DNA from: an uncultured Chlorobiaceae bacterium | GTDB taxonomy: Bacteria; Bacteroidota; Chlorobiia; Chlorobiales; Chlorobiaceae | Direction: 5' to 3' | DNA length: 46,912 bases | NCBI GenBank assembly: GCA_903940125.1 | Contig: CAJAJL010000029.1 | Location: forward strand, 1 to 46,912 | Part shown: positions 1 to 46,912 of the stretch, one piece after another | How positions within the stretch are numbered: position 1 is the stretch's first letter | How the letters are laid out: the number at the start of each line of letters is the position of its first letter | The notes under the pieces: model-generated | What the model saw: only the letters and a program-made list of their open reading frames with translations | Database searches by the model: none | Told to the model about the DNA's origin: nothing | Made by a program: the position numbers and the translations under genes

Positions 1-376
1 CAGCGCTGTAATTGTATTGAGCGGCCTTGACTGCTTCTGTATTACTGGCGATCTGGTTTGACGTTTTGTGTCCATCAAAAAGAAGCTGCTGTGCCGACAA
101 CGAATAGGAGAGTGCAGACGATGATCCAATTCCTTTTCCAATGGATCCGTTTTCTGAAGAGTTCACGCCGAAACTGAGCTGAGGCAGAAGCGCTCCTTTC
201 GTGATGCGTTTATCGGCTTCGGCCTGCTGCAGAACAGCAAGAGCCGAATAGAGGTCGGGATGCGCCTTCATACTCTCACTGACGCACTGTTCCCAGCTCA
301 CACTCTCTTCAGCATGCAGTGGTGAGAATGCGATGAGAAAAGCCAACACCACAAACAGATTGATTTTTCCCCTCAT
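1..376 (-). CDS. TolC-family outer-membrane efflux protein, N-terminal part
   Basis: The reverse strand reads open from an ATG at 376 to the window edge, about 125 residues. The N-terminus is a clear signal peptide: basic MRGK, a hydrophobic stretch, and a likely cleavage after the HA of SPLHA, before EESVSWEQ. The mature start (WEQCVSESMKAHPDL, then QQAEADKRITKGALLPQLSF) is the usual opening of TolC/outer-membrane efflux proteins, in which helices alternate with the 'LLPQLSF' segment. An AAAGGA-like ribosome-binding site lies just upstream. The family forms the trimeric outer-membrane channel of tripartite exporters. The rest of the gene and any partner pump lie outside the window. It is divergent from the importer operon that follows and probably not part of it. 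Confidence 0.8.
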   Translation of the reverse strand, partial: MRGKINLFVVLAFLIAFSPLHAEESVSWEQCVSESMKAHPDLYSALAVLQQAEADKRITKGALLPQLSFGVNSSENGSIGKGIGSSSALSYSLSAQQLLFDGHKTSNQIASNTEAVKAAQYNYSA

Positions 377-402
377 ACCAGAACAGTCCTTTCGCTTTGT
401 GT

Positions 403-418
403 CATTATCATTATCATC
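403..418 (-). promoter_or_regulatory. Fur-box-like direct repeat upstream of the TolC-type gene
   Basis: On the minus strand the sequence reads GATGATAATGATAATG, with two tandem GATAAT hexamers about 30 nt upstream of the TolC-type start. Fur boxes are built from NAT(A/T)AT hexamers, and the canonical site has three. The third hexamer is poor here, so this is a suggestion only. Confidence 0.3.
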
Positions 419-609
419 CCCGCCTTCCCAACTTCGACGACATTATCGCTGATTCCTTGCAACTAATATTTTAATTATTTAGAAATACAGTAATTATCAT
501 AGTTATAAAAGGAGAAGCACTTAAAATTAACGACAGATCACTTTTGATTTTCTCTTATAGACTTAAAAGATTGCTAATAAAGAGAAATATATGCATGATT
601 TACAAGCAA

Positions 610-640
610 ATACCATAAAAATACCATAAATGCGGTATAC
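610..640. repeat. ATACCATAAA direct repeats plus inverted GCGGTATAC, candidate operator
   Basis: ATACCATAAA occurs at 610-619 and again at 621-630, followed by GCGGTATAC at 632-640. ATACCATAAA is the reverse complement of TTTATGGTAT, the left part of the conserved box at 739-774. GCGGTATAC matches the same part of the box at 15755-15790. The cluster lies between the divergent TolC-type gene and the importer operon and may be additional half-sites for the same regulator. Confidence 0.4.
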
Positions 641-738
641 TTATTTCTGTGAGTTGTTATTAATTAAAAGGGAAGTAAGCTGCTTGAAAATGGTGAAATA
701 GTATGTAAGATTTTCAATGACAGGAGGTGGGTAACATA

Positions 739-774
739 TTTATGGTATATAATATGCCGTTTAAAAGGGATTTG
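739..774 (+). promoter_or_regulatory. Conserved 36-bp upstream box, copy 1
   Basis: This is the first of three 36-bp boxes (also 10358-10393 and 15755-15790). It differs from copy 2 at 5 of 36 positions. The left half is TTTATGGTATATAATAT. The right half, in its best form, is the palindrome ATCCCGTTTAAACGGGAT, and this copy is imperfect (GCCGTTTAAAAGGGAT). TATAAT at 748-753 could serve as a -10 element, but I see no good -35. Each copy sits about 250-280 nt upstream of a terminator hairpin and gene start, so a promoter/operator role is the best guess. Confidence 0.6.
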
Positions 775-994
775 TAGTATTCGCTTTATTGTTGATTTTA
801 GACCTATAAAATTACTGCTAAGTTTAAACTATGGATAATAGTTCTTGGTTTTGTTCGCAAACAAAGAAGAAATAACTGTTATGACTCCACATAATATATC
901 CAATAGCTCTTCTTGTTGTTGTCGCTTGCGAATAAGGTTAGGCATAAAATTAATCGTTCTGATGTAAGACTTATATAAAAAAAGTTTATAAAGG

Positions 995-1031
995 AGCCGA
1001 TTCATGTTTTCAGAGAATCGGCTTTTTGTTT
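995..1031 (+). terminator. Leader terminator hairpin, copy 1
   Basis: AGCCGATTC (995-1003) pairs perfectly with GAATCGGCT (1015-1023) around an 11-nt loop and is followed by TTTTGTTTT. This is a strong intrinsic terminator placed upstream of the operon it would silence. Confidence 0.65.
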
Positions 1032-1057
1032 TATGGAATAATAGAAGAAAATCCTGA
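1004..1057 (+). CDS. Possible 17-residue leader peptide overlapping the terminator
   Basis: AAGGAG at 991-996 is followed after 7 nt by an ATG that opens in the hairpin loop and encodes MFSENRLFVLWNNRRKS. The second leader has a 17-codon frame at exactly the corresponding place (10639-10692), and both share SE(N/D)RL. Leader 3 has no such frame. Part of the similarity follows from the conserved hairpin, so translation is unproven. Confidence 0.25.
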   Translation: MFSENRLFVLWNNRRKS

Positions 1058-1075
1058 ATACGGGGAAATATAATA

Positions 1076-1150
1076 ATGAGTCAAAGTGAGAATCAGTTAA
1101 AAAACCTGAAGCAAAGGAAAAGTCCTTTTTCCGAAGATAGCTGTGAGTAA
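1076..1150 (+). CDS. Possible 24-residue upstream ORF coupled to the ABC ATPase gene
   Basis: An ATG at 1076, with GGGGA about 9 nt upstream, opens a hydrophilic 24-codon frame beginning MSQSENQLKNLKQRK. Its TAA (1148-1150) ends 3 nt before the ATG at 1154. The ATPase gene has only a weak ribosome-binding site of its own, so reinitiation after this ORF is plausible. No homologue is recognised. Confidence 0.25.
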   Translation: MSQSENQLKNLKQRKSPFSEDSCE

Positions 1151-1153
1151 GAT

Positions 1154-2089
1154 ATGACGAACAATAATGTAATAGTAGCCTCTGAAAATGGCAGTGCTAA
1201 AAGAGTGTTACACTCAACACTACTCACTGCCGGAGTCGAAGAGTTGGATAATACGTTGAGTTTTCCGGTCGACCTTCAACAGCAGTTAAAATTGCAGGAT
1301 AATCGCCAAGTAAAGCTATCTATCAAAAATCTTGTCATCGGCTATCTCGATAAGCAGACAGGCCATACTATGGTTGCTGTTGATAAGGTGAACCTCGATG
1401 TCAGGGAAGGGGAGTTCGTAACAATCGTCGGCCTTTCAGGTTGTGGAAAATCGACATTTCTCAATGCTATTGCTGGCCTGGTTAAACACCAGTATGGCGA
1501 AATAAGGGTAAATGACCGGATTGTAAATGGACCGGGTACTGACAGGGCTATGGTGTTTCAGAAGGCATCCTTGCTTCCATGGAGAAAGGTTGGACGTAAT
1601 ATCACTTATGGACTGGAACTTGGAGGAATGAAGCCAGCCGAAGCAAAAGAAAAGGCGAGTTACTTCGTGAATTTGATTCGTCTAAACGGGTTTGAAAATC
1701 ATTATCCCTATCAATTGTCGGGAGGAATGCAGCAGCGAGTGAACCTTGCACGTGCATTGGCCTGTGATCCCGAAGTACTTCTGTTGGATGAGCCATTTGC
1801 TGCTCTTGATGCTATTACTCGCGAACTGATGCAGAACGAACTTTTGGAATTGTGCGAAAAGGTAGGCAAGACAGTTCTGATGGTCACTCATCAGATAGAT
1901 GAAGCGGTGCTTCTTTCGGACAGGGTTATCATTTTTGCAGCTCGTCCTGCTTATGTGTTGGCGGATATCACTATTCCTATTTCTCGTCCGCGTAAAGGTC
2001 ATATCAAGGATTCAGAAGAGTTTCGGAACCTGATGAGCCGGATTTGGTCAATCATTGAAGGTAATGCAAATATTGGAGGGGGGATATGA
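1154..2089 (+). CDS. NitT/TauT-type ABC importer, ATP-binding subunit
   Basis: This 311-residue ATPase energises uptake of a small anionic or otherwise unknown solute at the inner membrane. Visible motifs are Walker A GLSGCGKST (93-101), the Q-loop VFQ near 136 followed by LLPW, signature LSGGMQQR (188-195), Walker B VLLLDEP (208-214) and H-loop TH at 245-246. The LLPW after the Q-loop and the ARP segment near 263 are typical of the SsuB/TauB/NrtD group. An N-terminal extension of about 50 residues, rich in N, S and L, precedes the ABC domain and is longer than usual. The stop overlaps the permease start as ATGA, so the pair is translationally coupled. Substrate cannot be read from the sequence. 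Confidence 0.9.
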   Translation: MTNNNVIVASENGSAKRVLHSTLLTAGVEELDNTLSFPVDLQQQLKLQDNRQVKLSIKNLVIGYLDKQTGHTMVAVDKVNLDVREGEFVTIVGLSGCGKSTFLNAIAGLVKHQYGEIRVNDRIVNGPGTDRAMVFQKASLLPWRKVGRNITYGLELGGMKPAEAKEKASYFVNLIRLNGFENHYPYQLSGGMQQRVNLARALACDPEVLLLDEPFAALDAITRELMQNELLELCEKVGKTVLMVTHQIDEAVLLSDRVIIFAARPAYVLADITIPISRPRKGHIKDSEEFRNLMSRIWSIIEGNANIGGGI

Positions 2090-2895
2090 GAAAATTGACG
2101 GTTTTTCAAAAATCCAATACGGCGAAAAAGGAAAAAATTCTCAACCTGCTGCTGGGATCAAGTGTTATCACTCTGTTTTTGGTGAGTTGGGAACTTCTCT
2201 TTCAATTCAAAGTCGTTAATCCCCTGTTTATCAGTGCACCTTCACGTGTTGTACTTGCAGAGATCACAATTATCAAGGATGGTTCGCTTCTAACAAATTT
2301 ATCCGTAAGCGCTAAAGAATTTCTTCTTGGCTATGCTGCGGCAATTATTATCGGCTTTCCATTCGGGATTATGCTGGGTTGGTTCAAACTCATCAGAGGC
2401 TCGTTTGGCCCATTTATTGCAGCCCTGCAGGCAACACCCCGTATTGCTTTGATGCCACTGTTCATAATCTGGTTTGGGCTTGGTATTACCTCGAAGATAG
2501 TTGTAGTACTGATGAGTGCTATTTTTCCTCTGATTGTTAATCTTCGGGTGGCCATGACAACGATTGATTCCGACCTTATTCATGTTGCCCGGGCCTATGG
2601 AGCTTCCCGTTGGCAAATATTCAGGAGTATAGCTTTCCCGACATCATTACCCTTTCTGATGACCGGATTGCGTCTTGCTGCTGGTCGTGGTCTTCTGGGG
2701 GTAATTGTTGCAGAGGTGTTCGGGGGTGCTGAAGGTATTGGCTACATGATTCAGTATGCAGGTTCTACGTTCCAGACCGACAAAGTATTTGCTGGTGTGC
2801 TGGTCGTAGCAGTAACGGGAATAACGCTTGACTTTACGCTTGATCGGCTTGGACGCTATTTTGACAGATGGCGAGGCGAAGTAGCAGTGCATTGA
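2086..2895 (+). CDS. NitT/TauT-type ABC importer, permease subunit
   Basis: This 269-residue inner-membrane protein is of the SsuC/TauC type. Hydrophobic segments begin near residue 21 and recur through the C-terminus, consistent with about six helices. The cytoplasmic coupling loop is visible as VARAYGASRWQIF, then PTSLPFLMTGLRLAAGRG, followed by AEVFGGAEGIGYMI; both blocks are typical of the binding-protein-dependent permease family. The length matches the family. It overlaps the upstream ATPase by 4 nt and is followed 29 nt later by a lipoprotein SBP, giving a complete ATPase-permease-SBP importer. Confidence 0.9.
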   Translation: MRKLTVFQKSNTAKKEKILNLLLGSSVITLFLVSWELLFQFKVVNPLFISAPSRVVLAEITIIKDGSLLTNLSVSAKEFLLGYAAAIIIGFPFGIMLGWFKLIRGSFGPFIAALQATPRIALMPLFIIWFGLGITSKIVVVLMSAIFPLIVNLRVAMTTIDSDLIHVARAYGASRWQIFRSIAFPTSLPFLMTGLRLAAGRGLLGVIVAEVFGGAEGIGYMIQYAGSTFQTDKVFAGVLVVAVTGITLDFTLDRLGRYFDRWRGEVAVH

Positions 2896-2924
2896 AAAAT
2901 AAACAGATATAAACAACCATAATC

Positions 2925-3923
2925 ATGATGCTGAAAATAATGCCGACAGTTAACAGACTAAGTATCCTTCCGATACTCCTGGTTGCAGTGTTTGTAACAG
3001 GGTGTAACAGGAAAATTGAAAAAAAAACAGATCAGAATGTTAAGGTCTCAGCTGTTATTCGATTTGCAAATATTGGTGGAACGAATCTTCCTTTAAACCT
3101 TGGTTTAAAGGAAGGCTTTTTTGCAGAACAGGGGATTGATCTTAAGATTGTCAGTCTACCCAACGGTCCAGCTTGTGTTACAGCTGCAGCATCCGGTGAA
3201 GCTGACTTGGGTGTTGTGGGATCGCCTATTCTTGTAGGGATTTCCGCAGGAGTTCCTATTACTATTGTTGCGTCGCCACCACATGCCGGCGAAAATTTTG
3301 TCTTGATATCAAAACCCCAATACCAGAGTTTTGCGGAATTGAAAGGCAAGGCGGTTAGCCCTGGTAGTGTTGGAGGAGGTTCTAGTGATGCATTTCTGAT
3401 GATTGCCAAGGCTAAAGGGTTCAAAAGTTCAGATTTTCAGTTAGTGAACTCTGGTCAAAGTGCAAACTCTTTGGCTGCATTGCAGGCAGGGAGAATCGAG
3501 GCAACAATTGGTTCGGAAATTCTCGGTGCAAAAGCAGAACTGGAGGGTTTCGGAAAGATACTTGAGCGCGCTGAAAAATATTTCGGGCATTATCAGCACT
3601 CCTTCATCTTTGCTTCTAATCGGTTTATCAAGGAAAAACCGGATGCAGTGAGAGGGTTTCTTGTTGCCTATCGTAAGACGCTGGAGTATATCAAAGCGCA
3701 CCCGGATGAGGCGATTCAGTTTGCGGTGACCGAGTTGCAACAGGATGAGAAGCCCTATAGAAAGGTTTATGAAAAAGAAATTCCTACATGGGATACGAGT
3801 GGTAAGACTGATTTTGTTGGAACCGATAATGCCATTAAAATCCTCAAAGAACTGGGTGATATAGCTCCTGATGTTCAGATTACTGCCAAACAGATAGTTA
3901 ATGAGCAGTTCCTCACGAAGTAA
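2925..3923 (+). CDS. NitT/TauT-family substrate-binding lipoprotein
   Basis: This 332-residue protein carries a lipoprotein signal: a hydrophobic stretch ending VFVTGC, with Cys27 as the lipidation site, followed by a charged linker. The mature part has family features: an early LGLKEGFFAEQGIDLKIV segment, GEADLGVVG, a SVGGGSSDAF loop and a C-terminal NAIKILKELGD helix. It would capture the ligand outside the inner membrane for the permease just upstream. ATG codons occur at 2925, 2928 and 2940, and no strong ribosome-binding site decides between them. The last ~33 residues are homologous to a gene remnant at 21170-21271. The 3' end may overlap the exporter gene. Confidence 0.88.
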   Translation: MMLKIMPTVNRLSILPILLVAVFVTGCNRKIEKKTDQNVKVSAVIRFANIGGTNLPLNLGLKEGFFAEQGIDLKIVSLPNGPACVTAAASGEADLGVVGSPILVGISAGVPITIVASPPHAGENFVLISKPQYQSFAELKGKAVSPGSVGGGSSDAFLMIAKAKGFKSSDFQLVNSGQSANSLAALQAGRIEATIGSEILGAKAELEGFGKILERAEKYFGHYQHSFIFASNRFIKEKPDAVRGFLVAYRKTLEYIKAHPDEAIQFAVTELQQDEKPYRKVYEKEIPTWDTSGKTDFVGTDNAIKILKELGDIAPDVQITAKQIVNEQFLTK

Positions 3924-5814
3924 GACGATAAAAATTAAAGAGATGTCAGGATTACTGGTAGTTGGTTCATACATCAGGCGAAATTGGGTAGTCTATTCAG
4001 TTGGTATCAGTTTGGTTGCTGTTGGCAGTCTGGTTTCAGCACAGATCCCTCGTTTGTTGGGCCGTTTTACCGATAGCCTGCGGAACGGTACGTTAGGTGC
4101 GTCTGATATTTCCGGTTACGTATGGTTGATTGTCACGATAGGTGTGGCAAGGGTTTCCGCAGGGTGGTGTGGACGCATTCTGGTTCATCGCAAGGGACGC
4201 CAATTGACCTATCGTCTCCGAAAAGAATTGTTCGACAAATGGGTGACTCTTTCTCCCTCCTATTATCATCGTAACAGTGTAGGTGATATGATCTCCCATG
4301 CCTTGAGTGATGTTGAGGTTGTGCGCGAACTCGTTTCACAGGGAATAAATCAGGGAGCCAGCGGGTTTGCTATGCTGCTTGGTGTTATATGGCTTATGGC
4401 AGTACATGTGGATTGGCGTCTTACTCTCGCTGGTCTTGGACCACTTCTCTTTATTCCTCTTCTCGTTAAGTGGCTTGGGCCCCGTATCAGACTTCAATCT
4501 CAGCGTTCTCAGGAAGCACTTGGGGCTATGGCCCAGACTACAGAAGAGGTTATCGGTGGTATCCGTGCAGTCAAGGCTTTTGGTACTGAGCAGGTTGTTA
4601 TCTCTCGTTTTGAGAGCAGGGTTGACGCCATAGTCGAAGAAAAAATGCACTTGGTCCACCTCACTGCGCTATTTGGTTCTCTTGTTCCTCTCATGGTTAA
4701 TCTTGGTTTTATATTTGTTCTTGCTTATGGCGGTTATCTGGTGACAATGAAAGTGATCTCTCTCGGAGATTTCGTTGCATTCACTCTTTACATTGCGATG
4801 TTGCGTCAGCCGATGGAACAAATGGGCAACGTTCTTAACGTTGTTCAGCGATCGGGCGCCTCTTTGAACAGAATTGACCACCTGCTTCATGCTGTTCCTG
4901 AAGTGCTTGACAGAAAAGCTCTACTGCAGGATAATTCTCTTAAAGGGGCTCTTCAGGTTAAGGGGCTTAGCTTTTCTTATTCGGGCAGTAAGAGGGAAGT
5001 ATTGCACGACATATCCTTCTCTGTAAAGCCGGGGCAAACTCTTGGTATCATTGGCGTCATGGGAAGCGGCAAGTCTACGTTGGCAGACCTGCTTTTGAGG
5101 ATGTACGATCCTCCCGAGGGGACTGTTTTTATTGATGGAGTAGATATCCTGCAATATCCGCTTGCAATCCTGAGAAACGGCATCGCGTATGTCCCTCAGG
5201 ATGGATTTCTCTTTTCAACTACGGTGCTGGAAAATATTGCTTTTTCCGACGAATACCCTGATCGCCAGAAGGCTGAACGTTGTGCCAAAATAACAGCTGT
5301 TCATAAAAACATCATGGGGTTTCCCGATCAGTATGATACAGAAATTGGCGAACGTGGGGTTCGCCTCTCCGGCGGCCAGAAACAAAGGATAGCAATAGCC
5401 AGGATGATATATAAGGATGCACCTTTTCAGATTATGGATGACTCTTTGAGTGCTGTCGATACAAGTACGGAACGTCTGATTTTAAATAATCTTCGAGAAC
5501 TCTCAAAGTCGCATTCCGGCTCTCAGGAGTCATCACTCAAAGTAACTCTCATTATCTCCCATCGTTTGAGTGCTGTTCAGCATGCTGATGAAATAGTTGT
5601 GCTTGACGATGGGAAAATCGTTGAACGGGGCAATCATCTATCATTAATTGCCCAGGGTGGGATATATGCCGAACAATGGTTTATGCAGGCAGGTAAGAAC
5701 GAAGACGTTGACCTCGAAGCATCAACCTTTGAAGCAGGAAGGGATAGTTCTCAACCTGATTTGGATATTGAAATGGAAGCACTGGAAGCCGGTCGTCTGG
5801 AGGAGGCTTCATGA
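3901..5814 (+). CDS. Heterodimeric ABC exporter, subunit with degenerate ATP site
   Basis: This 637-residue half-transporter has an N-terminal six-helix ABC exporter domain (about 25-320) and a C-terminal ATPase domain. Walker A is GVMGSGKST near 388, the signature is canonical LSGGQKQR near 490, and the Walker B region reads DDSLSAVD near 513. The catalytic Glu is therefore Asp, as in the non-catalytic half of heterodimeric exporters such as TM287/288 or LmrCD. The partner is the next gene, overlapping as ATGA. A start at 3943 (MSGLLVV) would remove the 23-nt overlap with the SBP gene and is an alternative, although neither start has a good ribosome-binding site. An acidic tail of ~40 residues follows the ATPase domain. 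Substrate unknown. Confidence 0.88.
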   Translation: MSSSSRSKTIKIKEMSGLLVVGSYIRRNWVVYSVGISLVAVGSLVSAQIPRLLGRFTDSLRNGTLGASDISGYVWLIVTIGVARVSAGWCGRILVHRKGRQLTYRLRKELFDKWVTLSPSYYHRNSVGDMISHALSDVEVVRELVSQGINQGASGFAMLLGVIWLMAVHVDWRLTLAGLGPLLFIPLLVKWLGPRIRLQSQRSQEALGAMAQTTEEVIGGIRAVKAFGTEQVVISRFESRVDAIVEEKMHLVHLTALFGSLVPLMVNLGFIFVLAYGGYLVTMKVISLGDFVAFTLYIAMLRQPMEQMGNVLNVVQRSGASLNRIDHLLHAVPEVLDRKALLQDNSLKGALQVKGLSFSYSGSKREVLHDISFSVKPGQTLGIIGVMGSGKSTLADLLLRMYDPPEGTVFIDGVDILQYPLAILRNGIAYVPQDGFLFSTTVLENIAFSDEYPDRQKAERCAKITAVHKNIMGFPDQYDTEIGERGVRLSGGQKQRIAIARMIYKDAPFQIMDDSLSAVDTSTERLILNNLRELSKSHSGSQESSLKVTLIISHRLSAVQHADEIVVLDDGKIVERGNHLSLIAQGGIYAEQWFMQAGKNEDVDLEASTFEAGRDSSQPDLDIEMEALEAGRLEEAS

Positions 5815-7568
5815 CAGTACAATCATCAACACGCGGGGTGTTTGCGACTCTTTTCCCCTATATCAAGTCGCATCGAACAAAATTTGTTCTCGTGTTTGGC
5901 CTGGTGGTGACTGTTGTTGTCATTGATTTGCTCCAGCCCTTGCTGGTCAAGGAAGCCATAGATTCTTACGTGACGGTCTCAAAACCAGATTCAGGCGCAA
6001 TTGTGCGAATGGCCGCGCTCTATTTGGGGCTGGTGTTGATGGCTTTTGGTTTAACCTACTATCAGGATATAGTCTTGCAGCGCTTAGGTCTATCAATCGT
6101 GCGCTCTATCAGGATTGATCTCTTCAAGCATATTCAGCGCCTGGCTCTGCGTTACTTCGATCAAAACAGCGCCGGTCGTATCATGACGAATGTGGTCAGT
6201 GACACAGAAGCGCTCAATAACTTCTTTACCCAGTTTTTGGCCAATACGCTAAGGGGCGGATTTACTCTGGTGCTGATCATGTTTTTTATGCTGCGTCTCA
6301 ATGTGACGATAGCACTTAACTGTTTTCTGTTACTCCCACTGGTTATCGTTTTAGCAGTCTTTTTTCAGAGAAAAATCAGGGCGATAAACACCCAGGTCAG
6401 GCACCGTTTAGGGGTACTTATTGGATTTTTAGCAGAAAATCTTAGTGGGATGCCGATTGTTCAGATATTTCATCAGGAAGCAAAACAACAGAAGCGTCTC
6501 GATCTGCGCAATAAAGAACTGCTTCAATCAACCATTCTTGAAAATCAGTTCTTCTTGCTCTTTTTTAATCTAACCGAACTGTTTGGAGATCTTGCTATTG
6601 CAGCTCTTGTCTGGTATGGCGGACGAGGGGCACTTGGGGGATCAATCTCTTTTGGAGTCTTATATGCCTTCGTGGGCTACATTCGGCGCTTTTTTCAGCC
6701 AATCAACACTATTTCGCAACAGATGAATACGTTGCAGTCCTCCATCGTTGCTTCTGACCGTATTGCTCGTACCCTGCAGGAAGTGCCCGATATTCAAGAG
6801 CTTGTGGAAGCCAAAGCGCCGGTTATTTCTGGCCATATCAAGTTGGACGGGGCTTCATTGGCCTATCGCCCTGGGCACCCTGTTCTTCAAAACATTCACC
6901 TTACCATTCATCCGGGAGAGCGTGTTGGCTTTGTTGGGGCTACTGGAGCTGGGAAGACCTCCATCATGAATCTCGTTACAAGGTTTTATGATGTCACAGA
7001 AGGGTCGGTGGTTATTGATGGCAAGGATGTTCGTGAGTGGCCATTGGATGTGTTGAGGCAAACAGTTGGTATTGTTCAGCAGGACGTCACACTTTTTTCT
7101 GGCACTATTATCGATAATATCCGCTTCTTCCGGTCTGAGATTCCTGCTGAAAAAGTTAGGGAGGCCTGCAGGCTTGTGGGGGCTGAACCCTTTATTTTCA
7201 GACAGGATCGGGGATATGAAACGATTCTCTCTGAGCGGGGAAGCACACTTTCTGCTGGTGAGCGTCAACTGCTCTCTTTTGCTCGTGTCTTGATATTTGA
7301 TCCTCGCATTCTCATTCTTGATGAAGCAACAGCTTGTCTCGACTCCCGGACTGAAGAGGTTCTTCAGCGAGCCATCCATCGTGTATCAGCTGGCCGTACC
7401 TTGCTGGTCATTGCCCATCGTTTGTCCACTGTACAGCAGATGGATACGATTTGTGTCCTGGAACAGGGGCGAATTGTGGAGAGCGGTAATCATAGCGATT
7501 TGCTGAGGCGACAGGGCTATTATTGGCAACTGCACCGGGCAGGGTTACTGCAAGAGGAATTTGCCTGA
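5811..7568 (+). CDS. Heterodimeric ABC exporter, catalytic subunit
   Basis: This 585-residue half-transporter combines a six-helix membrane domain (about 20-310) with an ATPase domain. Walker A is GATGAGKTS near 376, Walker B ILILDEAT near 501 keeps the catalytic Glu, but the signature reads LSAGE near 481 instead of LSGGQ. That is the complement of the upstream subunit (canonical signature, Asp in Walker B), so one consensus and one degenerate ATP site form in the heterodimer. GGAGG precedes the ATG by 6 nt and the start overlaps the preceding stop. Such exporters move drugs, lipids or peptides outward; what this one carries is not evident. Confidence 0.9.
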   Translation: MTVQSSTRGVFATLFPYIKSHRTKFVLVFGLVVTVVVIDLLQPLLVKEAIDSYVTVSKPDSGAIVRMAALYLGLVLMAFGLTYYQDIVLQRLGLSIVRSIRIDLFKHIQRLALRYFDQNSAGRIMTNVVSDTEALNNFFTQFLANTLRGGFTLVLIMFFMLRLNVTIALNCFLLLPLVIVLAVFFQRKIRAINTQVRHRLGVLIGFLAENLSGMPIVQIFHQEAKQQKRLDLRNKELLQSTILENQFFLLFFNLTELFGDLAIAALVWYGGRGALGGSISFGVLYAFVGYIRRFFQPINTISQQMNTLQSSIVASDRIARTLQEVPDIQELVEAKAPVISGHIKLDGASLAYRPGHPVLQNIHLTIHPGERVGFVGATGAGKTSIMNLVTRFYDVTEGSVVIDGKDVREWPLDVLRQTVGIVQQDVTLFSGTIIDNIRFFRSEIPAEKVREACRLVGAEPFIFRQDRGYETILSERGSTLSAGERQLLSFARVLIFDPRILILDEATACLDSRTEEVLQRAIHRVSAGRTLLVIAHRLSTVQQMDTICVLEQGRIVESGNHSDLLRRQGYYWQLHRAGLLQEEFA

Positions 7569-7624
7569 ATTGAGCTTGTGAAGGTCAAATGAATACAGAA
7601 ACAAAGCACAGCAAGGAGATGGTT

Positions 7625-8461
7625 ATGGACATAATAATAGCTGAAAAGGTCAATAAGAAGTTTAAGCTCAAGCAAGGCCAGAATATTAATAATAATGGTG
7701 TTGCCTCCAATCAGATAGAAGTACTGAACGGCTTTGATCTGAAAATTAAAAAAGGTGAATTTCTGGTGTTGGTAGGGCCGAGTGGCAGCGGAAAATCTGT
7801 CTTTCTTGATTTGGTTGGAGGCTTGAGTACTCCGACTGGTGGTGTTGTATATCTGGATGACAAACCGGTGGAAGCGCCAAGTTCTAAAACAGCGTATGTC
7901 TTTCAGCAGTATGCACTTTTTCCCTGGAGAACGGCTCTGTCGAATATTGAATTTGGACTTGAATCGCGGGGAGTTCTAAAAGAAGAGCGGGTTAAAATTG
8001 CCCGAGAGCTGCTATCCCTGTTTGGGTTATCTGATTTTGAAGATCGATTTCCCTACCAGCTTTCCGGAGGTATGCAGCAAAGGGTTGCCATAGCTCGGGC
8101 GCTTGCAACAAAACCGGAGGTGTTATTGATGGACGAGCCGTTTGCAGCTCTTGATGCTCAGACGCGAGAAATTCTTCAGAACGAACTGATCAGGATCTGG
8201 GAGGGTACCGAGACTACAGTAATCTTTGTAACTCACAGTATTGACGAAGCTGTCTTTCTTGCTGATCGAGTCGCGGTTGTTACAGCCCGTCCTGGACGGA
8301 TTAAAGAAATAATAGAGATTGATCTGCCAAGACCAAGAAACGGAGAGTTGCGATCAAGCAATGAATTTGCTGCTAATCGTCATAAAGTATGGGGCGCACT
8401 CAAGACTGAAGTAAATAAAGCTCAGCAGGATTGGAAGCTTGCTCCGCAGTTTAGTGAGTAG
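7625..8461 (+). CDS. Second NitT/TauT-type ABC importer ATPase
   Basis: The ATPase shows Walker A GPSGSGKSV, the Q-loop VFQQYALFPWRT, signature LSGGMQQR, Walker B VLLMDEPF and H-loop VTHS, ending with the TARPGRIKEI...LPRPR segment usual for the SsuB/TauB/NrtD group. The frame is open from an ATG at 7589, but AAGGAG at 7613-7618 sits 6 nt before an ATG at 7625, so I choose the shorter 278-residue form. Its permease follows at 8500. No SBP gene accompanies this pair, so it may share the lipoprotein at 2925 or use one encoded elsewhere in the window. Confidence 0.88.
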   Translation: MDIIIAEKVNKKFKLKQGQNINNNGVASNQIEVLNGFDLKIKKGEFLVLVGPSGSGKSVFLDLVGGLSTPTGGVVYLDDKPVEAPSSKTAYVFQQYALFPWRTALSNIEFGLESRGVLKEERVKIARELLSLFGLSDFEDRFPYQLSGGMQQRVAIARALATKPEVLLMDEPFAALDAQTREILQNELIRIWEGTETTVIFVTHSIDEAVFLADRVAVVTARPGRIKEIIEIDLPRPRNGELRSSNEFAANRHKVWGALKTEVNKAQQDWKLAPQFSE

Positions 8462-8499
8462 CGTTTAATAAAAACTAATAGAATCAAGGAGACTTTTAT

Positions 8500-9366
8500 A
8501 TGTCAGAAGAACTGGTAGTGTCAGGCAGGGTTGTTCAGAAAGCTCGTGCAATCGATTTCAGCAGGTATAAAAATCGGATAGCGCCATTACTGGAAGACTT
8601 GAACACATGGTCACGAGGAATACCTCTGGTTCTTGCGTTTTTTGCTTTATGGGAGGCATTGCCCCGGCTTGGTATTATTGATACGTTATTTCTTCCTCCG
8701 TTTTCAACGACTGTACAGACACTCTTTGACCTTATTGTTTCAGGAAAATTGTTATTGCATGTCATAGTCAGTCTCCAAAGAGCTGCTATAGGATTTGGTC
8801 TTGCATTTTTGATATCAGTCCCTTTTGGCTTTTTAATGGGATGGTACAATAAATTTGAAAGATATACCGACCTATTGGTGCAAAGTTTGAGGAATGTCTC
8901 AACATTTGCACTTTTACCGATTTTTCTTCTGTTATTCGGTCTGGGTGAGCCATCTAAAATCGCAATTATTTTCTATGGAGCTAGCTGGCAGCTGTTAATG
9001 AATACTATCAGTGGAGTTAAAAGTGTTGACCCAATCTATATCAAGGCAGCCAAGTCCATGGGGGCTTCAGATTGGGATTTGTTCCACAAAGTTATTCTTC
9101 CGGCAAGTATTCCGTCAATTGCTGTCGGAGCCAGGTTGGGGGCAAAAATCTCTCTGATGGTCGTTATTGCAGCTGAAATGATTGGGGCCAAATCTGGACT
9201 CGGATTTTTTATTCAGAATGCCCAGTTTAATTTTATGGTTCCTGAAATGTATGCAGGAATTCTGGCACTGGCCATTCTGGGATTGGCAGTTAATTATCTT
9301 TTGGTTTGGGTCGAAAAGAGAACGACTTACTGGAAGGGTGAAACAGATAGTTCATTTTTAGGGTGA
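8500..9366 (+). CDS. Second NitT/TauT-type ABC importer permease
   Basis: This 288-residue inner-membrane protein has a soluble N-terminus of about 40 residues followed by about six hydrophobic segments. Family markers are LFLPPFSTTVQTL near the first periplasmic loop, the coupling loop AKSMGASDWDLFHKVILPASIPSIAVGARLG, which is typical of SsuC/TauC permeases, and AEMIGAKSGLGFFI near the end. AAGGAG stands 9 nt before the ATG. It partners the ATPase gene immediately upstream. The ligand is unknown. Confidence 0.88.
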   Translation: MSEELVVSGRVVQKARAIDFSRYKNRIAPLLEDLNTWSRGIPLVLAFFALWEALPRLGIIDTLFLPPFSTTVQTLFDLIVSGKLLLHVIVSLQRAAIGFGLAFLISVPFGFLMGWYNKFERYTDLLVQSLRNVSTFALLPIFLLLFGLGEPSKIAIIFYGASWQLLMNTISGVKSVDPIYIKAAKSMGASDWDLFHKVILPASIPSIAVGARLGAKISLMVVIAAEMIGAKSGLGFFIQNAQFNFMVPEMYAGILALAILGLAVNYLLVWVEKRTTYWKGETDSSFLG

Positions 9367-9412
9367 AATCGAGTGAAGAATTTGAAGGGGTAACAAAAAT
9401 GGAGTCATGAAT

Positions 9413-9652
9413 ATGGCGTGCGAGTGTCTACATAAGGAATTTATGGAGGTAGAATGGTCAGTTCCGACCATTGAATCTAAAGAGGGTGCCGAGAGGGTTG
9501 GTTTGGCAATAGAAGAGATTGCTGATGTTCGTGGGGTTAGGATAAATTTGCTGTTAAAAACTGTTACAGTATGCTTTGATGACAGTCGTATTGGTATTCA
9601 ACAGCTTAAAGAAGTTATGAGCAATGCAGGGTTTCCCGCGGTTCTGCTGTAG
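9413..9652 (+). CDS. Small HMA-fold protein lacking the CxxC metal site
   Basis: About 79 residues. The spacing of strands and helices fits a heavy-metal-associated (HMA) ferredoxin-like fold: VEWSVPTIES, then EGAERVGLAIEEIADVRGV, then INLLLKTVTVCFDD, then QQLKEVMSNAGFPAVLL, whose ending is typical of HMA domains. The metal-binding MxCxxC of copper chaperones is absent; VPTIES occupies that loop. Cysteines lie only at the extreme N-terminus and in strand 3. The frame opens at 9407, but GGAG at 9401-9404 favours the ATG at 9413. It may be a non-metal protein-interaction or carrier module, and its place in this operon is unusual. Confidence 0.55.
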   Translation: MACECLHKEFMEVEWSVPTIESKEGAERVGLAIEEIADVRGVRINLLLKTVTVCFDDSRIGIQQLKEVMSNAGFPAVLL

Positions 9653-9682
9653 TGAGAGTGAACTTTTTTTTAGGATGCTTAT

Positions 9683-10315
9683 ATGTCAGAAGATATAAAG
9701 GCGGCCTCTCCATCAAGAGATAAGCCGACAATTGCATACAAAATACGAGACTCCCTTTACCTTAACATCACCAATAGATGTTCAAATACCTGCATTTTCT
9801 GTCCAAAATTTGAAAAGTACAATTTGCAGGGCAATGATTTATTTCTTCAGGTTGAGCCCACATTCGAAGAGGTTATGGCAGCTATTGGCGAGCCGACCGG
9901 AATCGCTGAAATTGTTTTTTGTGGTTTTGGTGAATCGCTTATCCGGCTCGATTTGGTCATCCAGGTAGCACGAGAGATAAAAAGGAACTATGGCTATCCT
10001 ATTCGCATCAATACTGATGGCCAGGCCAACTTGGTTCACGGTCGCAACATCATTCCGGATTTGACCGGTCTTGTGGACACTATTTCTGTGAGCTTAAATG
10101 CTTCTGATGCCGCCTCTTATCTTCAGTTATCCAATACTCCTTTCGGATTGGATGGATTTAGAGGTATTTGTGACTTTATCATTGATGCAAAAAAACAGAT
10201 ACCAATTGTAATTGCAAGTGTTGTGAATGTTCATGGAGTTGATCTTGATGCTTGTCGGAAAATTGCGGAATCACTTGGAGTATTGTTTAAAGTAAGGGAG
10301 TTTAAGGAGAAATAA
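9683..10315 (+). CDS. TatD-associated-type radical SAM protein
   Basis: This 210-residue protein binds a radical-SAM [4Fe-4S] cluster through C33-x3-C37-x2-C40 (NRCSNTCIFCPKF). It also shows FCGFGE (the SAM-binding GGE-like motif), RINTDGQANL, and DTISVSLNASDAASYLQL. Length and these blocks fit the small family described as 'radical SAM protein, TatD family-associated'. Members usually neighbour a tatD gene, and none is visible here. It ends the first importer operon, 30 nt after the HMA-fold gene. Reaction and substrate are unknown; a role in maturing a cofactor or substrate of this system is only an inference. Confidence 0.75.
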   Translation: MSEDIKAASPSRDKPTIAYKIRDSLYLNITNRCSNTCIFCPKFEKYNLQGNDLFLQVEPTFEEVMAAIGEPTGIAEIVFCGFGESLIRLDLVIQVAREIKRNYGYPIRINTDGQANLVHGRNIIPDLTGLVDTISVSLNASDAASYLQLSNTPFGLDGFRGICDFIIDAKKQIPIVIASVVNVHGVDLDACRKIAESLGVLFKVREFKEK

Positions 10316-10357
10316 ATGCGCTTTTAATTCTCCCCCCATTATGCTAGGTGTAGCCTG

Positions 10358-10393
10358 TTTATGGTATACAATATCCCGCTTAAACGGGATTTT
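10358..10393 (+). promoter_or_regulatory. Conserved 36-bp upstream box, copy 2
   Basis: Left half TTTATGGTATACAATAT, right half CCCGCTTAAACGGGATTTT. ATCCCG pairs with CGGGAT and a T-run follows, so this copy could also act as the terminator of the upstream operon. The other two copies lack that T-run, so the shared function is more likely a DNA-level signal. CCTGTTT just before the core is also shared with copy 3. Confidence 0.6.
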
Positions 10394-10625
10394 TTCTTTA
10401 ATAGTTTTTTAGGATTTTATTAACCTAAAGACGGTATAAATTTTTCCAGATAAATATTGTTTTTATTACTGCACATTAATGTAAACCAAAAATAATCAGA
10501 TAAATATTTTTTATGACATTAAGTGCCTTTTCAAATATTATAAGTTGTTGTTGCCGACTCTAATATTCTGATTTAAAAGTTTTTGCCCTGAAGTAGCACT
10601 TGATAATACAAGTAAGTTTATAAGG

Positions 10626-10664
10626 AAGCCGATTCTTTATGTCAGAGGATCGGCTTTCTTTATG
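10626..10664 (+). terminator. Leader terminator hairpin, copy 2
   Basis: AAGCCGATTC (10626-10635) pairs with GGATCGGCTT (10647-10656) through ten base pairs including one G-U, around an 11-nt loop, followed by TCTTTAT. Confidence 0.6.
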
Positions 10665-10692
10665 CAGAAACAAGCGACAGGATATTTTTTGA
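10639..10692 (+). CDS. Possible 17-residue leader peptide overlapping the terminator
   Basis: The frame encodes MSEDRLSLCRNKRQDIF and starts in the loop of the terminator hairpin, with AAGGAAG upstream. It matches the 1004-1057 frame in length and in SE(N/D)RL. It could be a coincidence of the conserved hairpin sequence. Confidence 0.25.
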   Translation: MSEDRLSLCRNKRQDIF

Positions 10693-10728
10693 GTCAATTA
10701 TTTAATAATCTAAAAGCCGGAGTATGAG

Positions 10729-11538
10729 ATGTCGTTAAAAAGAAATTTTTTTGCTGGAGTTGACGTGGGATCGCTGGCAGCAAAATCCGTGATTCTGGAG
10801 GATGGGAAAGTATTTGCTACAGGCCTTGTACCGAGTGGGTTTGATTCAGTAGAGAGTGGACTGAACGCGCTGAACCTGGCATTGGAGACTGCTGGACTGA
10901 AAAAAGAGGATCTTACCTATATCGTAGGGACTGGATATGGTAGAGTTTCAGCCCCTTACGCAAATAAGGCGGTCACAGAAATTACCTGCCACGCTAAAGG
11001 TGCAAACTTCCTGCATCCAACCGTCCGGACGATCATTGATATGGGTGGTCAGGATTGCAAAGCTATCAGGATAGATCAGGATGGAGCAGTAGTTGATTTT
11101 GCCATGAACGATAAATGTGCTGCAGGGACAGGCCGTTTTCTTGAAGTAATGGCTGGTGTGTTCAAAGTTAAGCTTGAAGATCTGGGAGCTTTATCCCTGT
11201 CGGCTACAGAGCTTGTACCTATGAGCTCTACCTGCACGGTATTTGCAGAGTCGGAAACGATATCTCTCGTCGCTAGAGGTGAAAAGCCTGCAAATATTCT
11301 TAATGGGATTCATCATGCAATTGCGAATCGAATTTCAGGACTTTTTGCAAGAGTTGGTATAACAAGCGATGTCTTTTTTTCAGGAGGAGTTGCCAAGAAT
11401 ACCGGGATGAAAACAGCGATTGAAGAGGCATTGAAAGTCACCATTGTCAAGCCTGAAATTGATCCACAGCTTATCGGCGCTCTCGGCGCAGCGGTACTTG
11501 CTCGTAACTTCTCCAAAAAGCAGGGCTTGTGGTCCTGA
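10729..11538 (+). CDS. BadG/HgdC-family ATPase, Fe-S activator of a dehydratase/reductase
   Basis: This 269-residue ASKHA-fold ATPase is of the 2-hydroxyacyl-CoA dehydratase activator family. Family members form a homodimer holding one [4Fe-4S] cluster at the interface and use ATP hydrolysis to drive an electron into a partner enzyme. The nucleotide-binding segments GVDVGSLAAKSVI (10-22), VGTGYGR and IIDMGGQDCKAI are visible, as are the two cluster cysteines C130 (NDKCAAGTGRF) and C169 (SSTCTVFAESE). GGAG precedes the ATG. It is the first gene after the second conserved leader and directly precedes its presumed partners at 11607-15650. A homologue stands at 21330. Confidence 0.9.
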   Translation: MSLKRNFFAGVDVGSLAAKSVILEDGKVFATGLVPSGFDSVESGLNALNLALETAGLKKEDLTYIVGTGYGRVSAPYANKAVTEITCHAKGANFLHPTVRTIIDMGGQDCKAIRIDQDGAVVDFAMNDKCAAGTGRFLEVMAGVFKVKLEDLGALSLSATELVPMSSTCTVFAESETISLVARGEKPANILNGIHHAIANRISGLFARVGITSDVFFSGGVAKNTGMKTAIEEALKVTIVKPEIDPQLIGALGAAVLARNFSKKQGLWS

Positions 11539-11578
11539 AAAATCAGGAAAAAAAGTTCGAATTACCTCATTGACATTA

Positions 11579-11597
11579 TATAACTATAACATAGAGA
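11579..11597 (+). repeat. 19-nt repeat TATAACTATAACATAGAGA, copy 1
   Basis: The 19-nt sequence precedes the reductase-like gene at 11607 and recurs exactly at 14233-14251 before its paralogue. It marks the left edge of a tandem gene duplication. Confidence 0.8.
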
Positions 11598-11606
11598 GAC
11601 ATTAGA

Positions 11607-12998
11607 ATGGTAAAGACAGATCTATACGAATATCCACCTGAATTGCGTGAAGAGTTTGAAGCAACGGAAGCGATCCAGTTTCGCGATGGATCTAGTGCAA
11701 CTGCTGCGGATGTATGGCATTTTATGACTGAGATTGCCCCGAAGAGATACCCATTTGCCTATACGCAAAAGAAGTATGCCGGGGTACGTTTGTCTCGTGA
11801 TATCCATCTTCCAAGCGCCATCAAGAACCATTACCTCTTGCTCACGATGAATGACCGTATAACCAGGAGTCGAGAGAATGGCGCTCCGGTAATCTTTGTT
11901 CAGGGAGGTCAGAGTGTCGATCCATACTATGCTGCAGGCGGTATTGCATTGCGTCCGGCAAGCGTAGGACTTTGGGCCAGAGGTCGTCATGAGGGGCTTG
12001 GATTGAATGAGGAGGTGGTTAGGCAGCACAAGCAGAAAGAGAAAGCCTATCACGCCATCAGTTTTGAAGCCTGCCAGACTGCCGGATACGAGAATATTCA
12101 GGAAGGAGGTCTTCCTATTGATATGGTTGCTCCGTTTACCTGTTTGCGTTGTTCAGATATTTCATATGGTGTTGAAGCCCATCGGCATGGACCGAATAAA
12201 GCGGTAAAGCTGATGAACATAGATTATCCGATGCGTCATCAAGCCGACAAAACATGGGCAGTAGAATACTTTGCGCAAAATCTTCGGCGTTTGACAAGTG
12301 AGATTGGCAAACTTGCCGGCCGTGAAGTCACTGATGCTGATCTCTCAAAAGAGATCAGGTTGCATAACGAAGGGCGCCGACTTGCTATTGAAACTGCAGA
12401 GTTATGGTGGTCTGCAGATTTGCCTCCGACCAACGGCGTGGATCGCCGCTCTCTATATCAGATGGGAGGAATGGAGGTTCATGGAGACCCAAGTGCAAGC
12501 TTGACAGTACTCCGGGAGTCGCACGCGTATATCAAAGAGCGGGTAAATAAAGGCATCAAGGCTGAAGGAGTTGTAGATAAGCCGATTCGTTTGTTTGTCT
12601 GCGGATCATGCGTTTTTCCAAATGACTTCCGTATCGAAGAGGCCGGAGCAATAATTGTCGGTCAGGATAATCATTGGAGCGACATCAGCACTTTGGTTGA
12701 AGAGGATGGCGACCCCTATCAGAACCTTGCTCATGCCATACTTTCATATCCCTATGAACAGTCTGTTGAAGTAAGAGCTGCATGGACGATTGAACAACTC
12801 AAAAAGTCACGTGCCGACGGTGTTTTGTTTTTATACCAATGGGGCTGCAATACCCAGTCAGCAATTGCCCGTATGTTGTGCGACACTATCAAGCGTGATA
12901 CAGGAATACCGACCATGATCATTGAGCAGCATGAAGGCGGCAGCGAACAGAGTGAACAGTTGCTGAATCGTGTAAATGCATTCATCGAAATGCTCTGA
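11607..12998 (+). CDS. HgdB/BcrB-like Fe-S reductase subunit (2-hydroxyacyl-CoA dehydratase family)
   Basis: This 463-residue cytoplasmic protein is related to the large subunits of 2-hydroxyacyl-CoA dehydratases and class I benzoyl-CoA reductases. Cysteines lie at C156 (FEACQTAG), C179/C182 (FTCLRCSD), C332/C335 (VCGSCVFPND), C414 (WGCNTQSA) and C425. Six of them, in one single, two CxxC pairs and one WGC, could in principle hold more than a single [4Fe-4S] cluster. The double-cubane [8Fe-9S] proteins of this superfamily also use many cysteines, but this assignment is inference. The conserved end TGIPTMIIEQHEGG resembles family members. It is flanked by the activator gene and the small-subunit-like gene. 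No CoA-thioester genes are near, so the acyl-CoA substrate implied by the family name should not be assumed. Confidence 0.85.
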   Translation: MVKTDLYEYPPELREEFEATEAIQFRDGSSATAADVWHFMTEIAPKRYPFAYTQKKYAGVRLSRDIHLPSAIKNHYLLLTMNDRITRSRENGAPVIFVQGGQSVDPYYAAGGIALRPASVGLWARGRHEGLGLNEEVVRQHKQKEKAYHAISFEACQTAGYENIQEGGLPIDMVAPFTCLRCSDISYGVEAHRHGPNKAVKLMNIDYPMRHQADKTWAVEYFAQNLRRLTSEIGKLAGREVTDADLSKEIRLHNEGRRLAIETAELWWSADLPPTNGVDRRSLYQMGGMEVHGDPSASLTVLRESHAYIKERVNKGIKAEGVVDKPIRLFVCGSCVFPNDFRIEEAGAIIVGQDNHWSDISTLVEEDGDPYQNLAHAILSYPYEQSVEVRAAWTIEQLKKSRADGVLFLYQWGCNTQSAIARMLCDTIKRDTGIPTMIIEQHEGGSEQSEQLLNRVNAFIEML

Positions 12999-13043
12999 GA
13001 CCGACATTATAACGACTAATCTATAAGAGAAAGGAATTTCATC

Positions 13044-14237
13044 ATGCCAATTAAGACACTGGAAGTAATTAGAAAACGGCTCGAGGAGCGCCCTGCTGAG
13101 TTAAGGAAGTTACGGGAGAGCGGTCAGAAGGTTGTTGGTTGGACGGGGTATAATGTTCCTGAGGAAATCATTTATGCGCTTGGGTTTATCCCGATAAGGA
13201 TTGCGATTGGGGGCGATGACCGACTTGTAGAGGTTGGTGGACGTTATGCCTCCAGCAAGAACTGTGTTTTTATCCGGGAAATTGTTGGCGTGTTTTCTGA
13301 AAATGAAGACCCATACATTCAGCAAACTGATATTCTCGCCTTTGATGCAACCTGCTTGCAGAACTTCCGGGCCGCTGAAGTGATTGAATACTACTTTAAA
13401 AAAGATGTGATTGTTCTCGGCGTACCCCGCAACTTTTATTGGGAGGAGGGTAAGGAATACTTTGGCAAAGAGGCTGATGAGTTTGCCCGTTTGCTTGAAG
13501 AGCGTGCCGGAGTAGCGCTGGATCTGGCGAAACTGGGTGAATCAGTAGCCTTGTACAACGATATTCGGAAAACCCTGAAAAGTATATACACCTTTCAGGC
13601 AGCAAAAGATAACGTAATCTCATGGGTGGAAGTTTTTGACCTGATTCAGGCTGGTGATTTACTTGATAAGAAAGAGTATTTATCCCTGCTTCACGAGACC
13701 CTCGCAGAACTGCGGGCGCTTCAGCACAATCCGATTATTGAAGTAGATGGTTCGGAAGGCAGGATTTTTATTTCAGGCAGCCTGATTCCCCGGGGCGATC
13801 GGAAACTGATCAGCATCATCACCTCCGTAGGCGGGCGAATTGTGGGAGACGATATCTGGACGGGTATTCTTCCTCATCTTGACTTGGAAATCAAAGAGAT
13901 CTCACCGGCAGGGGTTGCACTTGGTTACCTGAATCGTACTCCTCATGCTGCGCTTCCATACCTCGATTTAGAGAGTGATAGACGCCTGAAAAAGCTCCAT
14001 GAACTTCTCGGCGAGTTCAAGGCACAAGGAGTTATCTATCACACATTGCGTTACTGTGATCCATTTACCTTCAAAGCAAAGGAGACAAAGGATGTACTGG
14101 CAAAATCGGACATTCCGGTGCTTGAAATCCATACCGAGTACGCCGGCTCTGATTACGAGGCATTGAGAACAAGGTTGGAAGCATTCGTCGAGATGATCAA
14201 GATCAAAGCAGAATCTGCTGCAGAGGTTATCGTATAA
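13044..14237 (+). CDS. HgdC/BcrC-like Fe-S reductase partner subunit
   Basis: This 397-residue protein belongs to the same superfamily, in the shorter subunit class. The N-terminus has the signature GWTGYNVPEEIIYALGFIPIRI, where most members carry Cys in the first part and this one does not. Likely cluster ligands are C74 (SSKNCVFIRE), C104 (DATCLQNF) and C338 (TLRYCDPFTF), the three-cysteine pattern of a [4Fe-4S] site. AGAAAGGA precedes the start by 9-10 nt. It sits between two paralogous large-subunit genes and probably pairs with either. The equivalent at 22150 retains the N-terminal cysteines. Confidence 0.85.
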   Translation: MPIKTLEVIRKRLEERPAELRKLRESGQKVVGWTGYNVPEEIIYALGFIPIRIAIGGDDRLVEVGGRYASSKNCVFIREIVGVFSENEDPYIQQTDILAFDATCLQNFRAAEVIEYYFKKDVIVLGVPRNFYWEEGKEYFGKEADEFARLLEERAGVALDLAKLGESVALYNDIRKTLKSIYTFQAAKDNVISWVEVFDLIQAGDLLDKKEYLSLLHETLAELRALQHNPIIEVDGSEGRIFISGSLIPRGDRKLISIITSVGGRIVGDDIWTGILPHLDLEIKEISPAGVALGYLNRTPHAALPYLDLESDRRLKKLHELLGEFKAQGVIYHTLRYCDPFTFKAKETKDVLAKSDIPVLEIHTEYAGSDYEALRTRLEAFVEMIKIKAESAAEVIV

Positions 14238-14251
14238 CTATAACATAGAGA
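14233..14251 (+). repeat. 19-nt repeat TATAACTATAACATAGAGA, copy 2
   Basis: Identical to 11579-11597. It overlaps the stop codon of the gene ending at 14237 and precedes the duplicated large-subunit gene. Confidence 0.8.
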
Positions 14252-14258
14252 TAATAGA

Positions 14259-15650
14259 ATGGCAAACACAGATCTGTACGAATATCCGCAGGAGTTGCGT
14301 GAAGAGTTTGAGGCAACCGAAGCCATTCAGTTTCGTGATGGGTCTCAGGCGACTGCAGCGGATGTATGGCATTATATGACAGAAGTCGCGCCGAAGAAAT
14401 ACCCTTATGCATATACGCAGAGGAAATATGTTGATGGACGTATGTCACGTGATATTCATCTTCCGAGTGCGATCAAGCACAACTATCTCTTGCTTACGAT
14501 GAACGATCGTATTAACAAGAGTCGAGAGAATGGTTCTCCAGTCATCTTTGTCCAAGGTGGTCAAAGTGTAGATCCTTACTATGCGGCGGGAGGTATAGCG
14601 TTGCGTCCTGCCAGTGTTGGCATGTGGTCAAGAGGTCGGCATGAAGGGCTGGGATTGAATGAAGAGGTGGTTAGGCGGCACAAGCAGAAAGAAAAGGCCT
14701 ATCACGCCATCAGTTTTGAAGCGTGCCAGACTGCTGGTTATGAGACAATTCAGGAAGGGGGTCTTCCAGTTGATATGGTTGCTCCATTTACCTGTTTACG
14801 TTGTTCTGACATCTCTTATGGTGTTGAAGCCCATAGGCATGGACCAAATAAAACGCTAAAGCTGATGAACATAGATTATCCTATGCGCCATCAGGCCGAT
14901 AAGCAATGGGCGGTGGAATACTTTGTGCAAAATCTGCGTCGGTTGACAAGTCAGATCGGTAAAATTGCCGGCCGTGAGGTCACTGATGATGATCTCTCAA
15001 AAGAGATCAGGTTGCATAACGAAGGTAGACGCCTGGCAATTGATATCGCAGAGCTTTGGTGGTCCGCCGATGTGCCGCCGACCAATGGCCTGGATCGTCG
15101 CCATATTCTCCAGATGGGAGGGATGGAGATTCATGGAGATCCGAGTGCGAGCTTGACAATACTCAGAGAGTCAAAGGCCTATATCAGTGAACGTGTGAAA
15201 AATGGTATCAAGGCTGAAGGAGTAGTTGATAAGCCGGTTCGGTTATTTATCTGTGGCTCATGCGTCAGGCCGAACGATTTTCGTATTGAAGAGGCCGGTG
15301 CAATAATTGTCGGGAATGATAATCATTGGAGTGATATATGCACCCTGGTTAAGGAAGATGGTGACCCTTATCGGAACCTTGCGCATGCCATACTCTCATA
15401 TCCCTATGAACAGTCTGTTGAATTAAGGGCTGCCTGGACGATTGAGCAACTCAAAAAATCAGGTGCAGACGGTGTTTTGTTTTTATACCAATGGGGTTGC
15501 AATACGCAGTCAGCTGTCGCCCGTATGTTGTGCGACGCCATCAAGCGTGATACTGGAATACCGACCATGATCATTGAGCAGCATGAAGGGGGTAGCGAAC
15601 AGAGTGAGCAGTTGCTGAACCGCATCAATGCGTTTATCGAAATGATATAG
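14259..15650 (+). CDS. Paralogous HgdB/BcrB-like Fe-S reductase subunit
   Basis: This 463-residue protein is collinear with the product of 11607-12998 and identical over long stretches, with the same length and no gaps that I can see. All key cysteines are kept at the same places (EACQTAG, FTCLRCSD, CGSCVRPND, WGCNTQSA, LCDA), and one extra Cys occurs in SDICTLVKEDG. It arose by tandem duplication bounded by a shared 19-nt upstream sequence. Both copies are intact and differ mostly at conservative or surface-like positions, so both are probably functional. They may form alternative complexes with the small subunit at 13044, or a heteromer. An inverted repeat follows at 15659-15698. Confidence 0.85.
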   Translation: MANTDLYEYPQELREEFEATEAIQFRDGSQATAADVWHYMTEVAPKKYPYAYTQRKYVDGRMSRDIHLPSAIKHNYLLLTMNDRINKSRENGSPVIFVQGGQSVDPYYAAGGIALRPASVGMWSRGRHEGLGLNEEVVRRHKQKEKAYHAISFEACQTAGYETIQEGGLPVDMVAPFTCLRCSDISYGVEAHRHGPNKTLKLMNIDYPMRHQADKQWAVEYFVQNLRRLTSQIGKIAGREVTDDDLSKEIRLHNEGRRLAIDIAELWWSADVPPTNGLDRRHILQMGGMEIHGDPSASLTILRESKAYISERVKNGIKAEGVVDKPVRLFICGSCVRPNDFRIEEAGAIIVGNDNHWSDICTLVKEDGDPYRNLAHAILSYPYEQSVELRAAWTIEQLKKSGADGVLFLYQWGCNTQSAVARMLCDAIKRDTGIPTMIIEQHEGGSEQSEQLLNRINAFIEMI

Positions 15651-15658
15651 AATGTACT

Positions 15659-15698
15659 ATGATCACCCCGAAGAGATTAAATAATATTGGGTGATCAT
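15659..15698 (+). terminator. Inverted repeat after the reductase operon
   Basis: ATGATCACCC (15659-15668) and GGGTGATCAT (15689-15698) are perfect 10-bp arms with a 20-nt loop, 9 nt after the stop codon. There is no T-run, so it may be a 3'-end stabilising hairpin or a weak terminator, or a palindromic protein site. Confidence 0.45.
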
Positions 15699-15754
15699 AA
15701 TAGTTAATATTCAATATGATGGGTTTTATGAGTTCGGGTTATAATAATAACCTG

Positions 15755-15790
15755 TTTGCGGTATACAATATCCCTTATAAACGGGATTGG
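15755..15790 (+). promoter_or_regulatory. Conserved 36-bp upstream box, copy 3
   Basis: Left half TTTGCGGTATACAATAT, right half CCCTTATAAACGGGATTGG. It differs from copy 2 at 7 of 36 positions. GGTATA, AATAT, CC, TAAA and GGGATT are kept in all three copies, apart from single substitutions between them. Confidence 0.6.
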
Positions 15791-16107
15791 TAAGTTGTAA
15801 TTAATTCTTTTTATTTATGAGCTGAATATTTAATCAAATACGTGCGAATGAATATCAGTGTTAATGCATATTTCTTGTTTCCAGAATTATAATACACTCA
15901 AAATGTTTTCTGTTATTATGAATATTATTTTTGAAAATATTTTTTCACGATGTTGTTGCGAATATAATACGCATCTTCATGTGAAAGATTTTGTTTTTCT
16001 GTAGTGCTTTAATAAATAGTAAAGCATAATGCGGAATAGCCGATTCTTGAAAGTATAGACTCGGCTTTTTTATTGATAATATTTTCAAATAATAGAGAAC
16101 TGTTAAT
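15791..16107 (+). promoter_or_regulatory. Attenuator-type leader of the porin/importer operon
   Basis: This stretch has no long gene. TTGTTGCG at 15953-15960 precedes the terminator hairpin (start 16038) by 85 nt, as in the other two leaders. The porin gene begins about 35 nt after the hairpin. The intervening sequence is AT-rich and not obviously alignable to the other leaders. Unlike leaders 1 and 2, no short peptide frame opens in the hairpin. Confidence 0.5.
16038..16073 (+). terminator. Leader terminator hairpin, copy 3
   Basis: AGCCGATTC (16038-16046) pairs with GACTCGGCT (16058-16066), with one mismatch, around an 11-nt loop and followed by TTTTTATT. Loop length and stem sequence match the other two copies. 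Confidence 0.6.
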
Positions 16108-17544
16108 ATGAATAAAATTAATCCTATAATTTTAGTTCTTGGAAGTTTGGTATTTAGTAATGCTAATCTTCAAGCTGCTGAGACTAAAGTTCCGGCACCT
16201 CATTCTGCAGTAACAATTCAGCCTACTGATGAAGAAAATAAAGCTGAGAATCAATCCGACCAGAATCTTTTTGATTCAACTGGTTTAACTCCTGGTTCAA
16301 CTCCTGGTACAAAAACAACAACTGTCGATACAGAACCAGTAACTCATGCTGATTTAGAGGGAGTCCAAACCCAAATCAATATTCTTCAGGAGCAGTGGCA
16401 ACGAAAGCTGGATAAGGGTACTGTGTTGTCCACCCGGAACGCAAATCTCAGTGGTAGCTTTACTGTGAACTACGGATTCAATAACGGCAATATAACGAGT
16501 GCCGGGGTGAACGATGGTTTTAAAGCAGGTATTACCTCCCTTGGGTTCAAAGGCAACCTGCACAGGGATTACGAAGCGGGAAAAAACATTGATTATGCTT
16601 TCACTATTGGATCAGATAAAACCACGTTTAATCTTCTTCCAAGTGATCTCTATCTGAGCTATCAGATACTGCCGTCGCTTGACCCGGACAAGCCGTATCT
16701 GTATGTTACGGTGGGACAGCAGAAAAAGCCGTTTGGACTTGAAGCAACAACCAGTGATGACAAGAAACCGACGGTTACGGTTGCCCAGTTTGCATCAACC
16801 ATGAAACTCAACGAACGTGATCTCGGCCTTCTTATCCACGGTGATCTCTTCCCTGTCAATGACTACGGGTTCAAATATAGAGTTCCACTCATTGAGTACA
16901 ACTTTATGGTGCTGAACGGAAATGGACCGATTGGAACTGGTAACCTGGCAAACGTAGACAACACTGAGGATCTGTTGGGCAGGTTCGTGTTAAATGCACC
17001 GGTTGAATACAATAACCCGTTGCGCGGTCTCTCTGTTGGTACTTCCTTCTACCATGGCCAGAAAACGACGAGCATCACCAATAATAATGTTGCTGTGGCA
17101 TCGAAAGGAGACCGGAATCGATTTGGCGCCGACATCGCCTATGTAAATACTCCTATAGGTTTCACCTATGAATATGCTCAGGCGAAAGACCCGGTTGCCA
17201 TAACAGTCAACAAAACAAATGTTTTAAGTGCTACGAAAAGCGATTCCCAGACCTTTACTCTCTTTTACAACTTCGGTGAACAGTTTGTTAAGGGATTCGT
17301 GCAGCAGGATCGTTATGATGACTGGTGGCCTACCAGTTATCAGCCGTTTTTTCGAATAGATCGCCTGACTCCGGATACATCCCTAAGGTCTACCCATACG
17401 GACGTTTATACCCTTGGGTTCAACTGGTTTTTTGCCGAAACCACCAAGCTGCAGATCAACTACAATAGAACTCTGTCATATGTAAATAATAATAAGTCCA
17501 GTCCTGACAATGCTGTTGTAGCGCAGTTCCAGTTTGGATTTTAA
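16108..17544 (+). CDS. Outer-membrane porin-like beta-barrel protein
   Basis: This 478-residue protein has a signal peptide (MNKINPIILVLGSLVFSNANLQA, cleaved near AAETK in my reading), a polar linker rich in T, P and G, a short coiled-coil stretch (VQTQINILQEQWQRKL) and then alternating beta-strand sequence to the C-terminus. The last residues are FQFGF, ending in Phe, the usual signal for barrel assembly. The layout resembles trimeric porins with an N-terminal coiled coil, such as the phosphate-selective porin O/P type. It opens the third leader-controlled operon, immediately before an importer SBP, so it probably provides outer-membrane entry for the ligand. Confidence 0.75.
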   Translation: MNKINPIILVLGSLVFSNANLQAAETKVPAPHSAVTIQPTDEENKAENQSDQNLFDSTGLTPGSTPGTKTTTVDTEPVTHADLEGVQTQINILQEQWQRKLDKGTVLSTRNANLSGSFTVNYGFNNGNITSAGVNDGFKAGITSLGFKGNLHRDYEAGKNIDYAFTIGSDKTTFNLLPSDLYLSYQILPSLDPDKPYLYVTVGQQKKPFGLEATTSDDKKPTVTVAQFASTMKLNERDLGLLIHGDLFPVNDYGFKYRVPLIEYNFMVLNGNGPIGTGNLANVDNTEDLLGRFVLNAPVEYNNPLRGLSVGTSFYHGQKTTSITNNNVAVASKGDRNRFGADIAYVNTPIGFTYEYAQAKDPVAITVNKTNVLSATKSDSQTFTLFYNFGEQFVKGFVQQDRYDDWWPTSYQPFFRIDRLTPDTSLRSTHTDVYTLGFNWFFAETTKLQINYNRTLSYVNNNKSSPDNAVVAQFQFGF

Positions 17545-17618
17545 TCTGAAGTCCGATACGAAACCAAAATACATCACAAGAACAGTTTAACGTTAATACA
17601 CAATCAGAGGAAACAGAC

Positions 17619-18671
17619 ATGAGAAAAATAGCTTCAGTATTCCTTCTAATAGGGATCATTACAACACTTATATCAGGTACGGCTCAATCGGCAGACAAGC
17701 CGACGGTTATTCGCATCGGTTGCACTGGTTCGAATAGGCCGATTCCAGGAAATGCCTTTGGTATTCTTTATCAGTTGCATCTTCTTGAAGAGGAATTCAA
17801 GAAGGACGGTATTAAGGTGGAGTGGAATGTCTTTAAAGGAGCGGGTCCTGCTTCCAACGAAGCGCTGGCAAACAACGCAGTTGATTTTGTTACCTTCGGC
17901 GATCTTCCTTCCATCATAGGCCGTGCCCAGGGCAAAATCAAGTTGCTGGCGATTCACGAAACGCGTCGTTCAGCCTATACAATTGTGCAGCCTGAATCGA
18001 AAGCGAAGACAATTGCTGATCTTAAAGGGAAAAAATGGGGGGTAGCTTATGGTACTTCAGGTCACCTCTACTTCAGCAAGCTGGTTGATAAATTCGGTTT
18101 CAAAGAAAGTGATTTCAAACCAATCAACTTCTCCAGTGGAGATGGCAAGGCCGCTTTTCTTGCCAAGGAGATCGAGGCCCTCAATGTTGGCAGCGAGGTT
18201 GTCGACTATCTGGCACTTAATCAAGGAAAAGTTATCTATGGAACCGACAGGGCACCAGAACTTAAGGGTACTGCGGGTCTGGTTGTAACGGAGGCTTTTG
18301 CCAAGAAATACCCGGAGATCACCTATCGTTTTGTAAAAACGTTCGTCAGAGCGGCCAAGCTTGGTTCAGAACCTGCAAACCGTGAGAAGACTCTTTCACT
18401 CTGGGCAGCAACCGGAACGCCACTATCTACTTACAAGAAGGAGTATGCAAACATCCCACTTGCTTTGATCCTCGACCCGATACCTGATGAATACACGATT
18501 TCCCACCTGAAGGACGGTATCAAGTTCTCCAAGGAAAAAGGGATTATCAGGAAGGCGTTTACATTTGAAGAATGGTATGACGGCAGTTACCTGAATAGGG
18601 CACTCAAGGAATTGAAACTGGAAAAATACTGGCCTGCCTCTGATATCAACGGAAAACCGACTCCACGATAG
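17619..18671 (+). CDS. NitT/TauT-family periplasmic substrate-binding protein
   Basis: This 350-residue protein has a cleavable signal peptide ending AQSA before DKPTV; unlike the SBP at 2925 it is not a lipoprotein. Family features include IRIGCTGSNRPIPGN, VEWNVFKGAGPASNEALANNAVDF, DLPSIIGRAQGKIKLLA, and the loop KGKKWGVAYGTSGHLYFSKLV. The GTSGH loop and the overall pattern are typical of aliphatic sulfonate/nitrate-type SBPs, but ligand residues cannot be assigned. GAGGAAA precedes the start. A perfect hairpin follows the stop and may favour its expression over the permeases. Confidence 0.88.
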   Translation: MRKIASVFLLIGIITTLISGTAQSADKPTVIRIGCTGSNRPIPGNAFGILYQLHLLEEEFKKDGIKVEWNVFKGAGPASNEALANNAVDFVTFGDLPSIIGRAQGKIKLLAIHETRRSAYTIVQPESKAKTIADLKGKKWGVAYGTSGHLYFSKLVDKFGFKESDFKPINFSSGDGKAAFLAKEIEALNVGSEVVDYLALNQGKVIYGTDRAPELKGTAGLVVTEAFAKKYPEITYRFVKTFVRAAKLGSEPANREKTLSLWAATGTPLSTYKKEYANIPLALILDPIPDEYTISHLKDGIKFSKEKGIIRKAFTFEEWYDGSYLNRALKELKLEKYWPASDINGKPTPR

Positions 18672-18686
18672 TACGGCAATATTTTC

Positions 18687-18722
18687 TTGGCGCCTGTCAG
18701 TTTGAGGCATGGTAGGCGCCAA
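18687..18722 (+). other. Intercistronic hairpin between SBP and permease genes
   Basis: TTGGCGCCT (18687-18695) and AGGCGCCAA (18714-18722) form a perfect 9-bp stem with an 18-nt loop. There is no T-run. Such hairpins commonly follow SBP genes and stabilise the upstream message or partly stop transcription. Confidence 0.6.
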
Positions 18723-18758
18723 TGTCGAAATGGAATTAAGGATACGATATAAACTCCC

Positions 18759-19520
18759 ATGAAAAAATTGACAACGCTGATCCTGGGTCTTGTGCTCCCC
18801 GTTCTGATCATTATCGGCATGGAAGTTGTTGCACGCTTCGAATTGACGACAAGTCAACTATTCGTGGAGCCAAAGGTGATTTTTGAAACACTGGTGGATT
18901 TGATCAAGGGAGATGAGTTGTTCCTCAATCTCGGCATAAGTACACTTCGTGTTTTCATAGGATTTGTTCTTGGCGGTGCTGCTGGTCTGCTCTTCGGGAC
19001 GGTCATGGGTATTTCCCGGACATTTGAGTCCTATGTCGGGCCAATCTTCAACGCGTTGCGCCAGGTTCCGGTTTTGGCATGGATACCCTTGTTTATTATC
19101 TGGGTCGGTATTGACGAAGGCTTTAAAATCAGCTTCATCGCCGTCACCGCATTCTTTCCCATGGCTCTTAGTACCTGCGAGGGTGTGAAGGGGGTCTCTA
19201 AATCAGACATGGAAGTTGGTGCGGTATTAGAATTCAGTCGCTTTAAGCAGCTCAGTACGATTATCATTCCAGCGTCACTTCCTGCCATCTTTACCGGTTT
19301 GCGGCTTGTACTCAGTATTACCTGGATGGCTGTGGTTGGCGCAGAGCTTGTGGCTTCCAGCGAAGGGATCGGCTACATGATGTATCGGGCCCGTCAGCAA
19401 CTGCAGGTGGACACGGTGCTGGTCTGCATTCTTGCTGTAGGTTTAACGGGATATGCCATGAATATGTTGCTAGTGCAAATAGAGCACTATTTTCTTCGCT
19501 GGCGAAAAGTGGTGGGGTGA
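18759..19520 (+). CDS. NitT/TauT-type ABC importer permease (first of a pair)
   Basis: This 253-residue inner-membrane protein is of the SsuC/TauC type. It has an N-terminal hydrophobic segment, LFVEPKVIFETLVDL after the first helix, and GAVLEFSRFKQLSTIIIPASLPAIFTGLRLVLSITW as the coupling loop plus following helix. GAELVASSEGIGYMM stands near the C-terminus. AAGGAT lies upstream of the ATG. It forms a tandem pair with the permease at 19541, so the importer may use a heterodimeric membrane part, as some NitT-type systems do. Confidence 0.88.
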   Translation: MKKLTTLILGLVLPVLIIIGMEVVARFELTTSQLFVEPKVIFETLVDLIKGDELFLNLGISTLRVFIGFVLGGAAGLLFGTVMGISRTFESYVGPIFNALRQVPVLAWIPLFIIWVGIDEGFKISFIAVTAFFPMALSTCEGVKGVSKSDMEVGAVLEFSRFKQLSTIIIPASLPAIFTGLRLVLSITWMAVVGAELVASSEGIGYMMYRARQQLQVDTVLVCILAVGLTGYAMNMLLVQIEHYFLRWRKVVG

Positions 19521-19540
19521 AAAATGAGTGAACAGGGGGT

Positions 19541-20314
19541 TTGGATATGGATGTAAAAAAAGAGGTATTGAAACTTCGCGGCCTGGCTGTCCCGCTTGCG
19601 CTGCTTGCGGTGTGGTGGATCATTACTAAAAATGGGTGGCTTTCAGCAGTGTTCCTGCCACCACCGGAAACAGTCGTGGCAACGTTTGTCAAACTTGTTT
19701 TAAAGGGTAAGATTTTTGCTGATCTGAATGAAAGTATTACCAAGGTTGCCATAGGTTTCCTGGCCGGAATCACTGCCGGTTTTGTACTAGGTACGGCAAT
19801 GGGATTGTCCACTACGATTGAAAAGCTATTCGGACCGCTGTTCAATGCTGTCAGACAGGTACCGATTCTGGGCTGGATTCCGGTTCTTATTCTGATTTTC
19901 GGTTTGACTGAACTGACTAAAATAATTTTCATCGCACTGGGGGCCTTTTACCCCATGACGCTCAACACATTTGACGGATGTCGCCAGCTGAAAAAAGAGT
20001 ATCTGGAAGTTGCCCGGGTTTTTGAATTCAACAGGCCCAGGCTTTTGTGGAGATTCATTCTTCCTTCCGCTTTCCCGTCCATACTGGCAGGCATTCGGGT
20101 CAGTATGAGTGAGGCGTGGATGCTGGTGATCGGTGCGGAGATATTTTTCAAATCCCGCGGTGGCATTGGTGATTTGATGTGGGAGGCAAAAACCAGGGTA
20201 CAGATGGATATTGTTTTCATAACAATATTAATTATAGGCTTGATCGGTTTCATACTTAATTATGCCATGAAAATACTTGAGAACCGCCTCTTGCGCTGGC
20301 GGAGCAGTAATTGA
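19541..20314 (+). CDS. NitT/TauT-type ABC importer permease (second of a pair)
   Basis: This 257-residue homologue of the preceding gene has the same order of landmarks: VFLPPPETVVATFVKLV, a QVPILGWIPVLILIFGLTE helix, EVARVFEFNRPRLLWRFILPSAFPSILAGIRVS as coupling loop, and GAEIFFKSRGGIGDLM. ATG codons at 19541 and 19547 are in frame and either could be used. Its stop overlaps the TTG candidate start of the ATPase gene. Two distinct permeases with one SBP and one ATPase suggest a heteromeric importer. Confidence 0.88.
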   Translation: MDMDVKKEVLKLRGLAVPLALLAVWWIITKNGWLSAVFLPPPETVVATFVKLVLKGKIFADLNESITKVAIGFLAGITAGFVLGTAMGLSTTIEKLFGPLFNAVRQVPILGWIPVLILIFGLTELTKIIFIALGAFYPMTLNTFDGCRQLKKEYLEVARVFEFNRPRLLWRFILPSAFPSILAGIRVSMSEAWMLVIGAEIFFKSRGGIGDLMWEAKTRVQMDIVFITILIIGLIGFILNYAMKILENRLLRWRSSN

Positions 20315-21114
20315 AAAAAAGGGATGTTATGACACAACGCGGAACTCTTGATATTGTAAATCTGAAGAAGACATTCAACGTGAACGGTAATACGACACCG
20401 GTCCTTGAAAATATCAACTTGAAAGTCAAGCCTGGAGAATTTGTTTCAATCATTGGACCGAGTGGCTGCGGCAAGACAACGTTGCTGCGTCTGGTCATAG
20501 GGTTGGAAAATTCCTACGAGGGGCAAATTCTCCTTGACGGTAAACGCATTAATGGGCCGGGGTTGGATCGTGGTGTCGTTTTTCAGGATCACCGACTGTT
20601 GCCCTGGCTGACCGTGGAGCGCAATGTAGGGCTCGGTCTTGAAGGCAAGCGCAACGGTAAAGGCGTGAACAAGGAGATAGTACAGGCGCATCTTAAACTC
20701 GTCGGCCTGCAAGGCTTTGAAAAGGTCTACCCGGCTCAACTGTCAGGAGGTATGGCACAGCGCGCTGCAATTGCCCGTGCTCTCGTCAATCAGCCTGAAC
20801 TACTTCTTCTTGACGAACCGCTTGGCGCTCTGGATGCGCTGACCCGAATGTATATGCAATTGGAACTGGAGAAAATCTGGCAAAGAGAAGCGCAGGTTAC
20901 CATGATTATGATCACTCACGATGTTGAGGAGGCTGTATACCTCAGTGACAAAGTTGTGATCATGTCGAGCCGTCCCGGTACTATCAAGAAAATCATACCG
21001 GTAGAACTGCCGAGACCGCGTGATCGGGCGAGTTACGACTTTATGAAGCTGAAAGAAGAAATCCTTGAAGAGTTTCATCTCCATGCCGAGAAGGTTTTCA
21101 GTTACGCAATTTGA
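20311..21114 (+). CDS. NitT/TauT-type ABC importer ATPase
   Basis: This 267-residue ATPase has Walker A GPSGCGKTT, the Q-loop VFQDHRLLPWLT, signature LSGGMAQR, Walker B LLLLDEPLGALD and H-loop ITHD, followed by SSRPGTIKKIIPVELPRPR, the typical tail of this group. The frame can begin with TTG at 20311 (GGAG 6 nt upstream, overlapping the preceding stop) or ATG at 20329 (AAGGGA 4 nt upstream). The ATG form MTQRGTLDI is more conventional. It completes the importer with 17619, 18759 and 19541. Confidence 0.88.
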   Translation: MKKRDVMTQRGTLDIVNLKKTFNVNGNTTPVLENINLKVKPGEFVSIIGPSGCGKTTLLRLVIGLENSYEGQILLDGKRINGPGLDRGVVFQDHRLLPWLTVERNVGLGLEGKRNGKGVNKEIVQAHLKLVGLQGFEKVYPAQLSGGMAQRAAIARALVNQPELLLLDEPLGALDALTRMYMQLELEKIWQREAQVTMIMITHDVEEAVYLSDKVVIMSSRPGTIKKIIPVELPRPRDRASYDFMKLKEEILEEFHLHAEKVFSYAI

Positions 21115-21169
21115 AGGTGGCATGAACCTCCCGGTCTCTGATTTTTCTGGCAGTGTTGAGGTGCAGTAA

Positions 21170-21271
21170 TTGGCCAATACCATTGCTATTCTGAAAGAGC
21201 TTGGTGATATGGATAAAGAGGTGACTCTGAGGGTTGAACAGCTTGTGGATCTGAGCTTTCTTCAAAAATAA
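21170..21271 (+). pseudogene. Remnant of a substrate-binding protein gene (C-terminal 33 residues)
   Basis: After a stop at 21167, a short frame reads LANTIAILKELGDMDKEV, then TLRVEQLVDLSFLQK and stop. It aligns with the extreme C-terminus of the lipoprotein SBP at 2925-3923 (NAIKILKELGD near its end, finishing with FLTK). There is no start codon or ribosome-binding site, and nothing of the upstream portion of an SBP is recognisable in the preceding 55 nt. It therefore looks like the tail left after deletion of a third SBP-type gene that once stood before the activator gene. Confidence 0.7.
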
Positions 21272-21329
21272 TCATGCTGTCTGACGTAATAGTTCAACTT
21301 CAGCACATTAAAAAAAGGAGATTAGAAAA

Positions 21330-22157
21330 ATGGGACAAAAAAGTGAAGGTACCTTTTATTTTGCAGGGGTAGATATCGGCTCCAATTCGGCTAAATCTGT
21401 CATTCTGAAGGATGACCAGATTATCGGTCAAGCGATCGTTCCTACAAAAGCAGACGTGGAAAAAAGTGGTAAAACAGCATTGTTGGCCGCTTTGGAGTCG
21501 GCCGGTATTTCCGACACTGATCTGAGCTATACGGTGGCTACCGGTTACGGCAGGATATCGGCATCATACGCCGATGAAGTAATTACTGAAATTACCTGCC
21601 ATGCCAAGGGAGCACATTACTTCTTCCCGAATGCCAGGGCAATCATCGATATCGGCGGACAGGACAGCAAGGCGATCAAGCTGGATCACCACGGCAATGT
21701 TGCTGATTTTGTCATGAATGACAAATGCGCTGCAGGCACCGGCAAGTTTCTTGAGGTGATCGCGCGGGCGCTTGAGGTGTCGATTGACGATCTCAGCCTG
21801 AAAACCCTTGCAGGAGACTACGCATGCCCTATTAACAGCACCTGCGCCATTTTTGCGGAATCTGAAGTTATCTCGTTACTCGCTAGCGGTGAGAAAGAAG
21901 CTAATATTGTCAAAGGTCTGCACTTCGCTGTTGCCAAGAGGGTTTCGACACTCTTTTCCCGCATAGGCAGCAACGATGGAGAAAAGGTTTTTACGGGGGG
22001 AGTGGCCAAAAATGCCGGTCTGAGATCAGCACTGGAAGAAGTTCTTGGTACCACACTTCTGGTGTCACCAGTAGACCCTCAATTGAACGGAGCGGTTGGA
22101 GCAGCCATTCTGGCTCGCACAAACAAGCTGGAAGAATTGGAGTATGAAGATGCCTGA
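21330..22157 (+). CDS. BadG/HgdC-family ATPase, second activator
   Basis: This 275-residue activator ATPase is homologous to the product of 10729. The nucleotide-binding parts GVDIGSNSAKSVI, VATGYGRISASYADE and IIDIGGQDSKAI are present, as are both cluster cysteines in NDKCAAGTGKF and NSTCAIFAESE. AAAAAGGAG stands upstream of the ATG. It is followed at once by a new reductase-like pair, so this activator-reductase unit is a diverged second copy of that at 10.7-15.7 kb. It shares the transcription unit of the porin and importer and so is probably controlled by the third leader. Confidence 0.9.
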   Translation: MGQKSEGTFYFAGVDIGSNSAKSVILKDDQIIGQAIVPTKADVEKSGKTALLAALESAGISDTDLSYTVATGYGRISASYADEVITEITCHAKGAHYFFPNARAIIDIGGQDSKAIKLDHHGNVADFVMNDKCAAGTGKFLEVIARALEVSIDDLSLKTLAGDYACPINSTCAIFAESEVISLLASGEKEANIVKGLHFAVAKRVSTLFSRIGSNDGEKVFTGGVAKNAGLRSALEEVLGTTLLVSPVDPQLNGAVGAAILARTNKLEELEYEDA

Positions 22158-23349
22158 AACATTGAAACGATTTGAAGAAGCACTTGACCACCGGCCGGCC
22201 GAACTTGTTAAGGCTCGTCAAAATGGTCAAAAAGTTGTTGGTGTATTCTGCTGCTATACCCCTCTTGAGATCATTCACTCTTTGGGGTTGATTCCGCTAA
22301 AACTCGGTTGGGGTGGCGATGACGAACTGGCCGAACAGGGCATAGAGTACATAACTAATATTCAGTGCCCCTACGTCCGCCAAACCATCGGCGTATTCAA
22401 GGAGGGCAAAAACCTCTATGCCGTTAATACCGATGTCATAGCCATTTCAGCCGTATGCCTTCAGGAATATCGTATGGTTGAGGTGCTGAGGTACTATTTT
22501 GGCAAGGAGACCCTGACCTTATCGGTGCCGAAGAATTATTATCTCCCTGAAGGGAAAGAATTCTTTGAAAAGGAGGTCGAGGGATTCACCGCCGAACTGG
22601 AAAAAATTGCCGGTAGAAAACTGGATCCGGAACAACTACGTTCTTCTGTTGCGCTCTATGCGGAGATCCGTAAGAATACTGCCGAGATCTATGACTATCT
22701 GGCACTGGATTACAGCCCTATAACATGGAAACAGGTCATTACGGTAATCCATGCCGGTTTCTACCTCTCTTCTGAAAAGCATCTCTCTCTGCTGAAAGAA
22801 CTGAACAGCGAACTGAAAACCATTCAGGTGTCAGAAAAGGTCAAACCGATCAACTCTGTTCGGTTGCTGATATCCGGTTCCATTGTTGCTCCCGGCAACA
22901 CCAAAATTATAGATGTGCTTGAAGATGTTGGGGTCACGGTTGTCGCCGATGACATCTGCACCGGACAGCGAACCTTTGCCGGTTTTACCGTGAAGGAACC
23001 GACTCTTGCCGGTCTTGCCGAAGCTTATCTTGACAGAATACCTTGTGCAGCACAGCTTTACCCGGATCAGAAAACCGACAAGCGCCTGGAGAATATATTC
23101 CGGCAAATCGAAGATCATCGTGCCGATGGCGTCTTGTACCACACGCTCAGATTTTGTGACCCCTACACATTCCGCGTTGAGGAAAACAAGGAACTCCTCG
23201 ATGCCAAAGGTATCCCGTTCCTTCAGCTACATACCGATTATGGCGCAAACGATATCGGCCAATTGCAGACTCGCATTCAGGCCCAGATGGAAATAATCAA
23301 ACGAAGAAAAAAGGAGGCGCACCATGCCAGATCACAAAAAGCAGTATAA
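22150..23349 (+). CDS. HgdC/BcrC-like Fe-S reductase partner subunit, second set
   Basis: About 399 residues. The frame opens at 22096, but GGAG at 22139-22142 and alignment with the homologue at 13044 (MPETLKRFEE against MPIKTLEVIRK) favour the ATG at 22150, overlapping the activator stop by 8 nt. Conserved places are VFCCYTPLEIIHSLGLIPLKL, with the cysteine pair the homologue lacks, NIQCPYVRQ, SAVCLQEYRM and TLRFCDPYTF, plus ADDICTGQRTF. It looks like a more canonical family member than the 13044 product. The next gene overlaps its 3' end by 26 nt, supporting a complex between the two. Confidence 0.85.
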   Translation: MPETLKRFEEALDHRPAELVKARQNGQKVVGVFCCYTPLEIIHSLGLIPLKLGWGGDDELAEQGIEYITNIQCPYVRQTIGVFKEGKNLYAVNTDVIAISAVCLQEYRMVEVLRYYFGKETLTLSVPKNYYLPEGKEFFEKEVEGFTAELEKIAGRKLDPEQLRSSVALYAEIRKNTAEIYDYLALDYSPITWKQVITVIHAGFYLSSEKHLSLLKELNSELKTIQVSEKVKPINSVRLLISGSIVAPGNTKIIDVLEDVGVTVVADDICTGQRTFAGFTVKEPTLAGLAEAYLDRIPCAAQLYPDQKTDKRLENIFRQIEDHRADGVLYHTLRFCDPYTFRVEENKELLDAKGIPFLQLHTDYGANDIGQLQTRIQAQMEIIKRRKKEAHHARSQKAV

Positions 23350-24784
23350 GGATAAGGTACTCACCAAGGCCTACGAGGATTTTGTTAATGAGAACAGGGA
23401 GTATCTCGAGAAGGCACGGAACATCTTTCTGAAGGAAAAAGGACTTACTTTTCGGGATGGCACCTATCTGTCACCCGAATATATCTGGGACTGGATCTTT
23501 GTGAAAGATGCCCCGGAAAAGTATCCCAATATTTTCATCGGTTTCCAGGGGTATGATCTGGAGTCACCCAGTGTTGTTAAATTCATTTATCTCTATTACA
23601 GCTTTTATGATCGCCTGATCGCAGCCAGTGATAACGGTGTCCTGATCGTGAACCGCAAAGAGACAATCCCGGATATGTTTTACGCTCTTGGCAGCATACC
23701 GATCAGGGGTGGCGCAGGAGCGGCACTCAGGCATCAGTCGCTTTCAGTTGTTCCTGATAATTTTGAAGCTTGTGGTGCAGGTTCTGCCTGGGCCTGGAAG
23801 GACAATCGGATCCCGTTCGGTGCTCAGGTCGTGCCAACCGGTGTTCACTGTTACGATACTCCCAATAATGCACTTGCAGTTCACCGCGCAGGCAAGGTGG
23901 ATATACCGATCTTTTATCTGGATAACCCCATCGGTTCAGGTGACGCGGAATGGGCTATCAACTACCGGGTGAAGACGTTGCGCAGGGCGGCTGAAGAAAT
24001 CGCCAGGCTGAATGGTGCAACAGTCGATGATGAACGGTTGAGACGTGAAATAATCATAGGTAACAAGGTCAGAAAAGCGGTCTGGCGGATATACGAGGTA
24101 CAGGCAGAAAGCGATCAGCCCCCCTTCACAGCCCATGAGTTCGAAACAATCATTCATGCCGGTCACAACTGGGCTGGAGAACCTGAGGCATTTCAGGAGG
24201 TATTGGAGGGTATCGCTGTCGAGGCAAAGGATAGGCAATCCCATAAAGTTCATGGTACTGTGAATCATAAAAATCCTGTCAGAATTTTTGTTGGTGGTGC
24301 CTGCACCCACTTCAGGCCTCTGATCGGCCATACTTCCGGTGCAGTGCCGGTAGGGGTGGAATGGTTTCTGGTGCCTTCTCACGGTAGCCTGAATGAAGAA
24401 GGCGATCCCTTCAGAGCTCTGGTGGAGGGTTCACCCCTGAAATCCCTGACGGTTCCTCTGGAAGAACATGCGGATTGGATCGTGGATCGCATCAAAGAGT
24501 CACGGGCGGAAGGGTTCATTTATGGATATAAATGGGGCTGTAACTTTGCTTCATCAGCTGCGCACGTGATCACCGATGTGGTAAAGAAAAAGACGGGTAT
24601 TCCCACATTGATCATGGAGACTGACTTTATCGCCAAGCAGGCCAACGAGTCTGGTGGAGGTCTCACCCGTGTCGAGGCTTTCATTGAGATTCTCAAGCAG
24701 AATAAGCGTCAGAAGGGTGGCGCTCCCGAGAAACGACACATTAAAAAGCCAAACTACAATGCTGCTCATGCCGTTGTTGAGTGA
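23324..24784 (+). CDS. HgdB/BcrB-like Fe-S reductase subunit, second set
   Basis: This 486-residue protein is homologous to the 11607 and 14259 products but clearly diverged. AAGGAGG before the ATG supports the start, which lies inside the preceding gene. Cysteines stand in FEACGAGS, GVHCYDTP, GGACTHF and WGCNFASS. The two CxxC pairs of the first set are each reduced to one Cys, leaving four candidate ligands, so the metal site probably differs from that of the first set. A basic tail of about 25 residues (KRQKGGAPEKRHIKKPN) follows the conserved end. It closes the third operon. Confidence 0.85.
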   Translation: MPDHKKQYKDKVLTKAYEDFVNENREYLEKARNIFLKEKGLTFRDGTYLSPEYIWDWIFVKDAPEKYPNIFIGFQGYDLESPSVVKFIYLYYSFYDRLIAASDNGVLIVNRKETIPDMFYALGSIPIRGGAGAALRHQSLSVVPDNFEACGAGSAWAWKDNRIPFGAQVVPTGVHCYDTPNNALAVHRAGKVDIPIFYLDNPIGSGDAEWAINYRVKTLRRAAEEIARLNGATVDDERLRREIIIGNKVRKAVWRIYEVQAESDQPPFTAHEFETIIHAGHNWAGEPEAFQEVLEGIAVEAKDRQSHKVHGTVNHKNPVRIFVGGACTHFRPLIGHTSGAVPVGVEWFLVPSHGSLNEEGDPFRALVEGSPLKSLTVPLEEHADWIVDRIKESRAEGFIYGYKWGCNFASSAAHVITDVVKKKTGIPTLIMETDFIAKQANESGGGLTRVEAFIEILKQNKRQKGGAPEKRHIKKPNYNAAHAVVE

Positions 24785-24811
24785 TTATTTTGCATCAGTT
24801 GCTATTTGTGC

Positions 24812-24839
24812 TTGACAGAATGCATTGGTTTTTTATTGT
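24812..24839 (+). promoter_or_regulatory. Sigma-70-like promoter for the third SBP/exporter unit
   Basis: TTGACA at 24812-24817 and TATTGT at 24834-24839 with a 16-nt spacer, about 60 nt before the SBP start. The conserved box and leader seen before the other three operons are absent here. Confidence 0.45.
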
Positions 24840-24901
24840 CTCTAAAACTGAAAAAAACCGTCAATACTTATTATCTGCTTGATAAATAAGTGGTTTAAAC
24901 A

Positions 24902-25951
24902 ATGAAAAATAAACTTAAAATAGTTGCTCTTACGAGTATAACCATCGTTGTAGCTGGAGTTTTATGGTTTGTTTTTAATCCAGTCAAGCCAAAGACAGAA
25001 AATGTTACAATACGAGTGCTTGAATCTACTGAGCCAACCCAGTGGGAACTTGTAAAAAAACTTACTGGCAGGGATATTCTTGCTGAAGAAGGTGTGACGC
25101 TCGAATCGATTCGTTCTGTCCAGAGTGGTGGTGGTACTGTTGCCCTTCAGGCGCTTTTGGCTGATAATGTCGATACGGCCAGTTCGGCATGGCCAGCTTG
25201 GATTAATATTATTGCACGTGGTGGTAAGATCAAGGCGCTTCTCGGAACTATCGTTTCGACAAAAGACAATAGAAGCGGCAACAGTGGTCTTTTGGTGCTT
25301 GAGGGAAGTAACATTAGAACTATCAAGGATCTCATTGGTAAAAGGATAGCCGTCAATGTGCTTGGAGCAGAAGCTGATTATGTTATTCGGCAGTACCTGA
25401 AAAACAATGGAGTTTCAATTTCCGAGGTGGAGTTGGTTGTTGTGCCAGCAGTAAATCAGGAACAAATGCTCCGCAGTAAGCAGGTTGATGCGATAGCATT
25501 TACAACCAGTGGAGGCCCCTATTTTGAAATGACTGTCGAAAAAGGCGGGGTACGTGAAATTCCGGGTACAAGAAACTACGATGTCAAGGGAGAAAGTGTG
25601 CGACATGGCCTCGGTTTCAGGAATGACTTTATTGCAAAACATCCTGATGCGATCAGAAAGTACATCCGGGCATTCGATATATCTCGGCGAATACTTTATG
25701 CAGAGTTTCAAAAAAATCCTGAGCATGTTAGAAAGGCTTATGCCGAAATATCTGCTCTTAAAGGAGGCAACCCGCGCTTAGCCAAGTACTACGAGGCTAC
25801 CAGTTGGACGCCGGATTTCCCCTTGATCCGTGACAAAGATTTTCAGTGGTGGATTGACAGATTTGTAGAGGATGGTTTGCTGAAGCCCGGTCAGATAAAG
25901 CCATCGGACATATATACGAATGAATTTACTCCATTGCCTGCAAAAAAATGA
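24902..25951 (+). CDS. NitT/TauT-family substrate-binding protein, membrane-anchored
   Basis: This 349-residue SBP-like protein begins with a basic-hydrophobic segment (KIVALTSITIVVAGVLWFVF) that could be a signal anchor or an uncleaved signal peptide; no lipobox Cys or clear cleavage motif is seen. Family blocks include LTGRDILAEEGVTLESIRSVQSGG, ALQALLADNVDTASSAWPAW, GKRIAVNVLGAEADYVIRQYL and KHPDAIRKYIRAFDISRR. No permease or importer ATPase follows. Its neighbours are the two halves of an ABC exporter, the same odd pairing seen at 2925-7568. It may serve one of the SBP-less importers upstream. Confidence 0.82.
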   Translation: MKNKLKIVALTSITIVVAGVLWFVFNPVKPKTENVTIRVLESTEPTQWELVKKLTGRDILAEEGVTLESIRSVQSGGGTVALQALLADNVDTASSAWPAWINIIARGGKIKALLGTIVSTKDNRSGNSGLLVLEGSNIRTIKDLIGKRIAVNVLGAEADYVIRQYLKNNGVSISEVELVVVPAVNQEQMLRSKQVDAIAFTTSGGPYFEMTVEKGGVREIPGTRNYDVKGESVRHGLGFRNDFIAKHPDAIRKYIRAFDISRRILYAEFQKNPEHVRKAYAEISALKGGNPRLAKYYEATSWTPDFPLIRDKDFQWWIDRFVEDGLLKPGQIKPSDIYTNEFTPLPAKK

Positions 25952-26034
25952 AGAACTATTTCAAGAACCGGCATGCACAAATTGACAGAGAGTCATGTTG
26001 TCGATTTTGTAAATGTCGGAGATAATCACTTGCT

Positions 26035-27816
26035 ATGCATAATATTTTCAGACTCAGCCTTTTTGTAAAGCCTTATCTAAAACAATCGTCAGCCTCTCTT
26101 GTGTTGCTTACTGCAGTTGTGGGAATGGATCTCTCAATTCCTCGTTTAATTCAGAGGATCATTGACCAGGGCATTCACCGGCACAATCAGCAGGTAGTTC
26201 TTGATACTGGTCTTCTCATGCTCGGCATTACCTTGTTGAGCGTTTTTTTTGCAGTCAGTTCACATATTTTATCAGTTCGAGTAGGTGAGTGTGTTGCGCG
26301 GGATATTCGTGAAGCTTTGTTTCTAAAAATACAATCCTTTTCTTTCGGAAATATTGACCGCCTGAATACCGGCCAGCTTATGGTTCGTCTATCCAGCGAT
26401 ATTTCAGCGGTGCAGCGTGTTGCCCAGTTTTCCTTGCGTATTGGCACACGCTCCTTTTTACTGTTGATTGGGAGTCTTATCCTGATGATCAGAACCAGTA
26501 TCGCTCTCTCACTCGCTATGCTCCCGTTGCTTCTTATCACAGCTGTTTTTATCGTATTCTTTGTGGTAAAAATGGAGCCCCTGTGGTCTGCTGTTCAACA
26601 ACAGCTCGACAAGCTCAATACAGTGTTGCAGGAAAATATTGAAGGTATTCGTTTGATCAAGGCATTTGTAAGGGCTGACTTTGAGTTCTTTCGGTTTAAT
26701 AAGGCTAATCAGGCTTTTACAAGAGACTCAATAAGCGTTATGAAATTTATGGCGAGTATGCCGCCGATGTTGACCATGTGTATTAACACTGGTATTGTTC
26801 TCGTTATATGGGTTGGTGGTCTCAATACTGTTCGTGGCGAGCTTACGACAGGGCAGGTTGTAGCGTTTACGAATTATCTGCTCACAACTATGGCCCCGAT
26901 GATCTTTATGGCGAATTTGACGAATGTCTGGGCAGCCGGTATCGTATCATCAAAGCGCGTTGTTGAAGTGCTTGATATTATCCCGGACATTCAGGACGAT
27001 GCTGTTGCCATTAAAATGCCAGATCATTCGCCGGGAAGGATAGTTTTCGAAAATGTTTCTTTCCGTTATAGCAATGCAGGCGGAGGGATGCTCCTTGATG
27101 ATATCAGTTTTACAGTCGAACCGGGAAAGACTCTTGCCATCCTCGGAGCCACAGGAGCTGGAAAATCAACACTTGTCAACCTCATTCCCAGGTTTTACGA
27201 TCTTTCATCAGGCAGAATCCTGATTGATGGGATAGACATCAGAGAGGTGACACAGGACTCCCTGCTTCGTAGAATCTCAATTGTTCCTCAGGAAACTATT
27301 CTGTTTTCGGGCACTATTCTTGACAATATTCGATATGGCGTACCCACAGCAAGTCATGAAGAGGTAATACAGGCAGCTAAAGTTGCCCAGGCTCATGATT
27401 TTATTCTCAACCTGCAGCATGGGTATGAAACCCGGGTTGAAGAGCGTGGTGTTAATCTTTCCGGGGGTCAGAAACAGCGTATTGCCATTGCACGGGCGAT
27501 GCTTGCATCCCGGCAGATATTGATTTTTGATGATAGTACAAGCGCGGTTGATATTGACACTGAAACCAGAATACAGGATGCTTTGGCTGCAGAATATTCA
27601 AACCGCACACTGCTTGTTGTCGCTCAGCGCATAAGTTCGGTACTGAATGCCGATAAGATCATTGTACTTGACAAAGGTCGTATTGTTGGAGAAGGCCGCC
27701 ATGTTCTGCTTATGCAGAATTGTAAGATCTACCGCGAAATTTATGATTCACAGTTGGGTTGTGATACGTCACAAGATAATGTCAGTACGGTATTGGAGAG
27801 AGGGGTGTTGAGATGA
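26035..27816 (+). CDS. Heterodimeric ABC exporter, subunit with degenerate ATP site (second pair)
   Basis: This 593-residue half-transporter has an N-terminal six-helix exporter domain and an ATPase domain with Walker A GATGAGKST near 372, signature LSGGQKQR and Walker B ILIFDDSTSAVD near 497. The catalytic Glu is Asp, as in the subunit at 3901. The partner at 27813 overlaps as ATGA and has the complementary pattern. The MdlA/YheI-type exporters are the nearest well known relatives. Substrate unknown. Confidence 0.88.
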   Translation: MHNIFRLSLFVKPYLKQSSASLVLLTAVVGMDLSIPRLIQRIIDQGIHRHNQQVVLDTGLLMLGITLLSVFFAVSSHILSVRVGECVARDIREALFLKIQSFSFGNIDRLNTGQLMVRLSSDISAVQRVAQFSLRIGTRSFLLLIGSLILMIRTSIALSLAMLPLLLITAVFIVFFVVKMEPLWSAVQQQLDKLNTVLQENIEGIRLIKAFVRADFEFFRFNKANQAFTRDSISVMKFMASMPPMLTMCINTGIVLVIWVGGLNTVRGELTTGQVVAFTNYLLTTMAPMIFMANLTNVWAAGIVSSKRVVEVLDIIPDIQDDAVAIKMPDHSPGRIVFENVSFRYSNAGGGMLLDDISFTVEPGKTLAILGATGAGKSTLVNLIPRFYDLSSGRILIDGIDIREVTQDSLLRRISIVPQETILFSGTILDNIRYGVPTASHEEVIQAAKVAQAHDFILNLQHGYETRVEERGVNLSGGQKQRIAIARAMLASRQILIFDDSTSAVDIDTETRIQDALAAEYSNRTLLVVAQRISSVLNADKIIVLDKGRIVGEGRHVLLMQNCKIYREIYDSQLGCDTSQDNVSTVLERGVLR

Positions 27817-29636
27817 GTCGTTACCAGCAGGGTGGGCGGGACAACCACAAACATATAGGGATCGGTAATGCCGTTCAACCCGGTAAAATTGAAAAACCGA
27901 AGAACTCGGCTGCCGCTGTTCATCGGTTGCTTCGATATCTCTCTCCTTTCAGATCGAAATTAATCGTAGTTGCCTTTTTAGTGGTTCTCTATTCTCTGCT
28001 CGGCTTGACCGGACCTTACCTTATCGGGCTTGCAATAGATCGCTTCATGGTCAAAAAAGATATTGCGGGGCTTGAAAGAATAGCGTTGTTGATGCTTTTG
28101 GTGTATCTGATCTATAACCTGTTTCAGTTGATTTCGGGCTGGATTATGGCAAAGGTCTCTCAAACTGCACTCAGGCAGTTGAGCGGAGATCTCTTTACGC
28201 ACATACAAACCTTACCTGTCAGTTATTTTGATCATAATTCGCCGGGGAGTTTGATGAGCAGGCTGACGAACGATACTGATGCAATCAATCAGGCGATCTC
28301 CCAGAATGTTACCTCCCTGGTTGCCAGTGTTCTTTCTTTGATTGGCATCATGGTGGCTATGTTTCTGCTGAACTTCTGGCTGGCTTTAAGCGCACTGCTT
28401 GTTATTCCAGTCATGTTCTGGTTTACTCAGTTTATTGCACGTAATACACGCAAAGGGTTCCGTGAGCTTCAAAAACAGCTTGGTGAAATGTATGGTGTCA
28501 TGGAAGAGTCTATCAGTGGTCTGAAAGTGATCAAGGCATTCAGGCGTAATGAAGAGGTGATTGAGCGGTTTCACAGTCAGAATGATAAGGTTTTTAAGGC
28601 TGCAGTCTATGCTAACAGTTACGCAATGATGCTCATGCCGTTAACTAACGTTCTTGGGAACCTTTTTGTCATTGTTATTGCTTTCGTTGGTGGATGGATA
28701 GCACTCAAAGGCATGGTTACTGTCGGGGTTATTGCAACATTTATTATCTATGGACAGAATTTTATTCAGCCCCTTCGCCAGCTTGCGAATATGTATAACA
28801 TCATTCAGGCAGCGCTTGCAGGGAGCGAAAGAATATTTGAAATTCTTGATATCCCATCGGAAGTTGATACAACCGTTGAAACACTACCATCAACTATTCC
28901 CGGAACAATACGTTTCGATCATGTGGATTTTGGCTATCAGAAGGGTATGTCTGTGGTCAAAGATATGACATTCGATGCTGCACCTGGTAAAACCATTGCG
29001 TTGGTAGGTCCTACAGGGGCCGGAAAAACCACGATCATCAATCTTCTGACCCGCTTTTATGAGATAAGCAGTGGCGTTATCACTATAGATGGCCGGGATA
29101 TCCGCGATTTTCAGAAGGCAGACTTGCGTCGGAAGATTGGGCTGGTGTTGCAGGATACCTTTTTATTTTCCGGTACAGTGCTTGAAAATATCCGCTTTGG
29201 CCGACTCGATGCCACTGATAGTGAGTGTCATCATGCAGCAAAACTTGCTGAAGCAGATGAGTTTATCCGCCAGCTTCCTGAGGGGTATAATACCATCCTG
29301 TCAGAACGCGCAGGCAATCTCAGCCAGGGGCAGCGTCAGTTGCTTGCAATAACCAGAGTTATTCTTGCAAACCCGGATATCTTGATACTCGACGAAGCAA
29401 CCAGCAGCGTCGATACCCGAACCGAGCTTCGTATACAGAGAGCGTTATTGACGCTGATGAAGGGACGGACAAGCTTTGTTATCGCTCATCGTCTCAGTAC
29501 TATTCGCGAAGCTGATCAAGTGTTGGTTATCGATAAAGGCACCATAGTCGAGAAGGGAACACATCAGGAACTTCTTGATCAGCAGGGGATTTATTATGAT
29601 CTCTACATGAGCCAGTTCAAAGGGTTGGCCATTTAG
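27813..29636 (+). CDS. Heterodimeric ABC exporter, catalytic subunit (second pair)
   Basis: This 607-residue half-transporter has a polar N-terminal extension of about 40 residues, a six-helix membrane domain and an ATPase domain: Walker A GPTGAGKTT near 399, noncanonical signature LSQGQRQ, Walker B ILILDEATSSVD near 524 with catalytic Glu. Together with 26035 this gives one consensus and one degenerate ATP site. The coding end FKGLAI-stop falls within a 42-bp direct repeat whose second copy lies 6.2 kb downstream at 35857. Confidence 0.88.
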   Translation: MSRYQQGGRDNHKHIGIGNAVQPGKIEKPKNSAAAVHRLLRYLSPFRSKLIVVAFLVVLYSLLGLTGPYLIGLAIDRFMVKKDIAGLERIALLMLLVYLIYNLFQLISGWIMAKVSQTALRQLSGDLFTHIQTLPVSYFDHNSPGSLMSRLTNDTDAINQAISQNVTSLVASVLSLIGIMVAMFLLNFWLALSALLVIPVMFWFTQFIARNTRKGFRELQKQLGEMYGVMEESISGLKVIKAFRRNEEVIERFHSQNDKVFKAAVYANSYAMMLMPLTNVLGNLFVIVIAFVGGWIALKGMVTVGVIATFIIYGQNFIQPLRQLANMYNIIQAALAGSERIFEILDIPSEVDTTVETLPSTIPGTIRFDHVDFGYQKGMSVVKDMTFDAAPGKTIALVGPTGAGKTTIINLLTRFYEISSGVITIDGRDIRDFQKADLRRKIGLVLQDTFLFSGTVLENIRFGRLDATDSECHHAAKLAEADEFIRQLPEGYNTILSERAGNLSQGQRQLLAITRVILANPDILILDEATSSVDTRTELRIQRALLTLMKGRTSFVIAHRLSTIREADQVLVIDKGTIVEKGTHQELLDQQGIYYDLYMSQFKGLAI

Positions 29637-29657
29637 GCTTCTGCCCCATTCTTTTTC
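29616..29657. repeat. 42-bp imperfect direct repeat, copy A
   Basis: It spans the last codons and stop of the exporter gene and the next 21 nt. It matches 35857-35898 at 36 of 42 positions. Two of the six mismatches are silent third-codon changes in FKGLAI. Confidence 0.75.
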
Positions 29658-29783
29658 CGATGATATTTTTTTGCAAAAAGCTCATAAATAGACCCACAAG
29701 ATGTATTTTATTGCAAATAAAGCTGTATTATTTACTGAAAGTCCTTAATGATTCCTTAAGATGCTGGATGCATAGCACCGTAC

Positions 29784-30758
29784 ATGGAACCCCCGAACGA
29801 TCATTACGACAGTCCGTGGAAAGAAGCCATTGAGCACTATTTTCAAGAGTTTATAGCCTTTTTTTTTCCTGATGCTTACCGCAGTGTCGACTGGTCGAAG
29901 GAACATATATTTCTCGACCAGGAGCTGCGGGCTGTAGTGCAGGATGCCGAGTTAGGCACCCGTTTTGTCGACAAGTTAGTCCGTGTAACAGAGTTCAGCG
30001 GCAGCGAAAGCTGGATATACATCCACGTCGAAGTGCAAGGCACAAAACAGGCGGAATTTTCCAAAAGGATGTTTGTCTACAACTACCGGATTTTCGACCG
30101 ATACGAAAAACCAGTAGCAAGTCTGGCGGTGCTGGCCGATCAACACAAACACTGGAAACCGACCTCTTATGGTTACAACGTTCTGGGTTGCAGGCTCACC
30201 TTGGATTTTCCCGTAGCCAAACTGACCGATTACGACGAAAAACTCGATGAACTCCTTGCTTCGGACAATGCATTTGGCTTAATTACAGCAGCACATATCC
30301 TGACCAGGCAAACCCGAAAGAAACATCAGGAGCGCTATGAAGCCAAACTCCGTTTGATAAAAGTACTCTATCAACGGCACTGGGATAAACAACGCGTCAT
30401 CAACTTGCTTACCGTAGTTGATTGGTTAATGACACTTCCCGCTTGGCTGGACACAAAAGTCTGGCAAGAAATCGAAACAATTGAGGAGCATAAAAACATG
30501 AAATACATTACCAGCATAGAAAGAATCGGCATAGCCAAAGGCAGAGTAGAAGGCCGCATAGAAGGCAGAGTGGAAGGTCGCGTAGAAGGTGAATCCAAGC
30601 TTCTGAAAAGACAACTTGAACGTCGCTTTGGCGCATTACCGGCCTGGGCAATAGAGTTGTTAAGCAATGCCAATGAACCATCATTAGAAGCCTGGGGTGA
30701 GGCTATCCTCACTGCCCAGACCCTGGAAGCAGTTTTCAACTCGGAAGCCTCCCATTAA
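29784..30758 (+). CDS. Rpn/PD-(D/E)XK nuclease-family protein with DUF4351 tail
   Basis: This 324-residue protein has an N-terminal part (EHYFQEFIAFFFPDAYRSVDW, then FVDKLVRVTEFSG, and WIYIHVEVQGTKQAEFSKRMF) that fits the PD-(D/E)XK core of the Rpn/YhgA-like recombination-promoting nuclease and transposase-like families, with E-V-Q as the catalytic-type strand. Four tandem GR(V/I)E units (30540-30587) connect to a C-terminal DUF4351-like block (LLKRQLERRFGALPAWAIELL). Members are abundant in cyanobacteria and green sulfur bacteria and often stand beside mobile or defence genes, as here next to a restriction enzyme. No ribosome-binding site is evident. Confidence 0.75.
   Translation: MEPPNDHYDSPWKEAIEHYFQEFIAFFFPDAYRSVDWSKEHIFLDQELRAVVQDAELGTRFVDKLVRVTEFSGSESWIYIHVEVQGTKQAEFSKRMFVYNYRIFDRYEKPVASLAVLADQHKHWKPTSYGYNVLGCRLTLDFPVAKLTDYDEKLDELLASDNAFGLITAAHILTRQTRKKHQERYEAKLRLIKVLYQRHWDKQRVINLLTVVDWLMTLPAWLDTKVWQEIETIEEHKNMKYITSIERIGIAKGRVEGRIEGRVEGRVEGESKLLKRQLERRFGALPAWAIELLSNANEPSLEAWGEAILTAQTLEAVFNSEASH
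30540..30587 (+). repeat. Four tandem 12-nt repeats encoding GR(V/I)E
   Basis: GGCAGAGTAGAA and three variants in tandem within the Rpn-type gene. Third positions vary, so the repeat is maintained at the protein level as a charged helical linker. Confidence 0.8.
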
Positions 30759-30975
30759 AAGCACGAACCTGATTACCCATTACCCTATCACGTTCCTTTC
30801 CATCTCTTATCTCAGCAATAAATAGAGGTTCCCATTATCTTTATGATGAAAGGGAAAAATAAAGTAATGGTAACTATATTAAGGCATTATCGATAGCGCC
30901 TGATTTCTGTATAGACTTACCGGTCGGAAAAGGTGCTTGGCATAGAACTGTTTATAATATTTATCTGCCAATCTT

Positions 30976-33900
30976 ATGTCTTTCCAGGCCATCCTGACGA
31001 AATACAGAAAAGATTCATTCTCCGAGCGTGATAAAGGTGACCGCTTTGAGCGGTTGATGCAGGCCTATCTGAAAACCGACCCAAAGTATGCCTATCTCTT
31101 CAAAAAGGTGTGGCTGTGGAATGAATTCCCTGGGCGGGGCGATTTTGGTGGTGGTGATACCGGGATAGATTTGATTGCCTTGACCTTGGATGGCAACTAT
31201 TGGGCAATTCAGTGTAAATGTTTTCAGGAAAGTGCTGCCATCGATAAACCGGCTGTTGATTCTTTTCTCTCAACATCAAGCAGGGAGTTCAAGGATGAAA
31301 ACCTGCAGACAACAAGCTTTGCGCAACGGCTCTGGATTTCAACGACCAATAAATGGGGGCTGAATGCAACCGAAGCCATAAAAAATCAGAGCCCGCCTGT
31401 TATCCGGCTCAACCTCTTCGAGCTGCAGGAATCAGCGGTTGATTGGCAGAAATTAGATCAGGGTATACACGGCGAAGCATCACGAACGCCAAAAAAAACA
31501 CTGAGGCCGCATCAGCAGGAGGCCTTGGATAAAACGCATGAGCATTTCAAAACGGCAGACAGGGGTAAGCTCATTATGGCTTGCGGTACTGGGAAAACAT
31601 TCAACTCCCTGCGCATCGCTGAACATGAAACCAATGGCAAGGGCCTTATCCTCTTCCTGGTTCCCTCCATCGCCTTGCTTGGCCAGACACTGCGAGAGTG
31701 GTCGTCCGATGCCAATGAGCCGATTAATGCTGTTTGTATCTGTTCGGACAGTGAGGTGTCGCGAAAAAAAAGCAAGAACGAAGATAGTGACTCATACAGC
31801 ATCGTTGATCTTGCGTTACCTGCATCCACTGATGTCAGCTCAATTCTCCGCCAGTTCAAGCATATAGAGGCCAATGGACACGCTGGCTTGACTGTTGTGT
31901 TTTCTACCTACCAATCCATCGCAGTGATTGCTCGTGCACAAGCTGAACTGCAGAAATCAAACAATAGCTATGGTGAGTTTGATCTCATCATTTGCGATGA
32001 AGCTCACCGAACCACAGGGGTTACCTTATCCGGTGAAGATGAATCTGCATTTACTAAAGTTCACGACAACAATTTCCTCAAAGGGAAAAAGCGGCTCTAT
32101 ATGACCGCAACCCCAAGGCTTTACAGTGACGATACAAAAAGCAAGGCAGCACAAGCCGATGCCATTCTTTGCTCAATGGATGATACCAGGTTATTTGGTG
32201 AGGAAATCTACCGTATTGGTTTTGGTGAGGCAGTAGAAAGGGATCTACTCAGTGATTACAAAGTGCTCATTCTGACGTTGAATGAAAACGATGTTCCGCC
32301 AGCGGTGCAGAAGATGATAACCGATAACGAAAGTGAAATCAACACTGACGATGCCTCCAAACTTATTGGATGTATCAATGCCCTCTCGAAGCAAATCCTT
32401 GGGGATGCTGGTGTTATCAAAGGTAGTGATCCGGAGCCTATGAAACGGGCTGTTGCCTTTTGCCAAAGCATTGCTGTATCAAAAAAAATAACAGCCACCT
32501 ACAACACTGCTTCCGACGCTTACCTCAATTCATTGCCTGAAAAAAGCCAGGAGCGGATGGTTTCGCTCTCTTCGCGGCATATTGACGGCACTATGACGGC
32601 TCCCCAGCGGGATGAATTGCTCTCGTGGCTGAAGGCTGATACCAATTACAATGAGTGCCGTGTGCTTACCAACGTGCGCTGTTTAAGCGAAGGGGTTGAT
32701 GTTCCCTCATTGGATGCTGTTATGTTCCTCTCTGCCCGCAACTCACAGGTCGATGTTGTTCAGTCGGTTGGTCGTGTCATGCGAAAAGCACCGGGTAAAA
32801 AATATGGCTACATCATCATCCCTGTTGTTGTTCCTTCTGATGTCGAGGCTGACAAAGCTCTTGACGATAATGAGCGTTACAAAGTTGTCTGGACAGTATT
32901 GAATGCTCTCCGAGCTCATGACGACCGATTCAATGCCACAGTCAATAAAATAGAACTCAACCGCAAACGTCCTGAACAGATTTTAGTAGGCAGGCCAGCC
33001 TGTTCATGGGAAGATGGGCAGCACATCGTAGCAGACCCTGGCGTTGCGTATGGAACTGATCAGGAGATCAGTCAACAGCTCGCTATGCAATTTGAACAAT
33101 TGCAGCATGTCGTTTTTGCCCGTATGGTGCAGAAGGTTGGTGACCGTCGCTATTGGGAGCAGTGGGCCAACAATGTTGCGGAAATTGCTCAACGGCAGGG
33201 TGAAAGGATCAATCGCCTGATTCAAGCTGATGGAGAGCACAACAAGGCATTTCAGGAGTTTCTCTGCGGTCTGCAGCAGAACATCAACCCATCTATCACC
33301 CGGCAGGAGGCTGTTGAGATGCTCTCGCAGCACATCATTACCAAGCCGGTCTTTGAAGCGCTTTTCAAGGGGTACTCCTTTGTCCAGAACAATCCCATAT
33401 CGGTCTCCATGCAGAAAATGCTCGACCTGCTGGAGGCACAAACCATCCAGGAGGATACCGACACCCTGAACAAATTTTATGAATCGGTCAGAATGCGGGC
33501 GGCTGATATTGACAACGCCGCTGGCAAACAGCGCATTATTATTGAGCTGTATGACAAGTTCTTTAAAACGGCTTTCCCAAAGATGGTGGAAAAGCTCGGC
33601 ATTGTCTATACACCAGTTGAATTGGTTGATTTCATCATCCACTCTGTTAATGATGTACTCAAACAGGAGTTTGACCGCTCCCTTTCCGACGAGAACATCC
33701 ACATCCTCGACCCCTTTACCGGCACTGGCACCTTTATTACTCGCCTCCTGCAAAGTGGTCTGATTGACCGGAAAGACCTCGAACGGAAATACCAGCAGGA
33801 GATTCATGCCAACGAGATTGTGCTGCTTGCCTACTACATCGCAGCGGTCAATATTGAGAACGCCTACCACGATATGATGGGCGACACAACAACCTACAAA

Positions 33901-35853
33901 GCTTTTGAAGGCATCTGCCTGACCGACACCTTTCAGCTTGGTGAGACGGATGAAAGTGCCGTACTCTTTTCTGATATGTTTCCGCAAAACTCTGAACGCG
34001 TATCGGCGCAGAAAAAGACGCCACTGCGAGTGATTATCGGCAATCCGCCCTACTCCGTCGGCCAGAAGTCGGCCAATGACAATGCCCAAAACCAGAGTTA
34101 CCGGAAACTTGATGGCCGGATAGCTGCTACATACGCAAAAGGCAGTATGGCAACATCAATAAAAGCACTTTACGATGCCTATATCAAAGCGTTCCGCTGG
34201 AGTACTGATCGACTTGATCCAGAGCACGGCGGTATCATTGCCTTTGTTTCAAATGCTGCCTGGCTGGATGGAAATGGAATGGATGGTTTGCGTCAATGTC
34301 TGGAAAAGGAGTTTTCAAGCATCTATGTTTTTAATTTGAGGGGCAACCAGCGTACCAGTGGAGAGCTCTCCAGAAAAGAGGGTGGCAAAATATTTGGTTC
34401 CGGTTCCCGTACTCCCATTGCTATTACTTTGCTGGTGAAAAACCCTGACAAGACCGCAGAGAAAGCCACTATCCATTATGTTGATATTGGTGATTACCTG
34501 AATCGGGAAGAGAAGCTCGGTATCATCAGCAACTACCGTTCGGTTAGCAATCCAGCAATGCCCTGGCAAACGTTGGAACCCAATGAGCATGGGGATTGGA
34601 TCAGCCAACGGAATGATCTCTTTGAGACGTTTATTCCTTTGGCAGGAAAGACAAAATTTGATCTCAAATCGCATTCATATTTTTTGACTTATTCACTGGG
34701 AATTGCATCCGGCAGAGATAGTTGGGTTTATAATTTTTCAAGAAAAAAATTGAGAGGAAATGTTTCACAATCAATTGATTTTTATAATGAGCAGTCTCTT
34801 GAATTTAAAAATGCAAGGCAAAAAGACTCCGAATTAGAGGTAGATTCATTTATTGATACTGATCCAAGTAAAATCAGTTGGAACCGGAATCTAAAACAAG
34901 ATATTGATCGTTATAAAGCACATTTATTTGATGTAAATAATATTGTTAAAGCCAATTACAGACCGTTCTGCAAAAATTATTTTTACTTTGATAAAGATTT
35001 CAACGCAATGATTTATCAAAATAAAAAGCTTTTCCCTAATCCGGATTCAATAAATAAGGTCATTTGCGTTTCATCTATTGGCGCAAATAATGGCCTATCT
35101 GTCTTGATAAGTAATTGTATTACCGATTTACATTTCAATGGAGACACACAATCTTTTCCCCTCTACTACTACGAAGAACGCCAGAAATCAAGCCCAACAC
35201 TTTTTGATGCGGCCACCGAGAATGAGTTTATCCGCAGAGATGGCGTTTCAGATTTTATTCTCGAAAGAGCACTGAAGCTGTATGGCAATCGTGTCACCAA
35301 GGAAGATATTTTTTACTACGTCTACGGTATTCTTCACAGCCCTGAATACCGCACCCGTTTTGCCAACGACCTGAAAAAAATGCTCCCACGCATCCCGCTT
35401 GTCGATGAACCCCGGGAATTCTGGTCATTCAGCAAAGGTGGAAGAGAGCTGGCCGAGCTGCATATCAACTATGAAACAGTGCTATCTTATGAAGGTGTAT
35501 CCGTCACCGGTGCTGAGAAAGGGCTCTTCAATGTTGAAAAGATGCGCTTCCCGAAAAAAGGGCAAAAGGATACCATTCTTTATAACGGTTACATCACCAT
35601 ATCGAACATTCCTGACAAGGCCTATGACTACGTTGTGAACGGCAAAAGCGCTATAGAATGGATCATGGAGCGCTATCAGATCACGACCCATAAAGAGAGC
35701 GGGATAACCAATGACCCGAACGACTGGGCCAAAGAGGTTGGTAATCCTCGTTATATTCTTGATCTGCTTCTGAGTGTGATTAATGTGAGTGTGAAGACTG
35801 TGGGGATTGTTGAGGGATTACCGGAGTTGAGGTTTGAAGCCCCCACTGCTTAG
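30976..35853 (+). CDS. Type ISP single-chain restriction-modification enzyme
   Basis: This 1625-residue protein combines all activities of a type ISP (LlaGI/LlaBIII-like) system. There is an Mrr-like PD-(D/E)XK nuclease (GGGDTGIDLIA near 58-68, QCKCF near 79-83), and a superfamily 2 helicase (Walker A ACGTGKT 202-208, DEAH near 340, then SVGRVMRKAPG). A gamma-type N6-adenine methyltransferase follows, with the SAM motif DPFTGTGTF near 912 and NPPY near 1024. A target-recognition region makes up the rest. It would nick or cleave unmodified DNA after translocation and methylate one strand of its site. The recognition sequence cannot be deduced. The stretch about 34660-35150 looks AT-rich against its flanks. 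The start lacks a ribosome-binding site; TATAAT lies at 30953-30958. Confidence 0.92.
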   Translation: MSFQAILTKYRKDSFSERDKGDRFERLMQAYLKTDPKYAYLFKKVWLWNEFPGRGDFGGGDTGIDLIALTLDGNYWAIQCKCFQESAAIDKPAVDSFLSTSSREFKDENLQTTSFAQRLWISTTNKWGLNATEAIKNQSPPVIRLNLFELQESAVDWQKLDQGIHGEASRTPKKTLRPHQQEALDKTHEHFKTADRGKLIMACGTGKTFNSLRIAEHETNGKGLILFLVPSIALLGQTLREWSSDANEPINAVCICSDSEVSRKKSKNEDSDSYSIVDLALPASTDVSSILRQFKHIEANGHAGLTVVFSTYQSIAVIARAQAELQKSNNSYGEFDLIICDEAHRTTGVTLSGEDESAFTKVHDNNFLKGKKRLYMTATPRLYSDDTKSKAAQADAILCSMDDTRLFGEEIYRIGFGEAVERDLLSDYKVLILTLNENDVPPAVQKMITDNESEINTDDASKLIGCINALSKQILGDAGVIKGSDPEPMKRAVAFCQSIAVSKKITATYNTASDAYLNSLPEKSQERMVSLSSRHIDGTMTAPQRDELLSWLKADTNYNECRVLTNVRCLSEGVDVPSLDAVMFLSARNSQVDVVQSVGRVMRKAPGKKYGYIIIPVVVPSDVEADKALDDNERYKVVWTVLNALRAHDDRFNATVNKIELNRKRPEQILVGRPACSWEDGQHIVADPGVAYGTDQEISQQLAMQFEQLQHVVFARMVQKVGDRRYWEQWANNVAEIAQRQGERINRLIQADGEHNKAFQEFLCGLQQNINPSITRQEAVEMLSQHIITKPVFEALFKGYSFVQNNPISVSMQKMLDLLEAQTIQEDTDTLNKFYESVRMRAADIDNAAGKQRIIIELYDKFFKTAFPKMVEKLGIVYTPVELVDFIIHSVNDVLKQEFDRSLSDENIHILDPFTGTGTFITRLLQSGLIDRKDLERKYQQEIHANEIVLLAYYIAAVNIENAYHDMMGDTTTYKAFEGICLTDTFQLGETDESAVLFSDMFPQNSERVSAQKKTPLRVIIGNPPYSVGQKSANDNAQNQSYRKLDGRIAATYAKGSMATSIKALYDAYIKAFRWSTDRLDPEHGGIIAFVSNAAWLDGNGMDGLRQCLEKEFSSIYVFNLRGNQRTSGELSRKEGGKIFGSGSRTPIAITLLVKNPDKTAEKATIHYVDIGDYLNREEKLGIISNYRSVSNPAMPWQTLEPNEHGDWISQRNDLFETFIPLAGKTKFDLKSHSYFLTYSLGIASGRDSWVYNFSRKKLRGNVSQSIDFYNEQSLEFKNARQKDSELEVDSFIDTDPSKISWNRNLKQDIDRYKAHLFDVNNIVKANYRPFCKNYFYFDKDFNAMIYQNKKLFPNPDSINKVICVSSIGANNGLSVLISNCITDLHFNGDTQSFPLYYYEERQKSSPTLFDAATENEFIRRDGVSDFILERALKLYGNRVTKEDIFYYVYGILHSPEYRTRFANDLKKMLPRIPLVDEPREFWSFSKGGRELAELHINYETVLSYEGVSVTGAEKGLFNVEKMRFPKKGQKDTILYNGYITISNIPDKAYDYVVNGKSAIEWIMERYQITTHKESGITNDPNDWAKEVGNPRYILDLLLSVINVSVKTVGIVEGLPELRFEAPTA

Positions 35854-35856
35854 CGT

Positions 35857-35898
35857 TTCAAAGGATTGGCAATTTAGGTTTATGCTCTATTCTTTTTC
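35857..35898. repeat. 42-bp imperfect direct repeat, copy B (exporter gene-end remnant)
   Basis: It reads FKGLAI-stop in frame, like the end of the exporter gene at 29636, plus the downstream 21 nt. It sits 3 nt after the restriction gene's stop codon. It is probably the end of a diverged copy of that exporter gene left after insertion or recombination. Confidence 0.7.
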
Positions 35899-35926
35899 AT
35901 CAACCACCGATTAAACCCTTGAATTC

Positions 35927-36340
35927 ATGTGGTGGACTTACGCGTTACTATCTGCTCTGTTTGCTGCCTTTACTGCCATACTTGCCAAAATCGGCATAAA
36001 AGGTGTTAACTCCGATCTGGCAACTGCCATACGAACGGTATTTATTTTATGTATTGCATGGGGGATTGTCTTTGCCCGCAAAGAGGTAGATGGCATCCAT
36101 CTCCTTTCAAAAAATAACTGGGTGTTTCTTGGTCTCTCAGGTGTTGCAACCGGTTTATCCTGGATATGCTATTTTAAAGCGTTGCAGATGGGAAAGGTTT
36201 CACAGGTTGCCCCTGTCGATAAAATGAGTGTTGCCATAGCAATAATTTTATCAGCTTTGTTCCTTCATGAGGTTCTGACATGGAAAATCTTGATGGGAGC
36301 ACTTCTTATTATTGGAGGTTCTGTGCTGATTATTTTGTAG
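35927..36340 (+). CDS. Single-domain EamA-type small transporter
   Basis: This 137-residue, very hydrophobic protein has about five membrane segments. It is one EamA (drug/metabolite transporter) domain: YALLSALFAAFTAILAKIGI at the start, GVATGLSWICYFKALQMG in the middle, then APVDKMSVAIAIILSALFLHE and a final GGSVLIIL helix. Usual DMT transporters have two such domains. One-domain members of this length exist and work as dimers, so I consider this complete rather than truncated. Substrate unknown. Confidence 0.8.
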   Translation: MWWTYALLSALFAAFTAILAKIGIKGVNSDLATAIRTVFILCIAWGIVFARKEVDGIHLLSKNNWVFLGLSGVATGLSWICYFKALQMGKVSQVAPVDKMSVAIAIILSALFLHEVLTWKILMGALLIIGGSVLIIL

Positions 36341-36345
36341 TGGAT

Positions 36346-36532
36346 ATGATGATCTCCTTCGGAGGCCTCAAAGTCGCTCAGGAACCAGTGAAAAAAAAGC
36401 TTTATCCTGCCAAAAGAGATTGCTGATGCTTTTGATATTTATGTAAAACTTGTACAAAGGGAATTTCCCGGAGTAACCGAGACAGAAGTTGCAACAGCTG
36501 AACATTATTGTTCAATTTTCTCGGAATTCTGA
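36346..36532 (+). pseudogene. Small unknown gene broken by a one-base frameshift
   Basis: From ATG 36346 the frame reads MMISFGGLKVAQEPVKKK and stops after LYPAKRDC. In the +1 frame the sequence continues EIADAFDIYVKLVQREF and on to CSIFSEF-stop. Removing one A from the AAAA run near 36412-36415 joins both into a coherent protein of about 60 residues. The 3' end overlaps the convergent Fic gene. I do not recognise the family. Either a true frameshift or a sequencing error is possible. Confidence 0.4.
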
Positions 36533-37584
36533 ATCGACCCCAGTTCGTACCAGACGCCACGTCCACTGCCATGTTGAGTCAGATGGCCACGTTGAACCAG
36601 GTTTCGGAAGTGAACTTTCAAGGTGTTGCGGCTGATGCCAGTCAGCTTGATAGCATTGCCTATCGTTATGCGTCCATGTTCACGGACAAATTCAACGATA
36701 TGCAGTGAGATTTCTGGCAAAGAAGTCATGACGATCTTCTCTCGCTCTACTTTCTTCTCAAGGCGGCGGACCTGATCGGCCAGCGAACGAAGAAAAAACA
36801 CCAGCCACGGCTGCCAGTTTGGGGTATCAGTCCGGATTAAACCCTGAGTTTGCCGTAGAGCCAGGTAGTAGGCTTCTTTGTTGAGTTCGATGACGCTTTC
36901 CAGTGAACTGTATGGTACGTAAGCGTACCCCGACTGAAGTAACAGTAAGGTGGTTAAGACACGACTGAGCCGACCATTTCCATCCTTGAACGGGTGGATT
37001 TCGAGAAAGACCACCACAAAAAGAGCGATGATTAAAAGCGGGTGCAGTGTTTTTTGCTCACGTTCATCTTTTACCCAGGTAACCAGTTCGGCCATCAGGT
37101 GAGGGGTATTGAAGGGAGTTGCGGTTTCGAACACGATACCGATCTGATTGCCGTTTTCATCAAAAGCTGCAACACTGTTTGAGTTGGTTTTGTACTGTCC
37201 TCTGTGTCGAGAATCCTTATCGATATGGCGCAGGAGAATCTGATGTAACTGTTTGATGTGGTTCTCGTTGAAAGGGATGTTTGGCCACGATTCGAACACC
37301 AGGTCCATCAGCTCCGCATAACCTGCAACTTCCTGTTCATCACGTGTTTCGAAAGACTGAATAACCAGGTTGGAAAGGAGACGCTCAACCTCTCGATCGG
37401 ACAGTTTACTTCCCTCAATGCGGGTTGATGATCCGATGCTCTCGATGGTGGCAACCCTGCGTAAGGCTGAAAGACGATCAGGGGCAAGAGTGCCCAGAGT
37501 ACGCCAGACGCCTTTGAATTCATCGATCTGAGCAATCAGGCTCAGAATCTCCGGAGTGATATGAATCGTATCAGTTCGTAACAT
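36505..37584 (-). CDS. Fic-family protein (AMPylase-type) with C-terminal winged helix
   Basis: The Fic core motif HPFKDGNGR lies near residues 197-205, the active-site loop that transfers AMP or another nucleotide-type group to a protein target. A class II-type inhibitory motif SSTRIEG stands in the N-terminal helix, about 140 residues before it, so activity is probably autoinhibited. The C-terminus (HGRITIGNAIKLTGISRNTL, then LVQRGHLTQHGSGRG) is a winged helix-turn-helix. The frame can begin at a GTG (37599), but the ATG at 37584 (MLRTDTIHITPE) is more likely: 359 residues. Convergent to the EamA gene. Target unknown; such proteins often lie in mobile or defence regions. Confidence 0.88.
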   Translation of the reverse strand: MLRTDTIHITPEILSLIAQIDEFKGVWRTLGTLAPDRLSALRRVATIESIGSSTRIEGSKLSDREVERLLSNLVIQSFETRDEQEVAGYAELMDLVFESWPNIPFNENHIKQLHQILLRHIDKDSRHRGQYKTNSNSVAAFDENGNQIGIVFETATPFNTPHLMAELVTWVKDEREQKTLHPLLIIALFVVVFLEIHPFKDGNGRLSRVLTTLLLLQSGYAYVPYSSLESVIELNKEAYYLALRQTQGLIRTDTPNWQPWLVFFLRSLADQVRRLEKKVEREKIVMTSLPEISLHIVEFVREHGRITIGNAIKLTGISRNTLKVHFRNLVQRGHLTQHGSGRGVWYELGSIQNSEKIEQ

Positions 37585-37590
37585 AAACCA

Positions 37591-37619
37591 ATTATACACC
37601 CATTTACACCCAATTACAA
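37591..37619 (-). promoter_or_regulatory. Promoter of the Fic gene
   Basis: On the minus strand TTGTAA (37619-37614), a 17-nt spacer and TATAAT (37596-37591). The ATG at 37584 is only 6 nt after the -10, so the transcript would be leaderless, in line with the missing ribosome-binding site. Confidence 0.5.
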
Positions 37620-38222
37620 ATGAGCTTTTGCGGATTCACTCCTGTCAATTTGACTGGCAGGAAGGGATGTACACCGAGAGTGGTTTATACCTGAAAAGTG
37701 TAAGCAAGCGAAACTCAGAGGAGAAAGGGGGCGGAAGATGACTCGTAAAATGCTATAAGATATTGTCGTGAAATAAGTTAATTTACATAATCAATATTAT
37801 ACAACAAATTGTTAAGCCAAGAACGGCTCTTCTTTAAGCTGCGAAATTATTAATAATGGGCCGACTTAACACGGATATGTTTTGACTGATGCCTCTTCGC
37901 CCTTAGTGTGAAAGATTACTTGAGTTAATAACATAAAGACTTCTGCCACTAAAAGTTCTCCTGTTTCCTTGATATGTCAGTACCTGAGGCAGTTCACTTT
38001 GTAAGTCGGATATACTTACTTTCATATCAAACCGATCTCCAAAAATGTAACGCAGTAACAGTGGCAACTCGGCGAAAACTCCCATCAATCCCTACAGCAT
38101 TCTACTTCATAGTAGAACAAAATGCCGAATAGCATAGCTCAGGTATAACGTGAAAAACAAAAACGCATCCCTTGGTATAAAAAGTCGGAGCCGTTTTCAA
38201 ATGCAGTATTTGATTGGAGTTG
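37620..38222. other. Gene-poor stretch between Fic gene and peptide cluster
   Basis: About 600 nt with no convincing gene. A 60-codon minus-strand frame (37903-38085, MGVFAELPLLLRYIFGDRF...) has a GTAGGGA-like upstream element but no family I recognise; it could be a gene fragment. A short inverted repeat TTCTACT/AGTAGAA lies near 38100-38117. Confidence 0.4.
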
Positions 38223-38251
38223 TTGTGAATTTTTCGTGAAATGCTTATATA
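38223..38251 (+). promoter_or_regulatory. Promoter of the peptide-modification cluster
   Basis: TTGTGA at 38223-38228, a 17-nt spacer and TATATA at 38246-38251, about 40 nt before the precursor gene. Confidence 0.45.
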
Positions 38252-38292
38252 TGAAAGATGTTTAACGTTCTTAAACAAAAAGGAGGTAAACG

Positions 38293-38481
38293 ATGCGGAG
38301 TGCGAAGGTAATTGAAAATGAGCATCCCGACACTGAGCGCGAAGAGGTGATCGAGAAGCTGGAAGTTAGCAATGAGCCCGGTGCTCGTGTTCTAGCTCGC
38401 ATAATCCGTCAGGCCGATGCAGAAGACGCAGAAGCCGTGATGTGGTCTCAGAATTGGAACGCTCATAGCCGTAGCTCATAG
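38293..38481 (+). CDS. Candidate RiPP precursor peptide
   Basis: This 62-residue peptide has an excellent ribosome-binding site (AAGGAGGT, 7 nt before ATG) and its own promoter. The first ~48 residues are charged and probably helical, rich in E, A and R (for example HPDTEREEVIEKLEV and ARVLARIIRQADAEDAEA), as expected of a leader. The last residues, MWSQNWNAHSRSS, switch abruptly to W, N, S and H and would be the core. It precedes two radical SAM/SPASM maturase genes by 194 nt. No Cys is present, so a thioether bond from Cys is excluded; the two Trp are obvious targets. The family is not recognised and the precursor role is inferred from size, composition and context. Confidence 0.65.
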   Translation: MRSAKVIENEHPDTEREEVIEKLEVSNEPGARVLARIIRQADAEDAEAVMWSQNWNAHSRSS

Positions 38482-38675
38482 AGCTATGGTTTGAATAAAA
38501 CGCCATGAGATCATTACTCTGTTAGGGTGTGAGCAAGTATGCCCCGTCAAAAGCTATAAATATTCTGCAAATAGCCACAAGCTACTTTTCTCCGTGATTC
38601 GTATAAAGGCCTATTTGTCGCACAATTCATTCTGCTCTTGAATGTTACTTTGTTCCAAATCAAGAATTTGGGGGC

Positions 38676-39839
38676 ATGCTAGTAAAACCATCAGTCAAAA
38701 ATTTGCTATGTAGCACTATAACAGTTGTGGTTAGAATTTCTTCTCGCTGCAATTTGACGTGCGACTATTGTTACGCAAAAGCTTCGAATAGACCAGAAAG
38801 TGCATCATCGTTTATGACGATAGAAACTGCCTCAATCGTCTGTGAGCAGTTTCTATCGCTTCCCGTCAAGCGTGTAGATTTCAATTGGCATGGCGGGGAA
38901 CCGTTGCTTTCTGACCCTGCTGTGTTACGGAATGCCATACAAACACAACAACGGCTTTTGACGGAAGGTAGTGCTCCAGCAATAAACAAGATACAGACGA
39001 ATGGAACGCACTTCTCAGATGAATGGCTCACTCTACTCTGCGAATATCCCATTGATATAGGTATCAGCCTAGATGGCCCTGCCCGCTTCCATAATCGGCA
39101 TCGTTCGGTTACTGATGAAAGACCAACATCATGCCACGATGAAGTTATGGCAAACATGGCTAAATTGCGAAAAATCGGATTGCCGTTTGGTACACTTCTC
39201 GTAATCACAGAGGATATGGCTTTCGCGGCGAAGGAGATTTTTGATTTTGTCAATGATGAGCAGCTCTCGGTTGATCTTCTTCCTTGCTTCTTCCATGGTA
39301 CTTTGGGTAATGTAGTCCCTCCAAGCATTCATCCTCATTCGCTTTCGCGATTTATGCAGGAATATTTCGATGAGTGGATTCGCCATCCTGATCCGCCAAC
39401 TTGTCGGATCCTTGAAGACATGTTAGGAGGTGTACTTGGTATTAAACCTAGAACATGTGCGTTTCGTAATCATTGCCATGAGTTCTATAGCGTAGATACT
39501 GATGGTCGCCTTTATCCCTGTGACTTGTTCTTGGGTCAACAAGATATGTGCTTGGGTAATTTGCATTCGGAATCCTTGCACTCAATCCTTAGTTCACCTC
39601 ACACTGCGGCAATTCGTTCTAGTATTGCCACTCTGCCTGATGATTGCAATGAATGTGACTGGCTTTTCGCGTGTGGAGGAGGATGCTCAGCACATCGGAT
39701 TGGTCAGACCCTCGACTCAGTTGGGCGATATTATTTCTGTGGGGCACGAAAATCCATTTTCAAACATATTGAGGCGTTTATGCTATCCAATGCCAGCCTA
39801 TTTTCGACTGCTAAGGCAGCAATGAGGGGAATGCTATGA
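38676..39839 (+). CDS. Radical SAM/SPASM peptide maturase 1
   Basis: This 387-residue protein has the radical SAM cluster motif C25-x3-C29-x2-C32 (SRCNLTCDYCYAK), then WHGGEPLL, KIQTNGTHF and GISLDGPARFH, all typical of the sulfatase-maturase/peptide-maturase clade. The SPASM region near the C-terminus holds CAFRNHCHEFYSVDTDGRLYPCD, CNECDWLFACGGGCS and YYFCGARK, enough cysteines for auxiliary Fe-S clusters. Family members modify a peptide or protein by radical chemistry. GGGGG lies before the ATG. The stop overlaps the second maturase as ATGA. The substrate is presumably the 38293 peptide. Confidence 0.9.
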   Translation: MLVKPSVKNLLCSTITVVVRISSRCNLTCDYCYAKASNRPESASSFMTIETASIVCEQFLSLPVKRVDFNWHGGEPLLSDPAVLRNAIQTQQRLLTEGSAPAINKIQTNGTHFSDEWLTLLCEYPIDIGISLDGPARFHNRHRSVTDERPTSCHDEVMANMAKLRKIGLPFGTLLVITEDMAFAAKEIFDFVNDEQLSVDLLPCFFHGTLGNVVPPSIHPHSLSRFMQEYFDEWIRHPDPPTCRILEDMLGGVLGIKPRTCAFRNHCHEFYSVDTDGRLYPCDLFLGQQDMCLGNLHSESLHSILSSPHTAAIRSSIATLPDDCNECDWLFACGGGCSAHRIGQTLDSVGRYYFCGARKSIFKHIEAFMLSNASLFSTAKAAMRGML

Positions 39840-40972
39840 GTGCGGATCTGCCAACCACAATAGTCATTAAAACAACAGACTCATGCAATTCCGCCTGTCA
39901 CTACTGTTACGAAGAGAACGCTGTTGATGGAACCGTGCGCACGATACCCTTGGACGTGGTAGAAGAAATCTATCGTTGGGCTGCCGAGTCGGGGCTAGCC
40001 AAAGTCCAACTGGTTTGGCATGGTGGCGAACCGCTACTAGCTGGAATTTGTTTTTTCCAAGAGATCTTTTCAATTCAGGCGAAGTACGAAAGGGCAGGAC
40101 TGGAATACATTCATAGTCTTCAGACGAACGGGATATTGGTAGACGACGATTGGATTAAGTTATTTCGATCCTATCGGATAGGAGTTGGGATTAGTCTAGA
40201 TGGCCCAGCTTGGCTACACGATTTTCAGCGACCGCTTTCGACGGGATGTCCCAGTCATTCAAGAGTGATAAGTGCTCTCGACCGCATGACGGCCGCTGGA
40301 CTACGTGTGAGCCTTTCGGCTGTAGTCACTCAAAAGAGCCTCGGAGCGGAACGCGAAATTATCTCTTTTTTTTCTGCACTTCCTGCGGAATCTGTAGATT
40401 TCCTTCCTATGACGGTTCTGGCATCGAAGCTCCAAGATCACTCCTTCCTCATTAGCGCCATCGAGTTTAGTCAGTTCATGTGTGAAATCTATAAAGAGTG
40501 GTCACGGCTTGACGAAGAACGCATCTCAATCCGATACTTGGAAAACATGATTCGAGGAATAACTGGCTGTCACCCCTCGCTCTGCACCTTTTCGGGCCGA
40601 TGTGGAGCTTACATTTCTATTGACTTTGATGGTAGCCTATATCCGTGTGACTCGTTCATGCGTGCACAAGAATTTAGAATGGGAAATTTACGCGACAAAA
40701 CACTCAATACATTACTTTCCACGAGTCGGTACCATACTTTTCGAGCTGACATCGCCCAACTTCCGCATACCTGTGAGAATTGTGAGATACTTCAAGCCTG
40801 CAACGGTGGGTGCCCATCTGAACGCTACTCAGGTGACGGTAAGTATATGCGTCTTTATCCATTCTGCGGAACTCGCAGGGACCTTGCAAGGCTAATCGCA
40901 GCCGATTTAAATGCCGCTGGAGCGAGCGAATTGTTGCGTCTTCCAAGGGCTATTCAGACGGAGTACCCGTAA
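39836..40972 (+). CDS. Radical SAM/SPASM peptide maturase 2
   Basis: This 378-residue paralogue of the preceding protein has C17-x3-C21-x2-C24 (DSCNSACHYCYEEN), LVWHGGEPLLAG, LQTNGILVD, GISLDGPAWLHD, and SPASM cysteines in CTFSGRCGAYISIDFDGSLYPCD, CENCEILQACNGGCPS and PFCGTRRD. The two differ along their length, so two distinct modifications, or a heterodimer, are possible. Its stop overlaps the next start by one base (TAATG). Confidence 0.9.
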   Translation: MSADLPTTIVIKTTDSCNSACHYCYEENAVDGTVRTIPLDVVEEIYRWAAESGLAKVQLVWHGGEPLLAGICFFQEIFSIQAKYERAGLEYIHSLQTNGILVDDDWIKLFRSYRIGVGISLDGPAWLHDFQRPLSTGCPSHSRVISALDRMTAAGLRVSLSAVVTQKSLGAEREIISFFSALPAESVDFLPMTVLASKLQDHSFLISAIEFSQFMCEIYKEWSRLDEERISIRYLENMIRGITGCHPSLCTFSGRCGAYISIDFDGSLYPCDSFMRAQEFRMGNLRDKTLNTLLSTSRYHTFRADIAQLPHTCENCEILQACNGGCPSERYSGDGKYMRLYPFCGTRRDLARLIAADLNAAGASELLRLPRAIQTEYP

Positions 40973-43062
40973 TGAGCAACACCGTTCATGATTCGAAACA
41001 GCAGGATTTCACCGAATGGCACGGACATTTGGTCGCCTTATGTTGCTCAGAAGAATCCGAACTTCCTGTTTTGACTAAATTCCATAACGGGCTCCATGCC
41101 TGCCCCGAAGGGTGTTGCCGAATCGTCGAAACTGAGTCAGGGAGACCGTATCTGATCTGTATAACTGGCCATGGCATGGTAGCTGCCGCTGCCTCCGCAG
41201 CACACCTGTTTGACGCACACAAGGTTGGTCTGTTGGTGGCACTAGGCTTCATGGGGCGGATCTGCGCTTCGATTTCAAGAGAAGACGTCATTCTCGTCTC
41301 AAAGACTGCCAACTATGCTTCGATAAGTGCAATAATCCGACCGGAGGAAATCGACGCAGATCATGTACGCTCATGGACCCCACTCGAGGAAATCAAGCAG
41401 CTCGCCTATTCCTCGGCTCAAGATTGCCAGTTTGTACTCAAAGAAGGGACTGTTATAAGCGCTGAGGGTCCACTTCATGATGGAGATGTTAGTCGCCAGC
41501 TTTCCCGGCAGTTTTCAGCTGTCGGTGTGGACATGGAGACGGCGGCAATCGCGCAGGTTGCAGAACTTCGAAACCGAGCATGGCTCTCCTTTCGCATGAC
41601 GAGCGATGATGCTGATCAGCAGGCTGCTAAAGACTATAAAGCAGCATGCGAGCACGGTGTTTCCCCAGCCCTTGGAAAGGTTGTCGAGACGCTCGTAGAT
41701 CGACTTGCAGCACATCGTGTTGGCCCGGCAAGCATATTCAGGGTTGATGCGAGCATCAATAGAGAGACTGAGAAGAAAATTCTCAGTGCTGATCGGGAAA
41801 CTGTGTTTCATCCATTCTCGAGTCCCAACCATGACGATTCTTGCATACCACGAGTTGTGTCACGTGCATTTGGAGTTCGAATGTGGGATGAGCTTGGTCG
41901 ATGTTACTTTGACGGGATTGCAGGGACAAAGAACGTTTGTCTTGGACATGGACATCCTGCGGTTTTCCCGTTCCTTATCGAACAAAATAGCCGCCTTGCC
42001 CACTGGCCAGCCGATGGTTTTACTAACAAAGTCCTTGTTTCGTTTTCAGAAAAGCTCGCAAGGTTGTTTCCTGGCACTCTTCGCCACGTGTTTGCCAATA
42101 GTAGCGGCTCCGAAGCAGTCGAAACGGCTTTACGATTGTCAAGAGATTACCATCGTTGTCGAGGTGAGGGACACAGGTATCGGGTATTGGCACTTACGGG
42201 AGGTTATCACGGGGCTACCGCTGGCGCTCTTTCGATTACTGGACACGCAGCGAGTCGTTATGGGGCTGGACCTTTGATGGAAGGCGTAATTTTCATCGAA
42301 CCTCCTGCAAATGGGGAGCCTTCAGCAGTTGAAGAGGCACTTGTTCGCCTCGAAAATGCTCTTGAGCTATCGGACCCGGAGAGTTTTGCAAGTTTTATAT
42401 TCGAACCGACTCAAGGTCTCGGGGGGGTGCGACCGCTACCAACACGTTTTCTACAAGGCCTTCTCCAGACGGCAAGGGATATTGGCGCTTTGGCAATTGC
42501 CGATGAGGTAGCCTCTGGTTTAGGTAGGACAGGCCTCTGGTTTGACTTTTTGCGTGTACAGCAAGAACCGGATATTGTAGTGTGCGGAAAAGCTCTAACC
42601 AATGGAACCATTCCATTGTCAGCGACTGTTGCAAGTGATCGTATTTTCGACGTGATCACTGCTCGATTCTCGTCACTTCGTCATGGTCATACTTTCTCAG
42701 GCCACCCTTTAGCTGCGGCAGCTGCTTGTCGCGTTCTTGATACACTTTCTGATATTGATGTGCTATCGCGTGTCAACGCGAGAGTAACAGAGTTTCAATC
42801 TCACAATGCAAAGGAACTTCGACAATTGCCGCACGTAGCTGATATACGAAATGCAGGGCTGTGGATTGGCATCGAACTTCGCTCCCTTGGTTACGGTGAA
42901 CCTCCTCCTGTTCGGCGCTTCTCGCGAGCGCTCACACAGAATGGGCTGATCCACGAAGTCCTTGGAGCAACGATCGCACTCAGCCCATCGCTCACGATCT
43001 GTAAAGAGGATTGGGAAGCAATTGGTGCGATTCTTGTGCAAACATTTCAGGAGGAATCATGA
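40972..43062 (+). CDS. Pfs-like MTA/SAH nucleosidase fused to class III aminotransferase
   Basis: This 696-residue protein joins two enzymes. Residues about 15-245 resemble 5'-methylthioadenosine/S-adenosylhomocysteine nucleosidase (Pfs/MTAN): ITGHGMVAAAASAAHLF, then VGVDMETAAIAQVAE and MTSDDADQQ, matching the substrate-binding VEMEATAIA and catalytic SDVADQQ blocks of the E. coli enzyme. Residues about 270-690 are a PLP class III aminotransferase: GIAGTKNVCLGHGHP, FANSSGSEAVETAL, GGYHGATAGAL, FIFEPTQG, ADEVASGLGRTG and the PLP lysine K540 in CGKALTNG. Radical SAM enzymes release 5'-deoxyadenosine, which MTAN enzymes can cleave. BioA-type aminotransferases use SAM as amino donor. Which of these applies is unknown. 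Confidence 0.85.
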   Translation: MSNTVHDSKQQDFTEWHGHLVALCCSEESELPVLTKFHNGLHACPEGCCRIVETESGRPYLICITGHGMVAAAASAAHLFDAHKVGLLVALGFMGRICASISREDVILVSKTANYASISAIIRPEEIDADHVRSWTPLEEIKQLAYSSAQDCQFVLKEGTVISAEGPLHDGDVSRQLSRQFSAVGVDMETAAIAQVAELRNRAWLSFRMTSDDADQQAAKDYKAACEHGVSPALGKVVETLVDRLAAHRVGPASIFRVDASINRETEKKILSADRETVFHPFSSPNHDDSCIPRVVSRAFGVRMWDELGRCYFDGIAGTKNVCLGHGHPAVFPFLIEQNSRLAHWPADGFTNKVLVSFSEKLARLFPGTLRHVFANSSGSEAVETALRLSRDYHRCRGEGHRYRVLALTGGYHGATAGALSITGHAASRYGAGPLMEGVIFIEPPANGEPSAVEEALVRLENALELSDPESFASFIFEPTQGLGGVRPLPTRFLQGLLQTARDIGALAIADEVASGLGRTGLWFDFLRVQQEPDIVVCGKALTNGTIPLSATVASDRIFDVITARFSSLRHGHTFSGHPLAAAAACRVLDTLSDIDVLSRVNARVTEFQSHNAKELRQLPHVADIRNAGLWIGIELRSLGYGEPPPVRRFSRALTQNGLIHEVLGATIALSPSLTICKEDWEAIGAILVQTFQEES

Positions 43063-43682
43063 CATCCGCAAGTGCCTCAGCATCACATATCGAAAAGCCT
43101 TTGCTTGAAATGGGGGGGGTTCGTCTCCGTGCTGTTCACGATGCTGATTTACCTTTTCTGTTCGAGCTTAGTACGTCTTTTGAGACTCTCCACCTGTGGG
43201 ATGACGGACAAATCGAAACTGTAGAAAGACGATTTGTCGAGGTGTTTCTACAAAAGGCCAACTCACGAACTTTTTTCATTGTGGAATCAATTTTTCAGAA
43301 CGAAAGTTCATTCGAGCCGATCGGGCTTGCATATTTTTATAGCTTAGACCCAATTAATGAATGGGCTTATTATACTATTGCATTACACCCGAGATATGTC
43401 ATGCGTGGAGCAGGCTATGTTGCCAGCCTGCTCGCACTGGAGTGGGCATTCTATTCATGGAGTCTACACAAGCTCTATGTAGAAATTTTATCTGACAATA
43501 GTGTCGCGATTAATACTGCTATCCGCCTTGGATTCGAAAGAGAAGCTCACTTCACGCAGCACCGACGTATTGCTGCTGAGCGCTTCGATGTTGATGTTCT
43601 CGCCCTGAGTCGCCAGCGCTGGGTATCTGAGTTTCGAAGCAGAGCCATAGAAAGGGCTAAAAAACTGAATGTACGTTCATGA
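43059..43682 (+). CDS. GNAT-family N-acetyltransferase
   Basis: About 207 residues. The frame opens at 43011, but AGGAGG 5 nt before the ATG at 43059, and ATGA overlap with the preceding stop, fix the start. The sequence is that of a RimJ/RimL-like GNAT: VRLRAVHDADLPFLFEL, then EPIGLAYFYSLD, YYTIALHPRYVMRGAGYVASLLAL (acetyl-CoA-binding beta-4/helix region), LHKLYVEILSDNSVAINTAIRLGFERE. It would acylate an amine, perhaps one introduced by the aminotransferase, or the peptide N-terminus; this is inference from position. Overlaps the next gene as ATGA. Confidence 0.85.
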   Translation: MTSASASASHIEKPLLEMGGVRLRAVHDADLPFLFELSTSFETLHLWDDGQIETVERRFVEVFLQKANSRTFFIVESIFQNESSFEPIGLAYFYSLDPINEWAYYTIALHPRYVMRGAGYVASLLALEWAFYSWSLHKLYVEILSDNSVAINTAIRLGFEREAHFTQHRRIAAERFDVDVLALSRQRWVSEFRSRAIERAKKLNVRS

Positions 43683-46600
43683 CTACCCGTACTTCAGAAA
43701 TATTGCTAATCTTCCCGCCACATTGGGCATTCACCATGCCGCATCTTGCGTTGCCTTGCTTGCATGGCGCTCTTGCCGCAGCAGGCCACGGCGCAACACT
43801 TATGGATATCAATTTGGATTTCCATCGATGGCTTTTCTCCTCCGATGGAATTGGCGCACTTGGTTCGCGAATTCGGAGCCGAATCGATTGCCTCGAAGCG
43901 AAGTCCACAATCAGCTCAATTGAGGCAACCATTCTTCGAAAACTGATTGTAGGGGATGCTATTGCCCAGCGACTTCAGACGGAAATCGACAGTGCGGTCG
44001 ATGTACTAACTTCTGAAAAGTTTTATAACCCACATCTCCTCACGAAGGCGACCGATAGCCTTGCGGCAACATATAGTCTCGTTGGAAGCGCGTTCTTTCC
44101 TTCACGCATGGACTTTATATCTTTCCATCCAAAGGTGAATCCGGCAACTCAAGAGGGTCTTGCCGAAATCACACAGGATGATGTGACAAATCCATACAGG
44201 TACTTTTTCTCCCGTTGCACAATCCCCACGATCCGTGATCTCAACCCTCGCCTAATCGGTATTTCGATCTCAGCAGAAACTCAGTGGGTTGCTGCTCTTA
44301 CACTGTGCCGCATGCTCCGCGAATCAGGCAACACCGCATTATTAGCACTCGGTGGCGGTGTACCAACTAGAATCAAAGACGTACTCGCCACAACTGATGG
44401 ATCACTCCAAGATTATTGCGACATCATTGTAACCGGCGAGGGCGAGGAAACAATTGTAGAGCTGGCAAACTGTATTTTGCAGGGTAAACCATTTGATGAC
44501 ATTGCTGGATCTATCGCGTACCTTAAAGACGGGACGATTCGAAAAAACCAAGCCCGTAGTCACATTCCTTTTGGACAGCTTCCTACCCCAATTTATACGG
44601 GATTGTGCCTATCGCGCTACATTACCCCAAAACCAGTCCTCCCTTTGATGCTTGCAAGGGGATGCTTTCATCGGTGCGCCTTTTGTGATCACAGTGCTGC
44701 CTATTCTGTTAGCAGGTCAGCTCGAACTCTCGCTGAGCTTGTTGCGGAAATGAATATGTTGCAGCAGCAACATGGTACGACTTGCTTCGCTTTTGCGGAT
44801 GAATCACTTCCCGTTGATGCAATTCGCGGGATCGCAGCAAAGTTAGAATACCGAGCAGAAAAACTTTCTATTGCAGCGAACTTCCGTGGAGAGGCCAACT
44901 TCAACGCTGAGGACTGGAAGGTATTTGCTCGCACCGGGCTTCGACTCGCGCAGTTTGGGATTGAATCAGGAAGTCAAAGGGTCCTCAATGCAATGCACAA
45001 AGGAACCGTTGTAGAGGTAGTTGAGGCTTCATTACGCCAAGCTAGCTATACTGGTATATGGAATCATGGGTTCATAATGTTTGGCTTCCCTTGTGAGACG
45101 CAGGAGGATGTCGCACAAACAATCGAGTTATTGGAACGAAACAGGGAGTGCATTCACTCAGTTGGCGCTTCGCAGTTCCACCTGATGCGTAACTCTGCGA
45201 TTGCAAACAGCCCAGAGGTCTTCGGTGTAACATTGGGTGACGCTGGCGTTTGGTCCCTAGTTCTTCCACACAATCCTGGCGATGGAATGACGGTTGCTGA
45301 AACTGAAACTGTTTGCACTTCATTCAACAGTAAGACTGTTCCGTGCCTTCCGGGTGCAGCTCTTTGGCAGCGTCTCGAACGCGCTCAGCTTTTGCTCTAC
45401 CTTGAGCGGTATTCTCGGGAAACGATGCTTGCTCTTGGAGATGATTTGGATACCCTTAGCGCTGAGGCTACGTCGTTACTGCCTAGGTTGCCAATTGATG
45501 TGGAGTTGGCGCGCTTGACTCATGATGTTACGGACACGCAAGGAGAGGTCTCGCGATCAGGTTCCCCATTGTCTCTACTTGTCGATGGTCTATCCCGAAG
45601 CGTATCGCTACTTTCGGATGAGGCATGGATTGCAGTCAAGGCCTGGCGAAAAGGCAGTTCTGTTGAAACTGCTTCTCATAATCTAGCGTCAGAATTGGGT
45701 ATTGATCACGTTGCTCCTGTAAAAGAAATTGAAGCGCTATGGTTGGACCTTCACCTTGCAGAACCAACCCTCATGAATGAGGAGCCCCTGTTCGAGGAGA
45801 CATCATTTCTGGACCTTCGAACAGCTATTGATGCACCGAAATGTCTTCCTAACAGTGCACTTCCAGAGTGGCTTGGCATCGTGACCGGAATCAAACCTGG
45901 AATGCGAATTACGCTTTACGGATGGACGCGGATACAGCTCGAAGTATTTGCTAAAACTATTTTGCGCAGAGGACTTGCTGTCCAGTTTGGAGAATTCCGG
46001 TCGGACGGTTTAGCTCACTTATCTCAGCATGAGAGATCTCTCGCTCTTGCTGCATCCCCAGTTTACGCCTACATTGCTCGAACGGTCGTACTTGCTGATA
46101 TGCTTGCAAAAGCTGAGAGTCAGGGTGGTACCGCCTTCGGAAGAGCACTTGGGTATCCTGATTGCTGCGTGCAATGGCTTGCCAGGCAGGATGCGAAAAG
46201 GAGCCAAGGAAGTCGCCCTCCTAATCTACCGGTCATAGGTCTCCAGAACACGAATAGTCAATGTTGCGCTGAGCTAAACAACCTGCTCTGGCACCTTCCC
46301 GATAGACCGTCGCCATTTTATCTTATTTCGCACTACCCATGTTCCTATAGTTGCCAACACTCCGCTACGCTGGCGCGTACCCTTCATAAAGAAATTGAGC
46401 TTAGATCTGCTGATGCTGCCCACAGCATGATCCGAGCTTTATCACGGCCAGTTGTAATCTGGGATGACACTTTGCTCCCGCAAACATGCTGGGATGAGAA
46501 CAAGGGTCTTGTGTTTAACGGAAGCGTTGTTTTGAATAGCATACATTTTAGTGCATACATGTCCCTACGGAAAGAAAGGGACTACTCCGACCTTGGGCTG

Positions 46601-46723
46601 GCATTCTCAGACGAGCTGGTGATGAACGAGGATCGCGTTTTGGGTATGCGCGAAGGGCAGCTAGCTGGTTGCTGGTGGGCAGCCGATCATGGTAAGGCTC
46701 ATATCTTTGACTTCCGATGGTAG
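43679..46723 (+). CDS. B12-binding-type radical SAM protein with Cys-rich C-terminal domain
   Basis: This 1014-residue protein starts like cobalamin-binding radical SAM proteins (ILLIFPPHWAFTMPHLALPCLHGAL), with a Rossmann-like part ending LLALGGGVPTR and VTGEGEETIVELA. The radical SAM cluster motif is C329-x3-C333-x2-C336 (ARGCFHRCAFCDHSA), followed by FADESLP and QFGIESGSQRVLNAMHKG. No clear DxHxxG cobalamin ligand is seen, so B12 binding is uncertain. Residues about 790-930 contain LGYPDCCVQW (C829, C830), SQCCAEL and HYPCSYSCQ (C888, C892), resembling the DUF483-type cysteine-rich domain. About 200 residues between are unassigned. The last gene of the overlapping cluster; probable substrate the peptide or a small metabolite. 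Confidence 0.8.
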   Translation: MTTRTSEILLIFPPHWAFTMPHLALPCLHGALAAAGHGATLMDINLDFHRWLFSSDGIGALGSRIRSRIDCLEAKSTISSIEATILRKLIVGDAIAQRLQTEIDSAVDVLTSEKFYNPHLLTKATDSLAATYSLVGSAFFPSRMDFISFHPKVNPATQEGLAEITQDDVTNPYRYFFSRCTIPTIRDLNPRLIGISISAETQWVAALTLCRMLRESGNTALLALGGGVPTRIKDVLATTDGSLQDYCDIIVTGEGEETIVELANCILQGKPFDDIAGSIAYLKDGTIRKNQARSHIPFGQLPTPIYTGLCLSRYITPKPVLPLMLARGCFHRCAFCDHSAAYSVSRSARTLAELVAEMNMLQQQHGTTCFAFADESLPVDAIRGIAAKLEYRAEKLSIAANFRGEANFNAEDWKVFARTGLRLAQFGIESGSQRVLNAMHKGTVVEVVEASLRQASYTGIWNHGFIMFGFPCETQEDVAQTIELLERNRECIHSVGASQFHLMRNSAIANSPEVFGVTLGDAGVWSLVLPHNPGDGMTVAETETVCTSFNSKTVPCLPGAALWQRLERAQLLLYLERYSRETMLALGDDLDTLSAEATSLLPRLPIDVELARLTHDVTDTQGEVSRSGSPLSLLVDGLSRSVSLLSDEAWIAVKAWRKGSSVETASHNLASELGIDHVAPVKEIEALWLDLHLAEPTLMNEEPLFEETSFLDLRTAIDAPKCLPNSALPEWLGIVTGIKPGMRITLYGWTRIQLEVFAKTILRRGLAVQFGEFRSDGLAHLSQHERSLALAASPVYAYIARTVVLADMLAKAESQGGTAFGRALGYPDCCVQWLARQDAKRSQGSRPPNLPVIGLQNTNSQCCAELNNLLWHLPDRPSPFYLISHYPCSYSCQHSATLARTLHKEIELRSADAAHSMIRALSRPVVIWDDTLLPQTCWDENKGLVFNGSVVLNSIHFSAYMSLRKERDYSDLGLAFSDELVMNEDRVLGMREGQLAGCWWAADHGKAHIFDFRW

Positions 46724-46848
46724 AATGGCTATAAGTGCAGCTAAGATTTAATAACAAACAGTTACTGATCAAGTGTTGAACATTGTATAACTTTGCTCTC
46801 ATACTGAAGTAATCTCAAATTGCTTTACATCTATACGTATTCTACCTT

Positions 46849-46912
46849 ATGCATTCGCACGATGGCCTTATCGAAATTCCATACCCAAAACAAACACCAA
46901 AGGCAAGCCGAA
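46849..46912 (+). CDS. Possible start of a further gene (truncated by window end)
   Basis: ATG at 46849 opens a frame (MHSHDGLIEIPYPKQT...) that reaches the window edge. Only 21 codons are visible and no ribosome-binding site stands before it, so it may not be real. The interval 46724-46848 holds nothing else recognisable. Confidence 0.2.
   Translation, partial: MHSHDGLIEIPYPKQTPKASR

Follow-up and report, generated by a model that had tools for sequence, protein, structure and literature searches.

A small open reading frame followed by five overlapping genes for modifying enzymes, three of them for radical SAM proteins, raises the question of whether this locus encodes a ribosomally synthesized and post-translationally modified peptide (RiPP) and, if so, which chemistry its enzymes would perform.

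Organization of the gene cluster

The window, i.e. the whole stretch of DNA analysed (46,912 nt), is an entire contig. Its host contains the FMO protein and is therefore a green sulfur bacterium. The cluster is represented by the gene of a putative precursor, located upstream, and, after a gap of 194 nt, by genes encoding two radical SAM/SPASM maturases, a nucleosidase–aminotransferase fusion, a GNAT N-acetyltransferase and a B12-binding radical SAM protein. The five modifying genes overlap successively by 4, 1, 4 and 4 nt, in agreement with the range of 1–4 nt given by an earlier, sequence-only reading; the open reading frames and coordinates of that reading were reproduced in the ORF check, and its two SPASM maturases and three further modifying genes were recovered as Pfam domains. 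The base composition of the operon showed no foreign signature. A search against Rfam gave no match. The same reading had noted no visible gene for an exporter, a protease or immunity, which is true of the window but uninformative: the absence of an exporter or protease cannot be judged because the contig ends 189 nt beyond the last gene, encoding the B12-binding radical SAM protein.

Putative precursor peptide

The precursor gene, encoding 62 aa (38293..38481, plus strand), was delimited by ORF coordinates, ribosome-binding site and codon score. Its ribosome-binding region (38277..38292, plus strand) includes AAGGAGG, and its start is one of only three AAGGAGG-spaced starts on both strands of the 46.9 kb. 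The codon score is 0.174; the antisense strand of the cluster has 41 comparable ORFs, which reach at most 0.115. The rarity of such starts and the codon score together make this signal more than chance, and the 62-residue peptide gene with a charged leader, proposed from the sequence earlier, is upheld by a perfect AAGGAGG site and strong coding.

The charged leader is followed by the tail MWSQNWNAHSRSS, rich in aromatic, Asn and Ser residues. As in RiPP systems generally, an encoded precursor with a leader and a core, the boundary of which is placed tentatively, lies beside modifying enzymes. The peptide matched no family in Pfam or NCBIfam, and no homologues were found in the genomes sampled. 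The tail contains three motifs of the aromatic-x-X3 form typical of triceptide cores, namely, WSQ (residues 51–53), WNA (55–57) and HSR (58–60). Enzymes forming three-residue cyclophanes join Trp, Tyr, Phe or His to the residue at position i+2, and known linkages include His-x-Arg (YhhB), His-x-Ala (HaaB) and Trp-x-Asn/Arg/Asp (PMC11002830). HSR directly matches the His-x-Arg form of YhhB, while neither Trp-x-Gln nor Trp-x-Ala is listed in that source (PMC11002830).

Radical SAM/SPASM maturases

Maturase 1 (387 aa; 38676..39839, plus strand) and maturase 2 (378 aa; 39836..40972, plus strand) share 32% identity and were annotated by Pfam, NCBIfam and motifs. Both contain the domains Radical_SAM and SPASM, a complete CxxxCxxC motif (CNLTCDYCYA and CNSACHYCYE, respectively), the motif WHGGEP and a full set of eight SPASM cysteines. 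The best NCBIfam models of both, anSME, DynA, YhhB, FxsB and GrrM, are those of the anSME/cyclophane branch; both proteins score well under every known family cut-off in NCBIfam. The top family is anSME TIGR03942 (225.1 and 255.5 bits, below the cut-off of 349.45), and the top structure match of both is 4k37. In anSME, the Tyr after CxxxCxxC and the Gln before GGEP are active-site residues. Of the 94 compared sequences, 83 have this Tyr, located two residues beyond the final Cys of the motif, while the two maturases have Ala and Glu at this position; GGEP is preceded by His in both, not by the anSME-typical Gln. The Asp of the PCD motif is present.

Among the closest known systems, triceptides (XncB/XyeB, OscB/GrrM, YhhB, HaaB, FxsB) similarly combine a small precursor carrying aromatic-x-x motifs with SPASM enzymes, and models YhhB, FxsB and GrrM are among the best matches of the maturases. 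Unlike triceptide clusters, the window contains two SPASM enzymes, which reach at most 160 bits with triceptide models (cut-offs 310–450) and are under the curated NCBIfam cut-offs of the known 3-CyFE families (XyeB, GrrM/OscB, YhhB, FxsB), and adds the B12-binding radical SAM/DUF483 protein, the nucleosidase–aminotransferase and the GNAT protein. The resemblance to darobactin and dynobactin (DarE, DynA) consists of a SPASM enzyme beside a Cys-free, Trp-containing core, with DynA ranking second among the families (194 and 202 bits, below the cut-off of 450). The darobactin analogy drawn earlier is nevertheless weak, as both maturases score far below DarE (cut-off 650), DarW and DynA, the core sequence differs, and the tail motifs fit three-residue cyclophanes (HxR, YhhB; PMC11002830) better than WNWSKSF. 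Comparison with the SynChlorMet cassette showed that Scm models (ScmE/ScmF) are not among the best 25 for either SPASM protein and that the precursor, in the place of ScmA, matches no NCBIfam model. No recognised RRE was found. To our knowledge, aminotransferase, nucleosidase, GNAT and B12-binding radical SAM proteins are not part of the darobactin and dynobactin pathways.

B12-binding radical SAM protein and its DUF483-like domain

The last gene (43679..46723, plus strand; Pfam, NCBIfam) encodes a protein of 1014 aa with the motif CxxxCxxC at C329/C333/C336. Pfam domains are Radical_SAM (9e-13) and B12-binding (5e-7, just below the Pfam cut-off). The best family is TIGR03975, a RiPP C-methyltransferase, with a score of 120.9, below the cut-off of 281.85. 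A PqqD/RRE-like reading of residues ~605–695 was considered from the sequence; no Pfam match was obtained, and it is not claimed. AlphaFold models of the C-terminal half and of the nucleosidase–aminotransferase fusion were unusable (mean pLDDT 34).

The C-terminal region (45839..46720, plus strand), delimited by alignment, scored 13.7 with DUF483 (PF04467), below the gathering score of 25; the protein of phage locus L043 from IMG/VR reached 24.8 against the same gathering score. The region is labelled DUF483-like because the motifs GYPxCC (~825–830) and HxPCSxxC (885–892) are kept in all four aligned proteins (window, L043, C18 and L135) despite the sub-threshold score, and this sequence-based assignment is new here. 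Also described here for the first time are a second locus of the same genome (contig C18), in which genes for B12-binding radical SAM and SPASM proteins occur with one for DUF483, and phage contigs pairing SPASM with DUF483 genes. DUF483 has been reported with radical SAM enzymes in Thermus phages (PMC11437467). Across the host genome, the phage contigs and the Thermus phages, the DUF483-like domain apparently recurs together with radical SAM enzymes. Phage modules (Thermus phages Cumys/phiMa; IMG/VR L043 and L047) likewise have DUF483-like domains beside radical SAM enzymes, L043 and L047 containing two radical SAM proteins of the window kind; in contrast to the window, DUF483 is not fused to a B12-binding radical SAM protein there (in L043 its fusion partner is a methyltransferase), the place of a short precursor is taken by long HxD-repeat proteins, and no aminotransferase or GNAT protein was seen.

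Neither 143 genomes of another phylum nor 60 relatives, the host's own genome aside, contained a match to the DUF483-like half; chlorobial relatives of the N-terminal half stand alone.

Nucleosidase–aminotransferase fusion and N-acetyltransferase

The fusion protein (696 aa; 40972..43062, plus strand; Pfam, NCBIfam) contains domains PNP_UDP_1 (2e-23) and Aminotran_3 (1e-78). The aminotransferase fusion had been recognized by the sequence-only reading, whose gene set stands; its partner, unnamed there, is an MTA/SAH-nucleosidase-like PNP_UDP_1 domain (~49–241). The identity of this nucleosidase and the DUF483-like domain, the more unusual parts, had been missed. The catalytic Glu and Asp of MTAN-type enzymes are retained in the nucleosidase domain (VDME and TSDDAD, respectively); MTA/SAH nucleosidase scored 66.7 bits, below the cut-off, and HpnG TIGR03468 scored 38.5 bits against a cut-off of 187.1, which does not make it a member. 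A separate PNP_UDP_1 gene is present elsewhere in the host, so the fused copy need not be housekeeping.

The C-terminal domain (~289–690) is a class III PLP aminotransferase with the Lys of GKALTNG and the Asp of IADEVASG. It is nearest to BioA, but membership was rejected (276 bits, cut-off 405); the score with daptide aminotransferase NF041821 was 218.3, below the cut-off of 450. Daptides (MpaB/C/D/M) are a RiPP class in which an aminotransferase aminates a peptide carbonyl (PMC11002830); the window differs from them in lacking recognised oxidative-decarboxylation partners, in a core not ended by Thr, and in having the fused nucleosidase and GNAT protein instead of a methyltransferase.

The GNAT gene (207 aa; 43059..43682, plus strand; Pfam, NCBIfam) starts from ATG at 43059 with an AGGAGG site; the listed ORF, from TTG at 43011, is longer. 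The Pfam match is 2e-9, and the nearest NCBIfam models, SpeG and PseH, are below cut-off. Where an amine is formed and then acetylated, an aminotransferase followed by a GNAT protein is the common sequence, as in PseC/PseH-type logic.

Search for homologous clusters

A set of 394 genomes from the phylum was screened with the fusion, the B12-binding radical SAM protein and maturase 2; for the fusion, the screen extended to 198 genomes from the phylum to which a Desulfobulbaceae locus belongs and to 249 from that of a Burkholderiales locus. Plasmids, phages and IMG/VR were also searched, and a single scan was made across GTDB. The sampled genomes yielded no homologue of the gene set, the fusion or the precursor; the nucleosidase–class III aminotransferase fusion was not seen in ~840 other genomes searched. 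Only generic relatives were obtained: SPASM matches of 27–34% without the remaining genes, and relatives of the N-terminal half of the B12-binding radical SAM protein at 27–29%. The GTDB-wide scan, in which no cluster was present among the matches listed, is weak evidence of absence, the patterns being common to sulfatase maturases. Two fusion candidates proved to be unfused: a 711-aa open frame in genome G418 is a biotin-operon BioA, and that of G763 is an omega-aminotransferase beside an aldehyde dehydrogenase. Searches of the literature and of protein families are in line with the earlier statement that no described pathway has this gene set.

Proposed pathway and alternatives

The locus is best read as a RiPP-type cluster because a strong small-ORF gene precedes a tight cassette of maturase-like radical SAM genes and its product ends in aromatic-x-x motifs. 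The RiPP pathway proposed earlier is partly supported overall, and we put at about 60% the probability that this green sulfur bacterium carries an orphan operon for RiPP biosynthesis. Observed are the genes and their domains, the overlaps, the intact PLP lysine and Fe–S cysteines, and the repeated association of DUF483 with radical SAM enzymes; the chemical steps, their order and the use of this peptide as substrate are what we infer from the genes. After translation of the 62-aa precursor, both SPASM enzymes would modify the aromatic tail, most likely by short-range C–C crosslinks (cyclophanes) at W51-S-Q53, W55-N-A57 and/or H58-S-R60. The B12-binding radical SAM protein with the DUF483-like C-terminus would add a radical modification, e.g., C-methylation or another C–C bond. 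The fusion, then the GNAT protein, would convert a peptide carbonyl to an amine and an acetamide cap, and a protease and exporter encoded outside the sequence seen would finish the product. For the fusion and GNAT protein, we favour conversion of an aldehyde to an amine and an acetamide, possibly, by analogy with HpnH/HpnG/HpnO, on a 5'-deoxyadenosyl group.

The nucleosidase domain might instead only relieve product inhibition, cleaving 5'-deoxyadenosine, MTA or SAH produced by the three radical SAM enzymes, with the fused activities not sequential on the peptide and the aminotransferase acting independently on the peptide or on a small molecule. This alternative is doubtful but retains some weight, as the domain is most like MTA/SAH nucleosidases and radical SAM enzymes are inhibited by 5'-deoxyadenosine (PMC8102628). 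Enzyme fusion, on the other hand, often marks linked steps, another PNP_UDP_1 gene is already present in the host, and no comparable nucleosidase was seen in the SPASM/B12/DUF483 locus of C18, an incomplete contig. BioA uses SAM as donor, and MTA-like waste from an aminotransferase nearest to BioA is conceivable, but the BioA residues Trp-Trp and Arg391 are seemingly not kept in the fusion.

The 5'-deoxyadenosyl version of the favoured conversion is rather unlikely in its specific form: an unsaturated side chain, either indole or imidazole, would receive the 5'-deoxyadenosyl radical from a radical SAM enzyme, the nucleosidase would remove adenine to leave a 5-deoxyribosyl group (a masked aldehyde), the aminotransferase would yield an aminopentitol, and the GNAT protein would acetylate it. 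In the hopanoid pathway, HpnH adds the 5'-deoxyadenosyl radical, and HpnG, then HpnO, act consecutively on adenosylhopane (PMC12583986); the fusion unites both of the latter enzyme classes. N-acetyl-aminobacteriohopanetriol exists (PMC9228677), HpnG is among the matches of the nucleosidase domain, and the retained Glu and Asp and the separate host nucleosidase gene are consistent with this route. Against it are the higher score of MTA/SAH nucleosidase than of HpnG, the absence of an HpnH/MqnE-type enzyme from the operon, and the fact that no such peptide adenosylation was found in the literature searched. Both systems comprise a radical SAM enzyme, an adenine-removing PNP_UDP_1 enzyme and an aminotransferase in the same chemical order, but the hopanoid substrate is a lipid and the window enzymes are fused; the likeness is one of logic, not of membership. 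The product predicted by this analogy, itself unlikely, would be a peptide with an N-acetylated aminopentitol derived from S-adenosylmethionine, formed by transfer of 5'-deoxyadenosyl onto Trp or His, stripping of adenine, amination of the sugar aldehyde and GNAT capping, i.e., a hopanoid-like side-chain pathway on a ribosomal peptide.

It is quite improbable that the targets of the radical SAM enzymes are another protein or a cofactor and that the 62-aa ORF encodes an unrelated small protein. SPASM enzymes also mature enzymes such as sulfatases and amine dehydrogenases, and no homologous precursor or cluster confirms the linkage; however, the perfect ribosome-binding site, the strong coding score, the position directly before the operon and the aromatic/Asn/Ser-rich tail after a charged leader argue for a precursor. 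Similarly improbable is a route in which an anSME-like SPASM enzyme oxidises a tail Ser (HSRSS) to formylglycine, the aminotransferase forms 2,3-diaminopropionate, the GNAT protein acetylates it and the nucleosidase merely clears 5'-deoxyadenosine/SAH by-products: the anSME and 4k37 matches, the PCD Asp and the amination of peptide carbonyls by daptide aminotransferases (PMC11002830) speak for it, but neither maturase has the Tyr and Gln typical of anSME or reaches the anSME cut-off, and the tail contains no C/S-x-P-x-R sulfatase motif.

Significance of the cluster

The preferred reading remains an orphan RiPP operon, for which unprecedented chemistry is plausible. If the peptide is the substrate, the pathway lies outside the families of NCBIfam release 20. 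The operon is rare and, judging from its genes, is a candidate for a new way of decorating peptides; it makes testable the question of whether amines on ribosomal peptides can be derived from the sugar carbon of S-adenosylmethionine. For the association between DUF483 and radical SAM enzymes, reported in phages and poorly understood, the operon provides an example in a bacterium, and it gives green sulfur bacteria a candidate for a peptide natural product.

Organization of the operon and its genomic context

All six ORFs of the cluster proposed in the sequence-only reading were found as described, namely, the precursor ORF (38293–38481), encoding a 62-residue peptide, and five modifying genes (38676–46723), which overlap by 4, 1, 4 and 4 nt, in agreement with the 1–4 nt claimed there. 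A perfect AAGGAGG site precedes the start of the precursor ORF, as at only two other starts across the entire window, and the codon score of this ORF is 0.174, against a maximum of 0.115 among all 41 antisense ORFs of 50–80 aa inside the cluster. A homology search returned no match to the precursor in plasmids, phages or IMG/VR. According to Pfam and NCBIfam, genes SPASM1 (38676–39839) and SPASM2 (39836–40972) each encode Radical_SAM and SPASM domains; they are followed by a fusion gene (40972–43062), encoding PNP_UDP_1 and Aminotran_3 domains, directly after it a gene for a GNAT-domain protein (43059–43682), and a gene for a protein with B12-binding and Radical_SAM domains (43679–46723). No recognised RRE was found in the cluster. 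The window is the entire contig (46,912 bases), which stops 189 nt past the last operon gene; that no gene for an exporter, a protease or immunity is present is therefore uninformative.

The host genome (3.0 Mb, 98.6% complete, 129 contigs) encodes the FMO protein (PF02327, E 9e-227), found in 0 of 14 control genomes, which identifies the host as a green sulfur bacterium. The region immediately upstream (30976–37599) looks like a defence neighbourhood. It codes for a 1625-aa protein of restriction-modification/helicase type, a short protein of the EamA family and a Fic-domain protein, none of which obviously belongs to the operon. At 1154–24784, genes for nitrate/taurine-type ABC transporters alternate with several 2-hydroxyacyl-CoA-dehydratase-like genes and BadF-like activators; these form two or more near-duplicate sets. 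A short radical SAM protein at 9683–10315 matches TIGR04038 (TatD-nuclease-associated) far over the cut-off (258 bits, cut-off 130).

Distribution of the gene set

The operon is known from a single genome; 36 genomes of the same genus were searched. Searches of 394 genomes from the phylum gave no match to the fusion below 1e-65 other than itself; in these genomes, the B12-binding protein has four relatives, matching its N-terminal half only (~29%), and SPASM2, besides its neighbour SPASM1, has only anSME-like matches (29–32%). A family of stand-alone B12-binding radical SAM proteins of ~570–600 aa (loci L028, L029, L030 and L031) is related to that N-terminal half; the neighbours of these genes are unrelated, and no SPASM gene was seen alongside. 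In a GTDB-wide scan with both SPASM enzymes as query, the matches listed were generic sulfatase-maturase-like proteins, and at their loci none of the other cluster proteins is encoded except one distant GNAT. Two fusion candidates from two further phyla (198 and 249 genomes) were both unfused aminotransferases of other pathways. The rarity of the gene set rests on sampled genomes, and the search is not exhaustive.

SPASM enzymes and the precursor tail

SPASM1 and SPASM2 (32% identity) each contain CxxxCxxC and all eight SPASM cysteines. Their top NCBIfam models are anSME (225 and 255 bits), DynA, YhhB, DarW, FxsB and GrrM, all scoring far below cut-off, and the closest solved structure to both is anSME 4k37. 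The Tyr that anSME has two residues beyond the final Cys of CxxxCxxC is present in 83 of 94 compared sequences; this position holds Ala and Glu in the two enzymes of the window, Asp in a paralogue on another host contig, C18, and Glu or Ala in phage enzymes. Accordingly, SPASM1 and SPASM2 are not canonical sulfatase maturases. In both, the Gln before GGEP is replaced by His, which is not diagnostic alone, as 28 Tyr-bearing relatives also have His.

Known three-residue-cyclophane enzymes form a link from Trp, Phe, Tyr or His at position i to the residue at i+2; among them, YhhB joins His with Arg, and HaaB joins His with Ala (PMC11002830). The precursor tail contains the motifs WSQ, WNA and HSR, and cyclophane formation on it is the favoured putative activity of the SPASM enzymes.

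Nucleosidase-aminotransferase fusion and GNAT

The best model of the N-terminal domain of the fusion is MTA/SAH nucleosidase (66.7 bits, under cut-off), followed by HpnG (38.5 bits) and futalosine hydrolase (32.8 bits), both also under cut-off. The domain retains Glu (VDME) and Asp (TSDDAD), residues of the MTAN active site. In the aminotransferase domain, the Lys and Asp motifs for PLP are intact; it is closest to BioA, below the BioA cut-off. The closest models of the GNAT include PseH, which acetylates the amine produced by the aminotransferase of its own pathway. A separate PNP_UDP_1 gene is also present in the host.

These classes of activity recur, in matching order, in hopanoid side-chain synthesis, where HpnH adds a 5'-deoxyadenosyl radical, HpnG takes off adenine and HpnO aminates ribosylhopane (PMC12583986); an N-acetylated product is known (PMC9228677). 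These likenesses, the hopanoid parallel and the separate host gene suggest that a carbonyl (aldehyde) on the peptide would be converted by the fusion to an amine and then by the GNAT to an acetamide. A serious rival, judged rather unlikely, is that the nucleosidase, in keeping with its best model, would clean up 5'-deoxyadenosine/SAH outside any such sequence of steps. As to specific versions of the aldehyde-to-amine-to-acetamide proposal, installation of the adenosyl group on the peptide, the most novel of them, is unlikely, and a serine-derived aldehyde is improbable. These gradings are judgements. The rival readings of the fusion fall in part within the main explanation, and their probabilities together with its own need not add up to one. 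Searches of open-licence literature found no description of a peptide pathway of this sort, and structure prediction gave no models of useful confidence.

B12-binding protein and the DUF483-like domain

The C-terminal ~290 residues of the B12-binding protein align with the DUF483-like region of a protein from a phage (25% over 198 aa, E 2e-9) and with that of a protein on C18. GYPxCC and HxPCSxxC are kept in all four aligned DUF483-like sequences, and we would guess that the four conserved cysteines bind metal. Contig C18 (6.1 kb; L142:81-5766) represents a second radical SAM locus of the host, with genes for a B12-binding radical SAM protein, a SPASM enzyme with 28% identity to SPASM2, a DUF483-like protein that stands alone, an uncharacterised protein and a further radical SAM enzyme. 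Only 80 nt of the contig precede its first gene, and a possible precursor would lie outside view. A 2024 study describes a radical SAM-DUF483 module of Thermus phages, along with DUF483 fusions to radical SAM or methyltransferase domains, and suggests a role in DNA modification (PMC11437467). Recurrence in C18, the phage protein and Thermus phages argues that the domain is a recurring radical SAM partner.

The viral loci L043 (6732–16574, IMGVR_UViG_3300021962_000091) and L047 (IMGVR_UViG_3300005805_007021) encode two radical SAM proteins and a DUF483-methyltransferase protein. The C-termini of these radical SAM proteins carry PHGDHTD repeats, and neighbouring long proteins contain dozens of H-x-D repeats (HTD, HSD, HND). 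His-x-Asp resembles a cyclophane-type motif, so these enzymes may decorate a phage virion or tail protein. At L135:6572-8498 (IMGVR_UViG_3300035670_000038), a DUF483-like protein adjoins a protein similar to the DUF483 neighbour of L043 (12734–13819), with the common motif xREHELWT; no radical SAM gene was present among the nearby ORFs shown.

Nature of the pathway

The operon is real, unusual and of RiPP type, and is distinct from the known families tested. What surprises most is less its Trp-rich tail than the nucleosidase-aminotransferase-GNAT set, which adjoins three radical SAM enzymes.
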